Assembly (NCBI GenBank): GCA_907163375.1 | Contig: CAJQUW010008953.1 | Location: 33,501 to 97,500, forward strand | Source of the DNA: Prostheceraeus crozeri | Lineage: Eukaryota > Platyhelminthes > Polycladida > Euryleptidae | Direction of reading: 5' to 3' | Length of the DNA: 64,000 bases | In this document: piece after piece, positions 1 through 64,000 of the stretch | Layout of the letters: each line of letters begins with the position of its first letter | Position numbering within the stretch: the first letter of the stretch is position 1 | The notes under the pieces: model-generated | What the model was told of the DNA's origin: nothing | The model's input: only the letters and a program-made list of their open reading frames with translations | Database searches by the model: none | Translations under genes and position numbers: made by a program

Positions 1-1380
1 AACAAATTCAAATTTTGTACAAAACATGCAGATGCATGCAAACTGCTCAATAATTTCACATCTACATCAAAAATGTTAATCATAGTTTCAAAACGAATCA
101 GATATTTTGCTAGTACGAGTTTAAGCATGTACACAAATTGAGGAGCATTGTCATTCGATTATACACATCCCTGTGTGAGATTTAATTTGCGGAGTCAGAA
201 GCGCCATGAACTTCAATTTCACGAAATTCACTTCAACATTTCAATGCAATTTATATTCAGCATGTAAATGTAAACAGCATTTCAATCTTCAAACGGCTTA
301 CCTTAAATTTGTCCTTTATGTCCAAAATACTGATGCAGATGAGTTCCATGTAGCGAATCTAATATTAAGGGCATAATACAAAATAAAATCATCAATGTCA
401 CATCGAGTTGAATAATATGTACATTGTATAGGTACACTTAAAGTGGACCATTTTCAGTGGGTGCAATTATTCGAACACTTAGATGATTAAGGAAATTACT
501 GTACATGTAACTCAAGCGGACAAGAATATACATATACGATATGGAAATATATACAAAGAAGATCGCAAAATGAATCAATAGCAATTCAGATATGTTTCCA
601 TATTGACGTCCAACGAAACTTGGCAATATTGCAAAAAAGATAAATGTATTAGGCATTAGTAAATGATATGTAAATAGCACGCAGAAAATTACTTTTGCGG
701 TAAGCAATACAAAATATAAATTTATTTATAAGAGCAGATATGTCACAGGGTATTCAAATGACAGATTAAATTTATGAAGCATAATCCAATTTCTTCACAT
801 TTTCCAATGTGAATGGAAAATGTTCCTTTTGAGAAAATTGCCTGGCATTTATTGCGTTAGTGCAAACATGATACAGAAATATAGAGAATGAAGCAGAAAT
901 TAAGTATTTTACAACTAAAGTGCAAAAGATTTTGTAGGACATGACCAAATCATGCCAACTCATTATGACCATGGAATGCCAACTCAGTATGCTTTCAAAA
1001 GTTACTATTGGCTTCTTTTTGCTATCATTATGAAGATAAAGCAAAACGCGCTATTATCTACACTGTCATTGATTAAGTCCCAAATGAGTGCGAGAAGAGT
1101 GCTAACTGCGACTAAGAAATCAGTCCCAAAATCTAGTGCTTTTTGAGTTTGCAAGCACAGAACTTAACTAGTACTCATTTTAGAGGGTTCGAATGCACAG
1201 TACTCAATTCGTACTCATTTTAGTATTCATTCAATGAGTTGCATAGGACTAGCATCTCCACTATATCGAAAAATGTCATACAGCGTTATCTACCCACTAT
1301 ACCATCACACACGCACATCCATCTAAGAACTGTGTTGGCAATTTAACACTAAGACATATGAATCAATAAAATAAGCACAA
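1..1380. other. Non-coding, no gene recognised
   Basis: AT-rich sequence with only short open frames that show no recognisable domain. No splice-flanked exon, RNA gene or transposon end could be supported here. Confidence 0.5.
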
Positions 1381-1558
1381 AACTCAAAGCGCAGTTGGCG
1401 AAGTAAGTAAACGCTAGCAAGATTCAAAGCACAGTCGCGGAGGATTGCGAATGTTTGCAGGACTCAAAGAGCAATAGGAGAGGATGACAAACGCTGACTG
1501 GACTCAAAACACAGTCGGAGAAAATGATTGGCGTTGGCAGGACTGAAAGCACTGGCGG
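1381..1558. repeat. Degenerate 40-bp tandem repeat
   Basis: Four full units and part of a fifth start at 1381, 1421, 1461, 1501 and 1541, an exact 40-bp spacing. Each opens with a GACTCAAAGC-like motif and has AGTCGGAGAA-like and ACGCTGGCAG-like segments further in. The units are diverged, so this is an old minisatellite. No coding function is seen. Confidence 0.8.
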
Positions 1559-3904
1559 TCTGTTTCTGATCCAAATTGATGTTTTAGGTTCTTCAAGGGG
1601 AAATCGACAAAATGTAATAGGTTGGTTTGCAGGACCATTTAGTGTTTCACTACGTCCACTTCGATATGCAAGAGCATAGCAAACCGACATTTCGGTGAGC
1701 ACTCGCTTCCTGAGACAGAAGCGACTAGTGACAATTCAGATTCAGGAACTATGAACAACTGTGTTGACTAGCTGATTGACGCCGTCCTTCCCACAGTCGC
1801 TTACGCAGTCGACAAATCACTCTCAGCTGGGAACAAAGAGGCTTATTCAGATAGCGTGCGCCGTCACTGCCAGCTGCACACTAACTCGCTGGATTTGGCC
1901 TAGTGTCGCCTCCTTTCTGATATTGATATTTCATCATATTACTACTTTCCATCATATTAGTACTCTTATGTTTAGTACTCAAATTCATACTTTAGAAGAA
2001 CTTAAAGATTTTCAGTGTATGTGAAGGCACTGTGGGTCAATCGTGTTATAGATAGCAAGACCACTTCAATTTAGGATATTCATGAAAAGTCGTCAATAAA
2101 TAGCCAGAGTGCGATGGATATCTTCTGAATTGTGATTAGGATTGTAGCGTTCGCGATATCATCAATGAAATTAATTCAAACTAGCATATTCTTTTCTAAT
2201 AATGCAAGCTCGTCTTTGTCTATTCCATAAATAATGTGTTGAGAAATGAATGGCCAGTATTAATCAAAGGAAGACTTAGCTCTAGGTTCGGAAGGTGATC
2301 CATCTTCTTTCTGACTGACTCACCTGTTCAGCAAATGCTTCAAATTTTTGGCAGACTTTTTCAGCTTATAAGGAAGCCAGCGGAAATAACCCCAGTTCCA
2401 AGGTTGATAGCGCCTGCTCAATCCCCCTTACGATAAGTAGGCTATGTATAACACTCATGCCCTCCCGCCCTCTGGAGCGTGAAATACTTTAAGCTTTACT
2501 TAAAACTACTTAAAGATAAGAAATTAATTTATTTTCTTAAATTTCAGAAATACTTAGATTCCCTCACAGAGTTGACCCCACTAACTTCGGATGTTGCTAT
2601 ATTGGATCAACGACATGTGCTAAACTAGACTTGTTTAACTTGATATCAGTAACATTATCACAGTCCGAAAATATTAGCTGCCATGTCTTGACAACAAATT
2701 TTGGAAAAGGTCCCACTAGCTGATATGTCGCGCGAAAACCTCGCCGTCTCTTCAAAATGCATCGTCGTCATTAGAAATGGAAGTTAAGATGCCATTATTT
2801 TCGCTTGTTTTGTTTCATCCTAATAAATGAAAATCGTATTAAGTCTCATCAAAAGTCATTGACCAATAGCAATACTTTGCCTAAAGGTGATATTAGGTAT
2901 TGGCTGCTCGAAATGGGAACTAAGATTATTTAAACTTATCAAAGAGAAGTGGAGATGCGAAGATACTCACGCTCCCGATAGCCGTTTTGCTATAATTCCC
3001 GCGTGAATACCTTATTGATATAATGCCTTTTCGCGATCTCGCAGTGATGACGAGAAATTTTGTGTAGGCGAGTGAAGTTTTCCCGCGTTGTTTCAACTAG
3101 TAATATCGACAGTTTGGCGCAGGGAATCTCATTCGACAAAATTCTCAATAGGAATTTATACTAGGAAAATGAATAAGACGTATTTTTTCAGGATGAATTC
3201 AGGTTTGAGTTCTTTTCACATTTCATAAATTTGAAAGCGAAATTTGGTCTGCTGAATTTTTTTTAAAGATTTTTGTATGCTCCTAGAACACCGTATGAGT
3301 ATGTCAGTTGCAGAACACGAACTTGAAGTCCTTAAACTGAAAGACTGATGCTTTGCTTTTCATGATCCTATTCTCCATAAATTGCAACACAGCAACATAA
3401 TAATTAAGTGATGAATTTATTAAATGCCACATTCACTCAGACTTATGAAATTTCTCCTCTTGACTCATCGATGGGATGATTTAGTAGTGCGAAAGTTGAT
3501 GAAACAACTACTTTATTTCCTGTTAATATATGCGGCAGCGCATTATTTCACAAATCATAGACAGAAGTCAAGCACATCTATCTCTATCAATCTCATTCTG
3601 ACATTCTACTGCAGTTTGTAACAATGAATATACAACTATGCGGAGAGTTCTAGATACGTTCCACACTACCTTACCTGATCTTTATCAGATATAGGAATTT
3701 CACCCTTACATAATAACAACATTTGAGAATGATAGTGCGGTTCTTTTCCCATAGTTCTCAATGTCTTCAAACCAACGCATCAAATTCCAAGAAACAGGAC
3801 AGCCCTGACAGTATGCGCAAGTGCCTGCATTTTCTGTAATGGTGACATTCATTTGAATGAATTACGAATTTATTTAATGCGGCGTTATGCCAATGACTAC
3901 AAGG
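1559..3904. other. Non-coding, no gene recognised
   Basis: Short open frames only, none with a recognisable protein family. Nothing further could be supported. Confidence 0.5.
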
Positions 3905-4125
3905 TCACAGTACAAAAATTATAAATGCTACATAAATGATAAAAACCATCATTAAAAACGACAAATAAAAGTCATTTGCTGCTGTTTTGAAGGTCTTCAG
4001 AGATGTGCTCTCTTGGACTGTGGATTGTAGCCTGTTCCAGCCACGACATGCTGCGGAGGAGAAAATCTCGGCAAAGCAAACTGGGCTGCGATTTTTAGAA
4101 ACAGGATCGCTCCGATAAGGGCCGC
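3905..4125 (-). pseudogene. LINE reverse-transcriptase ORF, C-terminal tail fragment
   Basis: The minus strand between about 4115 and 3945 can be read as the last part of a non-LTR retrotransposon ORF2. It has the usual tail pattern: a segment ending FSSAACRGWNRL, then STSLKTFKTA. In this family the same place reads roughly S-F-x-x-A-A-x-R-x-W-N-x-L-P followed by S-L-x-x-F-K. No catalytic domain is left. The call rests only on this short pattern, so it is moderate; the clade cannot be told. Confidence 0.45.
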
Positions 4126-5234
4126 CAATTTTGAGTCAAAGTTCCCTTCTCGTGCTATTAAACTTTACCTTTCTTTTATGCTGCGATAATGCAAAATCAA
4201 GTTCAATTTGTGCGGCTTCCAATCATGTCTATCATAACGAACACTGACATCATTGGATTTTGGATTCAAAGACCCCGCTATGCACAAAGCAAGTTGTATA
4301 AAACGATTTCCACTAGATATGGCATAAATGTGGTTTAGGTACTAAATGGCAATGGACACCTCCTCATTGGCCGAGAGTCCTAATTCCGACTTGAAAAGCA
4401 ACCATGGAGAGATAGTACACTGTACATCTCCTGGAGCATGAACCACCAGTGTCCAAAAACATATATCATTTCATATTCTTATTACAAAAGCATGCGTCTG
4501 TGATAGCATTTATGATTTCCTGTTGTGTAAGAGAAATGACTTCGGTACATAGCTACACAGCAACTGAATGATTCAAGGCAGGACATAGGATAACATAACA
4601 TTGCAATGAAAACTTCTTCATGTGCTAAAAGCCTGTAGGCAAAAAAATCAAAAGTTATCAAAATTTCTTACACTCTTCCTGCACACATTATTCATTTATT
4701 CATCGAACACGTACTGCACGGGCTTGCCGTGGAACGAGATTTCTTCGACCTATCCTCATCCCATCCCCACATGATTCCAATGGGCATTGCAATGGGAAAT
4801 CCCATTTCCACTGGATATTATTATTGATCGATTATTTCCAATACCAATTCCCCCCATCAGCAGATACTTCTTTGATAAGCTTCGCCGACTGAAACCCTTA
4901 GCACCTAAGTTAGGAAACATTCTACACCACAGCAATTCTACCGTGTAAGTGAATGTTAGGCCTAAATCAAGTCTCAATATCTCCATGGAACTTACGCCTT
5001 TTAGGTATTATGTGTGCAATTACTTAGATAATAAAATCAAAGGGCGCTACAAGTACCAGTAGGTCTACAATCCTTGATATCAGACTAGTACTGAATATGC
5101 AGTTTACTTCTATTTCGAACACCAGGACTACGCCCCTTATCAGAAGCCACAATGACATTAACATGGATTTTTGAGGGCAACAATGTAGGACATTTGAGCG
5201 TCTTTAAATGTGATGCTTATGGAGGGATTCTGCA
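4126..5234. other. Non-coding, no gene recognised
   Basis: No supported gene. A stretch near 5060-5110 resembles one near 36600-36650, which points to a shared interspersed repeat of about 45 bp. Confidence 0.4.
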
Positions 5235-5376
5235 TTAATGACCACTATATGCATGCAGCCAGAAACTTCCACAGACTTCTACAGTACATGTACATGAATC
5301 ATGGCACGCATTCACTGCAAATTTAGTAATCAAGCCTGGCTTTTTCAGGCATCAATTATCATTACAGCTCGGCTGG
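5235..5376. repeat. Dispersed repeat A, copy 1
   Basis: This stretch matches 41045-41170 with small gaps: both contain ACCACTAT, then GCCAGAAACTT, ACTTCTACA, CATGAATCAT, CGCATTCACT and a TCAATnATCnTTACAGC-like end. It is an interspersed repeat of unknown class with no coding capacity. Its partner copy is followed directly by repeat B, whereas here repeat B only appears at 8866. Confidence 0.7.
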
Positions 5377-6070
5377 AGGACTCATTGATGCTTTCACAAT
5401 CTAGGCATGATTGATATATGCAGATATAAATTAGCTGAGATTTCTTAAAGATCTTTCACATGCATAGATACAGATATCATCATTACGGGACACATTGTCG
5501 CCTTCTTTTTCGACAATTGCACCACAGCTAAATTACGCACAATGTGCCCTTTAACGGGTACCTGTTCTCAACTAGTTGTTCTCGTCCCAAAATTAGTCTC
5601 AACGACTCACTGTTCTTCTTGGATTTAGACATCGAATCAGCAGTAGCCTCACTTCTTGTGATTGCAGGAAAAGAAGATGTAAATCACTTCATATCTCACT
5701 ATTAGTCAGATCTATGATCTAACTAATGCATGTGTGCGATTATGTGAAGCGTGTGGTCTACGCATGTTGCACCATGGAAATAGATTGTTTATCTGAAGTT
5801 GACTAGAATGGAAATTGACTGAGGGCCGCGGCTTTCGGGGAACCAAGTTGGGGCATGAAAAACCAATGAAAAACTTAGAATTGCAAATGTGACTGATTCC
5901 AACCGAATAATTCAGTCACTGAAAAGTGTATCTAAATGAAAATGCGTGCGATTTATATTCCATTATTGTGTAATGCATGTAGCTTTACTTCTATTCAGAA
6001 GATTTATTGTTATCAATTGCTATGTGTTGCACTGATAAAGTATCTGTAGGGATACATTTCGTGTACATGC
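5377..6070. other. Non-coding, no gene recognised
   Basis: No supported feature was found between repeat A and the fold-back element. Confidence 0.4.
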
Positions 6071-6073
6071 TTA

Positions 6074-6800
6074 TAGTCCGGCAGCCAGAGCGAGTTCCTG
6101 CAGGGAACGAGGCCGAAAGTGAAACTTTCACAGAATGATGTACACCCTATGCCTACTACGAATCGGCACGTCTGCCGAGTTCTAGTGAGTTCCTCTTCTT
6201 GTCAGATAAGATCAAAGAAAAACACATGTAAATCCAATGGGACGTAGATTGCATTTTTTTGTTAAAATGAATTTTTCTATGTTTTCTCTGATTAAAGGAA
6301 AAGTACTAAGCCCAGAGTGATAATTTTTGGCATAGAATGTCTTCAGGTCATTTCCTATTATGTGCATGTGCTTTTATCATGCATCTAATCGGCAATGTAG
6401 ATGAGAATGTGGTTGAATGTGGATAAAGTAGCTCAAAATGTTTGTGTTTGCCGACATTAAGAGGCTCACCAAATCTAAATGCGTTTAGCTATATAGACAG
6501 GGGTGCATGAAAATGAAAGGAAATGACCTGAAGACATTCCATGCCAAAAATTATGACTCTGGGCTTAGTACTTTTCGTTTAATCATAGAAAACACACAAA
6601 ATTTCATTTTAGCCAAAAACTGCAATCTGCGTTCCATTGGATTTACATGTGTTTTTCTTTGATCCTGTCTGACAAGAAGCGGAACTCACTAGAACTCGGC
6701 AGACGTGCCGACTCGCAGTAGGCATAGGGTGTACATCATTCTGTGAAAGTCTCATTTTCGGCCGCGTTCCCTGCAGAAACTCGTTCTGGCTGCCGGACTA
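6074..6800. mobile_element. Fold-back/MITE element with ~283-bp inverted repeats
   Basis: The two ends are long inverted copies of each other, about 6074-6356 and 6517-6800, separated by about 160 bp. The outer ends read TAGTCCGGCAGCCAGA and its complement. The triplet TTA flanks both sides (6071-6073 and 6801-6803), consistent with a 3-bp TWA target duplication as in PIF/Harbinger elements. There is no transposase, so it is non-autonomous. The arms have a modest number of mismatches, so it is not brand new. Superfamily assignment is an inference from the target duplication only. Confidence 0.85.
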
Positions 6801-6803
6801 TTA

Positions 6804-7630
6804 ATATAGATTTAGGATGCACTATACAGTAACATTTTGTGAACGGTTGCACATGTATACCATCTCCTGATGAACAAATGATATTCCATACTTTCAACGC
6901 GTCAGTTTTGTGATGGTTAAATTTTAGACATTTAGAACTACAGAGCTGATCATAAAAAAACGGACCACCTCAATTTCGCTGAAATTCAATCGATTCACAT
7001 GCCTTTCAATCGTTTTGCACAACGTGCCACACATCGTTTAAGAGCTTGCATTTCAGCTTTAAAATGAGCTATGATAGACTTGTATCCGTCATTGCATACA
7101 ACACAAACTGCAAAACTGGATAGTTGTCTTTCCTTTCTCTGTGTCAATTGCAATGACAGTTGAGAATAATGTTCACAATAGTGCGGAATCAGTCCGGTCG
7201 TGTTTGATTTCTATGGCACTCTGTGATATGATGCCAATCAATGCAAGACATGTTTCGGTCCCATTGAAGACAAATTAGATATATATACTTACTGATGAAA
7301 GCCACGTACTCATTATTAAAACTGTACATGTAACTAAATGTAGTGAAGTTCTTGATTAATTGATGGTAATTCAATTAAAACGTAACAATAAGTAGGAGAT
7401 CCAGGCTAAAAACAACTTTTTCTGGTGCAAAATGTTAAAACCCACAAAGTAGGCCTATAACAGTTGGACATCAATATATTTCCTGTAGATTTTGCAGACA
7501 GCATTAAGCTTGTGTAAAATGCAGGCAGGAAGATAGTAAACTTAACTTTTTTCAGTTATCTTAATAATAGAATTAAAAACGGGTAGTGTTCCAGTAGTAA
7601 ATGTGCAGTATAATTCAAATTCAAATCAAA
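6804..7630. other. Non-coding flank of Tc1 remnant
   Basis: AT-rich, no supported gene. It probably includes the transposon's 3' non-coding part, but I could not find a matching pair of terminal repeats to fix the boundary. Confidence 0.4.
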
Positions 7631-8724
7631 TCAACATCGAGTGTAGCTTCCGAGCGCATTGAGAAGACTGCTCACTCGTCGTGGCATTCCATAAATCATT
7701 TGATGAATAAAATTCTGTGGAAGCTGATCCCAACACTCAACCATCGTTTGCTGGAGCTCTTGAAGGTTTTGTGGAGGTTGGCAATGGTTTTGAATGACCC
7801 GCTTCCTGTACCTCCAGACATGTTCGATGGGGTTCATGTCCGGAGAACGTGACGGCCATCTGAGACTCCCAATCCCCAGCTGCTGCTTGAACACTTGCAC
7901 CGATTCAGCACGATGTGGAGTGGCATTGTCGTCCTGGAGATTGCAGTTATTGGTACCACCAAACTCTCGATGCATATACGGGAGAACATGCCTTTCTAGA
8001 ATGTCAATGTAAGTTGAGGCTGAGACACTTCTGTGGAGAAACACCAATTCTGTTCTCCCATTAAGGGAAATGCCAGCCCACACATGTAATGACGGCGTTT
8101 GACTCTGCGCCGGTTGGACATGTTGACTTAAGTATCCTGCCCGTGGACCTCGCCAAACTCGTATACGGCCATCAGCACGGAAAAAGCTGAAGCGGCTTTC
8201 GTCCGTGAAAATGATTCGTCCCCATTGCTGAAATCGCCAAAGTACTCTCTGCATGGCCCAACGCTCCCTACTTGAAACATGTGCGGGGTTGATTCGCGGT
8301 CTCATCTGCATCCTTCAGCATCGCAGACCCTTCTTCAGATGCAGCCGTACGATTTGCGCACTCAGGATATGTCCCCAATTGCTCCGTTCTCCCACATTAG
8401 TCGCATAAGAGTAGCAGGCATCGTGGGATTAGCCCTAACTTACCTTACGAGTGTCCGATCCGCTCTTATGGTGGTGCTCCTACGGATACGACGTCTACCG
8501 GCGTTCTGAACGGTCCCTGTACAACCGTACTTCAACCACAGGCTGCGAATGGTTTCAAGAGACCTGCGAAAACTCCTAGCGACATCACGACAGGAACGAC
8601 CCGCTTTTAGCATCCCAACTGCTTGCCAACGTTCATAATTAGTCATTTGCCTCATTTTGTAGTTCAATGACAGATGTCTTTGGCATTCACGACTTATAAT
8701 ATCGGCAGACAATGGATGGCTCAT
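7631..8724 (-). pseudogene. Tc1-like DD34E transposase (broken)
   Basis: This encodes the cut-and-paste transposase of a Tc1-type element. The N-terminal part (8724 down to about 8440) carries helix-turn-helix sequence with an SCRDVARSF recognition-helix-like segment and a basic, GRPR-like linker (NAGRRRIRR). The catalytic part (8311-7631) has FTDESRF with the first Asp, QDDNATPH with the second Asp, and SPDMNPIEHVW with the Glu. Thirty-four residues separate the second Asp and the Glu, the Tc1 spacing. The two parts are in different frames, with stops between them, so the gene is dead. The catalytic triad itself is intact. Confidence 0.9.
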
Positions 8725-8865
8725 ATTCCGATCAAGTTCATTGTTCGAGGCAGATAATGGGCGCAGAACATGGGAGAACGTAGTTCTCGATTTTGATCGC
8801 CTTAGCGCAATTTTGCTAGAGAGAAATCTTAGTGTCCAGTTTTAGAGTTTGTGCAGTATATTTGC

Positions 8866-9025
8866 TGAGCAGTACTCGACATATGAAAATCGCTCAATTT
8901 ACGGTACAAACCGCAATTTTTCAATAAGAAAACGTGTGAGTATCATAATGAATCAGGCACGGGGAAAACGAGCATTTTCTGAGCTCTCTTCTGATATACT
9001 GCTCATCAAAATCGGTGAACTATGA
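8866..9025. repeat. Dispersed repeat B, copy 1
   Basis: It closely matches 41178-41330: TTTGCTGAG, ATATGAAAATCGCTCAATTTA, then GTGAGTAT, AGGCACGGGG and CATTTTCTGAGCTCTCTT occur in the same order in both. No coding capacity. Class unknown. Confidence 0.75.
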
Positions 9026-9204
9026 AACAATTATTGGTATCGTGAAGTTATTGCAAAACTATGACACTTTTGGCTGCAAATGCCTCATGATGTGCATGTA
9101 TATTCTCACTTTTTCCATTAAAACATGTTTGGTATCTTCAGAATCCTTGTGAGGTAAGGAGTGCGAAAATATAATTTATTATGTAAATTTTATTCAAGTA
9201 AGTT

Positions 9205-9390
9205 CAAAACAGTGAAACCTCCTTACAGCGGTCACTTTCTGAAGCGGGCACTAACTTTTGATGGACAGTAGTCATTGCATAAATATTATTTTACATTGAA
9301 ACTTACTTGTCCTTATCGAACACTTGCCTAACGTGGACAGTGGACAGGCCGGTATGTTTAATTACCTGATAATGGACAATCTCTTTGTCG
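9205..9390. repeat. Possible pogo/Tigger-like transposon end
   Basis: The stretch opens with CAGTGAAACCTCCTTACAGC, which resembles the terminal repeats of pogo/Tigger elements. An inner GTGGACAGTGGACAGG duplication is also seen. No matching inverted copy was found nearby, so at best this is one end of a decayed element. Confidence 0.3.
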
Positions 9391-9652
9391 TTATAGTGCG
9401 AGAGCTACTGACATTTTCTTCCTAAATTCGCGCACGAGCTTCTAATTAATTTTAATATACAGATTTTCACCCGACATCAGTAAAACGACAATACTTAAGT
9501 AATATCTCCACTCGTCTTGCAGGTTACAGAGCCTCAAACATTGCAAAATCCCATTTGTTTTTGTAGGTCCATGTGATTTTTTGAAATTCTTCAACATTTT
9601 TTCTCATCGGCGCAAAAGTAAACAAACAAGACGAAACGTGAACTAGGGTTCA

Positions 9653-9707
<55 letters not shown>

Positions 9708-9720
9708 TAATAATAATAAT
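9653..9720. repeat. (AAT)n microsatellite, LINE tail
   Basis: An almost pure AAT trinucleotide run lies at the 3' side of the minus-strand LINE that follows. Many CR1/L2-group LINEs end in a short simple repeat, and the second LINE in this window (from 18842) also ends in TAA units. It is therefore probably the LINE's 3' tail and not an independent microsatellite. Confidence 0.8.
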
Positions 9721-11766
9721 ATGCGTTTATTTCAGGTAAATGAAAATCACAAATCACATTTTAGAAGTCACATAAACTGAATATTCAAGCCCATAGAGCG
9801 AAAAGTATTGCAGAAGTTGCAAGTCACAAACTTGAGTTAAAAATACGACGTGCATATGTTAAAAATGAGCGAGAGCGTCTAACCGTCAGACAAAGTGTCA
9901 TTCGGAAATGGCCCGAATGTGGTAAACGGGGAGGAAGAAGGGAGTTCAAGGGATGCTGTGAGATCATGCATTTGTTTAGAAATTTTAGAACAAGACAGTC
10001 TCTCGTGAAAGTTTGGCATGATTTTACAAGAACGAACATGTGTCATCACAAATGATGCGATGGGCTCTCTTGATCACTCTCTCAATCTTCGTACAAGAAT
10101 AACATGAAATTTCACCAAATACTGGAATAACATACAGGAGGATAGACATAATAATTCCATTGAAGATCTTTATGAGCTTTGGCTTGGTTACAAACGGTTT
10201 CACAATCCTCAAAATATGAAGTCGCCTGCCTGCGGTTCGAGTAACACGGTTGAAGTGAGCATCCCAAGACAGATTGTCAGTAAGAGTCACACCTAGGATA
10301 ACACATGCTTTGGATAGACTGATTTGGGCGTATGACAAGGGCACTTCATAGGAAACATTCGGATTTTTGATAACCAGTTGACAACACTTTGACAGATTCA
10401 GACTCATGTTGTGGCTTCTAGTCCATTCAGTCACAATGCTCAAAAATGACGGTGGTGCGTGGTCGTGTTCACAGGATTCAACTAAGGTGATATCATCAGC
10501 GAACTTAATGATACGAGCTGTTGCGCAATCAATAGATAGGGATGACATAAATGAACCAAACAGAAACGGACCCAACACTGATCCCTGAGGTACTCCTGAT
10601 GTGACCTCTACAAGAGGACCAGTAATGCCAGTTTTGACGTGAATGCGTTGAAACCTACTTGAGAAGTACGAATGCAGCCAGTTCAAAAATCCAGTGTCAA
10701 ATCCTTTATGGAACAAAACGTTTATCATGCGCTTGTGCTGAACCATGTGAAATGCCTTAGATAGATCTAGGCATGTTACCCTGACAGCAATAGTTCCAGA
10801 ATGCTCCATCAATGCCGTAACAGTGTTATAGAGATTGATCAAAGCAGTTGACGTAGAGCCATGAGGCCGAAAGGCGTGTTGCTCATCACCAAAATGAGAG
10901 ACAAAATCAGATTTCATTTGTCGGAGGATGCAACGCTCAAAAACTTTTGAGATTATTGGTGTAAGACTAATCGGACGGTGGTCGTTCATTGTAGGATTGC
11001 TTTTCTTCTCAATGGGACGAACGAAGGAGTTTTTCCACAATTCAGGAAAGATCATAGAGTCGATCGAAGTCTGAAATAGGTGAGCAAGAGCTGCTGAGAT
11101 TAATTCTGCCGCCTCGCTAAGTAGCCTGGCATTCACAAAGTGTGGACCAGCTGATTGCTTTGATGGAAGAGCTCGCAATAAATCATAGACACAACCTTCA
11201 CTGACCTGAACATTCCAAATCTCACCCGGAAAGACACACAGGGCATCATCCACGGCAGGATTAAAACCAACGGAGAATTGACGAGAGAGATCGTTCAAGA
11301 AGTCCACATCATGAAGCTTCGCGGCAGACTTATTCGAAGAACTTCCATCAATTTCTTTCACAATGTCCCACACGTTGTTGTGTCTGTTCAAGACCCCATT
11401 GCTCCAGCGTTGATTCGAATTCATTATTTCGCTTTTGACTTTCTGACTGAAGTGATTGAATCGAGGCCAGTCTTCTGAGCGATAAGCGATCCATCTGTCT
11501 TCTATGAGAGCTTTGCGGTGTTATCCAGGGCTTGTCTGTAGCATTCAATGTTACTTCTCTTTGAGATATTGCACTCATTGCTACAAAAAATGTTGCACTG
11601 GAGGACTGTTGCTGGCGTGAATGCACTGGAAGATTCGGTGGAATATACATGCACGAAAGAATAATATTAGTGATCGGTAATTTCACTGCCACCCACTCAA
11701 AGCAATCATGACACCCAAGGTTCAGTGAGATGAAAGCGAGGAAGGTCATGGATCCATAAGGCAACT
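9721..11766 (-). mobile_element. 5'-truncated LINE (CR1/Jockey-group)
   Basis: This is a non-LTR retrotransposon copy on the minus strand. Its 5' side begins at about 11766 inside the end of an endonuclease domain (WVAVKLPITNIILSCMYIPP), directly against Polinton 1 coiled-coil sequence, and its 3' side ends in the AAT run. It contains the reverse transcriptase described separately. It is truncated and frame-broken, so it cannot move by itself. No Polinton sequence is seen on its far side at 9650, so this is not a simple insertion into Polinton 1. Confidence 0.8.
9824..11424 (-). pseudogene. LINE reverse transcriptase (broken)
   Basis: This is the reverse-transcriptase part of a LINE ORF2, which copies element RNA at a nicked chromosomal site. 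Visible blocks in order are HRPISLTPIISKVFERCI, AFRPHGSTSTALINL, LDLSKAFHMVQHKR (catalytic Asp kept; the usual second Asp of AFD is His), SGVPQGSVLGPFLFG and IIKFADDITLVES (FADD box with both Asp). A C-terminal tail with HSGHFRMTLCLTVRRSRSF and YARRIFN follows in another frame near 10030, and the upstream linker region changes frame near 11400. The main frame is open for about 466 codons. A CR1/Jockey-type clade is the best guess. Confidence 0.9.
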
Positions 11767-12389
11767 CACTCAACTTAACTTTAAGAACATCTAACTGTTT
11801 TTTAGCAGCTTCTAACTGTTCTTTATTTCTTTTATAGTTATTCTTTAATTCATTTTCTAAATTCATTTTAAGGGTTTTCATTTCGCTAACCTTTTGATTG
11901 AGAGCTTTCACTTCATTTATTTATTAATCTGTTCATGAACTTCATTTGTTGTGTAATTCGGATAGTTAATTCATCAACACTTTTTTGGAATGTAGATTGC
12001 AACTGGTGTAATAATTTTCGATTCTTTGCGGAAAGTTCTCCTAGTTGTTCTTTCAGTTGTCCTTGCAATTGTTTATTCTGATGTTGATTTTGAATAATTG
12101 CTGACTTTACATTTGATGATAATAGGATTACAATCTTTGAATATTCCCCTAGTTTTTTATAAAGTTTTGATACATCATCTTCTATATCTTCATCTCTTTT
12201 ATTACGTTTTATTAACTTTTCCATTAGTGTTTCATCATTCAGTTTTAGCAACCTTAGTTCATTCATCAGTGGAACCACAACATCGTTTATATATTCTTCT
12301 TTTAAATTATTTATCTGTGTGTCAACATGTTGTTTATTTGTTAACTCAGTATTTTGTTGAGGAAGAATAGGAAGATCACCAGATATCAC
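11767..12389 (-). pseudogene. Polinton 1 coiled-coil protein, left copy (truncated)
   Basis: This is a lysine- and glutamine-rich protein with long heptad-like stretches, for example NNLKEEYINDVVVPLMNELR and QNKQLQGQLKEQLGELSAK, so a coiled coil is likely. From 12389 to 11913 it is one open frame of 158 codons; it continues in another frame (KALNQKVSEMKTLK) until it is cut off by the LINE at 11766. The other copy, at 22121-22858 on the plus strand, is nearly identical. Function is not known. By size and shape a structural or scaffold role is possible, but nothing proves it. Confidence 0.75.
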
Positions 12390-12509
12390 TAGTCACTAGA
12401 CATCACCAGTTTTCATGATATAGTTTTCTATTTCTATTTCTGATTCTTTTACACTTGGATTATAAGCACATCCACCTACATTTGTTAACATCATTTTATT
12501 TACATAAAA

Positions 12510-13061
12510 ATGGGAGATATCATAGTATGTGAATATTGTGAATCATCTTTTAGATATAAAGCATCATTATTTTCACATAAGAAAGAAATGCATTTCTCAG
12601 AACTTAAAGAAATGTTTACATCAGAACCTAAAGAAATATTATTTGAAGAAATAAAGAAACAAAAAAAACATTCATAACAGATGTTCATGAAAATATTGTG
12701 AGAATTGCAAAAAAAATATTTCATTAAAAAAATTTAGAAGATATTATAGAAATTGTACATCTAATGAAACTAAAAATAAACAATGTGATTATTGTGAAAA
12801 ATATTTTAACATCAAAGGTTTTCATAATCATTACGAAAAATGTAAAACAGGTACTCGCAAATGTAATAAGTGTAAGAATATAAAATGCATGGATTGTTTT
12901 TACGATTCAAAATATCTATGTAAAGATTGTTTAAAAGAGAAGCAGCTTTGTGAAAAATGCAATAAATTAATATTATGTAAACAATTTAAATCACATCAAT
13001 GTAATAACCTAGATACGCACATAGATACACACAGAGACATATATAGTCACATGTACACATA
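12510..13061 (+). pseudogene. Polinton 1 Cys/His-rich zinc-finger protein, left copy
   Basis: It starts MGDIIVCEYCESSF and shows a first CxxC...H finger-like unit (CEYCESSFRYKASLFSHKKEMH). It then shows a dense Cys-rich part with CDYCEKYFNIKGFHNHYEKC, CNKCKN, CMDCFY, CKDCLK and CEKCNK, ending near KSHQC. A frameshift falls near the A-run at 12660-12670. It lies head-to-head with the coiled-coil gene, whose start is about 120 bp away, so the two may share a divergent promoter. The right copy is at 21479-22000. A nucleic-acid-binding role is inferred only from the fingers. Confidence 0.7.
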
Positions 13062-13547
13062 GATACATACATACATACACACTTAGATACACACTAATAT
13101 ATTTAACTTTCATAAATTATTACACTTTTTCATTTTTTATCACTTTTCTGTTCCGACCTGTTCCGAAGTGAACTGAAGATATTTCACTGTTCCTAAAACA
13201 AAAAAGACAATTCCGGTGCCAACAGGAAGATAATCTTCAGAACTTATCGGAACAGAAAAATACAGATTTTATAAAATGAAAATAAAACATAGAAATGTAT
13301 ATATGTATATGGTAAAAAGAAAATAGCAATTTTTTATTTAAAAATGGAAAATCCAAATTACGCTAATCCAAATTGTAGCATTCCTAGCTATGCTAATTCA
13401 CCTTACCTAGTGTAAAGATTAAATTCATTGGAACTACTTTATTTTTCTTCTAATAATAAATACTTTGTGATGGATCTCCTCGTGATGGTTTAATTTGGTC
13501 AGCTGTAAAAGTTAAACAGAAAAGTTAAATTTCATCATCATTCAAAT

Positions 13548-14273
13548 TTATCCAATAAAGTCTTATCAGTTATTTGTGGTAGATCAGGATGCGGAAAAAC
13601 TTATCTATTATTTAAAATTCTCTCAACACCAAACGTTTTGGATTATAATAATCTTATACTTTATACAACAGCAGCAGACCAACCTATTTAACAATTCTTG
13701 AAATGTAGATTTGAAAATAACTTTCAAAAACTGGAATTGTTTCTTTTTTTTGAAGAATATGAAAAATCAGATGATGATGAGGATATAGTTACATGGTGTG
13801 AAGAAGCAGCTAAAAATGAAAACTTAGTAGAAACAAATAAAGATAAACATATTACAGTACAATTGATAGATGACATAGGTAATATGTCTGACCCAAGTAA
13901 ATTAGACAAAACAAAGAAACATTGTATGGTTTTCAATGATTGTGTAAATAATAGAGATCAATCACTTCAAAGAAATTATTTTACAAGAGGAAGACATAAT
14001 AATTGTAGTGTGTTTTATTTAACACAAAGTATGTATTCATTAGACGGTGGTGTTAATAGAAAGAACGCAAATATTTGTATGCTGTTTGAAATTAATTCAA
14101 GAAACTTAAGTGACTTGTTAAAAGATGTATGTGTAAAATATAGAGATGAATTTAAACAATCATGTAATAATGTTTGGTCACAAGATTATGGATTTATTAA
14201 TATTAATATTGATAAAAAAGTAAATGATAGAGTGATAGTACTAATGGTGATAGTGATAGAGTGAAACTCAGAA
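13548..14273 (+). pseudogene. Polinton 1 packaging ATPase, left copy
   Basis: This is an FtsK/HerA-type genome-packaging ATPase, the motor thought to fill the capsid with DNA. The P-loop GRSGCGKT is at 13578-13601. The Walker B segment VQLIDDIGN follows about 90 residues later, then a sensor-like FYLTQSMYS and LFEINSRNLSDL. A TAA stop interrupts the gene just before 13698, and the true start is uncertain because upstream frames are broken. The gene converges on the tail of a minus-strand PolB copy near 14280. The right copy (18607-21018) is split by a LINE. Confidence 0.85.
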
Positions 14274-14286
14274 TCGAACATTTGTT

Positions 14287-14937
14287 CGAAGATACAGATA
14301 ACCAGTATGGTAAAGTAGTTGTCCCATCTGATAATATCATTCTTTTATCATCAAATGGATCTAATGCTAATTTATATTCCTCTTTTAAATATATAACTTG
14401 CTTGTTTGAATGAAGTCTATAATTATAAACGTTTTTTTATCTTATTATTAAATAATGCATTTCTATAATTTTCGAATGTTATTTGTTTATCTATGGATGC
14501 CTTTGTAATTTTTTTCAATGATTTATTTTCTGTAGTTAATTCATCTTTATTATAACGTAATGTATTGTAACAATAACATTTTGCTTTCAAAAATACAGCT
14601 TCTGCTATATATTCACCATTCTCTTCTAATTCATCTTTTACTTTTCATAAATCAGAAGGATGGATTATATCTTTTATTTTTTCTATTTCTGTTTCAAATA
14701 TAGAATTATGTGGTATTGTTAACTCTAAGAAAACGGAATCTTCATCACTAAAATGTAACTTGTAGTTTTCACCGTAAGCAGGTGATAAATAATCAGATAT
14801 GAATTTATACATAAAAAGTTTAGCTGATTCTAAAATAGTAAATCCAATATAATGAAACTTATCATGTTTAAACGCGCTTCTTCGTAGATGTAAACAGCTA
14901 CATAAACTATCACTAAATACAGTAGTTCTTTAGTTCA
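14287..14937 (-). pseudogene. Polinton 1 PolB, inverted C-terminal copy
   Basis: On the minus strand this reads as the C-terminal third of the family-B DNA polymerase at 14940-16958. From 14937 downward it shows an LHLRRS-like start, FKHDKFHYIGFTILE, and the active-site segment HFSDEDSVFLEL (motif C). It then extends beyond the end of the plus copy to a terminal DDKRMILSDGTTTLPY segment near 14300. It is the mirror image of 16627-16958 and begins exactly where the plus-strand copy begins, which marks the centre of the fold-back. Stops at 14640s show it is not functional. Confidence 0.8.
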
Positions 14938-14939
14938 GA

Positions 14940-16958
14940 AATATTTACAAAGAAAATAGAAGAACTGCAAAACCAATTTTCACAATTACTGAAAATAAAC
15001 ATACCGATGGTTCATTTAACAGATGAACAAGAGACGCAGTTTAAAGAAGAAACAAATTGTAATAAAGAATTAGGTGATGATAAAGTAAAAGATCAAGATC
15101 ATCTAAATATAATATATAGAGGTGCAGCACATATTTCTCGTTATCTCAATGCAAATAAAAAAGGATATAACTTTTTTCCTCTATATTTCTACAGTAGTTC
15201 TAAGTATGATTTCCATTTAATAATAAAAGATTTATTCTCATATTAAATGATGATACAACTAAGGAAAAACATTCTATGTAAAACAGAAGAAGATTATTTT
15301 TCAATGCAATTTGGTTGTATTAGAATATTAGATGCAATGAGATTTTTCTGTCCATATTCATTAGAGGCTATGGGAAAAACACTAAAACCTGATCAATGCA
15401 AAGTATTGAGTAAATATAATTTAAACCCCTGAAAAGAATATACCCATATGAATATGGAACTGGTGATATCAGTAGAGTGGATGAAACAATTAAAGGACAA
15501 CAACTTCCTTCACGTAAAAAATTTAGAACAACTCTTAAAAAATCTGATTTATCAATAGATTATTATGAGGAAGCTAAAAGAATTGGAATGAATTAAATTG
15601 TAGAAGAATGCATGATTATACAATGAAATATCTTCAGATAGATGTATTAATACTTGCTGATCGTTTTGAAAGCTTTAGAGACATGTGTCTAGAATATCAT
15701 GGAATAGATCCATGTTATACATACAGTACTCCAGGTTTAACATGGCTCGCAGGATTAAAAAATACTAACGTCCGACTTAAACATTATCAAGAAAATATAC
15801 TTGTGATAAACTATCATTCTTTGAATCGGGAATATGAGGCGGTGTTTCATCTGTCTTAGGAAATAGATATCTTAAATGTTATAATAGGAAAGTAAATCCA
15901 CATGATTAAGGATTAATGAAGGCAATTACATTAGAGAAAAAGATCAGTGAATAAAATTGTTTAAACAGAATAGAGAAGGAATTATATCAAATGAAGAGTT
16001 TCATCAAGCAGCAGTTGATGAAATAATGAGGGAAAACTATTTGTTATATTATGATTATAATAACTTATATGCCTCTTGTACACGTATGATACAAGAATTA
16101 CCAACAGGTGAAATAGAATGGGCTGATGATTGTACGCATGGACGTACTCATGAAGGAGAAAATAAAGATGGATATGTATATGAAGTTGATTTAGAATATC
16201 CTAATGAATAAAAAGATGAAACAAAATATTATCCCTTCTGTCCTGAAAACATTAAACCAAGTGAAGAGAATTTTACAGATTATCAAAAGGCTATAATGCC
16301 TAAGAGTTATAGACCATCTAAGAAACTAAAGTAGAATGCCAGATTGATATTTAGATCATGGAATGAAACTTATGAAGACAGAAGAGTGTCCTACTGGAAT
16401 ACATCAAAAATTCATAAAAAATCAAAGTGGCTAAAAGAATATATAGAGTTCAAAATTGAAAAACGAAAAGAAGCAAAAAGAAACAAAGATAATTTTGGTA
16501 ATGTCTTCTTCAAACTTATGAATAATGCATTCTATGACAAAACTTTAGAAAATGTTCGTAAAAGACAGAATATTGAAATAGTTTATAACAGTGATCTATT
16601 TCAAACTTTAACAACGAAAACTACATATAGAAGAACTACTGTATTTAGTGATAGTTTATGTAGCTGTTTACATCTACAAAGAAGCACGTTTAAACATGAT
16701 AAGTTTAATTATATTGGATTTACTATTTTAGAATTAGTTAAACTATTTATGTATAAATTCATATCTGATTATTTATCACCTGCTTACGGTGAAAACTATA
16801 AGTTACATTTTAGTGATGAAGATTCCGTTTTCTTAGAGTTAACAATACCACATAATTCTTTATTTGAAACAGAAATAGAAAAAATAAAAGATATAATCCA
16901 TCCTTCTGATTTATGAAAAGTAAAAGATGAATTAGAAGAGAATGGTGAATATACAAGG
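14940..16958 (+). pseudogene. Polinton 1 PolB, main copy (broken)
   Basis: This is a protein-primed family-B DNA polymerase, the Polinton replication enzyme. Pieces in order: HLNIIYRGAAH and YSSSKYDFHLII (exonuclease region, 15100-15230), FGCIRILDAMRFF, KYLQIDVLILADRFESFR (exonuclease III, near 15630), and motif A YYDYNNLYASCTRM (near 16050). These are followed by motif B NNAFYDKTLENVRKRQ (near 16520) and motif C FSDEDSVFLEL (near 16810). At least five frames or stop breaks separate them. The N-terminus is missing because the sequence starts at the fold-back centre; the C-terminus is lost at the mariner. Confidence 0.9.
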
Positions 16959-17057
16959 TACGATTAATAATGTCCCGGACTAAAGGTGAAAATGAAACGA
17001 TACGTCAAAAATTCTTTCACAGATCGAAAGAGGGTGTCTCTTAGGCTCTAGAAATAT

Positions 17058-18607
17058 ATTCCACGAAATTTTGATAATTAGCTTTTTATTAGAAAAGACT
17101 CATATTTTAAAATGATATATTTTTACTGATATTCACACAAAAATTTGAAGTATTGAGACTTTGATTGATGAAATTCCAGAACGTCACTGCAAGTATTGTT
17201 GTATTATTGTCAAACTGTCAGATGAAATAGTTGAATAAATTGATTGGTAACAACTGATGACGCAATGCACAGTCATGCATCATGATTCTTCGCAATTCAA
17301 TTGAAGTGAACAGTCTTAATCCACGAGCATTCTCGTTCATTGCTTTCTTTAATTTCAAAGACAGAAGTTATGAATATCCCATCAGTAGAATATCGAAGTG
17401 TCATCAAATTTATGGTACTGAAGAATATCTCAAATCAAAACATCTTTAATGAACTGTAACCACTATACAAAGATCAATGTCCTGGAAAAACAATATTTTA
17501 TTATTGGATTTCTGAGTTCAAAGGAGGACGCCTAGATGTCCAGCAAGACTTCTCCAAGGTTGGACGTCCTCAAGAAATTCCAAATTCGAAAGTGTCATTG
17601 TGTGACACTTTAATAGCAGAAAACAGGCGCATAACAATACGGAATCTTGCATCTTTGCTGAATGTGAGCTACGGGACTTGTGCACAGCTGATCAAAGACC
17701 TCAGATACGCAAAGGTGTGCTCTCGCTTCGTCTCTCGGTTTTTCACATCTGAAATGCGAATAAGACGAGTCGATTTGCAGAGAAAGCACTTGAACTCTAT
17801 GAAGAACACCAGGGTGTCTTTCTCCAGAACATTGTGACAGAAGATCAGATTCCGCTATCCCTCTACCTGCCCAGTACAAAAAGAGATTCTGCACAATGGA
17901 AGAAACGAGATGAACAAACTCCAAAGAAGTTGAGGAGTGGAACTGTTCAAAAACGTGAACTGATGTTGTCTGTCTTTTGGGACAGCAAGGGAATCGTTTT
18001 CTTTGACTTTCTTGAAAAGAAAAGGACTATGGGAAGTCTATGCTATTGTCAATTGTTTAAAAAAGCACAACTTTGACGAAAGCCAAGAAATACACCATTG
18101 TGGCTGCTGCATGACAACGCACCGATTCACACCAGCCACAAAACAATTAAAACACTCAGCAAGACTGGATTCGAAATGATTGCTCATTCTCCATATTGTC
18201 CCGACTTGGCACCGAGTGACTTCTATCTTTTTCGACACCTTAAGAAACATCTGCGAGGACAGAAATTTGAGAAATGTTGATGGAGCTGCGGACTTCGGTG
18301 GAAGAGTTCTTTCAGTCGAAGACTTCTGATTTCTTCTCATGTGCTTTCAACCAGCTGGTTAAGAGATGGGAATCCATCTTCAATGCAAATGGCTCATATA
18401 TTGAGTGAGACATATCATTTGTAACGTTTCTGAATTTCCATTGTTATTCACATATTCAATTATTCATGTTATTAAATGTGCTTCATAGATGTTCTTGATG
18501 TGTTCGGTTCTTCTATGATTTTTTGTGTGACTATCAGTAAAAATATATATCGTTTTAAAACATGAGTCTTTTTTAGTAAAAAGCTAGTTATCAAAATTTC
18601 GTGGAAT
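17058..18607 (+). mobile_element. mariner-family transposon
   Basis: The element is bounded by inverted repeats of roughly 85 bp. The left one opens ATTCCACGAAATTTTGATAA and the right one is its complement at about 18513-18607, with only a few mismatches. It sits between the broken PolB end and the right ATPase copy. A TA target duplication is expected for mariner but is not clear here, partly because the adjoining Polinton sequence also begins ATTC. The element replaced the stretch that in the left arm joins the PolB and ATPase tails. Confidence 0.9.
17370..18408 (+). pseudogene. mariner DD34D transposase (frameshifted)
   Basis: The N-terminal part starts at the ATG at 17370 with EYRSVIKFMVLKNIS and WISEFKGGR, then KVGRPQEIPN. 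A helix-turn-helix (RNLASLLNVSYGTCAQLI) follows. The catalytic part has LHDNAPIHTS with the second Asp and SPYCPDLAPSDFYLF with the third; 34 residues separate them, the mariner DD34D spacing. The frame changes near 17830 and 18080, and an in-frame stop occurs near 17455. The last codons (KRWESIFNANGSYIE) end at 18408. Dead copy. Confidence 0.9.
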
Positions 18608-21018
18608 TCTGAGTTTCACTCTATCACTATCACCATTAGTACTATCACTCTATCATTTACTTTTTTATCAATATTAATATTAATAAATCCATAATCTTGT
18701 GACCAAACATTATTACATGATTGTTTAAATTCATCTCTATATTTTACACATACATCTTTCAACAAGTCACTTAAGTTTCTTGAATTAATTTCAAACAGCA
18801 TACAAATATTTGCGTTCTTTCTATTAACACCACCGTCTAATAATAATAATAATAAGATAACTTTATTGGTCCACATACGATTAGATTCGGTAGACGCATC
18901 ACAATTCAAGAAGAAATAAAAAAAAAAAATAAAAATAAAATACATCACATTACACATTACACAAGACTATTTAACAAAATTTGATGAAATAAATGAAGTA
19001 TTGTAATTCCGATTTAAGGCGCAGGAAAGGAGGGCGTAAGGACAAACACGGTACGAGAAATGCATACGAGAATTGAAGATTCATTTGAGGAGGATGACAT
19101 TCACAATTTTCTGAAAAAGTGACTCACAGCTCACAGTCATGGTACTCGTTACGTCCGGTCAAAACGTCCGGATGATCATCTCATCTTCAATCTTTTCAAA
19201 TCGAAACGATTTTTATTTGAGGTATTTTTGGGGCGTTAATAAAAACAGGACAACAGTAAAGTAAAAATGAGGCAAAGTAAATTTCTCTTAATCAAAAAAA
19301 GAATCAAATACAAAGCAAATGCAAAAAACAGTCAACAAATAAAATCTGCTCTGCGAAGCAAACAACCTTAGTGATTCTTATATGATGTTCATTTCAGAAC
19401 AGAACAGAATTGTTGATTGAACATGGAATGCAGATTGCCTTTTTAATGGATCATGCGTTTTGATGTTTGATGGTTTTGATTTTTCCCACTTTCACATTTT
19501 TATTTTAACATTTTCCATATTTTATGGTTTGGAGTGGGAGGAGTTAGAGAAATAATGAATGGAGAAAGAGACATTGTCGTCTTGTTCGGATTGTAATTGT
19601 CAAACAGTCGTGATCGCAAACGGTGCAGTAAGTCAACATCTCAGCGGTATGCAGAATTTGTTTGTTGGTATGAAGCGATGAGTAATTGAATAACCGCCCA
19701 TACATTGCTAAACCGGAACAAAAAATCAGCGGACAAGTACTGCCCGACGGGGCAGGCAGGGAGATGTAGGAGCTCGAGAGTGTCGTGCGTGGACAGAACA
19801 ATACAGACGCCTGCTAAGAAAAACATTCCATGACCATCCTGCACAGGGAGGAGGAATTAAATATCTACCCGAGATTTTGATGTTTGCTGATGAGGCAATA
19901 TCAAAACGCCTCGCGAATCGCGATGCAGGAACTCGGCTGCACCCTGCTGGCCATCGGCCAGATGCCAACCTTGCAACATAACATAAGTCGTGCAACGCAA
20001 GCCAATTCCGGGTCTAGTAAAATTGCAATTGTTTTTTTAGCAAATTCTTTTTCGAATACGAGTGCAATCCATTTGTTGAGCAACGACCTTTTCAAGCACT
20101 GGGGAGAAGAATGAGAGGTTGGATATCGGACGGGACTGATTACTTCCTTTGGATGGAACATTTGGGGATGGAGTGATGGGAACTACTTTCCTTCAAATGG
20201 GAAAAATTTGGGACTTCTCCTTTTGCATTTCTTGAGAGATTTGATTGAAAGCCGAGAAAGATGCGTGGAAGTTGATAAAATCCTGAAAGGAAGAGCATCG
20301 GTCCTGGAAGAGGTCCTCTTCAGCCCTTTCAGTCGATGTTCTTTCTTCAAAGGTCAATTTTTGACACTTTTGATGGTCTTGTGTCAGTTCAAAAAGATGT
20401 CGGCTTGCGTTGACAGATTTTGGAGTTTGCTTTATACAGACGAGAAATAGTTGGCGAAGTCTTGAGCAGTAAAGCGATAATGAATACATACTTTGTGTTA
20501 AATAAAACACACTACAATTATTATGTCTTCCTCTTGTAAAATAATTTCTTTGAAGTGATTGATCTCTATTATTTACACAATCATTGAAAACCATACAATG
20601 TTTCTTTGTTTTGTCTAATTTACTTGGGTCAGACATATTACCTATGTCATCTATCAATTGTACTGTAATATGTTTATCTTTATTTGTTTCTACTAAGTTT
20701 TCATTTTTAGCTGCTTCTTCACACCATGTAACTATATCCTCATCATCATCTGATTTTTCATATTCTTCAAAAAAAAGAAACAATTCCAGTTTTTGAAAGT
20801 TATTTTCAAATCTACATTTCAAGAATTGTTAAATAGGTTGGTCTGCTGCTGTTGTATAAAGTATAAGATTATTATAATCCAAAACGTTTGGTGTTGAGAG
20901 AATTTTAAATAATAGATAAGTTTTTCCGCATCCTGATCTACCACAAATAACTGATAAGACTTTATTGGATAAATTTGAATGATGATGAAATTTAACTTTT
21001 CTGTTTAACTTTTACAGC
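18607..21018 (-). pseudogene. Polinton 1 packaging ATPase, right copy split by LINE
   Basis: This is the mirror copy of 13548-14273. The N-terminal part with the P-loop lies at about 20918-20942, and the middle including VQLIDDIGN and FYLTQSMYS runs down to about 20479. The remainder (DGGVNRKNANICMLFEINS to the end) lies at 18841-18607. The break is a LINE inserted after the TATTCATTA sequence. As a result the frame from 20822 runs out of the ATPase into LINE sequence and gives a 209-codon chimera of no likely function. Confidence 0.85.
18842..20478 (-). mobile_element. Decayed LINE inserted in ATPase copy
   Basis: Comparison with the uninterrupted left ATPase copy (joined at 14038-14042) fixes both ends. 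The 3' end on the minus strand is a TAATAATAAT run at 18840-18855, followed inward by AAGATAACTTTATTGGTCC, typical of CR1/L2-like tails. Protein pieces include an LFELTQDHQKC to SSFQDFINFHASF stretch near 20300. A reverse-transcriptase-like stretch (SDIQPLILLP, then a QQMDCTRIRKR-like reading) lies near 20050-20140. It is 5'-truncated and too decayed for a firm clade. Confidence 0.7.
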
Positions 21019-21478
21019 TGACCAAATTAAACCATCACGAGGAGATCCATCACAAAGTATTTATTATTAGAAGAAAAATAAAGTAGTTCCAATGAATTTA
21101 ATCTTTACACTAGGTAAGGTGAATTAGCATAGCTAGGAATGCTACAATTTGGATTAGCGTAATTTGGATTTTCCATTTTTAAATAAAAAATTGCTATTTT
21201 CTTTTTACCATATACATATATACATTTCTATGTTTTATTTTCATTTTATAAAATCTGTATTTTTCTGTTCCGATAAGTTCTGAAGATTATCTTCCTGTTG
21301 GCACCGGAATTGTCTTTTTTGTTTTAGGAACAGTGAAATATCTTCAGTTCACTTCGGAACAGGTCGGAACAGAAAAGTGATAAAAAATGAAAAAGTGTAA
21401 TAATTTATGAAAGTTAAATATATTAGTGTGTATCTAAGTGTGTATGTATGTATGTATCTATGTGTATATGTGACTATA

Positions 21479-22000
21479 TATGTCTATGTGTGTATCTATG
21501 TGCGTATCTAGGTTATTACATTGATGTGATTTAAATTGTTTACATAATATTAATTTATTACATTTTTCACAAAGCTGTAAACAATCTTTACATAGATATT
21601 TTGAATCGTAAAAACAATCCATGCATTTATATTCTTACACTTATTACATTTGCGAGTACCTGTTTTACATTTTTCGTAATGATTATGAAAACCTTTGATG
21701 TTAAAATATTTTTCACAATAATCACATTGTTTATTTTTAGTTTCATTAGATGTACAATTTCTATAATATCTTCTAAATTTTTTTAATGAAATATTTTTTT
21801 GCAATTCTCACAATATTTTCATGAACATCTGTTATGAATGTTTTTTTTTGTTTCTTTATTTCTTCAAATAATATTTCTTTAGGTTCTGATGTAAACATTT
21901 CTTTAAGTTCTGAGAAATGCATTTCTTTCTTATGTGAAAATAATGATGCTTTATATCCAAAAGATGATTCACAATATTCAGATACTATGATATCTCCCAT
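21479..22000 (-). pseudogene. Polinton 1 Cys/His-rich zinc-finger protein, right copy
   Basis: This is the mirror copy of 12510-13061, starting at the ATG at 22000 (MGDIIVSEYCESSF; the first finger Cys of the left copy is Ser here). The Cys-rich part with CDYCEKYFNIKGFHNHYEKC is intact, but a one-base deletion after CNKCKN destroys the rest. Two frames are needed to cover it. It is divergent from the coiled-coil gene that starts at 22121. Confidence 0.7.
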
Positions 22001-22120
22001 TTTTATGTAAATAAAATGATGTTAACAAATGTAGGTGGATGTGCTTATAATCCAAGTGCAAAAGAATCAGAAATAGAAATAGAAAACTATATCATGAAAA
22101 CTGGTGATGTCTAGTGACTA

Positions 22121-22858
22121 GTGATATCTGGTGATCTTCCTATTCCTCCTCAACAAAATACTGAGTTAACAAATAAACAACATGTTGACACACAGATAAA
22201 TAATTTAAAAGAAGAATATATAAACGATGTTGTGGTTCCACTGATGAATGAACTAAGGTTGCTAAAACTGAATGATGAAACACTAATGGAAAAGTTAATA
22301 AAACGTAATAAAAGAGATGAAGATATAGAAGATGATGTATCAAAACTTTATAAAAAACTAGGGGAATATTCAAAGATTGTAATCCTATTATCATCAAATG
22401 TAAAGTCAGCAATTATTCAAAATCAACATCAGAATAAACAATTGCAAGGACAACTGAAAGAACAACTAGGAGAACTTTCCGCAAAGAATTGAAAAATATT
22501 ACACCAGTTGCAATCTACATTCCAAAAAAGTGTTGATGAATTAACTATCCGAATTACACAACAAATGAAGTTCATGAACAGAATAATAAATGAAGTGAAA
22601 GCTCTCAATCAAAAGGTTAGCGAAATGAAAACCCTTAAAATGAATTAAAGAATAACTGTAAAAGAAATAAAGAACAGTTAGAAGCTGCTAAAAAACAGTT
22701 CGATGTTCTTAAAGTTAAGTTGAGCGCACTAAAAACAGATTTGAAAAAAAGTGAGAAAAAGTTTGAAGCGAATGAAAAAGAAATTAAAGCACATCATACG
22801 CTACTTGTTGCATTGAATAAAGTACAAACGCAGGTTAATAAAAAATTCACCGGTTATT
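22121..22858 (+). pseudogene. Polinton 1 coiled-coil protein, right copy
   Basis: This is the fuller of two copies of the lysine/glutamine-rich coiled-coil protein. It is open from 22121 to 22492 (123 codons), then a TGA. It continues as LQSTFQKSVDELTIRITQ, KALNQKVSEMKTLK and EAAKKQFDVLKVKL, then KKSEKKFEANEKEIKAHH and ends near KFTGY at about 22858. It heads the plus-strand cluster that leads to the capsid gene. The left copy stops at 11767, equivalent to about position 22730 here. Confidence 0.7.
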
Positions 22859-23014
22859 GAAAAGCAAAACTTTATTTCCTACGATAAATCAATAAACTTA
22901 AAACTAAAAAATATATAAAAAATTGAATATAGAAAGACAAATATAAAGAGACAAATATAAAAGTTGAATTTGAAAGTTAAATACAAAAGTTAAATTTGAG
23001 CTTAAAAAATCCCT

Positions 23015-23416
23015 GTGATCTATAAACACAATCTCAAGCATTTTGCATCAAATCAAAGAATTGCACACGAACCATCTATGAAACCTGTTTACCATGATAA
23101 GAGTGTAAAAACAATTCATAAGGAAGGAGATGTAATATTTTCTGGAATTGAAAGTGTCGTTAATATTATTAAAAATAATAAAGATTTAATTACGCTTGCT
23201 GCAAAAGGAGAATCTGCAATTGGAAGTGCGGCTAGTGCAATTTCAAATGCAGTTAAATCACAAAATGAACTTAAGGAAATAGAAACTATTCGTGAATTTA
23301 GGAATGACGCAAAAGAACTTTCAAAAGAATCAAAAATTTCAGATGAAACAAAAAATAAAATAGCAAAGTTATCATCACCATCCAAAAGTGTAGAAGAAAT
23401 AAGAGGTAATGGATAA
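23015..23416 (+). CDS. Polinton 1 small protein of unknown function
   Basis: Open frame of 133 codons, one of the few uninterrupted frames in Polinton 1. It has a polar N-terminus, a mildly hydrophobic middle (IESVVNIIKNNKDLITLAAK, then GSAASAISNAV) that could form an amphipathic helix, and a charged helical C-terminus (NELKEIETIREFRNDAKEL). The first codon is not an ATG; the nearest inner ATG gives MKPVYHDKSVK. It lies directly upstream of the capsid gene on the same strand. A minor virion role is possible but unproven. Confidence 0.55.
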   Translation: MIYKHNLKHFASNQRIAHEPSMKPVYHDKSVKTIHKEGDVIFSGIESVVNIIKNNKDLITLAAKGESAIGSAASAISNAVKSQNELKEIETIREFRNDAKELSKESKISDETKNKIAKLSSPSKSVEEIRGNG

Positions 23417-23468
23417 GCAAAATTCCCGTAAAGTTATAAATAAAAGTATTTAATTTATTTTTATAAAA

Positions 23469-24843
23469 ATGTCTTCTCTGATCGATCATTCAGGTCGCTT
23501 AATCGAACCTTCAGGTTGCTTAATCAAAAGCAAAATTAAATTAGATGAACTACCATTTGTGTGTTATAATCAGAAAAATAATGATTATATAAAAATTGCA
23601 ATGAATCCTGGTTCTTCAGGAAGAGTAAATAGTGGAGGTGATTTAATCTTTGAAGTTGATAATCAACAAAGTTGTTTACATTTACTGGATTCCTTTTTGC
23701 ACTGTGAATATTCACTATATGCTGATGATGATTTTAAAACACCATTACCTGTTGCGGATAATATTACATTGGAAAATAATTTCTTTCCAAAATTATTTAC
23801 ACAAATGCGTTTAAATGTTTCAACACAAAATGTAGAAACAATAAGTGATTCACCAGGTGTAATTTATACAATGCTTAGACTTGTAACAATTTGTGAAAGT
23901 AATAAAAGAAATAAAATTGAAGGTTGGTTTCCAGATAAAAATGATGGTATAGTTATAGATGAAATAAAACACACATGAACAGATACAGCAGGAATTGCAA
24001 AAGATGTAGAAAAAATTGCAAAACATTTAAATAAAGCACATAGCAGTGCATATAAAGAAATACGTGATTTTAATAACAAAAGTAAACAAACTTATGATTG
24101 GTCATAATCGCCATTATTTGGTCATTTAGATAATCATAAAATTTCATGTCAATTAAAATTTAAACTCAATATTCATCGCACTGTAAATAATGAATTAATA
24201 TTTTATGGAGATAAAACGAAAAAGGTATACATAAAGATTGATAGACTTGAGTGGTGGATAAATCATATTACACCTAGTTTAGAAATTGAAACAATTATTA
24301 CAAAAAGATTGAATACTAATAAACCAATTCCAGTAAGTTTCATGAAACGCATTAGTAGTTCTGCTACCTTTTCAGAACAAAGATTTAACTAGCATTTTAC
24401 TAGAACCTCAAATACACCAAGATATTTTTTACTAACTTTTAAAAATAATGAATCACCGAGCTTTGATAAAAATAACAATCTCTTTCATTTTAATACAATC
24501 AGAAGCTTACAAGTTTAATTAAATCAAACACGTTAACCAATTGATCCATTAAGATTTGATGTTCCTAACAATCAATTTATGGAAGGATATAATGTTGATA
24601 AAAATTGATGTCAAGAATTTGGAGCTGAAGTACTACAGTTCCTGTAGACTGGAAAAATCTATATCCAATTTTTAGTTTTGATCTAAGTGCACAATCAGAA
24701 CATATTATAAAAAATGGTTGTGATGTAACTATTAATATTGAAAAAAGCGATTCTATATTATCATTAATGGCTTATGGTTTACTTTTAGAGGATACAGAAT
24801 ATTCTATTGAAATTCTTAATGGAAAAATGGTTAGGATAGGTTA
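23469..24843 (+). pseudogene. Polinton 1 major capsid protein (broken)
   Basis: This is probably the double-jelly-roll major capsid protein. It starts at ATG 23469 (MSSLIDHSGRLIEPSG). The first jelly roll shows GGDLIFEVDNQQSCLHLLD, EYSLYADDD, ITLENNFFPKLFTQMRLNV and ISDSPGVIYTMLRLV. Later parts (FGHLDNHKISCQLKFKLNI, KVYIKIDRLEWW, LRFDVPNNQFMEGYN) look like the second half. Several stops interrupt it after 23975. The assignment rests on the place in the cluster, length and the IF-V/D and LF-QM-L-V pattern seen in Polinton capsids, not on a search. Confidence 0.65.
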
Positions 24844-24872
24844 AAATCAATTTCTACTTTCATTTTTTAAAA

Positions 24873-25040
24873 ATGAATAAAAGAGATGAAAGCGATGAAA
24901 AACTTGAATTGAAACTACGTAATATAATTGATTCAAATAAACCAAAATATGTCACTATTGATAAAAAGAAATATTATGTTAGTAGACCAATGATGGATCA
25001 TATAAAAATGAAAGAAAAAATGGGGGAATTCATCCATTGA
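24873..25040 (+). CDS. Polinton 1 55-residue protein, unknown
   Basis: Short intact frame starting at ATG 24873 (MNKRDESDEKLEL) and ending at TGA 25040. It is charged, with a KYVTIDKKKYYVSRP segment and no membrane span. It lies between the capsid gene and the HNR-motif protein. Too short for a family call. Confidence 0.4.
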   Translation: MNKRDESDEKLELKLRNIIDSNKPKYVTIDKKKYYVSRPMMDHIKMKEKMGEFIH

Positions 25041-25352
25041 TTCCTCTAATAGTAGGAGGTATAGCAGCAGCAGGAAGTGTAGCAGGTGGGACAGCTGGTA
25101 TTGTCCAAGCAGTAAAGAAAAATAGAACAGAGACAGCTAGCTGCACTAGAAGAAGTGAAAAGACATAATAGAGAGTTAGAGAAAGCAGCAAGAGGAGATG
25201 GTGTAGTAGATAACTTTATTAATAAATTAAATTTAGTTGATGAAGGAAAAAGAGTTCTTAAAAATGTACTGCAAAATATTGATGATTTAAGTGAAATAAA
25301 AGAAACAAAAGATGGTTCTGGAATATATCTGAATCCTAGCATGGTACGGTGA
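25018..25352 (+). pseudogene. Polinton 1 small hydrophobic/HNR-motif protein
   Basis: The N-terminal part is a Gly/Ala-rich hydrophobic segment (IPLIVGGIAAAGSVAGGTAG) followed by a basic QAVKKN stretch. After a one-base shift near 25130 it goes on EEVKRHNRELEKAARGDG and ends GSGIYLNP. A hydrophobic segment, an HNR motif and a G-x-G-x-Y-L-x-P end are, as far as I know, a recurrent pattern in Hydra-type Polintons. The hydrophobic part could disturb membranes or sit in a virion, but this is inference. Confidence 0.55.
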
Positions 25353-25404
25353 TTTAAATTAAAATGAATTTGACTTGAATTAAAATGAATTTAGATAACT
25401 TAAA

Positions 25405-25935
25405 ATGGATAAATTAAATTTTGATAACTTAAAAACTTCAAATCTAGAACTATTGGATTTTCTCTATGGTCGGTGTTGTCACCGTTGGTTCGCGACTGAC
25501 AGTCGTTATGAAGGTAATGATGTACAGAAAGCATTAACATATCTTCCAGGATTTATTTGGGCAAAATAGAAAGGTGAAAAACATCTTCCTGGACATTCAT
25601 ATACTGGTCCAAGAACTCGATCAGATATAAGACTAGATGAGAATGATAATTCAAAGCCAGGTGAAGAACCAAGAAATTGAATAGATACAGCTGCTTATAG
25701 ACATGATTTAGCATACAGAGAACATGATGATATAGCTTCTAGACATGTAGCAGATAAGAAAATGATGCATGAATTAGATAATATTGAAAATCCTACCTTT
25801 AGAGAAAGAATTGAAAGAATGTTTGTTAAGAAAGCATTACAAGCAAAAATAATGTTAGGGCAGGGTTTAGCTGAATTGGACCGAAGGTATGCACGAAATG
25901 AAACTTATGCCTCTGAAATTCTACAAAGAATATAG
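25405..25935 (+). pseudogene. Polinton 1 phospholipase-A2-like protein (parvovirus VP1u type)
   Basis: It starts at ATG 25405. The central part reads LPGHSYTGPRTRSDI, then a gap and DTAAYRHDLAYREHDD. The YxGP calcium-loop-like motif and the HDxxY catalytic motif are the hallmarks of the secreted-type phospholipase A2 domain found in parvovirus VP1 proteins. A helical tail follows (RERIERMFVKKALQAK). Two in-frame stops (after FIWAK and after EPRN) break it. In parvoviruses such a domain helps the particle leave endosomes; the same job for a Polinton particle is inference. Confidence 0.7.
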
Positions 25936-26639
25936 AAAACCAAAATATCTATTGAAAGTAAAAGTGATTAATAAAGATGATATTTGGAGTGCAGATATTA
26001 TTCATATGCCGAATGAAAGTGGGCATACATGTAAGTATACTCTAACAGTCATTGATTGCTTTTAACAAAGCTGATTGCTTTTGATAAAGGATGTGACTTT
26101 TTTAATAGAAATGTTAAACCATTATTTGAAACAGTTTATTCCACTGAAAATGCTGGAAAAGGTGTAGCATTAGAATGATTTAATAGAACATTTAAAAACA
26201 AAATATTTAAGAAATTTACTGAACAAGGTAATCAGAAGTGGTTAAAGATATTACCGGGTGTCGTTGAGGAATATAACAGTAAAATTCATTCAAATATTGA
26301 AGAAAGTCCAAAAAATGCTTCTGAAAATCCAGATTTGATAAGAAAGAAAACATTTTAAAATAATTATAAAAATGAGAATAATCCTAAGTTACAAAAACGT
26401 AAACCAAAATTTAAGATTGGTGATCGAATACGAATATTTAAGTAAAAGAATAAATTTGAAGAAGGCATTGTTGGTTACTGGACTAAAGAAATATTTGAAA
26501 TTAGTAGAATAAATAAAACTTTTCCAACTACGTATGAAATTAAAGATTTAGATAATGAAGAAGTAAAAGGAATATTTTATGAGAATCATCCTTTAGCTCT
26601 AACATTATATCAAGAAACGGCGTTCTTTCTTGCAATTTA
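25918..26639 (+). pseudogene. Polinton 1 retrovirus-like integrase (broken)
   Basis: Begins in overlap with the previous gene: KEYRKPKYLLKVKV, then DIWSADIIHMPN with the first catalytic Asp and KYTLTVIDCF. The middle with the second Asp is lost in frame changes. The third acidic site precedes FNRTFKNKIFKKF, followed by EEYNSKIHSNIEESP. A C-terminal SH3/chromo-like part follows (FKIGDRIRIFK, GYWTKEIFEI, YEIKDLDNEEVKGIFYE). In Polintons this enzyme inserts the element. At least five stops or shifts. Confidence 0.85.
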
Positions 26640-26866
26640 ATCAAAACATGAATGCATAATTGTCCACAGTAACTAGTGCCAGGTTTTTGTATTTGAAAAG
26701 TACTATATGTTCCGTTTTCAAGTAATTCTTTTGTTGGATCAAAATAATAGTTTTCTCCATCAATATTCTTTTGACCTCCAGACCAATGGATTCCGTTTTG
26801 TTCTGATGTATGAAGATTTGTTATGAAATTTATTTCAGGTTTAATCAAAAATAACAAGTTGAGCAT
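26640..26866 (-). pseudogene. Polinton 1 adenain-like cysteine protease (fragment)
   Basis: On the minus strand: NGIHWSGGQ with the catalytic His, GENYYFDPTKE with the Asp, FQIQKPGTSYCGQLCIHVLI with the Gln and the active-site Cys. This is the Ulp1/adenovirus-protease fold used by Polintons to mature capsids. The beginning is missing or out of frame, and the reading runs into the antisense of the integrase tail at 26640. Convergent with the integrase. Confidence 0.8.
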
Positions 26867-26868
26867 CT

Positions 26869-26930
26869 ACGTGCTCATCCTCATCACAATAAGAACATTA
26901 CGTACTCATCCTCAACACAATTAGAACATT
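26869..26930. repeat. Two-unit 31-bp tandem repeat
   Basis: Units at 26869-26899 and 26900-26930 share ACGTnCTCATCCTCA and AGAACATT. They lie just outside the protease gene, close to where the end of Polinton 1 should be. Confidence 0.7.
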
Positions 26931-28894
26931 CCGTAAAAATTAATCTGTATACAAAAATCCATATTGAATAAACAGACTCACATCAAATAATGCTTTTAAA
27001 CGATTAAGACTTTGTTATCCAAACACAAGGTAATTCTCAAAAACTTTGTGCCCTTTGTATTTAACAAGAGCATCCGATAGAAATGCACAATTGTCCTAAT
27101 GATTTCAGCTGCATCAATACACTCAAGTCGGAGACCTATTGTGCTGCACACCTCACCGTTCATCCTTACTATCTCTCGTTCATCCCTTTCATCAAAATAT
27201 TGCCTCAACAATAGCATGTCCATTAGCCATTTCACTCATATTTTTCTTACTAAACCCATTCAGCACGTAGTTACTACTCTCATTAAATCATTTTGCCTGC
27301 GAACTCACTGGTCAAATCATTTCGGCTGCGGACTCTCATTGATCGAATCATTTTCGCTGCGAACCAATCATGATGCCATAATCAAAAATCATTTCGGCTG
27401 TGGTTGGGTTTTCCTTGATATCATGAATAATTTTCACTTTGAAGTTAATGGCAACAACGATGTTCAAAAAATTATAGAAGATAAAAGTATCTATCATACA
27501 AGACCGACACGGCTTTTTAGTTATATCTAAATGCATCTGCATACACATGCTGCTTTGAAATATACATATACGTACTCAATTTGTTTTGAAATGTATTGTG
27601 AAATAAAGCTTTAACATTGTATTAATTTAGCGAGACTGGTAATGAGATAATATATTGTTTCAGATATTACATGCTACAGTAGCATCATAAGCCTGATGAA
27701 CTCCTCGACTATTTGAAACTTCAAAGTGGACAGTATTTAATTCAAGAATTATAAACTTGTTGTGTTTTCGATTTCACCTGGCGTGAAAAGAAGTTAAATC
27801 GGATTTCATCATCAATGAGTTCACAAAAAAATAATGCATATTGTAGTATGAATCGATTACTTCTGCAACCTCTTTAAGAAACTGATACATCAACTTATAT
27901 ATAAAGCAGATAACAAACATTGATCATAATTGAAAGTTGTAGTGAAGAAAATATCAGAACTACAAAGTGATTCATCAGCATCAAACTTTGAAATAACGCA
28001 CGCCGGTTTCAACATAACATAGAATAGATACTTAAGAGAACAGATAATTAACGAATCCGAATAAAGGAATACAAAAGGAAAGGGGTGTCGCCAATTTAGG
28101 CTGCCAACATAGTATTTTTCCAGCTCTTGCGCCACCCTAAGAGCCATCTGAAAGAGTGAAATCTTTGCCAAGTTTTCGAATTTTATCTGTCAAGATTAAA
28201 TAGCTGGTAGCCCTAATAGCTGTATTATTATTCATCATACTGTAATGGACATCTTGCCCTTTACTCGAAAAATGTTACCAAAAATTGAAGGCCCTAAAAC
28301 TGCTCAAGCTCAAATTTCAATTTTTTCCATTGGATTTCGTGATACAACCATCAATTTTATAATGTAATATTGCAGTTCAGCTATCTGAACCGCAATATGA
28401 TGTAAGGCTGAGGGCCGTCAGGTCCGAATGTGAAGCACGTATATTTAGGAAGTGTTATCAAGAAAGCTATGTAATCCCCAAAGACGATGCCTACATTGAG
28501 CATGATACTTACCACGCAATTCTTGAATTTGAGGTGTCAGGTTCGTGAGTTTCAATCTCAAATCGATTCGCACGCTGATGTTGAGTCGATTTCTCTTTTT
28601 AGTTACCAAATCTGATACCGTCGTCTATTATAAACCTATTTCAATGAGTAGCCTATTTGTATGTATTCTATGATTTGCAGTCTTAATTCTTTGTCTAGGA
28701 GGAAATCAACAGATTTTGCGTATTCAAAATACTTCTTCGAACTTCATTCCTCCCAAATCCTCCGTCGAACGTCATTTCACCTCTAGCATCCTGGATTCCT
28801 CCCCAGGGAGCCAAATGGCCCCCGGTTAATAATCATACAAGAATACAACTGAAATATCATTCAAAGGCATCTGCCTCCGCTTCTCTGGCAGAGG
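26931..28894. other. Non-coding, with short degenerate repeat at 27286-27405
   Basis: No gene was recognised. Between 27286 and 27405 a motif near AATCATTTCGGCTGCGGACT occurs about four times with changes. Open frames here (26996-27235, 27348-27548, 27890-28171 on the minus strand) show no known domain. Confidence 0.4.
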
Positions 28895-29115
28895 AAGCCG
28901 GTGAGAATAGGTTTTGAGACAGAATCATCTGGTATTGCCTAAGTATGATTCTGCACTCTAGCAGCACAGCAGGTCTCGAACGTCACTTTAGTACAGTGGG
29001 ATTAACGTTTAAAATATTGGGGACGAATCTCGGAGTAGAGGCGGGAAAAAGCGTTTTCTTTACAAGTGAGTATGAACTGCAAAATGCTTTCTTATTACCG
29101 CATAAGAATGACGAT
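28895..29115 (+). pseudogene. hAT-type transposase C-terminal fossil
   Basis: The frame contains SSSTAGLERHFSTVGLTFKI, LGTNLGVEAGKSVFF. This matches the pattern of the hAT/BED transposase dimerisation region, roughly S-S-A-G-x-E-R-x-F-S-T-x-G-L followed by N-R-L-x-x-E-x-x-x-K-L. Upstream is too decayed to follow. The BEL/Pao element is inserted 130 bp further on. Confidence 0.55.
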
Positions 29116-29248
29116 GAGTTTATTGCATCACGGACTTGGTCGACAGTATTTCAGCATCACGGTATGTTATTGCTTAATAAAATACTGAGAGTCATTATAT
29201 TTACCTTATGATCAGCATTTCCATTATTTCGTAGATGCATATATGGCA

Positions 29249-29532
29249 TGTAGAAATCTCTACTCTTCTGAAGTCCTGTTATTCTGTTGTCCCATCATTC
29301 ATATTTCTATTCTGAAAGAGTTCTATGTTCACCGACAATAATTTCAAATTTTTATCTATGACTATGTGGGATTGACATGTATGTGAATTCAATTGTATAA
29401 CAACAAATATCTTGCTCTTGCGCGCTGGAGGTACAGCATCAAAAAACCTCGACTTTTAGCGCAGATCAGCACCGTTGTGATTGAGATGCAAAATACACAA
29501 CATTTATTGCCATAAACAGATCATTTTCTACA
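29249..29532 (+). repeat. BEL/Pao 5' LTR
   Basis: 284-bp direct repeat of 35914-36197. It has the short inverted ends TGTAGAAA...TTTCTACA and provides the promoter for the element RNA. No obvious TATA box was singled out. Confidence 0.95.
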
Positions 29533-29979
29533 TTATCACAACGTGGTCTACGCTCTAAATTGGTATATGGAATCTGTTTATGGTATGGAATCTCAACGGA
29601 TGTGAAGGATTTCCAATTGATCTGCGAATTAATGGTGATTACAGAAGATACTGGATTACACTGAACAGATTGTGAAACGGTGGATACTTTAAAGATTTCT
29701 GATCATTTCAAGTTGCATGCAGCAAATTTTAGTCGGATATCGGTGAGGTCTATTATTTGACTTATGAAATTATAGTGTTAGACCTTTTGCAGACTTAAAG
29801 CATATTCTGTATTCCGCTGTATTTGCCTAGCTATTTGATTATCCACTAGTTAACTGCTTGTCATTAGCTAGAATCTAACTCTTGAGTTCTAGATACTTGT
29901 CCTACAAAGTTTGCCACTTTTCTGTAATTATCTTGTCTTCTTTTTGCGCAATTGTGCTAAAAGACGTGGTAGTTTGATT

Positions 29980-31824
29980 ATGACGGAACCTATTGTAAAG
30001 TTGAAGCAATCAAGGGTAGGGCATTTGAGCGACTTAACAAAAAAGAAGCGTGCCTGCGATGACACGTTTGTTGATGGCTCGTCCATTACTACGATCAAGC
30101 TTTGTCTAAATGCTTATGAAAAGTCGTTTGCTAACTTTGTTGCTTCACATGAAAAACATTTGAGTGTTGAAAATGACTCGCATGAGATAGATAAGGCCAA
30201 TGGTGTGTATGAGGATCACAGAGACCATATTCTATGTTTACAAATCGAATTCTCCAGATTGGAAACAAAACATGCTGAAACTCATATCGCTGCTAGATCA
30301 AAGGTTAGTCTCACAAGAAAAAGTGGCTCTTCTTCAGCCGAAATTGAGTTGAGGGAAGCCGAAATATCGATGCAAGCACTGAAGGAAAAACATAAACTTG
30401 ACATGGCCGAAGCAGAGATAAGAATGCGAAGAGAGATGCTCGAACTCGAAACCAAAAAGAAACTTGCGGAAGAGAAGATAATGTTGGACGGCAGTACGAG
30501 ACGAACAGAGTCATCGGGCTCAAAGGGTAGAATCGGCATGCAAGTTGATCAGCGTTTGAGTGAACAAGAATTTCATGGTAGGATTGTGTCTGATAGACAG
30601 GAAGAGCAGATAGAGGCTTGGCGTCTGATTGCGGAAACAATTCGCCAAGGATCATCACTTCCACCTATAGAATTGTTGAAGTTTGATGGAAACCCTTTGG
30701 AATATGCCGAGTTTATCAAATGCTTCTCCGATCACATTGAGAAAACGGTTACTGATTCCTCCGTGCGACTTACAAGATTGATAGCACAATGCACTGGAAA
30801 GGCCAAAGAAGCGGTTAGAAGCTGTGTCAACCTCCCAGCTGTCGACGGCTTTAAAGTGGCAAAAGAGACACTGTTCCAGAATTTCGGACAACCGTACATG
30901 GTCGCGAATTCCTATGTAAAGAAGTTGAAAGACGTCCGTGTTCGGAAACCCGATGCCGTCAGCTTGTTGGAGTTTGCTCGTGTTCTCCAATGCTGCCACA
31001 GAGCAATGTCGAGTCTTGGCACCGAATATACTTCACGTTTAGACAACGAAGAACTCTTGAAATCTCTGATGAAGAAATTGCCATCAAATGAACTCCAAAA
31101 AGGCTGGTGCACGGTTGCTGGCAGTATGATATGTCAAGGGAAGATGGCATGTTTTCATCATTTCGTCGAATTTGTGCATGACACAGGCTGTCGCTTAAAT
31201 AACCCCTATGCTGACGAGTTGTTTAGTCAAACTCATCAGAATAAAGCAGTTGTGAATGCTGTTACAAGGAGTTCGGATGCTTCAAGTGCTAAGCCGAATC
31301 ATTGTCCTGTGTGTGAAGGCTCACATGCAATTTGGACTTGCTCCAAGTTCAAGCAGATGAACATAAACGAGCGCTGGGAAACAGTCAAAAAACAAAACCT
31401 GTGCATGAGCTGCCTACGGCGAGGGCATAATATCAAGAATTGCAGAAAACGGTTTACTTGCAGACACCCAAACTGTGGCAAATTTCACAATACTCTGCTG
31501 CACAATTCAAACCATCCTACTGTTAGGACAGAAGCAACAAAATGGGAAGAATTGACAGAGCCAGATAAATCAAGTCTCACTTCAGATCCTACATCGAATC
31601 AAATCAGCTGCTGTTCCAGCACACAGACAAAAGACAAAGTATGCTTCAAGATTGTTCCGGTTCGAATCAAGGGTCCTTTGAAGGAGGTAGAGACATACGC
31701 GTTCATGGATGGTGGATCGGATTCCACACTGTGTCTCAAAAGTTTGGCCAAAGAAATTGGAATTGAATCGAAATCGCTGCCCTTCAATTATAATGTTCGA
31801 ACATTGAATGGTGAGAAAAAGTGA
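29980..31824 (+). CDS. gag: BEL/Pao Gag plus protease start
   Basis: I take the ATG at 29980 (MTEPIVKLKQ) as start; an upstream open stretch lacks an ATG. The protein has about 614 residues. It shows a helical, charged region (KEKHKLDMAEAEIRMRREML) and then the conserved gag core (LPPIELLKFDGNPLEYAEF, IAQCTGKAKEAVRSC). Zinc knuckles follow (CPVCEGSHAIWTC, CMSCLRRGHNIKNC, CRHPNCGKFHN), then the aspartic protease start YAFMDGGSDSTLC. It assembles particles that carry the RNA. The frame ends at a TGA just after an A5 run at 31816-31820, inside the protease region, where pol continues in another frame. Confidence 0.93.
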   Translation: MTEPIVKLKQSRVGHLSDLTKKKRACDDTFVDGSSITTIKLCLNAYEKSFANFVASHEKHLSVENDSHEIDKANGVYEDHRDHILCLQIEFSRLETKHAETHIAARSKVSLTRKSGSSSAEIELREAEISMQALKEKHKLDMAEAEIRMRREMLELETKKKLAEEKIMLDGSTRRTESSGSKGRIGMQVDQRLSEQEFHGRIVSDRQEEQIEAWRLIAETIRQGSSLPPIELLKFDGNPLEYAEFIKCFSDHIEKTVTDSSVRLTRLIAQCTGKAKEAVRSCVNLPAVDGFKVAKETLFQNFGQPYMVANSYVKKLKDVRVRKPDAVSLLEFARVLQCCHRAMSSLGTEYTSRLDNEELLKSLMKKLPSNELQKGWCTVAGSMICQGKMACFHHFVEFVHDTGCRLNNPYADELFSQTHQNKAVVNAVTRSSDASSAKPNHCPVCEGSHAIWTCSKFKQMNINERWETVKKQNLCMSCLRRGHNIKNCRKRFTCRHPNCGKFHNTLLHNSNHPTVRTEATKWEELTEPDKSSLTSDPTSNQISCCSSTQTKDKVCFKIVPVRIKGPLKEVETYAFMDGGSDSTLCLKSLAKEIGIESKSLPFNYNVRTLNGEKK

Positions 31825-34800
31825 CAACTGATAGGGTCCAGTTCAGTATCAGCTCAATTGGAGGGAGAGCGTATCATCGGTTGGAAGATGTTCTCACAAC
31901 TGAATTGATTCCTGTAGATGAAGAAAATCTTGTGCAACCTGAAGAATTGAGGGATTGGCCTCATCTAGCCAAATTGAAGATGCACCATATTCCGTTTGGT
32001 AAAGTAGGGATTCTAATACGAATGGATCATTATGAGCTGATTGAACGACAACTTGATGTTCGAAAAGGAGGACCAAACGATCCAATTGCGATCAAAACAC
32101 CTCTAGGTTGGACTGTATGTGGCAAGATGGACCGAATTGCGGAACCCAGGGAAAGACGAATCAACTTTGCTGTTTCTGAATTTGACAAAACTATAAGTGA
32201 ACAGCTGGACAAACTGTACAACACGGAATTTGGAGATAGTATGATTCAAACAAAGTGCATGTCTGCCGACGATGTTAAGGCTGACCGAATGATGAATGAA
32301 TCGATCGAGCTGATAAGTGGACATTATCAAGTCAATCTGCCGTTCAAAAGCAACCCGCCACATTTGCCCAATAACTATGACACCGCCTTGAAGAGGTTGT
32401 ACCAGTTGAAGAGACGATTATCTGGAAGCGAATCTTGGAACGCCTACCATGGCGTGTTGAAGCAATACGAACTAGAAGGTACGTCACAGCATGTTGGAAC
32501 AATTTCAGAGTACAAGGAAAAATCCTGTTGGTTCCTACCTCACCATGGAGTATGGTCTCCCAAAAAGCCTGGAGTACCACGAGTTGTCTTCGACTGCGCA
32601 TCAAAACACCAAGGAACGTCAATCAATGATCAGTTAATGAAGGGTCCCGACAATACCAACACATTAGTCGGAGTCATTCTGCGGTTTCGAGTTGGCAAAA
32701 TTGCTGTTACCTCGGACATCAAGCGAATGTTCCATCAAGTCTTTGTGCCTCCGGAACAAAGGAAGTACCTGCGCTTCCTTTGGTGGCCTAATTTGGATCC
32801 TTCAAAATTACCTGAAATTTACGAAATGAAAGTACACATCTTCGGTGCTACCTCGTCGCCAAGCGTTTGTAGCTTTGCCTTGAGAAGGACGGCAACAGAC
32901 AACGAAGAGGAATTTCCGAAAGAAGTAGTGGAAACTATAAAGCGTGACTTCTACGTCGACGATCTCGTCAAGTCGTTTGATTGTGAAAGGGAAGCAGTCA
33001 GAACATGTCAACAAGTTACGGACATTGTTGCAAGAGCGGGATTCAAGCTAACCAAATGGATATCCAACAGCCGAGAAGTGATTCGTTCGTTTGAAACTGC
33101 TGAGAGAGCTTCAACGATCAAGGATTTGAATATGGACCATGACAAGCTACCTATGGAGAAAATCCTAGGAATTCACTGGGACATAGAAGCTGATTCATTG
33201 ACGATGACTGGAAGAGATGTCCACTTTCCTCACACCAGAAGAGGAGTGCTTTCTTCAATTTCTGTCATTTGCGATCCACTGGGAATCGCAAGTCCAATAC
33301 TTCCAGCCGGAAGGGAAATCCATCAAGAGCTTTGTCAGATGAAAGCAGAATGGGATGAAAAGCTACCGGATGAAATTGAGATTCGATGGAATGCATGGTT
33401 AAATGGTCTCAAAACTGTGCAAGTCAGAATCCCTCGATGCTTTCATCCACATGAAGAATCAAAAATAAGAAGACGCGAGATACACCACTTTTCTGACGCT
33501 TCAGAGAAGCATGGGTATGGAACTGTCACGTATATAAGATTCGTCTACGAAAATGGAGATGTACATTGCAACTTTGTTTATGGAAAGTCTCGAGTGAAGC
33601 CCCTGAGGAAAGGAATTACAGTCCCTAGACTCGAGTTCACAGCTGCTACTGTATTGGTATCTATCAACGCAATGAGGATCCCTGAACTGGAAGATCGTCT
33701 TCACATAGACAGTCTTACCTACTGGACGGACAGTATGATTGTACTTCATTACCTGCGATCTGAGGAGAAACAATTGGACAGATTCACTTCGAATCGAATT
33801 GGAAAAATCTTGGATGGATCTGATGTACTTCAATGGAAATATGTATCATCTCAAGAAAACCCGGCTGATATTGCGTCGCGAGGCACTAAACCAGATCAAT
33901 CCGACAAAATGGATCATTGGCTGAATAGACCTAACTTTCTCTGGACACATGAGAACACTTGGAACTCTCAACCTAATATTTTGAGGTCATCAGAAAATGT
34001 TGTTCGTGTTTCGTCTATCAAGATAAGCACAGCGGAATTCTGGAAAAGATTATTCGAGCGATATTCTTCGTGGACAGCATTAGTGCGGACTGTTGCCAGA
34101 ATAATGGAGTCAGTGGAAAAGTGGAAGAGATATGAAAAATCAAAAGCATCAAATTCCGACAGAAACGTCAGTCCTTTGACAGTTGACCTCTTGGACAAAG
34201 CTGAAAAGAAGATCCTGTCCATGGTACAGGAAACGCTGTCTGATCGAATGGAGCAGCTCAAGCAATTGAACGTTGTTGCAATAGACGAATTATTGTGTGT
34301 TGGCGGCAGACTACGCAATGCTAACATAAGCAATTCAAGCAAGCATCCGATTATTCTTCCTAATGAACATCCAATAACTAAATTGTTGATTATTGATTGC
34401 CACATTAAGAATTGTCATCAAGGAATTCACTACACATTATCGAAATTGAGGGAACGATATTGGATCATTCGAGGTGTCAGCACGATAAAGGGTGTCCTGA
34501 GGAAATGTCAAACTTGTAAGCGTCTACATGGTAGAGTTGGAGAACAAATTACATCGTATTTGCCAAAAGCTCGAGTTGATATCAAAGAAGACTATCAGAA
34601 ATATCCCTTCGTGTCGGTTGGAACAGACATGTTTGGACCATTCTACGTCAACCTTGGACCTGGAACAAGAAGAAAATCAGAAGTTCAGTACAAGCGTTAT
34701 GGATGCATTTTCACCTGTATGCGCACTCGCGCAGTGCATTTAGAGATGGTTAGAGATTTGTCCTCTGACAGCTTTTTACAAGCAGTTATGCGATTTGTGG

Positions 34801-35525
34801 CCAGGCGAGGTTGCCCAATGGAAATATACAGCGACAATGGCACCAACTTTAAAGGAGCATCAAGCGATATTGTCGACGCTATGAGGAAATGGAATCACGA
34901 CAATGTTCAAAATCAATTGGCAAGCGCAAAGATTCGGTGGACCTTTAATCCACCAGTGGCAAGCCATCAAGGGGGAGTCTGGGAGCGAATGATTCGTTCT
35001 ATACGCAAGATTTTGAATGTTCTGATTTTGAAAAACACATTAAATGAAGAAACATTGCGCACACTATTTTTTGAAGTGGAAAAGATCCTTAATGACCGAC
35101 CAATCACACGAGTTTCATCTGATCCCGATGACTTGGAAGCCCTTACTCCTAATCACCTCTTGCTCCTGAGAAGGAACCCCAGTTCTCAGCCCATCCAGTC
35201 TCCAAGTAACAAAAAAGATTTGAGAGTGAAATGGAAGTACGCTCAGTCACTTGCCGATCAATTCTGGCTTCGTTGGACTCGAGAATACCTTCCTAGTTTA
35301 CAGACCAGTCAAAAACGGCTACGCAGAGTGCGAAACTTACGCAAAGGTGACCTGGTTCTGATTTCGGATGAAAACTCTCCAAGAGGCTGCTGGAAGAAAG
35401 GTCTGGTGGAAGAAGCCTTTGAGGATAGTGAGGGTTGCGTGAGACGTGTGAAGCTGAGGCTGGCTGATGGCTCCCTAGTTCGTGATGTTCGCAAGTTGTG
35501 TTTGCTTGAAGAAGAGATTGTATGA
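31821..35525 (+). CDS. pol: BEL/Pao Pol: protease end, RT, RNase H, integrase
   Basis: Open for 1234 codons, in the minus-one frame relative to gag, with no ATG at its beginning. Order: GGPNDPIAIKTPLGWTVCG (linker typical of BEL), RT with VTSDIKRMFHQVFV and FYVDDLVKSF, RNase H with HFSDASEKHGYG, VPRLEF and YWTDSM. Integrase follows with an HIKNCHQGIHY...CQTC zinc domain, the three acidic sites VGTDMFGPF, YSDNGTNFKG and GGVWERMIR, and a C-terminal domain to KLCLLEEEIV. All catalytic residues seen are kept. BEL elements usually have one long ORF, so the break from gag may be a one-base loss in the A-run. Confidence 0.95.
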   Translation: MTTDRVQFSISSIGGRAYHRLEDVLTTELIPVDEENLVQPEELRDWPHLAKLKMHHIPFGKVGILIRMDHYELIERQLDVRKGGPNDPIAIKTPLGWTVCGKMDRIAEPRERRINFAVSEFDKTISEQLDKLYNTEFGDSMIQTKCMSADDVKADRMMNESIELISGHYQVNLPFKSNPPHLPNNYDTALKRLYQLKRRLSGSESWNAYHGVLKQYELEGTSQHVGTISEYKEKSCWFLPHHGVWSPKKPGVPRVVFDCASKHQGTSINDQLMKGPDNTNTLVGVILRFRVGKIAVTSDIKRMFHQVFVPPEQRKYLRFLWWPNLDPSKLPEIYEMKVHIFGATSSPSVCSFALRRTATDNEEEFPKEVVETIKRDFYVDDLVKSFDCEREAVRTCQQVTDIVARAGFKLTKWISNSREVIRSFETAERASTIKDLNMDHDKLPMEKILGIHWDIEADSLTMTGRDVHFPHTRRGVLSSISVICDPLGIASPILPAGREIHQELCQMKAEWDEKLPDEIEIRWNAWLNGLKTVQVRIPRCFHPHEESKIRRREIHHFSDASEKHGYGTVTYIRFVYENGDVHCNFVYGKSRVKPLRKGITVPRLEFTAATVLVSINAMRIPELEDRLHIDSLTYWTDSMIVLHYLRSEEKQLDRFTSNRIGKILDGSDVLQWKYVSSQENPADIASRGTKPDQSDKMDHWLNRPNFLWTHENTWNSQPNILRSSENVVRVSSIKISTAEFWKRLFERYSSWTALVRTVARIMESVEKWKRYEKSKASNSDRNVSPLTVDLLDKAEKKILSMVQETLSDRMEQLKQLNVVAIDELLCVGGRLRNANISNSSKHPIILPNEHPITKLLIIDCHIKNCHQGIHYTLSKLRERYWIIRGVSTIKGVLRKCQTCKRLHGRVGEQITSYLPKARVDIKEDYQKYPFVSVGTDMFGPFYVNLGPGTRRKSEVQYKRYGCIFTCMRTRAVHLEMVRDLSSDSFLQAVMRFVARRGCPMEIYSDNGTNFKGASSDIVDAMRKWNHDNVQNQLASAKIRWTFNPPVASHQGGVWERMIRSIRKILNVLILKNTLNEETLRTLFFEVEKILNDRPITRVSSDPDDLEALTPNHLLLLRRNPSSQPIQSPSNKKDLRVKWKYAQSLADQFWLRWTREYLPSLQTSQKRLRRVRNLRKGDLVLISDENSPRGCWKKGLVEEAFEDSEGCVRRVKLRLADGSLVRDVRKLCLLEEEIV

Positions 35526-35901
35526 TAGTAGTGTTGTTCTTTTTTTTGCAGTCGCTCAGATGCCGCGTCCCTTCTCCTTCGAAGTGATCCATAACAATCC
35601 TAGGACTTTTCTCATGTGCCTTTTGCACTTGCATGTTGTGCGCTAATATATAGGTGCATTCATGCCGTGCTATTCTATGCTCATTGATTCAAAGCATCTA
35701 TGTGTTATTGCTCTGTTCATCACAGATGAACTTCATCGACACTCTCCTGGATTAGCGAACTCTCATCCCATGGATTTTCTACGTTTTTTCTGCTCGTATC
35801 ATATGCAGGTGTACATGCATTTTCCATTCTTTTTGCTGTTAATGTGAATAGAAAAACTACCACATTGTTTCTACATTTTTCCATTTTTGAGGGTAGTTTT
35901 T

Positions 35902-35913
35902 GGTGGGGAGAAA
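35902..35913 (+). other. Polypurine tract of BEL/Pao element
   Basis: GGTGGGGAGAAA lies directly before the 3' LTR, where plus-strand DNA synthesis is primed in LTR retrotransposons. Confidence 0.8.
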
Positions 35914-36197
35914 TGTAGAAATCTCTACCCTTCTGAAGTCCTGTTATTCTGTTGTCCCATCATTCATATTTCTATTCTGAAAGAGTTCTATGTTCACCGA
36001 CAATAATTTCAAATTTTTATCTATGACTATGTGGGATTGACATGTATGTGAATTCAATTGTATAACAACAAATATCTTGCTCTTGCGCGCTGAAGGTACA
36101 GCATCACAAAACCTCGACTTTTAGCGCAGATCAGCACCGTTGTGATTGAGATGCAAAATACACAACATTTGCTGCCATAAACAGATCATTTTCTACA
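35914..36197 (+). repeat. BEL/Pao 3' LTR
   Basis: Direct repeat of the 5' LTR with about four base differences (for example CTACCC against CTACTC near the start, and TTTGCTGCC against TTTATTGCC near the end). Confidence 0.95.
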
Positions 36198-36202
36198 TGG
36201 CA

Positions 36203-37239
36203 TTTACCTATATAGTCAAATTATCTGAACGTACGAGTATACTACTACTGTAATATTTCGCATTTTGTGATGTAAAATCAATGTCAGTTATTGTTTAGTT
36301 AATAAAGTAACATTATTTATTTTGGTTGCTAGCGGAACATAATACAAGCACCATTACAATGATCAAATTTCATTCAAAATTGATTAAATCTTTTTTTCTA
36401 AAATTGCATTTCATCGAATTTTCATAAATATAATTTTAGTCTTCATTGTAAGTGCTGAATCTATTTATTTATTTAGCGACATAATTCGTAAGCTTACATT
36501 ATTTCAATCGAATGGAAGGACAGTAGAAATAATCTTTACAACATGACAAATTAAAACATGTTTTTTAAATTAAGCATGTTTTTTACCCACACTGGCAGAA
36601 AGGCCTACAATCTATGATGTCAGACTACTCTGTAAACTTACTTTTCAAAATTCTAAGCTAGCGTCTTCATTGGAGGTTAAAACAATGTTCTTTAATGGGT
36701 AGACTACCTGCTAACTGTTAATGTAGTTATATTCAATATCAGTATTCAGATGACTTAATGCTATCCTCAATCAGGCATATCTCCAAATAATTTAAACCAG
36801 AATGCTGGTTTTTCTACATTTTAGTAATAATAATAGAATACTTAAGTTTTTAAAATCACTGAAGTTTTCACAAGTGGATCGTCAACAGTATTTCGATGAC
36901 TGTTTTACTGGCACACTTGTAATTCGAATGTATATTCCAGTATATTCCATACGATGCCGATAACGAGTCAATTTGAATGGAAGCAGGTCTTTACGGCAGG
37001 TGCTTCGGTTTGAACACAGGCTGCATGCACTGTATTCGTGTGAGAATCAGTTACAAGAATTTCTACCTGACACATTTTCTGATGTTATTTGACATGTCAT
37101 CGCGCAGTCTGACTCTCCTTCGTATCATGTCAGTCTGGAAGATACGAGTAGTTTGTTTAATTAGCCAATTAGTAATGCTCAGCCTTATTAATAAGAATAT
37201 TTTCTTAAGCATACCTGATCATGTCACAAACTAAGCCTA
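36203..37239. other. Non-coding, no gene recognised
   Basis: AT-rich sequence without a supported gene. It is the original flank of the BEL/Pao insertion. Confidence 0.45.
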
Positions 37240-38695
37240 CGTGCCACTGAAAGAGCAAAATATCACAATCAAGGGCAAAGATCATAACTATCTTTAAAAA
37301 TTGTAAACCACTATTGAGATTCAAGAAACATACATTTAGTGAATCATAAAATTATGCCGATGAAAATTGAATGAAGAACTTGAAATTTCGGACATGAAGC
37401 GCAAGAGGATCTTTTCCATGAAGACTTGAATTGTGATGTTATTCATTTCCCTGAAAATCATTTCCGCCTAATTAAGAAGCCTGTTAGTGAATGATCATTC
37501 ATTTTGATATCTTATAGGTTTCATACTAAACTGTAAATCGCTGGATACGAAAATCACATACAAACATATACCAAAATCACATACAATTTGAAACTAACAT
37601 CTGATACGAGATTGTCGTATGTTTACAGAGATCTGGTGTGCTTTTCATACCACATCTCACTTACTTTCGTATGTGATTGGTATGTAGCGATACGAATACA
37701 TGTATTTCTATCTGTGATTGGCTGTTTTACACTGAAATACGAGTTGTTGGTATGTTTTATATACGAGACCCGATGCAAATTCATCCTCATTCGTATGCCT
37801 CTGGTATGTCTCTGATATGTAGAGCTTTAAGTCACATAGCAAAAAATATATATATTACATACTACTGTCAAATAACTTTTTTCAGCAATGCCAGTCGTGG
37901 ATATTTCTTTTTGTTATTGTGGTATTTATCTAGACTAGATTTATTGTGAATTTAATGCTCAACGAGTATGTCATTGCCACTAGTCTAGTAATTTTATCAC
38001 GACGCTTAGTTAGCTCTACTTTGTGAACCAAGTTGATTAACATCAAATCATTCAAACGATAATTATCGTGCAATCATGTTGACGTATATATCTCAAACAT
38101 AACTATCTTTGCGTTCATGAATTATAATGTGTTCGTATTTCGGATTAATAATATACCTAATTTCGAAATTACATAATGCATAATTGTTGATGGTTGAATA
38201 CTTATTGATTATTTATGAAATGCCTAAGACTGTGTATTAAAATCGAACTCAGTATTGAAAGTATGACTCTTGGATGTCATTATCTCGCTACTTACAAAAC
38301 AGTGGTAACATTAGTGTGATCTTTATTGACAAAAGGCCTTAAATCAACATACTTTAGACATAATTGATGCTTTCTTCTAACATTGTGCTGGCATGGCTTT
38401 AGTATGAAAAGCATAACACACTTGAAATAACATACGAAACGCATACAGGTATATACAGAAATATACCAAAAAATATTTTGGTATGCGTCCTTCGTATGTG
38501 ATTGGTATTGAGCGACTTACAATCTACGTAGGATAGTGCTTGCTATAGTAAAGGAACACGAGAAAAACCTGCAAAAATTTTGCTTCTAAAAAGTGATCAA
38601 ATATTTTTTTAGACCGCAGGAACGCCGTCTCCGCAAAAACTGAATCTTTTGATATAAAAAGTTTCACTGTATGCAGACATCCTTTTAGTCGACAC
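37240..38695. repeat. Local duplication unit 1 (interrupted)
   Basis: The parts 37240-37530 and about 38530-38695 match, in order, the continuous stretch 39078-39530. Shared landmarks are ATTCAAGA, TAGTGAATCATAAAAT, CATGAAGACTT, TTTGATATCT and TTTCATACTA on the left part, and CTCCGCA-AAACTGAATCTTTTGATA on the right part. The middle (37531-38522) is an inserted TIR element. The copies are well diverged. Confidence 0.65.
37531..38522. mobile_element. Non-autonomous TIR element
   Basis: Its ends are imperfect inverted repeats. The left starts CTGTAAATCGCTGGATACGA followed by ATCACATACAAAC and ATATACCAAAA. The right, read backwards, gives ATTGTAAGTCGCTCAATACC followed by ATCACATACGAA and CATACCAAAA. 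An internal copy of TTCGTATGTGATTGGTATGT lies at about 37666. No transposase is seen. The unit-2 duplication at 39078-39530 lacks this element, which confirms the limits. Target duplication not clear. Confidence 0.6.
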
Positions 38696-39077
38696 TCTAC
38701 CTGATAGCCTATGTACTTATTCTATGGTGCGCGTCAGCTGTGGAACAGCGTTGGACACAGTTTTGGAACACAGTGATCGTATAAATTAACACGATGGATG
38801 TCTCATTGTGTTGCTCATAGAGTAAGTACATTAGGTAGAATGGTAACTCTGCATTTATCAAATCCCCAATATGTATACACTTTCGATTTTATTAAACGAA
38901 CTCGGAATTGACTGATCACGATAGTAATGCAGAAGGAATGATAGTACTTTGCAGATCCTCTGTGCCATGACAGCCTTGGAGTTGTTTAATAAGACAGTCG
39001 ACAGGTTGCTATCATGCTTCCATCCTCTACCTCAGGAGTATTTTCTTCAGCGTGATCACATTACAAGCAACCTGCCA

Positions 39078-39530
39078 TTGGTAGCGAAACAACACAATCA
39101 AAGACAATGATTTCAATTAACTCTAAAATATGCAAATGGATCCACATCGCTATTCAGATTCAAGACATGAAAACATGTAGTGAATCATAAAATCATAACG
39201 ATGGAAATTTAATCAAAAACTTGATGTTTCAGCCAAGAAAGCACGAATAAGATCTCAACTTTTTCATGAAGACTTCCATTATAATACAATTCATGAAATT
39301 CCTTTGATAATCAGCTTAATTTCCGCTTAGTTGGAATGCTTATTGGCAAATATTCATTCCTTTTGATATCTAACTTGTTTCATACTACTTCTAAAGTGGA
39401 CGTCATGTCGGTAGTATATTGCAAAATTGTGACTCTTTTAAAACTGCTCAAATAATTTTTTGGACCACGGGAACATTATCTCCGCATAAAACTGAATCTT
39501 TTGATACAAAAGTCACGTATATATCCCTAC
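39078..39530. repeat. Local duplication unit 2 (uninterrupted)
   Basis: Continuous counterpart of unit 1, lacking the TIR element. No coding capacity. Confidence 0.65.
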
Positions 39531-40412
39531 TTTATGGTGTAGCTTATGTGCAAGCAATAAGTATTAAGCAATTGTATACTGCCTGACAGAAAAAGCTCAA
39601 CACTTATCATCACTAATCAATGGCAGCTGTTAAATTTCGAGGTCGATCCTACTCCCAAACAAATTTCTATGTGCCCTCTCTAACACAGCCATATGAAGAT
39701 ATCGTTCATCCTCTTATACAAGATCAACGTTTGGAAAAGTTTAGACATCGCATAATTACAAAATTTGCTATCCGACTGACGTAAGTCGTACATGTAACTA
39801 CATGATGAAGCACGAAGATGAATTCGCCAAATTTGTGGCTATTGGAATGGTTCGCTGTAGACGTAAATAATGAAAATAATGGTCCCTGTAATTCTAAATG
39901 TTAGGATTTTTTGTCACGCAGTATATTACCCTTTAGTGTCAGTTATATATTACACATTTTAAGTGCACTCCAAGGATATTTCATGTGTAATAATTCATTA
40001 TTTGTAGCCCGACGTGAGTCTTACTTTAGGAAATTCATGCATGCCTCACTGAAAATTTAGCCACTCATTGGCATAATCTTGGGCTCCAACCAAGATTTAA
40101 TCTTGAACTTGGGTAGCCAAAAGGTAACCAAAAGTCTGTTGATCCAGCCTTGGTCATGAAATTTCGTGGATATGCCACTCGTTAGAATGCAGATTGGGCC
40201 AGATTTTTCGGTCATGGGCTCAGTCACGCTTCCAAAAGCATGCCATGTTTGAGTTTCCACTCTGGTGGTCGTACATCGTATACATGTACGTACATGCATG
40301 TCTGTATTCGAGAAGTTGCCTCCTAGACAACTACTATCTGCACTTATACGGTGACTTATACTCGTACTGTGAGTACAATCATAGTCTCTGCAAATAGAGA
40401 AATCTGAATTAC
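39531..40412. other. Lectin gene 3' side / intron, nothing else seen
   Basis: No second exon could be supported downstream of the lectin exon's donor site. A further TTTGCAG acceptor-like site lies 25 bases past the donor, too close for a normal intron. Confidence 0.4.
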
Positions 40413-40844
40413 CTTCTTCACACAGAAATCCGAATTTGTGGTTTGTGCAATCTGCATCGTGCAAAGCTAGACCATTTTCTTCATTTTTTATCCGCACACA
40501 CATTTCATGAGAACTATCAAACGTAATTGTCGAAAACTGAAAATTTGTCATATTCATGAGTGTTGGTTCAGAAATCCATTTCAATTTCGTGTCTAAGGAA
40601 TACACAGGAGACCGTTTCCCGTGTGCGTAATTAAGAAATCCAATCATTTTTTTCATTCCAATCCAAACTCCATTACCATTCACTGACCAATCAATTGCGT
40701 TTATAGCACTTGTTGTGTCCTGCTTTGTCTCTATTCTAGCCAACCTTCGGTGTACTTTAGAACAAGCATCAGTCGCATCATGATAGTTTTTCAGGGTTGA
40801 ATTCATATAGTACAGTGACGAAATGTATTCAAATGACCAACAAA
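40413..40844 (-). CDS. C-type-lectin-like domain exon 1
   Basis: Minus-strand exon of 432 bases. A pyrimidine-rich TTTTTCAG acceptor ends at 40845 and a GTAATT donor begins at 40412. It codes for most of a C-type-lectin fold: an opening CWSFEY, ACSKVHRRLARIETKQD, GVWIGMKKMIG (the WIG core), LKWISEP, EMCVRI and a closing DCTNHKFGFLCEE. The four disulfide-type cysteines are in place. No EPN/QPD or WND calcium-sugar motif is seen, so sugar binding is doubtful. It is probably an extracellular receptor or secreted protein; other exons are not in view. Confidence 0.8.
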
Positions 40845-43403
40845 CTGAAAAAGTATAATAAGGATTAGTTAAGTCACATATGCCGCATCATAGAAATCGC
40901 ACAAGTTAGTAGGACTGCAACTCTTCGTGTTCAGTAAGAACGATATAGGCTACAATACGTATTGTAGTGAATGCTATGGGGCATTATTTCATTGATGCCG
41001 TTCCAGAGCAGGCAACAATCGTCGTTGTTACCGGCTACTGAAACAAAAACCACTATCTACTGATGTAGCCAGAAACTTTCAGACTTCTACATGTGCATGA
41101 ATCATAACACGCATTCACTACAATAGTAATCATGCCTAGCTTTTTCAAACATCAATGATCCTTACAGCCTCGGCCGTTTGCTGAGTAGTGCTCAAAATAT
41201 GAAAATCGCTCAATTTATAAATTACAGTTTTTCGAATTCAAAACATGTGAGTATGATAATGAATTAGGCACGGGGAGAAAGAACATTTTCTGAGCTCTCT
41301 TTTGATATATTGGTCATCAAAATCGCTTATCAGCGAAAAAAGGATAATGGAATGTACGCATTTCCTGTCCACACACAAAATGTTGTGTAAATAATTTGAG
41401 TAAGTACCGGTACTTTTCTTACAGGCGCTCGTAAGAAGCGTGAGTGATGTAAGTAGATAACAAGTGACTGCCTCTCCCATTCGTTTATGCGCGCGTGCAT
41501 GCATTGTTTTGTATCATCTGTCATCTCATCAGCCGTCAATTGCAAGATCCCAGAGAACCCAAGTATTCTTCATCGCCAAGAAGAGCAGTTGAGATTTTAC
41601 TAGGTCATTAAGAAGTTGTCGTTGTGACAGAGAATGGTTGTGCGCCTCCCTCACGCTGTCACTGACCAGCAGAGAGTAGGGATAGTATGAAAATAGGAAA
41701 TACACTCGTCTACAAGTATGTGAAGTTTTGTTGCGATTGATAAAGGTCTGCAAGTTATATGCAAGTTAAAGAGCTTGTGAAGATGATACAAGTGTACATT
41801 GTAAGCAACGTAATCAAAATTTTTATTATTGAACCGTATTTTAATCGCAAAGGGTGTTGCTTTTTGCGGTAATATGTTCACGATGGTAAGATCTCTGTTT
41901 CAAATGCAGTGACTGAAGCTTCAACGAGCGTGTGATACTTTCAACCCGGATACCTTTCCTGCCGACTTCTGTTGATGCTCTCTGGAATCGACCTCTGGAC
42001 CAAAAGATCACCAGACCAAGCATTTAACTACTACTAGTAACTGCTAGTATACAGACCAAGCAGTATTCGAATTATAATAGTGTGCACCATCTAAATGCTG
42101 GATTCAATCACTATGATGACTTGATCATTGATCAGCACCGCATTCCTCTAATAAACCCCGCCCTGTACTAACTGCCGCACCTGCAGCAGCAAGAGAACTA
42201 GAAAATAATGACTTATAGCTTTAGTACATATAACATCTATTGAATTAAAAAACAAAAACTAGATGTTGCCAAACGACATCGGAATGCAGAATGACATTGC
42301 TGGGTGGTGGTCTATATTATGATAGAATAAGTCACATAATAAAAGCATCACACTCAAACTTATCTAATAAAAATAGCATAGCCTGCAAATTGCTGCCTTA
42401 TGGTTGTTGTCAGTGTCAGGAGAGAGACTCCTGTCTCTGACTGCTACTATACCGTCCGTCGAGCACCGAATCATGTCATAACTCATGCTCAAGTTTTGTG
42501 AGTGAGCCCTGCTTTCAGGTGAAAATGGGAGGGAAGCCGCAAATACAAGTACCGGTAATTCCAAGAAATTAGTCCTATAATGTGTTCAATCAGTGTCGAT
42601 GCCAACACGTCTTGTCGACAATGAATAAATCGGTAATGCAGCAAGAATCCTGCTAGATGATCTTTCAGCACTATTTGATAATTGTCTATACCTATAATTA
42701 TTATTGTTATTCAATTTGGAAAAATGTCATGTAGAAATCATACATTTTCATGAGCCCTCTAATAAACGCCGCACAAAGCAGGTGATTGATGTAAATAAAT
42801 TCCGATTTGTAAAATAAAATTTCTCTAATTCTTAGTCTGGAGAATTAATTGAAAGTTGGTTAGAGAAAGGCTGTACGTTGTTGTGTATCAGCTTTGTATA
42901 TGCTTTGTGTACTTATACCTGCGCTACGATATTTGTTTATATCTATCTTTGTTTTACTTAAATCGCAACCGAATTTGAACCACTCGTGCTGAATAGGTAC
43001 ACAAAGATTGACCGTATCCGCAATGGCAACCCTACATTATTCCATGCTTAGGAAATAGTAGACCAAAAAAGTAAAAAAAGAAAAAGATCTAGAAGCATAA
43101 AGCCTTACTGATTGCCATTTTGATAAGGGAAGACATCGCTTTTGGAATGAATGACGTGTATTCAAACTTGTCAGAGTTAGATAAATCATGAAAATAAACA
43201 TCATCGTCTTTGATAAATTAAAACATCTCACTTGATAACTGATATAATGTATAGAGAACCTAGAATTCTCGAGTGGATGGAACCTGAATTGATTTGAAAT
43301 GATCTGTGCTGGATGTTAGAAGATTAGAACCCAGTTGATTCACATTTGTCAGATGGATTGACTGTGTTATAGGGAATTTGCCCTGACCCTTGAGCGAAGT
43401 TAC
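40845..43403. other. Intergenic or intronic, with dispersed repeats A and B
   Basis: Between the two lectin exons. At 41045-41170 lies repeat A and at 41178-41330 repeat B, back to back. The rest has only short open frames without recognisable domains. Confidence 0.5.
41045..41330. repeat. Dispersed repeats A and B, contiguous copy
   Basis: The first half matches 5235-5376 and the second half matches 8866-9025. Here they are adjacent, joined at about 41171-41180 (CTCGGCCGTTTGCTGAG). This suggests one repeat unit of at least 285 bp. Confidence 0.7.
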
Positions 43404-43752
43404 TTGCGCTCTCATTATGCAAATATAACTCTTTCTATCTTGGCAATTGAAGTACCTCATTTCCGTGGCGAGTGCTACTGCGCATTCCTTGTCTGGATTG
43501 CGTGACGATCTGAACTTCGTATAAGAATATTTAGTGTCTCCCATGATATCATGCGTGCCATTCTCCCATTTTATTCCAATCCATGGATGGTACCGTGCCA
43601 GAACACAGAATTGTACCACTTCATTAAACTCTTCCTTGTTCCGGAATGTTGCCAGACAACTGTTGTAATCCCAACAATGGGTGAGAGCTTCCCACCATGT
43701 CAAATTATGGTTAATGACAGCACAAAGGCCCACCCTTGTTCTCATTCATAGA
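43404..43752 (-). CDS. C-type-lectin-like domain exon 2
   Basis: Minus-strand exon with a possible acceptor (CATCAG, ends 43753) and donor (AAGTAACT, from 43403). It codes GLCAVINHNLTWWEALTHC, SCLATFRNKEEFNEVV, HPWIGIKWENG (WIG core), SSRNPDKECAVAL and RYFNCQDRKSYIC, the usual order for a C-type-lectin-like domain. No EPN/QPD or WND motif. It is clearly different from the exon at 40413-40844. Either two genes or two domains of one gene. The acceptor has a poor pyrimidine tract, because Polinton 2 is inserted 28 bp upstream of it. Confidence 0.75.
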
Positions 43753-43774
43753 CTGATGCATGAATTTCTCATTT

Positions 43775-43780
43775 CATGTT
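43775..43780. repeat. Polinton 2 target-site duplication, left
   Basis: CATGTT, repeated at 61648-61653. Six bases is the Polinton norm. Confidence 0.9.
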
Positions 43781-43969
43781 AGTAGTCAGCAAGTGTGATA
43801 ATTGCGGACACGCGGACGTGGGCACGTGCCACGTGCCACGTGGACACAGGGGAGGGGAGTCTTGTCCGCAAATCACCAAGTCTAGCATTGGCCGTTCTCT
43901 CGTCCAATGACAACTTTGGTGATTCTAGGACACGCGGACACGGAGGAGAGGGCAGGGCAGGGGAGAGAA
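43781..43969 (+). repeat. Polinton 2 left terminal inverted repeat (outer part)
   Basis: Complement of about 61480-61647. Shared blocks in order: ATTGCGGACACGCGGACGTG, GGCACGTG, GGGGAGTCTTGTCCGC, TCTAGCATTGGCC-like, TCGTCCAATGACAACTTT and GGACACGCGGACACGGAGG. The repeat goes on after the nested element at 44746-44796 (GCATCCTCTGAAACATGTTT). Confidence 0.92.
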
Positions 43970-44745
43970 CCCTGTGGGAACGCATCTTGCTAATATCAAC
44001 AGATTATCTGGCGAGGTAGCGATTTGGTGGATAATTTTTTTAAAGGTTCATTTTCGTGTAAAAACTATCTCCGCATGTGAAAATGGTCATCATTTATCCA
44101 AAAACATGTGTAAAATTACAAAACGACAGGTGGCGAAAAAGTTGCTATAATTAGCTGGTAGATATTTGTTTACTAATGCGAGCTGATTTTTCGCCAACCG
44201 GCGAAATCGTGGATATTGTAGCAACTAATTAGTGGTAAGTAGTAATGTTCGTATATTACCTTCACATGAAAATATATTGTATACTCAGTCTGATCTGATA
44301 AAAAGGGATCTTTTTTTAATTCACGAAGGCTTAAACTAAAAAAAGTATTTGTCTTCCATAAATGTCGCAGTAAATACTATGATATTGTTCAAATATTTGT
44401 CATTGTTGTAAATTATTGAATGTCAAGAGATGTTATGAAAATTGATATATGCGGATTCTATATATTCTTATCATTATCAAAGAATGATAGTCTGCACTTA
44501 TATCTTAGATAGATTAGCCATATGTGAGGGATAGTGAGGAGGTGAGGGAGAGAATAGAGCCTCGACTGTAGAGGCGGATTACTAAAGAAAACAAGAGAGA
44601 AAGTCAAAAGTAAAAGGTGACATATAGAGCGCGAATTGTCGCCGGCGAACTTCGCCAGCGAATATCCCGCAAATATGACTGAACTTTAGCATGATATTCT
44701 GCAGCTGACATTCGCCAGTTTTTCGCAAGATTCGTTCCCACAGGG
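43970..44745. mobile_element. Nested 776-bp TIR element in Polinton 2 left repeat
   Basis: The ends are CCCTGTGGGAACGCATCTTGC and, at 44725-44745, its near-perfect complement. The inner sequence has several TGGCGAA/TTCGCC motifs near both ends, which may be subterminal transposase-binding repeats. No transposase gene. The right repeat of Polinton 2 lacks this stretch, so it entered after or during the life of the Polinton. Target duplication not clear. Confidence 0.75.
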
Positions 44746-44993
44746 AAGGTGCATCCTCTGAAACATGTTTTCCCGTCCATTCCCAAAGTTTCTGCGCAAG
44801 TAATAAAATGGGCTGAAGAGTCGTCGGACCCGAATGTTCCACCGCGACCCACGGTGGTTCGGCGAACTCCCCAATTTTCAATTTTCACTGCTCAAAGAAC
44901 TTAGAAAAATTTACCGTGTCCGAAAATCGACAAAAATTTGCTTGGTCGATGGCTCGTCTAATAGTGTTTCAGTATTTCAATATGCAAGTTAAA
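44746..44993. other. Inner part of left repeat and leader
   Basis: 44746-44796 completes the terminal inverted repeat (matches the complement of 61440-61480). The remainder is non-coding leader. Open frames in three overlapping phases around 44582-44888 cross the nested element and repeat and are taken as chance. Confidence 0.5.
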
Positions 44994-44996
44994 TGC

Positions 44997-45004
44997 TATA
45001 TAAG
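44997..45004 (+). promoter_or_regulatory. TATA box of first plus-strand gene
   Basis: TATATAAG, 76 bases before the ATG at 45080, a fitting distance for a start site about 30 bases downstream of the box. Confidence 0.55.
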
Positions 45005-45079
45005 AAGGTGCTCTGACAGGATTTTTCACTCCTCCGTTCACTCAACATTTTGCTTTAGCAGCAACTTCCTTCATTAATA

Positions 45080-45406
45080 ATGTATTCGGTCACCAAGAAC
45101 GTCCGTGCCAGCGACCTGTCCATTTCTCCCATCAAGCAGATTGGTACCACTTTTTGGTACCGATATATCTCCCTGAAAGGTGATAGATTCGCGGTGCAGA
45201 TCCCGGATTTTTTCGGCAGTGCTCCTACTCGTTGGTTTTATAACAATTCTCGATCCCTTCTAATCCCAAAGGCTGCCCTCCAAGATATATTCACAGTCGA
45301 AGCTTTCGCTAAAGCGGCATTCGAGTTGCCAGGCAATGCCCCACAAATCTGGCATGAGAAGTACAGTAACGGCCAGTTCCTCTTCTGCGTATTCGATTAT
45401 TTATAA
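45080..45406 (+). CDS. Polinton 2 protein of unknown function (108 aa)
   Basis: First gene inside the left end. Intact frame beginning MYSVTKNVRASDLSISP, with an aromatic-rich beta-type stretch (GTTFWYRYISLKGDRFAVQI, TRWFYNNSRSLLIP) and ending FLFCVFDYL. No membrane span. Only two bases separate its stop from the next ATG, so the two are either coupled genes or one gene with a frame change. No known family was recognised. Confidence 0.6.
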   Translation: MYSVTKNVRASDLSISPIKQIGTTFWYRYISLKGDRFAVQIPDFFGSAPTRWFYNNSRSLLIPKAALQDIFTVEAFAKAAFELPGNAPQIWHEKYSNGQFLFCVFDYL

Positions 45407-45408
45407 AA

Positions 45409-45645
45409 ATGACCGAGGATGTTTCTGTCTTTGATGGGCAGCGCAATCCAATATCGACGGACCAACTGGGGCATGGAGTGTATTCATGCATTATTCTTTT
45501 GCCAGGGATGTACATTGGCTCACACGGCGATAAAGTTGACAAATTCTCGTCACTACAGTCAGTCATCACTCAGGTGATGTACACCAAGCAGTCCCCGGGC
45601 CATGACTCTTGTCGATTTGTCAAACAATTCAATTATATTGACTGA
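45409..45645 (+). CDS. Polinton 2 protein of unknown function (78 aa)
   Basis: Begins MTEDVSVFDGQRNPIS and includes GVYSCIILLPGMYIGSHGDK and a beta-like VITQVMYTK stretch. It follows the previous frame after two bases. Could be the C-terminal half of the same protein. No family recognised. Confidence 0.5.
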   Translation: MTEDVSVFDGQRNPISTDQLGHGVYSCIILLPGMYIGSHGDKVDKFSSLQSVITQVMYTKQSPGHDSCRFVKQFNYID

Positions 45646-46046
45646 ATTAGAATTAAAATTAAAATTAAAGGTCAAACAAGTCGATATTATTATCTTGCTC
45701 ATATTCTTTTGTTGGTAATTCCAAGTTGCTCGTCTTTCATTTGCAGATTGAACTCATTTGCACGATATAATTGGATTTCCGGTCTCAGTTTCTCTCTCTC
45801 TCAAACGGCGAAATGAATGTATCTCTGTGCTGTCCTTCGACGTGCTTGAACGTAGCGCATGAACGAGGCCGCCGTCGGAAGCGGATATGTCATTCTGGTC
45901 AGCGAATTTCCGTGATTTTGTGTCGTTGTGGCCTGGTCACACCTTCATTACATGCATGCTATATTTAACATTAAATTTATATTATAACATGTATAAAACA
46001 ACACCGGGCCTCTTGTCAGCCAATTTGGACTTTACATCCAGATGCA
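45646..46046 (+). other. Leader of PolB gene
   Basis: About 400 bases without a convincing gene. It contains ATTAAAATTAAAATTAAAGG near 45655 and a TATA box at 45992-45998. Confidence 0.4.
45992..45998 (+). promoter_or_regulatory. TATA box before PolB region
   Basis: TATAAAA, 49 bases before the ATG at 46047. The area is AT-rich, so chance is not excluded. Confidence 0.45.
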
Positions 46047-46776
46047 ATGAGAGAAATTGCAGTCTGGGCTTTCGAAAATCCGACTGTTACTCGGCTCCCA
46101 GCGCATCTACGTTTTCTTTTGCCGCCATGGCTGCCGTTCGACTCCACTCAAGCGTCAGTAGCAAATGAGCCGGTTCAACAACCGGCAGGTTTTGATCGTT
46201 CAAATTTCAGGCAGCGGCTAGCGGAACTGCTGCAGGGAGGTGCCCAGTTACACCGTGTTTCTCGTGCATTTATCCATCCTCTCCCAACGCCGACAGACTA
46301 TTCTGCATTTTCGTCATCAATAGACAATGGTGCAGCAGTAGTTTATGGAAGCCAGTTACAGGACTAGGACAGACTACCTCCCACCATTTTTGTCATCAAT
46401 AGACAATGGTACAACAGTAGTGTGTGGAAGCCAGTTGCAGGACATGGCGGCGACAGACTACCTCCCAGCATTTTCGTCATCAATAAACAATGGTACAACA
46501 GTAGTGTATGGAAGCCAGTTGCAGGACAGGGTGAGTGTTTATGACGGGAATAATCATCAACAAGAAACGATAATGCTTGATGATGATGATGATAATGAGT
46601 TATCAGGGATCAGATCGAGTAATAGGCGGGCGGGGAATTTGTCGACACTGGGTGAGGGCAATCCTAATTCCTCCAACGAGACTGAATTAAGCAACTCAGA
46701 CTCCTCGGTTGGCGTTTGTGTGTCTCCCGCGCCAGAGAGGCATGGCGCTACACGCGTCGTTGGCAGGAACATCTAG
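46047..46776 (+). pseudogene. Polinton 2 PolB N-terminal extension with repeats
   Basis: It begins MREIAVWAFENPTVTRLP and soon enters three tandem units of about 80 bases (starting 46292, 46368 and 46452) coding for SSIDNGTTVVYGSQLQD-like peptides. The first two units differ by 76 bases, not a multiple of three, so the frame changes at about 46365. An acidic part follows (MLDDDDDNELSG) and a serine/asparagine-rich end. Probably the low-complexity N-terminal part of the DNA polymerase reading frame or a separate gene just before it. Confidence 0.5.
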
Positions 46777-46829
46777 TGGATTTGGACGAGGAGGAAGAGG
46801 AGGAGAAGACTCGGCTAGTTAAAAATACG

Positions 46830-49800
46830 GCAGGAGGATGATTGCTCGGACTGGCTGGAGATAGAAGAAGAAGAAGACAATGAGGAGGCACATAACTGGT
46901 CTGACATAGTAGGGATAGAAGAAGTCAATAATGATTTTTTCTGTCAGGTTTGTGAGACGATGCCGCAGCCAGTGTTTTTTGGTAGAAATCGTCTGATTGA
47001 GCATGATCTTATGCATACAGATCCACATGTAATTTTGGTGGACGACGATGATGTCTCTTTCCGTTTGGCTAGGTGCGCTATACAGGGTCTTGTACGGGAC
47101 TACGGGATTTACACTGGACTAGCTCCACCTTTAATTGAAGCCGCACAGTTTCTCCACTCATACCGCACGCTGTTGGAAACGTTGTTGGCTGTGTTGGGGA
47201 AGAATCATATTGTCAAGGCCAGATTGGTGCTTTTGTGTAGTTACAGACGAACAACTTTGGTGTGGGAGGAGGAGGAGCCCCCAGTTGATGAAGATGGGTA
47301 CCTCTCGTTCTCATTTTGGTCCGCGGCGCCGTTAAATGCAACAATATTTCCGCAATGGCATAAGGAGCATGCTTGTTCCATTTTGAACAAGTTATAAGTA
47401 TTTAACGAGCGAGGCAGCGCTCTCGAATTTGATAAGGTCGTTTTTTTGGGTGTTTCATTGACAGCACTCTCAAGGTGCATCATCCGGCCGCTGTGGCGTG
47501 CCGACAGGTTTGGCATTCATTCTATAGCAGCAGGAATGATAGTGAAGTGGTTGAATAATGGGAAGGCGACGATTGTGTGATAAAGTTTTTGCAGAAGTTA
47601 GACCAGTTGTCGCGGGCACAGCATGTAAAACTCTCTCATATGACTCATCAAAAGATACGGATGCGACCGAAAGGTGAGATTATATTCTTGAGTACCACGC
47701 ATTGCGCCAAATGCAACTTTTCCTTCACTGGCGAAAATGCACGCCGCCGAGTGCGTGACCATTGTCACTCAACAGGCGCATACCGGCCAGCGCTCTGTCC
47801 TGGCTGTAATTTCCGGTTGCGCCAGCGGAGGATGACTCTTCCGGTGATATTTCATAATTTTAAGAATCATGATGCTCATATAATTTTGAAACGAGGAAAG
47901 AAGAAAATGGCTCACTGGGAATGGGACTGTATAGCCCAGACCAAGGAAAAATTCATGAACCTACGCGCAAAAATCCCCGTGGACGAGACGAGTAGCGGTA
48001 AACGGATCTACTTCCTTATTTCGTTTATCGACAGCTATCAGTTTCTATCGTCCTCACTAGCCAAGCTGGCGAGCAATTTAGACAGTCTGCCTATTACCCG
48101 AACTATGCTACGCCACTTTCCTAATGCGAGTGAAGACCTGCTGCGGCGGAAGGGCATTTTTCCGTATATATTCTTATTTTGACTCTTTGATACGACTCCA
48201 GGAAACGTCCCTACCCCCAATAGCAGCATTCAAGTGTGACTTGACCGGAGCCGACTGTTCCGCCGCCGACTACGAACATGCGCAGACCGCATAGTCCAAA
48301 CTCGGCTGTACAACATTTGGGGATTATATGAAACGTTATTTGGAGTTGGACGTTAATTTGCTTGCTAATGTGTTCGAAGCGTTCGGAGAGGTGACGCAGA
48401 AGGAGGATGGTCTTGAACCATCGCAATTTATCAGTCTTCCCTCAATATCATACACGTCAGCATTCAAAATGACTGGGGAGACAATGCATCTTCTCACAGA
48501 GGCTAAGATGTACACTTTCTTCGAGCGCGGACTTCGTGGCGGTTTGACGTACACGAATAAACATTTGGCGACTGCTTGGGATGATACTGTGCTGGGGTAT
48601 GTGGACGAAAATTACCTCTACGGTAGTGCCCTCTGTCAGTATTTGCCACATTCACATTTCGAATGGTTTGGGGGTGCGGAATTGGAGGCACTCGGGCTGA
48701 AAGACAATATCATGGCGCTGCCAGATGACGGAGAGTTGGGCTACGTTTTCGAAGTGGACCTCCACTACCCGAAGCACATTCACGATTTCACTGCTGACTT
48801 ACCGCTAGCTGCCAACAGCGATTGTATTACTTATCAACAGTTTCGCCTCTTCATGGTAGAGTTGTACACTCAGTTGAATGGCCAGTCTGCCAAATTCACA
48901 CCGTCACGTAAACTCTTGCAAACCCAATGCGACAAAGAAGCCTACATTGCTCACTTTGTCACTCTGAAATTTTATCTGACCATGGGGCTGGAATTACGGC
49001 GAACCAGACGAGTAATTCGCTTCACCCAAAAACCCTTCCTCAAACCCTACATGATGTATAACAGCCGCCGACGTCAAGAGGTAAAGAAAACGTTTGAAAA
49101 ATATTTCTATCAGTTGAAGAACAACAGTCTGTTCGGCAAAACTATGGAGGATGTTCGCAAACGAATCAGCTATAAGCTGAAAATGACCCCGGAGGCTGTC
49201 AAAAAGGCCATAGTCTCCCCTCTTCTATGGAGCAGGGAAATCATAGATGATAATTTAGTCGGCATCCAAATGCTGAGACCTACAGTAATGTTGAACAAAC
49301 CCATCTTTATAGGCCAAGCTGTACTGGACCATTCAAAGTTGGAAATGCATCGATTGTGCTATTACACTTTGAAAACCACCCCACTGATACGACAGTTAAA
49401 TTTGGTGGCGGGGGACACAGACAGCTTCTTTCTCGAGATGAAAGTTGACGTTGGCGTGGGTAGGATGCTTTGTTTGCCGAGTGGGCTGACAAATTAGACA
49501 GCAGTAACTACAAGCCGGACCATCCGCTGTTCAGCAACACTAATAAAGCACAGCTACTGTGCTCCAAAGATGAGACCAGAGGACAGGCCATTGATGAGTT
49601 TGTTTGCCTACGCCCCAAAATGTACAGTATTAAATTGAAGGCGACAACGGATTCGATTAAACGGGCCAAGGGAATCGGACGAAGTTGTGTTAATACTTTC
49701 AAGCACGCCGACTATCGTAAGGCGTATGAAGAAGCGCGGGTGAAGCATGTTCACATGACAATACTAAAATCAGTAAACCACAAAGTGCAGACAGTGACAC

Positions 49801-49943
49801 TGCGGACACCAGCATTATCAGCTTGGGAAGATAAGAGATATTGGTTATCTGCAAACAAGTCATTGCCCTACGGTCACTACCGGACACTACAGGAGGAAGA
49901 GGGAGGAGGACGAGGAGCTTTTTCCCCTGTGTCAACAGAATGA
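46830..49943 (+). pseudogene. polB: Polinton 2 protein-primed DNA polymerase B (frameshifted)
   Basis: This is the replicase of the element. In order: an acidic lead and a conserved N-terminal part to 47397 (TDPHVILVDDDDVSFRLAR, KARLVLLCSYRR), then CAKCNFSFTGENARRRVRDH (zinc-ribbon-like) and LPVIFHNFKNHDAHIIL (exonuclease). The next pieces are KRYLELDVNLLANVFEAF, motif A YVDENYLYGSALCQYLP, motif B KNNSLFGKTMEDVRKR and motif C LVAGDTDSFFLEM. The C-terminal part follows from 49470 and closes near YGHYRT. The long middle piece 48328-49497 is open. Frame changes lie near 47400, 47580, 48185 and 49480. Active-site Asp residues are kept. Confidence 0.93.
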
Positions 49944-50037
49944 CCGCTTGTCTCTCTCCAATCCAATCACGGCAGCGTATTCCACTATTTAAATGGGGGA
50001 TCATGGTTTCCATTCTGTCATTAACAGCCATTACTAG

Positions 50038-50601
50038 CATGCAAACAACCGCATCTGCGCCAATGGCAGAGGCGAACAGGGAGAAGAAGAAGAAGCTGAC
50101 TCAACAGCGGACCTCATTTCAACAACGACGACGACAAAACCGCCGCAACTATGCATCCAGCTTCTGTCATCGTGTGCGAAACTACCAACACACGGCAGTT
50201 ATCACGCCGCTGGATTGGATTCATATGCGGCAGAGGGGAAGACTATTGAGCCCGGCGATAATGGTCTCGTTTCATTGGACGTTTCGATCATATTGTCGCC
50301 CGGCTGTTATGGACATATCACGCCTCGCTCCGGTTTATCTCTTCAACACAAACTAATGGTTGGCGCCGGTGTGATTGACCGCGACTATACTGGCCCGCTG
50401 AGCGTCCTGCTATTCAATTGTGGTAAGGAAGCGTACACCGCTAACATTGGTGACCGAATTGCCCAGTTGATTTGTAAGCGCTGCGAACATGTGATTGTAG
50501 AAGGGACTGAAGTGCTAACTGTGTCGTCAGATGGGGATGACACTGCGGAAGTTGCTGATCATGATGATGTAATAATGGCAATGCGAAGCGTGGTAAACTG
50601 A
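50038..50601 (+). CDS. Polinton 2 dUTPase-like protein
   Basis: This is a trimeric-type dUTPase, which splits dUTP to dUMP and keeps uracil out of DNA. Motifs: AAGLDSYAAE (motif 1), PRSGLSLQHK (motif 2), GAGVIDRDYTGPL (motif 3, with the catalytic Asp) and GDRIAQLIC (motif 4). The glycine-rich motif 5 at the C-terminus is not seen; the end is acidic instead. The frame is open from 50038 but has no ATG before the core, so the start is unsure. It may begin in another frame at ATG 50003 after a TATTTAAA box (49986). Follows PolB on the same strand; a role in replication is fitting. Confidence 0.85.
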   Translation, partial: HANNRICANGRGEQGEEEEADSTADLISTTTTTKPPQLCIQLLSSCAKLPTHGSYHAAGLDSYAAEGKTIEPGDNGLVSLDVSIILSPGCYGHITPRSGLSLQHKLMVGAGVIDRDYTGPLSVLLFNCGKEAYTANIGDRIAQLICKRCEHVIVEGTEVLTVSSDGDDTAEVADHDDVIMAMRSVVN

Positions 50602-50628
50602 GTTTCGGTTCAACGGGTGTGTAAATAA

Positions 50629-50640
50629 CAATAATAAAGA
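50629..50640 (+). terminator. Poly(A) signal after dUTPase
   Basis: AATAATAAAG lies some 30 bases after the dUTPase stop. Confidence 0.4.
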
Positions 50641-50712
50641 GCTGTGTGCTGTTTTCATTTCTGTGTTTTGCTTTTAAGCAAAGTTTCCGGGGCGTTAGTT
50701 TTACATTAACAA

Positions 50713-52206
50713 ATGAGTTTCTATCACGTACTGCCCAACAATGCCGCGCCAGAGACCTATCCAAAGAACTGCGCCTCCTCCTATATTACATCGATGAAAT
50801 TGTCTTATCAGCTAATTGGTGAATGTAAGGTGGCGGTAGGGAATATCATCTACCAAAGTTGCATCTATACTTTCACGCCAGAAGATTCCATCACTGTGGT
50901 GGAGTCCCAGCCTGCTTCTCAAGTTCTACTTAAAAAGCCAAATCAAACGTGGACGAAGGTGAATTTGGAACAGATCGTTAAGGAAGCGGGGGCGAATGAT
51001 GACGCATTTTATCAGAAACTCATTGCTAAATTGAACACTATCATCCGGGGGATAGCGGTGATAGAGTTTGTCAATAAAGAGACGCGCCGCATCAAGTACC
51101 GGTTCACGGATCATCATTTCGTCCTCCTCATCGACAAGCATCTCGCTACCATTCTGAAATTGCATGACGTGCTCACTCCTCTGGACAATTATCCATCCAA
51201 TGATGAGAAGTTCACCATGGTGGGTAAAGATGCCGCCTACAAGGCGGGTTACATTATGGCGATACGCCTTAGAGTGCCTGGTCACTGGCTTGTGGCAAAA
51301 CCGGCAAATACACTCTATTCATCGCTTGAAACCCTGGTCGCTGCTTTTGAGAAATGTGGCAGTGATACACTGCCATATGGCATGTCTAGTCAACTTGTTA
51401 GCAGTGCCAGGTTGAGTGGCAACAAGAACGCTGGCACGAAACTTACTTTGGAGCGCGTTTCCGCCGGCAGGAAACCGACAAATTTATTCCTATTCAACAA
51501 ATCATTCAATGAAGCTGCCCAAATGCGACAAAACGGACTGTTTGCACTAGCGAAAAATCCATTCGGCGCCACATTCGATTTGAAGAGCTCGTTCAAGGAC
51601 GAATGGTCAGTTCAAGTGTATCCACTACAACCACGCGTTGATGCGGGCGAGATGGAGCAGCGGACAGTAGAAGTCATCAAATTGGAGGCGGTGCTATACC
51701 ATAGTATAGGAAATGCGTGCAAATATTTGACGAAGACAGTGAGTCAGTCAACAGTGCACTTCGTGCCGGCGGCAGGAGACCGTGTCAGTCTGTCCGTCTT
51801 CTCGCCCAATGTAACAGTCACCTTGAGTAATGATCCACGTGAAATCTTGGCCTTTGATCAGACCCCTTTCAAGGGGAAAATTACGGTCACATCTTCCGGC
51901 GTCATGTCATTATCTCGTCGGATCAAATTCCTCTATCTCTACTCCAAGTTTGGTGAGTACGTCCGGATTGGTGATACACCCGCGCCCGCACTAGCTGTGC
52001 TGCCACACAATACAAAGGTATGCCCCAATATGGTGGAACGACCCTTCAAAAATCCTATGTACATCAAGCTGATCACCCCGGTAGTGCATAATATCCACAT
52101 AAAAATTTATGATGGTGTTGGCAAACTGATCCCATTCCACGCGGGTGCGGTGACCAACGTGCGACTGCATTTCCGGCGGCGTGAACCAGCTGGCGCTATG
52201 CAATAA
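50713..52206 (+). CDS. Polinton 2 virion-type protein, 497 aa (intact)
   Basis: Uninterrupted frame from ATG 50713, the longest intact one in the element. The N-terminus (MSFYHVLPNNAAPETYPKN, then SSYITSMKL) resembles that of the next gene (LPSNAS, KYPSNSPSQYTTAF). The middle is beta-rich with no membrane span. The C-terminus (PMYIKLITPVVHNIHIKIYD, LIPFHAGAVTNVRLHFRRR) follows the pattern P-F-x-x-G-x-V-x-x-x-L-H-F-R-R that I associate with a conserved Polinton structural protein. Minor capsid, penton- or fibre-like role is inferred; there is no direct proof. Confidence 0.7.
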   Translation: MSFYHVLPNNAAPETYPKNCASSYITSMKLSYQLIGECKVAVGNIIYQSCIYTFTPEDSITVVESQPASQVLLKKPNQTWTKVNLEQIVKEAGANDDAFYQKLIAKLNTIIRGIAVIEFVNKETRRIKYRFTDHHFVLLIDKHLATILKLHDVLTPLDNYPSNDEKFTMVGKDAAYKAGYIMAIRLRVPGHWLVAKPANTLYSSLETLVAAFEKCGSDTLPYGMSSQLVSSARLSGNKNAGTKLTLERVSAGRKPTNLFLFNKSFNEAAQMRQNGLFALAKNPFGATFDLKSSFKDEWSVQVYPLQPRVDAGEMEQRTVEVIKLEAVLYHSIGNACKYLTKTVSQSTVHFVPAAGDRVSLSVFSPNVTVTLSNDPREILAFDQTPFKGKITVTSSGVMSLSRRIKFLYLYSKFGEYVRIGDTPAPALAVLPHNTKVCPNMVERPFKNPMYIKLITPVVHNIHIKIYDGVGKLIPFHAGAVTNVRLHFRRREPAGAMQ

Positions 52207-52235
52207 TGGAAATTGGCCGAATTATATTGCTACTG

Positions 52236-53793
52236 ATGCCCGACTCATTCAAATTGTACCTACCAAGTAATGCTTCGGCGTAGAAGTATCCAAGTAACAG
52301 TCCCTCGCAGTACACAACTGCGTTCACTGACCCCATCCAGATTGACTCTAATGGCGGCGCCGGCTGGGAAGTCAGTGTAGAGTCTATCTTCTATGACAGT
52401 GACATTGGTGACCAAAAGGAAGAGGGGAGCATCACTATTACCTGGGTTGAGAAACAGCTGAAATTAGTCAATGACATTTACCCTGTGAAGTATAAGGTGC
52501 TGGCCGGCCAGAAGTGGGACTACAGCTGGCACCGCTTCCCCTACATCCCGAAGAAGAATATCGCTGGAGAAATGGAGCGCGGGCTGCGCTCCTTCCACGA
52601 CTTGGTGATGGAGGCAGGGCCGGCGGCCTTCCAGTGGAAGGCGACCTCTGAAAACGATACTCTGCAACATACCACCCAGTTGGATAGTCTGGTTATACGC
52701 CTCTCAGTTAAATTAGCGACACTACTTGGCTACTTATATTTTGTGCATGTGTTGCGGGAGCGTCTCCCATGGTTGACGCGGCCGCTGAAGACGAAGGAAA
52801 AACTGTCCGCGGAGGACTTTCGCTGTGTGATATTTGACCGCAATGTGGTCAAACGTGATAGACGCGTGATCTTGAAAGAACGCCATCTGGAGCCCTATAC
52901 CATTGAACAAATGGTAAATGTGTGGAATGAGAAGATGCGGTCACAGTCGCGCGCGAAAATTGCTAATGCAAATTCATCATCACTAATGATGTCAATGACT
53001 CTGCCTTGGTTCTGAGCGACGGCCTTCGACACGCTGTCCAGCATTTCGAAACATTGCTCTCCAGCGGCGAGTTTTGGGCGAACTACTCGTACAGGAACCC
53101 GGCTAATTATGTGGAAACAAGGCCCATCCCTGCTGAATGGTATGTGGATATTTACTTGACAGAGCTGGAGAAGACCACCGTCCTGGTGGAACAAAAGAAA
53201 AAATTGAGCTCAAGCCACGCCAATTCGCCACAGTGGGGGAATGTTTGAAAGAGATGGAGAGCAAGAGCAACGAGTGGCTTAAAAAGGTGGGAGCTGCGGG
53301 AAATTTGAAGATGGAGCTAACTAACCATTTCACACAATTGACCATCCCACAGGACATTACCATTGACCTCACCCAGAATCTCTGTGCTATGCTCGGTTTT
53401 ACATCAGGGTTGAAGGAGCATTTTGCTGAAGGTGAACACACTGGCGATTTCATTGCCGCAAGACTGGATCAGCAGGAATTGGAACTTTTGCCAACAACTG
53501 ACATCATTGACCAAGTGTCCGTCGGCGCCACTAAAGAACAGCTACTGCAACATTTTGTCCACCGATCAGAACGCGACTACGGCATTGTAGAGCGCCGGTT
53601 TCACCCCATCACTTATCTACCAGTGGCCCCCAGCGTATCCACCATATCACCATCCGTCTACACAACACACGGCGTCGCCCTATCACAATTGCTGACTCCA
53701 CCACCCTCGTCCTACTCCATTTCCGGCGCCGCCACATATAATAATAATAATAACGAGAAGGGGAAAACAGCGTGGTTATTATTATTATTATGA
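52236..53793 (+). pseudogene. Polinton 2 conserved virion-type protein (PX-like, broken)
   Basis: Starts MPDSFKLYLPSNAS with an in-frame ATG 30 bases upstream as alternative. WEVSVESIFY follows, as in the PX-type proteins of other Polintons (short beta start, then W-E-V-x-L-x-E-I-x-Y). Later come SFHDLVMEAG, LSVKLATLLGYLYFV and, in further frames, LTELEKTTVLVEQKKK, ITIDLTQNLCAMLGF and GVALSQLL. The repeated L-A-x-L-L-G/L-C-A-M-L-G-F pattern suggests internal duplication. A TAG near 52266 and frame changes near 53010 and 53200 break it. Probably a virion component. Confidence 0.65.
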
Positions 53794-53843
53794 GAGCATC
53801 CTTCACCCCTCATTGCGCTCATTTCTACGCCAATATCATCAAT

Positions 53844-54431
53844 ATGAGTGTGACTAGCGGCCGGATTGTCAATACTATGTACGAACCAGATCTCAACTGC
53901 GAATTCAATCTCACCGCCCTCCATCAATGTCTCGGCGGAAGGTTGTACTGCGGGCGGCCGCAGATGCTCATAACGGCAGTGCGCGTGGGAAAAGGGCTAA
54001 AGAGGCGAAATTTACAAATCTTTCGTCGCGGCAAAGTGCAAATCATGGGCCGGGTTTCTGATTCCTACGTGCTCTCTATGATCTCTGCGCTAAAAGACCA
54101 ACTAATTAAGCACAGGTTGTTGTGGTTGCCCCTGCAGCCAGTGAGGATAACGAGGAAGAAAATGGTGATATGTGCCCAACTTTCAACTACTCTTCGGCTG
54201 TCTAACCTCCGTCACTCGTCCGATGAGGTTTTCTACGAAAGTGAACTCTTCCCGGCCATCCAAATACAGAAATGGCTTCCTATTCATGTAGCCGTTTTCA
54301 AAACCGGCAAGTGCATCATTACCGGTCTGACTACCGGCGAACAGTTGCGGGAAGTGTTGGAAAAACTCTTGAACTATCTCAAACAGAATAATCTTTTAAA
54401 CCGTCCTCAAGATTCTGCTATACAAAAATAA
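53844..54431 (+). CDS. TATA-binding-protein-like (TBP-like) protein
   Basis: Intact, 195 residues from the ATG at 53844 (two upstream in-frame ATGs exist), the size of a bare TBP core. Two repeats are seen. The first (about 5-90) has RIVNT, then NLQIFRRGKVQIMG. The second (about 105-190) has FYESELFPAIQIQ then VAVFKTGKCIITG. Both F-x-x-G-K-x-x-x-x-G signatures of the TBP saddle are present. The four DNA-bending phenylalanines of TBP correspond here to Met41, Phe60, Phe136 and Phe152, so three of four are kept. It would bind promoter DNA in the nucleus and recruit polymerase. Placed between virion genes and protease. Not a copied host gene: it is very diverged and has no intron. Confidence 0.85.
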   Translation: MSVTSGRIVNTMYEPDLNCEFNLTALHQCLGGRLYCGRPQMLITAVRVGKGLKRRNLQIFRRGKVQIMGRVSDSYVLSMISALKDQLIKHRLLWLPLQPVRITRKKMVICAQLSTTLRLSNLRHSSDEVFYESELFPAIQIQKWLPIHVAVFKTGKCIITGLTTGEQLREVLEKLLNYLKQNNLLNRPQDSAIQK

Positions 54432-54470
54432 ATAAAAAACACGTTATATTTCATCACTTGATGTTTTATT
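54427..54470. terminator. Convergent poly(A) signals
   Basis: AATAAA on the plus strand at 54427-54436 for the TBP-like gene and TTTATT (minus AATAAA) at 54465-54470 for the protease gene. Under 45 bases separate the two stop codons. Confidence 0.65.
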
Positions 54471-54949
54471 CACCGTTCGTTCAAAGAGGTAAAATAAAAG
54501 TGGCGCATGCGCGCTTCATTCAGATTAACATTTGTGGGTGAGAAACTGCTTGAGTAGAAGGAGCGGAAAGAGTCATAGTTTCTCCGCTTCAACACATGAT
54601 ATAGTACGTATACACCACACCAGGAGGACAGTGGGTGTTGGTAGGCATGCGGGTTAGTGGCCCATTGTCGACAGTAGGTATTCATGAAGCGGATGACATT
54701 GTTCCTAGGAGCCATTGCCAGAGAGTCAAATACTTCACCAATGCGCTCAGCATTAATGTAAATTGATTTCCAATGTTGGCCACCTAAATTGTGGCTCTGG
54801 GTGTTGAAAATGAGCAACACTGGTAGCTGGCGCAAAGTTTTGAGGGCAAGTAAGTCTCGCGGGTATACACCATGAAAAGCTCGTTTGCACTCCGCATCAC
54901 CATGCCGCTGGATCAGCTGTTCCAGTCGGGTTTCTGATAGCCAGCTCAT
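54470..54949 (-). CDS. Polinton 2 adenain-like cysteine protease
   Basis: Intact 159-residue protein. FHGVYPRDLL, LLIFNTQSHNLGGQHWKSI with His59, VFDSLA with Asp75, YQHP with Gln104 and SSWCGVYVLYHVL with Cys111 make up the catalytic set of the adenovirus protease/Ulp1 fold. In Polintons this enzyme is thought to cleave capsid precursors. It lies just downstream of the capsid gene on the same strand. The short N-terminal region and overall length are normal for the family. Confidence 0.93.
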   Translation of the reverse strand: MSWLSETRLEQLIQRHGDAECKRAFHGVYPRDLLALKTLRQLPVLLIFNTQSHNLGGQHWKSIYINAERIGEVFDSLAMAPRNNVIRFMNTYCRQWATNPHAYQHPLSSWCGVYVLYHVLKRRNYDSFRSFYSSSFSPTNVNLNEARMRHFYFTSLNER

Positions 54950-54979
54950 AATAAAAATAATAATTGGGCTTCCTTCTCC

Positions 54980-56252
54980 TCAGCGCGTATACTCCGTTTG
55001 AATGTCGCGTGTTTGGGTCACCTCGAGGTAGGAGTCAAAGACGGCGTAAAGCAACACTGTGATTGTGGCGGGGAGTGCTTTTCGGAAGGTCAGATCGAGG
55101 CGTAGGTTCTTCGTACTGATGGCGTGGCGGTGAATGGCGCCGACGTCATTATCCGCAGTCAGATCAAATGCGTAGATGGTATAGCCATTAGCGAATTCCT
55201 CCCTTGTCAATCCATTTGTGTCATCAGTGTTGTAATAGTGGAAAACTTGCATTGTATTGACATAACTCCGGGTGTACTGCTGGGCGCTACCAATATCCGG
55301 TGTGAACGGAAAACCGGGGCGCCACGGCGCAGCGCAATTTCCTGGAGGTCGAAATGTTGGAAGTTGAACGGGTTTTTGGCGTATGACCCAGTGTACGCCT
55401 CATTCTCCACCAGCTCTACTAGTAGCAATTTTGGTACCTGTAGGGGATAGAGCCTGTCCTGGACGAAGCTGAACTGGCCTGCGGGAATCGAGAAGTTAGT
55501 GATCTTTGAGTGGTTCAGTGGATAGTGAGCGTTCCGTTTCAGCAGGCCATGCGTATGCCCGTTGATGACTGCCGGATTCATCTCCTCCCGGCGCACCTCC
55601 AGAACCACTTTGTCAAAAACAATCTTGTAGTCCGGGGCTGTCTCAAACGAGTTGAGTGCAAACGTCGGTTAGCCGGGGTCAAGCGGATACGCATGTCCGT
55701 CGGGGAGATGAGATAGCGCGCCTGGCGCAGGAAGTCCAGAAAGAGCGGCCCATACAGCTCGTGCACCCGACTGGCATCGGTCCACTTCATTCGCTCCAGA
55801 AAGCCTTTATTCGCAGCAACATCAAACTTACCCGCCTCATCTCTCTGCCAACCCAAAGGGCGCATGTGGGTATCCTGGGCCGCCGGATACATCTGCATAA
55901 CGGTGGGGAAGAAGCCGAGATAGGGATAGCATTGTTGGCCGCCCTCCACTTGCACTTCGCCCAACGTCAATGTGACATCTTGGAAGAGGGTGGCAACGGC
56001 CAGATTGTTCACTGCAGTCTTTTCCCCCGCTTTGAAGGCCGCTCCGTCCGGTTTGGTGATTTTGAATTTGACATAAATATGGATGTTATTGCTGTCCACA
56101 TAGTCTTCCGTGTTTCCCGGCACATAGAACTCAATTGGCCTGCCATCTTCAATATTGGAGATCGGTAAATATTCTTGATTGCGTGAGGTGATGATGTCTG
56201 TCTGAACAGGGTGCTCATCAAAGATGCACAGAGCCGAATTCTTCACTTCCAT
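54980..56252 (-). pseudogene. Polinton 2 double-jelly-roll major capsid protein (frameshifted)
   Basis: Starts at ATG 56252. First jelly roll: GRPIEFYVPGNTEDYVDSNN, IYVKFKIT, LFQDVTLTLGEVQVEGG, CYPYLGFFPTVMQMY. A frame change follows near 55620. Second half: NHSKITNFSIPAGQ, LYPLQVPKLLLVELV, GSYAKNPFNFQHFDL, then a change near 55250. The end (GYTIYAFDLTAD, NLRLDLTFRKALPATITVLL, FDSYLEVTQTRD) stops at 54980. This is the standard Polinton capsid layout, about 420 codons. It builds the icosahedral shell. Two single-base changes break an otherwise well-kept gene. Confidence 0.92.
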
Positions 56253-56253
56253 C

Positions 56254-56631
56254 TCAAAAATTTCCTAGCTTCCGTCTCTTGCCTCGCGGAGACTTTGCCA
56301 CCCTAGAAGGATTCTTCCGTTTGCGTAGAGAGGGGCCGGCGGGGGCGGCGGTATCGGCTATGGTGCCAAGTGCGTCTCTACCAAGTTGACGGAGTCGCTT
56401 CAAACCCTGTCGTTTCGCCACCTCACGTACACTTTGGCCTTCCGCCACTCCGCTCGCCACATCGGCGAAACCCAGAGCCTGCTTACCAACCTTACCCAAG
56501 AGGGGCATGGCCATTTTAGCAATTGAACCAAGTATGCCACCGCCACGCATCCGTCGCGATCCAGAAAACACTGGGTATGCGCAGGCGCCCACATAGGACG
56601 GCTGTGAGTAGAAAGCTGCTGTTCGGTTCAT
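56254..56631 (-). CDS. Polinton 2 pVI-like/minor virion protein
   Basis: Intact 125 residues. N-terminal FSGSRRMRGGGILGSIAKMA then PLLGKVGKQALGFADVASGV, an amphipathic-helix-like region following a gly-arg patch, and a very basic end (RKRKNPSRVAK, RGKRRKLGNF). Its stop sits next to the capsid gene start. A basic minor protein with a G-x-G patch and a V-A-x-x-x-x-G pattern beside the capsid gene is common in Polintons and has been compared to adenovirus core or cement proteins; the exact job is unknown. An earlier signal-type sequence is absent. Confidence 0.7.
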   Translation of the reverse strand: MNRTAAFYSQPSYVGACAYPVFSGSRRMRGGGILGSIAKMAMPLLGKVGKQALGFADVASGVAEGQSVREVAKRQGLKRLRQLGRDALGTIADTAAPAGPSLRKRKNPSRVAKSPRGKRRKLGNF

Positions 56632-56676
56632 TAATGGCGGGGACTATTCCATCTTCAGCCAGCCCTCCTTTTTAGC

Positions 56677-57819
56677 TTAAGACCGTTGACCTACCGCCAA
56701 TAGATCGCGCTGGCGCAACCAACTGTTCATTGTGGACGGATAGCCCAGCCATTTGACGAGCACCCAGCGTTCCCCATTCTGTTGCCGGCGCTGGAGCACG
56801 CGTTCCACCATGAATGGGTCATCATCAACGGTATAGAGAATTGGCTGGATCTCGCGCCGGTAGAAGCTGCCCTCAATCAACGCGCCATTATAGTCTTTCA
56901 GCCGGTAGACGGTGGGCCGGTGTTTCGCATTCACCTCATTCACGATGAATACCTCCTCCGTCCAATTAGCAAGATAGCCTTCAGCGAAAACACTCTTCAC
57001 TTTGGAGATACGCACTTTATCACCAACTTTGACATCATCGAGGTCTTTGGGCGGGTGTTTCTGCCACTGATTTAACTCACGCACCTCATCCACGTTCGAG
57101 GAGTCAATCTCCGCCGGACGGCGACCACCCAACATTCGGTGCTTTGAATGATTGTAGGCATGCACTGCGTCATCAAGAACATGCGTCCATACATTGGTGA
57201 AATTAGCGGTGAACTATTTCCACAATCGCTCCTTTAACGTCCGATTGAAGCGTTCCACCACGCCCGCTTTGTAGGCGCTCTTGACACTGAACAGCTCAAT
57301 ACCGTGCTCCGCAAATAATGCGCGCACTCACCTGTTCTCAAATTCTTTCCCGTTCCTTCTGCACTCGCTTTCATCAGTAAGGAAAATGTTACGAAAGGCA
57401 GCAGCCACCTCCGCCCTGCGCTTCGTCTTTAGTGGTCGGACCCACGCGTAGCGCGTGAGAAGATCAATGACAGTTAGCATGAAATTGTAACAACGTTTAC
57501 GGCGGGCTAACTCTGTTACATCTGTCAAATCCGCCTGCCACTGTTCATCAATATCATGAACAACATACCGGCGCATTGGATAGCCTCGCCGCCGAGCTGG
57601 AGCGTGTAAGGTGTAGGTGGGTTGGGATTTGAGCTATTTCCGGACTGTCCTCTCCGATAATTTCGCCTCACCCGCCAACTTCTTGATAGAGGCGTAACCG
57701 GCAGGGTGGCGCGCGTCATAATAGATGGCTGTCAAACGGTTTGCCGTTTTATCGCCAACTGCAGGCTGTCGCTGCCGCCGTCGCCCGCGCGCCCTTCCTC
57801 CTCCTCCTCTCTGGGGCAT
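56677..57819 (-). pseudogene. Polinton 2 integrase with chromodomain (broken)
   Basis: N-terminal part: LTAIYYDARHPAGYASIKKL then ERTVRK and a TAG stop. Catalytic part: EQWQADLTDVTEL with the first Asp, YNFMLTVIDLLTRYAWV, GKEFENR, then FSVKSAYKAGVVERFNRTLK with the catalytic Glu. HAYNHSKHRMLGGRRPAEI follows, then an SH3-like DDVKVGDKVRISK and a C-terminal chromodomain (VERVLQRRQQNGERWVLVKW, LGYPSTMNSW). Breaks: TAG near 57635, TGA near 57330, TAG near 57215 and at least one frame change. Chromodomains in integrases can steer insertion to certain chromatin. The start is uncertain because it overlaps the next frame upstream. Confidence 0.9.
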
Positions 57820-58782
57820 TCCTCCTCCGCCTCCTCCTCCCCCTCAATGCCGTCAACTTTGTCCTCTGTCGCAGTACTCTCGCAGCACGCACTCACAAAG
57901 TTGACGTTTACATCCACCACTGGCTCGTCGTTTTTTCCAACCGCTCCTGCCGCCGCACTTGCACAACAAGTAAACTGAGACCGGCAACAGTTTCTATCCA
58001 TCAAGGTCAAACGCCAAACACCTGTCCGCTACTATCCTCGCCGTCACTGAAAGACTTGAGATAATCGCTACTCCGATAACGGTGGCTTTTCACAAGTGGT
58101 CGCTTCTTTGAAGTTGGGGGTATTTTGAAAAAGGTGTCTGCTGCTGCTGTCGCTGACGTTGTTGCTTCCTTCTTCTTTTGCCCTACTGACCGTGCCGCTT
58201 TCGCAGTTAATTTTCGGGCGCTTTCAATTGTGCGGGTGCGCGGTCGTGACTGCCTAGTGGCAGCGGGCGGCCCCAATTGTGCCAATTCATCTACAGTGTT
58301 CCGGTTCAGCATCATGCGCGGGATACTTCGATCTTTCATCCCCTCAAGAAACTCCGTCCAACCCGTGGAGTGAATTGCTTGCGCCGGTCGCGAACGGCGT
58401 GTTGAATAAGGTCTTCTGTTCGCGAGCCAAGTATTGGCATCGTGCCCTCCAGCAACTCACCACGCTCGTTGAATTGCATGGAGGATGAGGCCAGTTGGTT
58501 GCATAGCGCCAATTCCCGGTTCCGGTAGGGTGTCGGAGTGCCGAGGGAAATGTCATCACGAAGTTTCTCCTTCCACCTTTTAATATCCTCCAGTAGAGCA
58601 CCCTGTTTGACCATCTGTTTGCGGGGATCGGCATGCTGGGCGGGGTCGGCAGCCATGCGCGTGTAATCACCATGCAACTGATGGAGTTGCTGCTGAGCTG
58701 GTTGGCGCACGCGGCTGAAGCCCACCATTTGATTGTACTCTTCCTCCGGTATGGCCACTAACCGCTGGAATGTCGTAGCCAT
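57740..58782 (-). pseudogene. Polinton 2 conserved protein (frameshifted)
   Basis: Starts MATTFQRLVAIPEEEYNQM at 58782; helical, glutamine-rich (QQQLHQLHGDYTRM, RKQMVKQGALLEDIKRWKEK). A frame change near 58340 leads to MKDRSIPRMMLNRNTVDEL and a basic stretch (ESARKLTAKAARSVGQKKKE). A further change near 58010 gives an acidic tail of Glu runs. A start of the form L-V-x-I-P/V-P and a later N-I-P-R-x-x-x-x-N are, from memory, features of a conserved but unassigned Polinton protein. Its last part overlaps the integrase start on paper; one of the two ends is probably wrong. Confidence 0.5.
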
Positions 58783-58808
58783 GGGGATATGCTAAAGAAT
58801 TTTATAAA

Positions 58809-59464
58809 TCAGCATAGGAGAGGCAGGGTTTCGGTTGAATAGGTTGCCCGGAAGTGGTATGCTTCAGTGCACTCTTGCGTGAAATCACAGAATAGGTAGC
58901 CGTGGGGCTTGGTCGTAGCCGCCTCAAACACTTCAATTAACGCTTTGGATTTGCGAGGGCAATCTGCCGAGCCAGAAATTCGACTTGGCTTTTGTCACGC
59001 GGATTCTTGAATAGAATATGGTAGTGGGTGTTCAAACTGCGTGTGCTCGATTCTTTGCCAGTAGGGAAGAGGTTTTGAGTAATGAAAATAATAAAACACG
59101 GCTTGTGATGGGCCACCTTGGTGAACATAGCGGTGACATCAGACGAAGCGCGTGTCTCATCCAGCAAATCATCCAGTACCACCAAATCGTAGGGTTGTAT
59201 TTCGCTAGTGTGAATGAGGTCCGCTTTGGCAATAACAGCACGCTCTTGGAACTCTTATTGGAGGGCGGGCTAATAGATGCCATAGCATCATATGACCCGG
59301 TTGATGGGACACTCGAACAATTCAGAGCGATGGTCAAGTATTTGCAGCGTGAGGTATGTCTTGCCACTATGAGATGGGCCGGCTATGCACATAGTACGAT
59401 CACATTTCAGGCGTAGATCCATTTCTGTCCCCCACCGTTGTTGGCCGTCACCGCCGCTTAGCAT
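58809..59464 (-). pseudogene. Polinton 2 packaging ATPase (broken)
   Basis: Starts at ATG 59464 (MLSGGDGQQRWGTEMDL). P-loop GPSHSGKTYLTLQIL follows at once, then a TGA at the place of a usual Trp (before CYGIY) and a TAA soon after. Walker B LVVLDDLLDE, the sensor-like FIIFITQNLF and HYHILFKNPRDKSQVEFLAR come next in one frame. After a change near 58940 the end is HGYLFCDFTQECTEAYHF. FtsK/HerA type, as in all Polintons. The upstream neighbour ends six bases away, so the two are probably co-transcribed. Confidence 0.9.
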
Positions 59465-59469
59465 AACAA

Positions 59470-59850
59470 CTACTTGCCCGTCAAGCCGCTGACAAGACTA
59501 CCAACTGCGCTAGCAATCACGGGCAGTATAGCGGAAAAGAACCCATCCTTTTGTTTCAACAGACGTCGTTGACTGGCCACACTAATGCCCGGTTTCACCA
59601 ACCGACGGAGGGTTTTTTGGTGAGCAGACACTTTCCGTTTCGCCTGCGGCGAGAGCGTTTTACGGTGGCGAAGCTGGCGCACTGATGATGCCACTTTCCG
59701 GATGAATACATCTTTTGCATTGCTCACCGCTTCTCGTTGCTCTGGGGGGTCATCCGCCGCATTCTTGCTAAAGCCTTCATGAAGGTCTCATTGCTCATTC
59801 CCCGACAGCGTTTTACACTCTTTCGGCGCGGCATTGAGATTGTCAAACAT
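59470..59850 (-). pseudogene. Polinton 2 basic protein with hydrophobic C-terminus
   Basis: I start it at ATG 59850 (MFDNLNAAPKECK), in frame with the longer downstream part; one TGA follows at about 59790. The protein is basic (VRQLRHRKTLSPQAKRKV, RRLVKPG) and closes with LLKQKDGFFSAILPVIASAV and GSLVSGLTGK. A basic body with a short hydrophobic, glycine-rich end occurs in many invertebrate Polintons next to the ATPase. It may sit inside the virion or act on membranes. Confidence 0.55.
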
Positions 59851-59879
59851 AAAACAATGATGGAGGATAGAATAAACCA

Positions 59880-60290
59880 CTAGGCGGCCATATCCGGGCC
59901 AGCACTATCCATGACAGCACGCTGCAGAAAAACACGCTAGCCACACCCAGAACGAAACAAATAACCGTCGTTTCCTCCGTTCTGCATGGTGCAACACTTC
60001 AGGCTCATCAACCAGGCCCGGCGCGGGTGTAATTTGGGTCACAGTACTTTGGTTCACACCAGAGAGTAAGCAATCCCCCGGAGCGACGCACAAAGTCGAT
60101 GCAAGCATCCAAAGCTTCAGCAAAACGAGGCAGCCACTGATAGTCTGCATACCAACTGAGCAGCAGATAAATGAAGTCGTCAGTACTATCATATGTCAGC
60201 AAATTAAACAGGATAGTTGGGTAGGTTGGGCAGGACACTAGCGTGAATATGAGAAAATTTTGGAATTAGAGCCGGCTGCCACTGTTGCTG
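59880..60290 (-). pseudogene. Polinton 2 unknown protein with C-terminal membrane segment
   Basis: The part at 60238-60008 reads PTYPTILFNLLTYDSTDDF, YLLLSWYADYQWLPRFAEAL, then CEPKYCDPN. A frame change leads to RRKRRLFVSFWVWLACFSAA at about 59905-59960, a basic patch followed by a membrane span. No ATG was found for the first part, so the start is unknown. No family recognised. Confidence 0.4.
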
Positions 60291-60397
60291 CTGTCGCTCA
60301 AGTGGACTAGGATACTGTGCAGTTTATGAAAAAAAAAAAACAGTAACGTCGACAATGACGCCGAATGAGAGTCCGCCAAAGGTAGCCGCGCTGCTTC

Positions 60398-60907
60398 TCA
60401 CCCCTCGGCGTCGTCGTCGGCATTATAACGGCCAGGTACGGCTTTACAAACGCTGATCTGGATATGGATGTGTTTGATTTGGCGTATGCGAAGGGAACTA
60501 CCGCGGGCATGAAACTCGGCAATACGACTAGCTATTTTCGCCATGTGACGATCGTAAAAGTCTTGCGCGGCCAGTTGATGCACTAGCTCCGAGCCATACG
60601 ATCCATGATGATAAGTCTCCACACCCATCACCACATCGCAGTCCGTCAGTCGCCCGTATTCACATTGGGCGACCAAACGCGCCTTGATGCGGTAAGCGAG
60701 ATAGTGAGCGCATTATTGATGGAAAAAAGTGGAAGTCTTCCTGTTGATCTCGTCCACATCAGTTTGAAAAGCAGAGAAATTGATAACATAATCCACTACC
60801 ACTCCACAGAGTGCACTCTTGTGCACTACAAGTTGGCATTGATTACTTTCATCAGTTGCCCTAAATATCTCCGCCGGAGCTACCCGTCGCCTACTCGTCG
60901 TCATCAT
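60398..60907 (-). pseudogene. Polinton 2 unknown protein, right end
   Basis: I start it at the double ATG at 60907 (MMTTSRRRVAPAEIF). After two stops near 60715 the reading goes on in frame as KARLVAQCEYGRLTDCDVVM, LVHQLAAQDFYDRHM, RIRQIKHIHIQISVCKAVPG. The KARLV..C.Y.R segment also occurs in the PolB N-terminal part (near 47215). Divergent from the gene at 61050, sharing a possible TATA box. Function unknown. Confidence 0.45.
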
Positions 60908-60988
60908 TAACAAACTAGGATGTGTGTCTTCCAGCTTGATTACACAATGTAGTACTGCATTCAAACTGACATAGGCGACGACAATGCA

Positions 60989-60997
60989 TATATAAAA
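60989..60997. promoter_or_regulatory. Possible bidirectional TATA box
   Basis: TATATAAAA lies 52 bases before ATG 61050 on the plus strand. Its palindromic core TATATA also lies about 80 bases before the minus-strand ATG at 60907. Confidence 0.5.
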
Positions 60998-61049
60998 CAG
61001 CACGCTGCCACATAACAGTCATTCACAGCACACTTTCCGCCCAACAAAC

Positions 61050-61322
61050 ATGGCTCATTTAGCAATCAATATTGAAGAAAATATAGGTGCTGGAAAAGAA
61101 CAGCACCACGCATATGCTACGAGCGCGTCCTGCAGCGGAAGTCTGCTAATGAACTGCAATCCAGCGAATTTACTTTGGAATGGCTTGAATCGTTGGACGA
61201 GCTACATGAAGCTTGGCTGGCCGCAAATCCCTACATCATTGACGGAGGAAAAGCCCCGGAGCAAGTTTTGAAGACTGCAATAAACTTGATTGAAACCATT
61301 GTTAGTCAACATAAGGACTAAT
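61050..61322 (+). pseudogene. Polinton 2 small protein, unknown (frameshifted)
   Basis: Starts MAHLAINIEENIGAGKEQ. After a shift near 61100 the better reading is YERVLQRKSANELQSSEFTL, EWLESLDELHEAWLAANPYI, then VLKTAINLIETIVSQHKD, ending with TAA at 61322. Helical and acidic. Followed by an AATAAA at 61365. No family recognised. Confidence 0.45.
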
Positions 61323-61364
61323 GTGTTTGTTAGTTTGTGTGTGTATGGCAGATGATATAATAAT

Positions 61365-61370
61365 AATAAA
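61365..61370 (+). terminator. Poly(A) signal of the rightmost gene
   Basis: AATAAA 43 bases after the stop at 61322. Confidence 0.45.
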
Positions 61371-61436
61371 ACTCTCTCTCAATATCACTCGCATGCGACT
61401 TTCACGTTAAAGTTGAATTGAGGAGGGAAGGAAGGA

Positions 61437-61647
61437 AGGGCAAAAATGAAAATTTGGGAATGGCCGGAAAAAACATTTTTCAGAGGACATGTCCCCTCCC
61501 TCCGTGTCCGCGTGTCCTGGAATCACAAAAGTTGTCATTGGACGAGAGAGAACGGCCAATGCTAGGCTTTGCGATTGGCGGACAAGACTCCCCACGTGCC
61601 ACGTGCCCACGTCCGCGTGTCCGCAATTATCACACTTGCTGACTACT
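61437..61647 (-). repeat. Polinton 2 right terminal inverted repeat
   Basis: Complement of 43781-43969 plus 44746-44796, ending CACTTGCTGACTACT. It lacks the nested element that splits the left repeat. Confidence 0.92.
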
Positions 61648-61653
61648 CATGTT
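61648..61653. repeat. Polinton 2 target-site duplication, right
   Basis: CATGTT, same as 43775-43780. Host flank resumes here. Confidence 0.9.
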
Positions 61654-61699
61654 TTTTCTCTACTTGCTCATTCACTCTGTTCTTGAAGTTTTGAAATTC

Positions 61700-61779
61700 C
61701 CTCCTTTATTAAAAATATTCATTAAATTAATAATTAAAATAAAAATATAATAAAAAAATAATTATATAATTAAAAAAAA

Positions 61780-61814
<35 letters not shown>

Positions 61815-64000
61815 AAAAAAAAAAGAAAAAAAAAAAATGAAATTAAAAATTAAATAAATAGATAAATTAAAAAAACTTAATTATTACCAAATAAAAAAAA
61901 AATTAAAAATAATTACTTTAAAAAAAATATTAAAAATTAACAGACTAAAAATCTTTAAATAATTATCAAAATATTAATTAAAATAAAAATTAAAAAATAA
62001 ATTAAAATTTAAGATTAAAAAATAAAAATTAAATATAAAAAAAAAACAAAAAAAAAATAATTAAAAAAAAAAATTAAAAAATAAAAAAAAAAAAAAATTA
62101 ATTTAAAAAAAAAAAAATAATAATAAATTAAAAATTAAAAAAAAAAAAAAAATTTAAAAAAATAAATAAATAAAATTAAAATTATAAAAAAAATTTAAAA
62201 AAAAAAAATAACCTTAAAATAAAAAATAAAAATTAATAAAAAAATTAAAAATATTAATATAAAAAAAATTAAAAAAAAAAATTAATTAAAATTAAAAAAT
62301 TTATTTAAATAAATAAAAAAATAAATTAAAAAATATAAAATTATAAATTAAAAAAAAAAATTAAAAAAAAAAAAAAAAATAAACTTAAAAATTAAAAAAA
62401 AAAAAAAAATTAAAAATAAAAAAAAAAAAAAATTAAATAAAATAAATTAAAAAAAATACTTAAAAATTTAAATAAAAAAAATTAAAAAATAAAATTAATA
62501 AAAAAAAAATTAATTAAAAAAAAAAAAAATATAATAAAAAAAAAAAAAATAAAATTAATAAAAAAAAAAAATAAAATAAAATTAAAAAAAAAAAAAAAAA
62601 TTAAATATTAATTAAAATTAAATAAAAAAAATAAAATAAAAAAAAAAATAAATTTATATTAAATAAATAAATAAAAAAAATATTTTAAAAAATTATTTAA
62701 AAAAAAAAAAAAATTAAAGGGCCTAAAAAAAAAAAAAAATAAAAAAATAATAAAAATTAAAATTATTTAAAAAAAATTAAAAAAATTATAAAAAAAAAAA
62801 ATAAAAATAATTAAAAAAAATTATTAAATTTAAAATTAAAAAAAAAATAAATAAAAAAAAATTAAAATTAAAAAAAAATAATTAAAAAATAAAAAATTAA
62901 AATATTATTAAAAAATAAAAAAAATAAAAAATAAATTATTAAAAAAAAAATAAATTAAACTAAAAAATAAATTAAAATTAAATATAAATAATTTAAAATT
63001 AAAAAAAATTTTTAAATTATAAAAAAAATTAAATTAATTTTAAAAAAATATTTTTTAATCTTTAAATAAAAAAATTTTTTAAATAAAAAAAAAATTTTTA
63101 ACGAATTTTTAAAATTTACCTTACACCCTTAACAAAAAAAAATAAAAACCCTTAATCTTTAAATAACCCCCCCTTAAATAAAAAAATTAAAATTCGTTAA
63201 ATAATTAAAAAAAATTAATTTTACAAAAAAACTTAAATTTAAAAATAAATTATAAAAATTATTAAAAAAAATTAAAAAAAAATTACTTAAAATTAATAAA
63301 AAATAAAATTTAAAAGGTGTAAATATTAATAAATCTTTAAATTAAATTACATTTAAATTATTAAAAAAAAAATTTAAAAAATAATCTTAATTTACAAATT
63401 TAAAAAAACTTAATTAAAAATACCAAAAAAAAAAAAATTAAAAATATTAATTAAATTAAAATATTCTTAATAAATAAAATTAATAAAATAAAATAATTAA
63501 AAATAAACTTTAAAAATTAAAAAAAAAAATTATAATAAAATTTTAAAATATTGCTATTAAAATAAAAATAAAAAATTAATTATTTTAATTTAAATAATTT
63601 ATTAAAATTAATTTATTAAAAATAAAATTTAAATTAAAATTATTAAAAATTTTAAAATTAAATTAAATTAATATTTAATAAAAAATTAATAAATTATTTT
63701 AAAAATAATTTTATTAAAATTAACTAAAAATATATTTAAAAAATTAAAAATAAAAAATAAAAAAATAAACAAAAATTAAAAAAATAAACCATAAAAAAAA
63801 AATTATTATAAAATTAAATAAAAATAAATTATTAAAAACTTTAAATTAAAAATTAAAAAATTAAATAAAATATTATTATAAAAAATTAAAAAAAAATTAA
63901 TAATTAATAGAAAAAAAAAACTTAAAAATTAAAAAAAATAAAAAAAATATAAAAAAAATAATTATAAAATTTAAATTTTTAAATAATTATAAACAATTTA
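61700..64000. other. A-rich low-complexity tail, probable assembly artefact
   Basis: Over 2 kb of A runs broken by T, with almost no G and only rare C, and a strong excess of A over T. No repeat period, gene or transposon is visible. It looks like poorly resolved long-read sequence or a low-complexity array that failed to polish. A few GGG- and CCC-containing scraps (62715, 63160) are the only exceptions. Confidence 0.7.

Follow-up and report, generated by a model that had tools for sequence, protein, structure and literature searches.

The analysed window, a 64,000-nucleotide stretch of a Prostheceraeus crozeri contig, contains a Polinton-type element of 17,867 bases, whose bounds (43781-61647) follow from two terminal inverted repeat (TIR) arms and a 6-bp target-site duplication. 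Between the arms lie pieces of a family-B DNA polymerase, a dUTPase, integrase pieces, several candidate genes and a TATA-binding protein (TBP) gene (Table 1). The initial annotation had placed this TBP gene inside a Polinton, and the location holds: the gene sits within the TIR-bounded element, which has CATGTT on both flanks.

Table 1. Features of the Polinton-type element, with positions counted from the first base of the window
Feature	Positions	Strand	Evidence or remark
Left target-site duplication CATGTT	43775..43780	.	identical to right flank
Left terminal inverted repeat	43781..43952	+	begins AGTAGTCAGC; 83% over 174 columns against right arm
Family-B DNA polymerase piece with endonuclease VII-like domain	47577..48182	+	PF02945 8.5e-08, PF03175 1.6e-06
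Family-B DNA polymerase piece	48328..49497	+	PF03175 3.5e-05 (below curated cut-off); 49% to the second family's 860-aa polymerase
Polymerase C-terminal piece, other frame	49470..49943	+	49-66% to the second family's polymerase; no polymerase Pfam match
dUTPase	50215..50601	+	PF00692 6.2e-26
TTTAAGC-AAGTTT block, candidate promoter	50672..50692	+	upstream of 497-aa gene; inferred
497-aa gene	50713..52206	+	retained in related copies; no Pfam match
176-aa gene	52485..53015	+	ORF, compared with related copies
218-aa gene	53137..53793	+	immediately upstream of TBP
TATA-type block site	53788..53799	+	~56 nt upstream of TBP start
TBP gene	53844..54431	+	195 aa; profile and residue comparisons
Protease-like gene, convergent with TBP	54470..54949	-	PF02902 E 0.11, below cut-off; synteny
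Candidate major capsid protein, C-terminal piece, frame broken	55207..55608	-	synteny; no Pfam match
Candidate major capsid protein, N-terminal piece	55578..56252	-	synteny
Basic glycine-rich protein, pX-like by eye	56254..56631	-	synteny
Integrase C-terminal part with chromodomain	56677..57165	-	PF00385 5.4e-07
Integrase core piece	57328..57633	-	PF00665 7.2e-04, below curated cut-off
148-aa gene	58336..58782	-	TATAAAAT shortly upstream
Candidate packaging-ATPase piece	58937..59254	-	Walker-B-like LVVLDDL by eye; no Pfam match
Right terminal inverted repeat	61494..61647	-	pairs with left arm
Right target-site duplication CATGTT	61648..61653	.	identical to left flank

The protease, capsid and ATPase labels are candidate assignments that combine weak or absent profile matches with resemblance. 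Such resemblance is also why the pieces at 55207-56252 are taken to be a major capsid protein; the N-terminal piece has no match in Pfam, NCBIfam, PHROG or PDB. A PDB search with the protease-like gene returned nothing, and none of the 497-aa gene's four PDB matches is better than E 0.11. Pfam gives no TFIIB match in any of the 31 element ORFs of at least 100 aa or in five stop-to-stop pieces; the broken genes could hide one. In this copy, breaks interrupt the polymerase and the candidate capsid frames, and the TBP frame is open. Because of these broken frames, together with departures at a near-invariant TBP site and in the TATA-type block, the window copy is probably dead as an element.

Beside the right end of the element, 61700-64000 is an extremely AT-rich region of low complexity (GC 1-5% in 62001-64000). 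Long open BEL/Pao-type retrotransposon frames occupy 29911-35525 (PF03564, PF05380, PF18701), and the stretches 7631-8311, 10024-11424 and 40057-40806 hold a DDE_3 transposase, a reverse transcriptase and a weak match to C-type lectin that falls slightly short of its cut-off.

A TBP homologue inside the element

Translation of 53844-54431 on the forward strand gives 195 residues and then a stop, with zero internal stops; upstream, the open frame extends a further 24 codons, up to a GTG. A Pfam scan finds a significant match to the TBP profile PF00352 (E 8.4e-15; 54.8 bits against a curated cut-off of 22.9) in two stretches, which, together with full-length alignments, reveal two pseudo-symmetric repeats. 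The intact 195-residue TBP layout that had been proposed from the letters alone is thus confirmed, as are its two F-x-x-G-K signatures, present as FRRGK and FKTGK, and the FYESELFP block. The significant profile match also goes against one of the grounds for rejection set by the initial annotation, the lack of such a match.

Comparison with more distant proteins points the same way. A 34-member family profile matches the archaeal TBP structure 2z8u over positions 4-176 of 180 (E 1.3e-20), and hhalign reaches 98.9% over 168 columns when run against three canonical TBPs. The window TBP retrieves 20 distinct PDB sequences with phmmer, 19 of them named as TBP or TFIID and one as 'ECU04_1440 protein'. 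NCBIfam archaeal-type TBP models align with residues 8-180 at E 1.5e-10, under their curated cut-offs, and a PHROGs scan returns a single weak, unrelated match (E 0.009).

Recurrence in the genome and in a second element family

Similar TBP genes recur in the same 2.05-Gb genome. From 10,865 first-look candidates of a TBP search, the best 150 were scored, all at E 3.3e-30 or better; with the best scores taken first, the scored list favours intact copies. Among these 150, window-like TBPs account for 32 rows (30 copies, including the window) with 52-100% identity, many of them truncated or carrying stops. Row counts in this section (32, 118 and 116) were tallied by hand from the scored table. 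Neighbouring genes were compared in 15 other window-like copies, seven in one set (L002-L008) and eight in a more distant one (L023-L030). The protease-like gene adjoins TBP in 7/7 and 8/8 of these, or 15/15 overall, which argues against a stray capture. The 218-aa gene lies upstream of TBP in 6/7 and 5/8, and the capsid candidate is present in 7/8 of the more distant set.

The initial annotation had suggested searching related elements for the same gene next to the protease, and had counted its absence from all of them as grounds for rejection. In the related copies examined, all from this one genome, TBP is present and keeps that neighbour. These results support the window gene as a TBP homologue that belongs to a Polinton-type element and is common to related elements, and TBP is a regular part of these elements, not an accident.

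A further 118 of the best 150 scored rows form a second, young family with near-uniform TBP frames of ~180 aa that are 40-42% identical to the window TBP (39% in one pair compared separately); 116 of the 118 have no stop. Since several of these rows are paired on one contig, they count rows and not elements. Every one of eight second-family loci (L009-L016) contains a family-B polymerase match in the same locus as TBP, and in one of them the polymerase frame spans 860 aa and shares 49% identity with the window polymerase piece. Searches of these loci and six neighbouring stretches (L017-L022) with the window's protease, capsid candidate, pX-like, integrase and dUTPase pieces gave no match at E 1e-3. 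With polymerase and TBP matched and the other window genes unmatched, the second family appears to be a different element that has polymerase and TBP in common with the window element, unless those other genes have diverged beyond recognition. Its loci, L009-L022, come from contigs C10790, C11162, C9124, C2643, C6222, C7042, C7511 and C4198 of G000. Near-perfect fold-backs, with arms of 1.1-4.6 kb at 99-100%, occur in three of four loci checked (L011, L012, L013) and represent either products of replication or artefacts of assembly. Near the second family's polymerase, L018:1-618 (-) holds a C2H2 zinc-finger ORF piece (PF00096, 2.6e-10).

Substitution patterns were compared in both groups. In the young family, the sum of dN over the sum of dS is 0.32 across 28 pairs of eight copies (single pairs 0.11-0.96), which indicates purifying selection on TBP at the protein level; eight of 11 frames were used, the second halves of fold-back loci being omitted. 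Old copies give dN/dS values of 0.24-1.25 (eight segments from six copies), a range that omits L005 (dN 0.48, ratio 1.09) because an indel shifts the frame of its segment. The many intact young-family frames within this 2-Gb genome also offer natural variants for comparison.

Beyond this genome, a single-sequence search with the window TBP finds one relative, and a two-sequence profile finds 107. All 107 carry PF00352; they derive from public genome and metagenome assemblies and are known as proteins only, on contigs of up to 20 kb. When 111 family members were placed in a tree with three canonical TBPs, the family stood apart from the latter, joined by a long stem (2.57, support 0.88). In this tree the window TBP, itself a long tip (1.09), groups with five database proteins (support 0.87), while the second-family TBP groups with eight others (support 0.92), including P0064, which is nearly identical to it. 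Both groups together make one 17-member clade (support 0.99), so the TBPs of the two element families could have been inherited from a common source.

Contigs were also searched for complete loci. Scans of viral contigs turned up no confirmed locus, whether the query was P0001 (the window TBP), TBP alignments A1 and A2 or two polymerase alignments; genome contigs gave no locus with A2 and one 3.9-kb contig with a polymerase alignment. Phage records gave one match at E 1, and none for the polymerase piece. When all 36 TBP contigs of at least 4 kb were set against the best 120 of 3839 polymerase matches, two pairs coincided in contig size (10686 and 16847 bases), the 10686-base pair having different sources for its TBP and polymerase sides. 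Two or more coincidences arose by chance in 290 of 5000 jittered sets, which makes equal size weak evidence. P0176, a polymerase relative from a 17-kb contig, carries the label of a Pseudomonadota MAG protein in its source and is perhaps a misbinned Polinton.

Residue conservation and candidate promoters

Residue counts refer to 111 aligned members, comprising 108 proteins including P0001 and three young genomic copies, with old genomic copies excluded. We take F60, F136, F152 and the first-repeat stirrup site to be the DNA-intercalating phenylalanine positions. The first three are invariant (111/111), in agreement with the earlier count of three of the four DNA-bending phenylalanines, and the canonical set is incomplete at the fourth: the stirrup position aligns with P39 of a GRP motif in the window TBP and is Pro in 105 of the 107 sequences with a letter there, inside G-R-P-[EQ]-M. 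The missing Phe sets the family apart from canonical TBP, not from the Pfam profile.

The second repeat retains its canonical residues, with Asn in 109/110, Val in all 110 sequences with a letter and Thr in 110/111. The first repeat has Asn in 92/92, with Met replacing Val in 94 of 99 letters and Leu replacing Thr in 104/111 (Met in the window copy), and it has gained a conserved Arg and Gln. The lost phenylalanine and the divergent first repeat could weaken DNA bending. TFIIB is contacted by two acidic positions in the C-terminal lobe of TBP, according to PMC7221094. Our own mapping through the YExELFP motif assigns these contacts to E132 and E134, and the acidic pair is Glu-Glu in 109 of the 111 members.

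Among 15 old genomic copies, 11 of the 14 that have a letter at F60 keep it; F136 is kept in 12/15, E132 in 14/15 and E134 in 11/15, losses such as decay would bring. One near-invariant position of the family, presumably a DNA contact, is altered in the window copy, which may therefore be drifting despite its open frame.

Upstream regions contain several shared boxes. Ten of the 13 aligned rows have a TATAA ~56 nt ahead of the TBP start, and in several of them its surroundings are dissimilar; this TATA-type block departs in the window copy and L003, and it reads TATAT in L030. In the young family, TATAAAAG occurs 43 nt upstream of the TBP start in five of eight copies, within an overlapping ORF, and three of eight have no box, while the family's 199-aa gene has TATAAAAC at -22 in 4/4. 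The window's 148-aa gene is preceded by TATAAAAT in 2/2. A block of another type, TTTAAGC-AAGTTT, is recognisable before the 497-aa gene in all five copies compared, though bases are changed in one of them; pairwise, their upstream regions share 58-81% identity. In these loci the searched TATA words have a background of ~0.12 per 101 bases, and no box is shared within five further upstream sets. Because the copies are related, conservation of a box alone is no proof of function, and host TBP could equally be the user of these TATA boxes.

Possible function and relation to known systems

We favour, at a probability of roughly 0.6, the reading that the Polinton-borne TBP selects promoters for its own element in the nucleus, using host TFIIB and RNA polymerase II. 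The second repeat would contact the minor groove in the canonical way, through Asn, Val, two Phe and Thr, and hold TFIIB with its two acids. The first repeat would be a remodelled surface, its intercalating Phe lost to the near-invariant GRP motif, its Val mostly Met and its Thr mostly Leu. Such a saddle would produce the usual DNA kink at one end and read the other half-site differently, and it would bring host TFIIB and RNA polymerase II to the promoters of the element. In the simplest order, TBP would be an early gene behind a TATA-type box and would then switch on later genes. We infer DNA binding, altered specificity, TFIIB recruitment and an early/late order for the element TBP. An element that directs its own transcription in this way would fit the retained TFIIB-contact residues and DNA-contact repeat, and the kept acids, combined with the absence of a TFIIB match in the scanned element ORFs, are the main reason to favour work with host TFIIB.

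Rival readings assign the gene other roles. As an inhibitor or decoy, the protein would sequester host TFIIB or TATA boxes and dampen host transcription or silencing, in the manner of a TBP-related factor; a squelching factor could look alike, with TFIIB contacts retained and first-repeat DNA contacts altered. A pure decoy need not keep the second-repeat DNA contacts and three phenylalanines, yet nearly all 111 members do, and we regard this role as unlikely. The fold could instead have been reused outside transcription, for example to bend the terminal repeats as the element replicates, integrates or is packaged. TBP does lie near the DNA polymerase in the second family, whose loci match the window TBP and polymerase and not its capsid candidate, protease or integrase pieces (E 1e-3). 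However, such a role offers no obvious reason for both TFIIB-contact glutamates to persist in 109 of 111 members, and it too seems improbable.

To our knowledge, every eukaryotic host has TBP genes, a point in favour of a recent chance capture of a host gene that is roleless in the element. The window TBP is 21% identical to the human TBP core and 25% and 21% identical to two archaeal TBPs, against 36-38% for three family members. Its family occupies a long branch apart from the canonical three, which are human and archaeal comparators and not the host's own TBP; the gene keeps the same place in 15/15 copies, and TBP occurs in two element families. Host capture was therefore set aside on identity, tree and synteny, and we give it very little credence.

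Returning to the promoter-selection reading, a wider version is tentative and, in our judgement, somewhat more apt to be wrong than right. It holds that this Polinton lineage carries the smallest self-contained promoter selector of a eukaryotic DNA virus, a TBP with a rewritten half-site that relies on host TFIIB and RNA polymerase II, with TATAA and TTTAAGC-AAGTTT acting as an early/late switch. We know of no smaller self-contained promoter-selection system among eukaryotic DNA viruses. The genes described here are a real, conserved TBP family of Polinton-type elements, new as far as can be searched, and the proposed mechanism appears well-founded. A TBP recurring through a lineage of ~18-kb elements leads to predictions of a promoter code, of TFIIB as the host partner and of an early/late order.

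Polintons make a 6-bp target duplication and measure 15-20 kb, and the window element agrees on both counts. It also resembles them, as characterised in PMC8097293, in its TIRs, family-B polymerase, putative integrase with chromodomain and two opposed gene blocks. Unlike the core gene list given there, which has no TBP, the window lineage carries TBP and also a dUTPase. Adintoviruses are defined, in PMC11071296, by an OTU-like domain on the polymerase N terminus and a BLAST-recognisable hexon. Among the openly licensed literature searched, no listed title or abstract opening mentions a TBP in a Polinton.

Several larger viruses offer parallels for the protein. Nimaviruses have a TBP, wsv303 (PMC10871703), and mirusviruses have one in 59% of genomes (PMC10132985); the likeness lies in a TBP carried by an integrating or large eukaryotic virus, although their genomes are much larger than the window element. 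TBP also occurs in mirusvirus-like elements (PMC10675990). The TBPs of large DNA viruses discussed in PMC7221094 are likewise two-lobed, with DNA-contact phenylalanines, in a virus-like double-stranded DNA genome. As reported there, one TFIIB-contact acid is conserved in only ~40% of viral TBPs, and almost all viruses with a TBP-like sequence, poxviruses excepted, have a TFIIB-like protein. In contrast, the window family keeps the acids, its element is much smaller, and Pfam scans of that element matched no TFIIB-like gene to make up a TBP-TFIIB pair of its own. On the wider, tentative version of the promoter-selection reading, this would be the opposite design to that of large viruses encoding TBP and TFIIB together.

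The TBP mimic ORF24 of KSHV, as set out in PMC12529657, is a viral protein with TBP-like phenylalanines that picks out late promoters for use by host RNA polymerase II. It resembles the window TBP in these phenylalanines, but ORF24 has counterparts of all four and has lost the TFIIB-contact acids, whereas the window family has three and has kept the acids. The Polinton-borne TBP would then represent an independent case, with opposite partner logic, of the viral takeover of RNA polymerase II.
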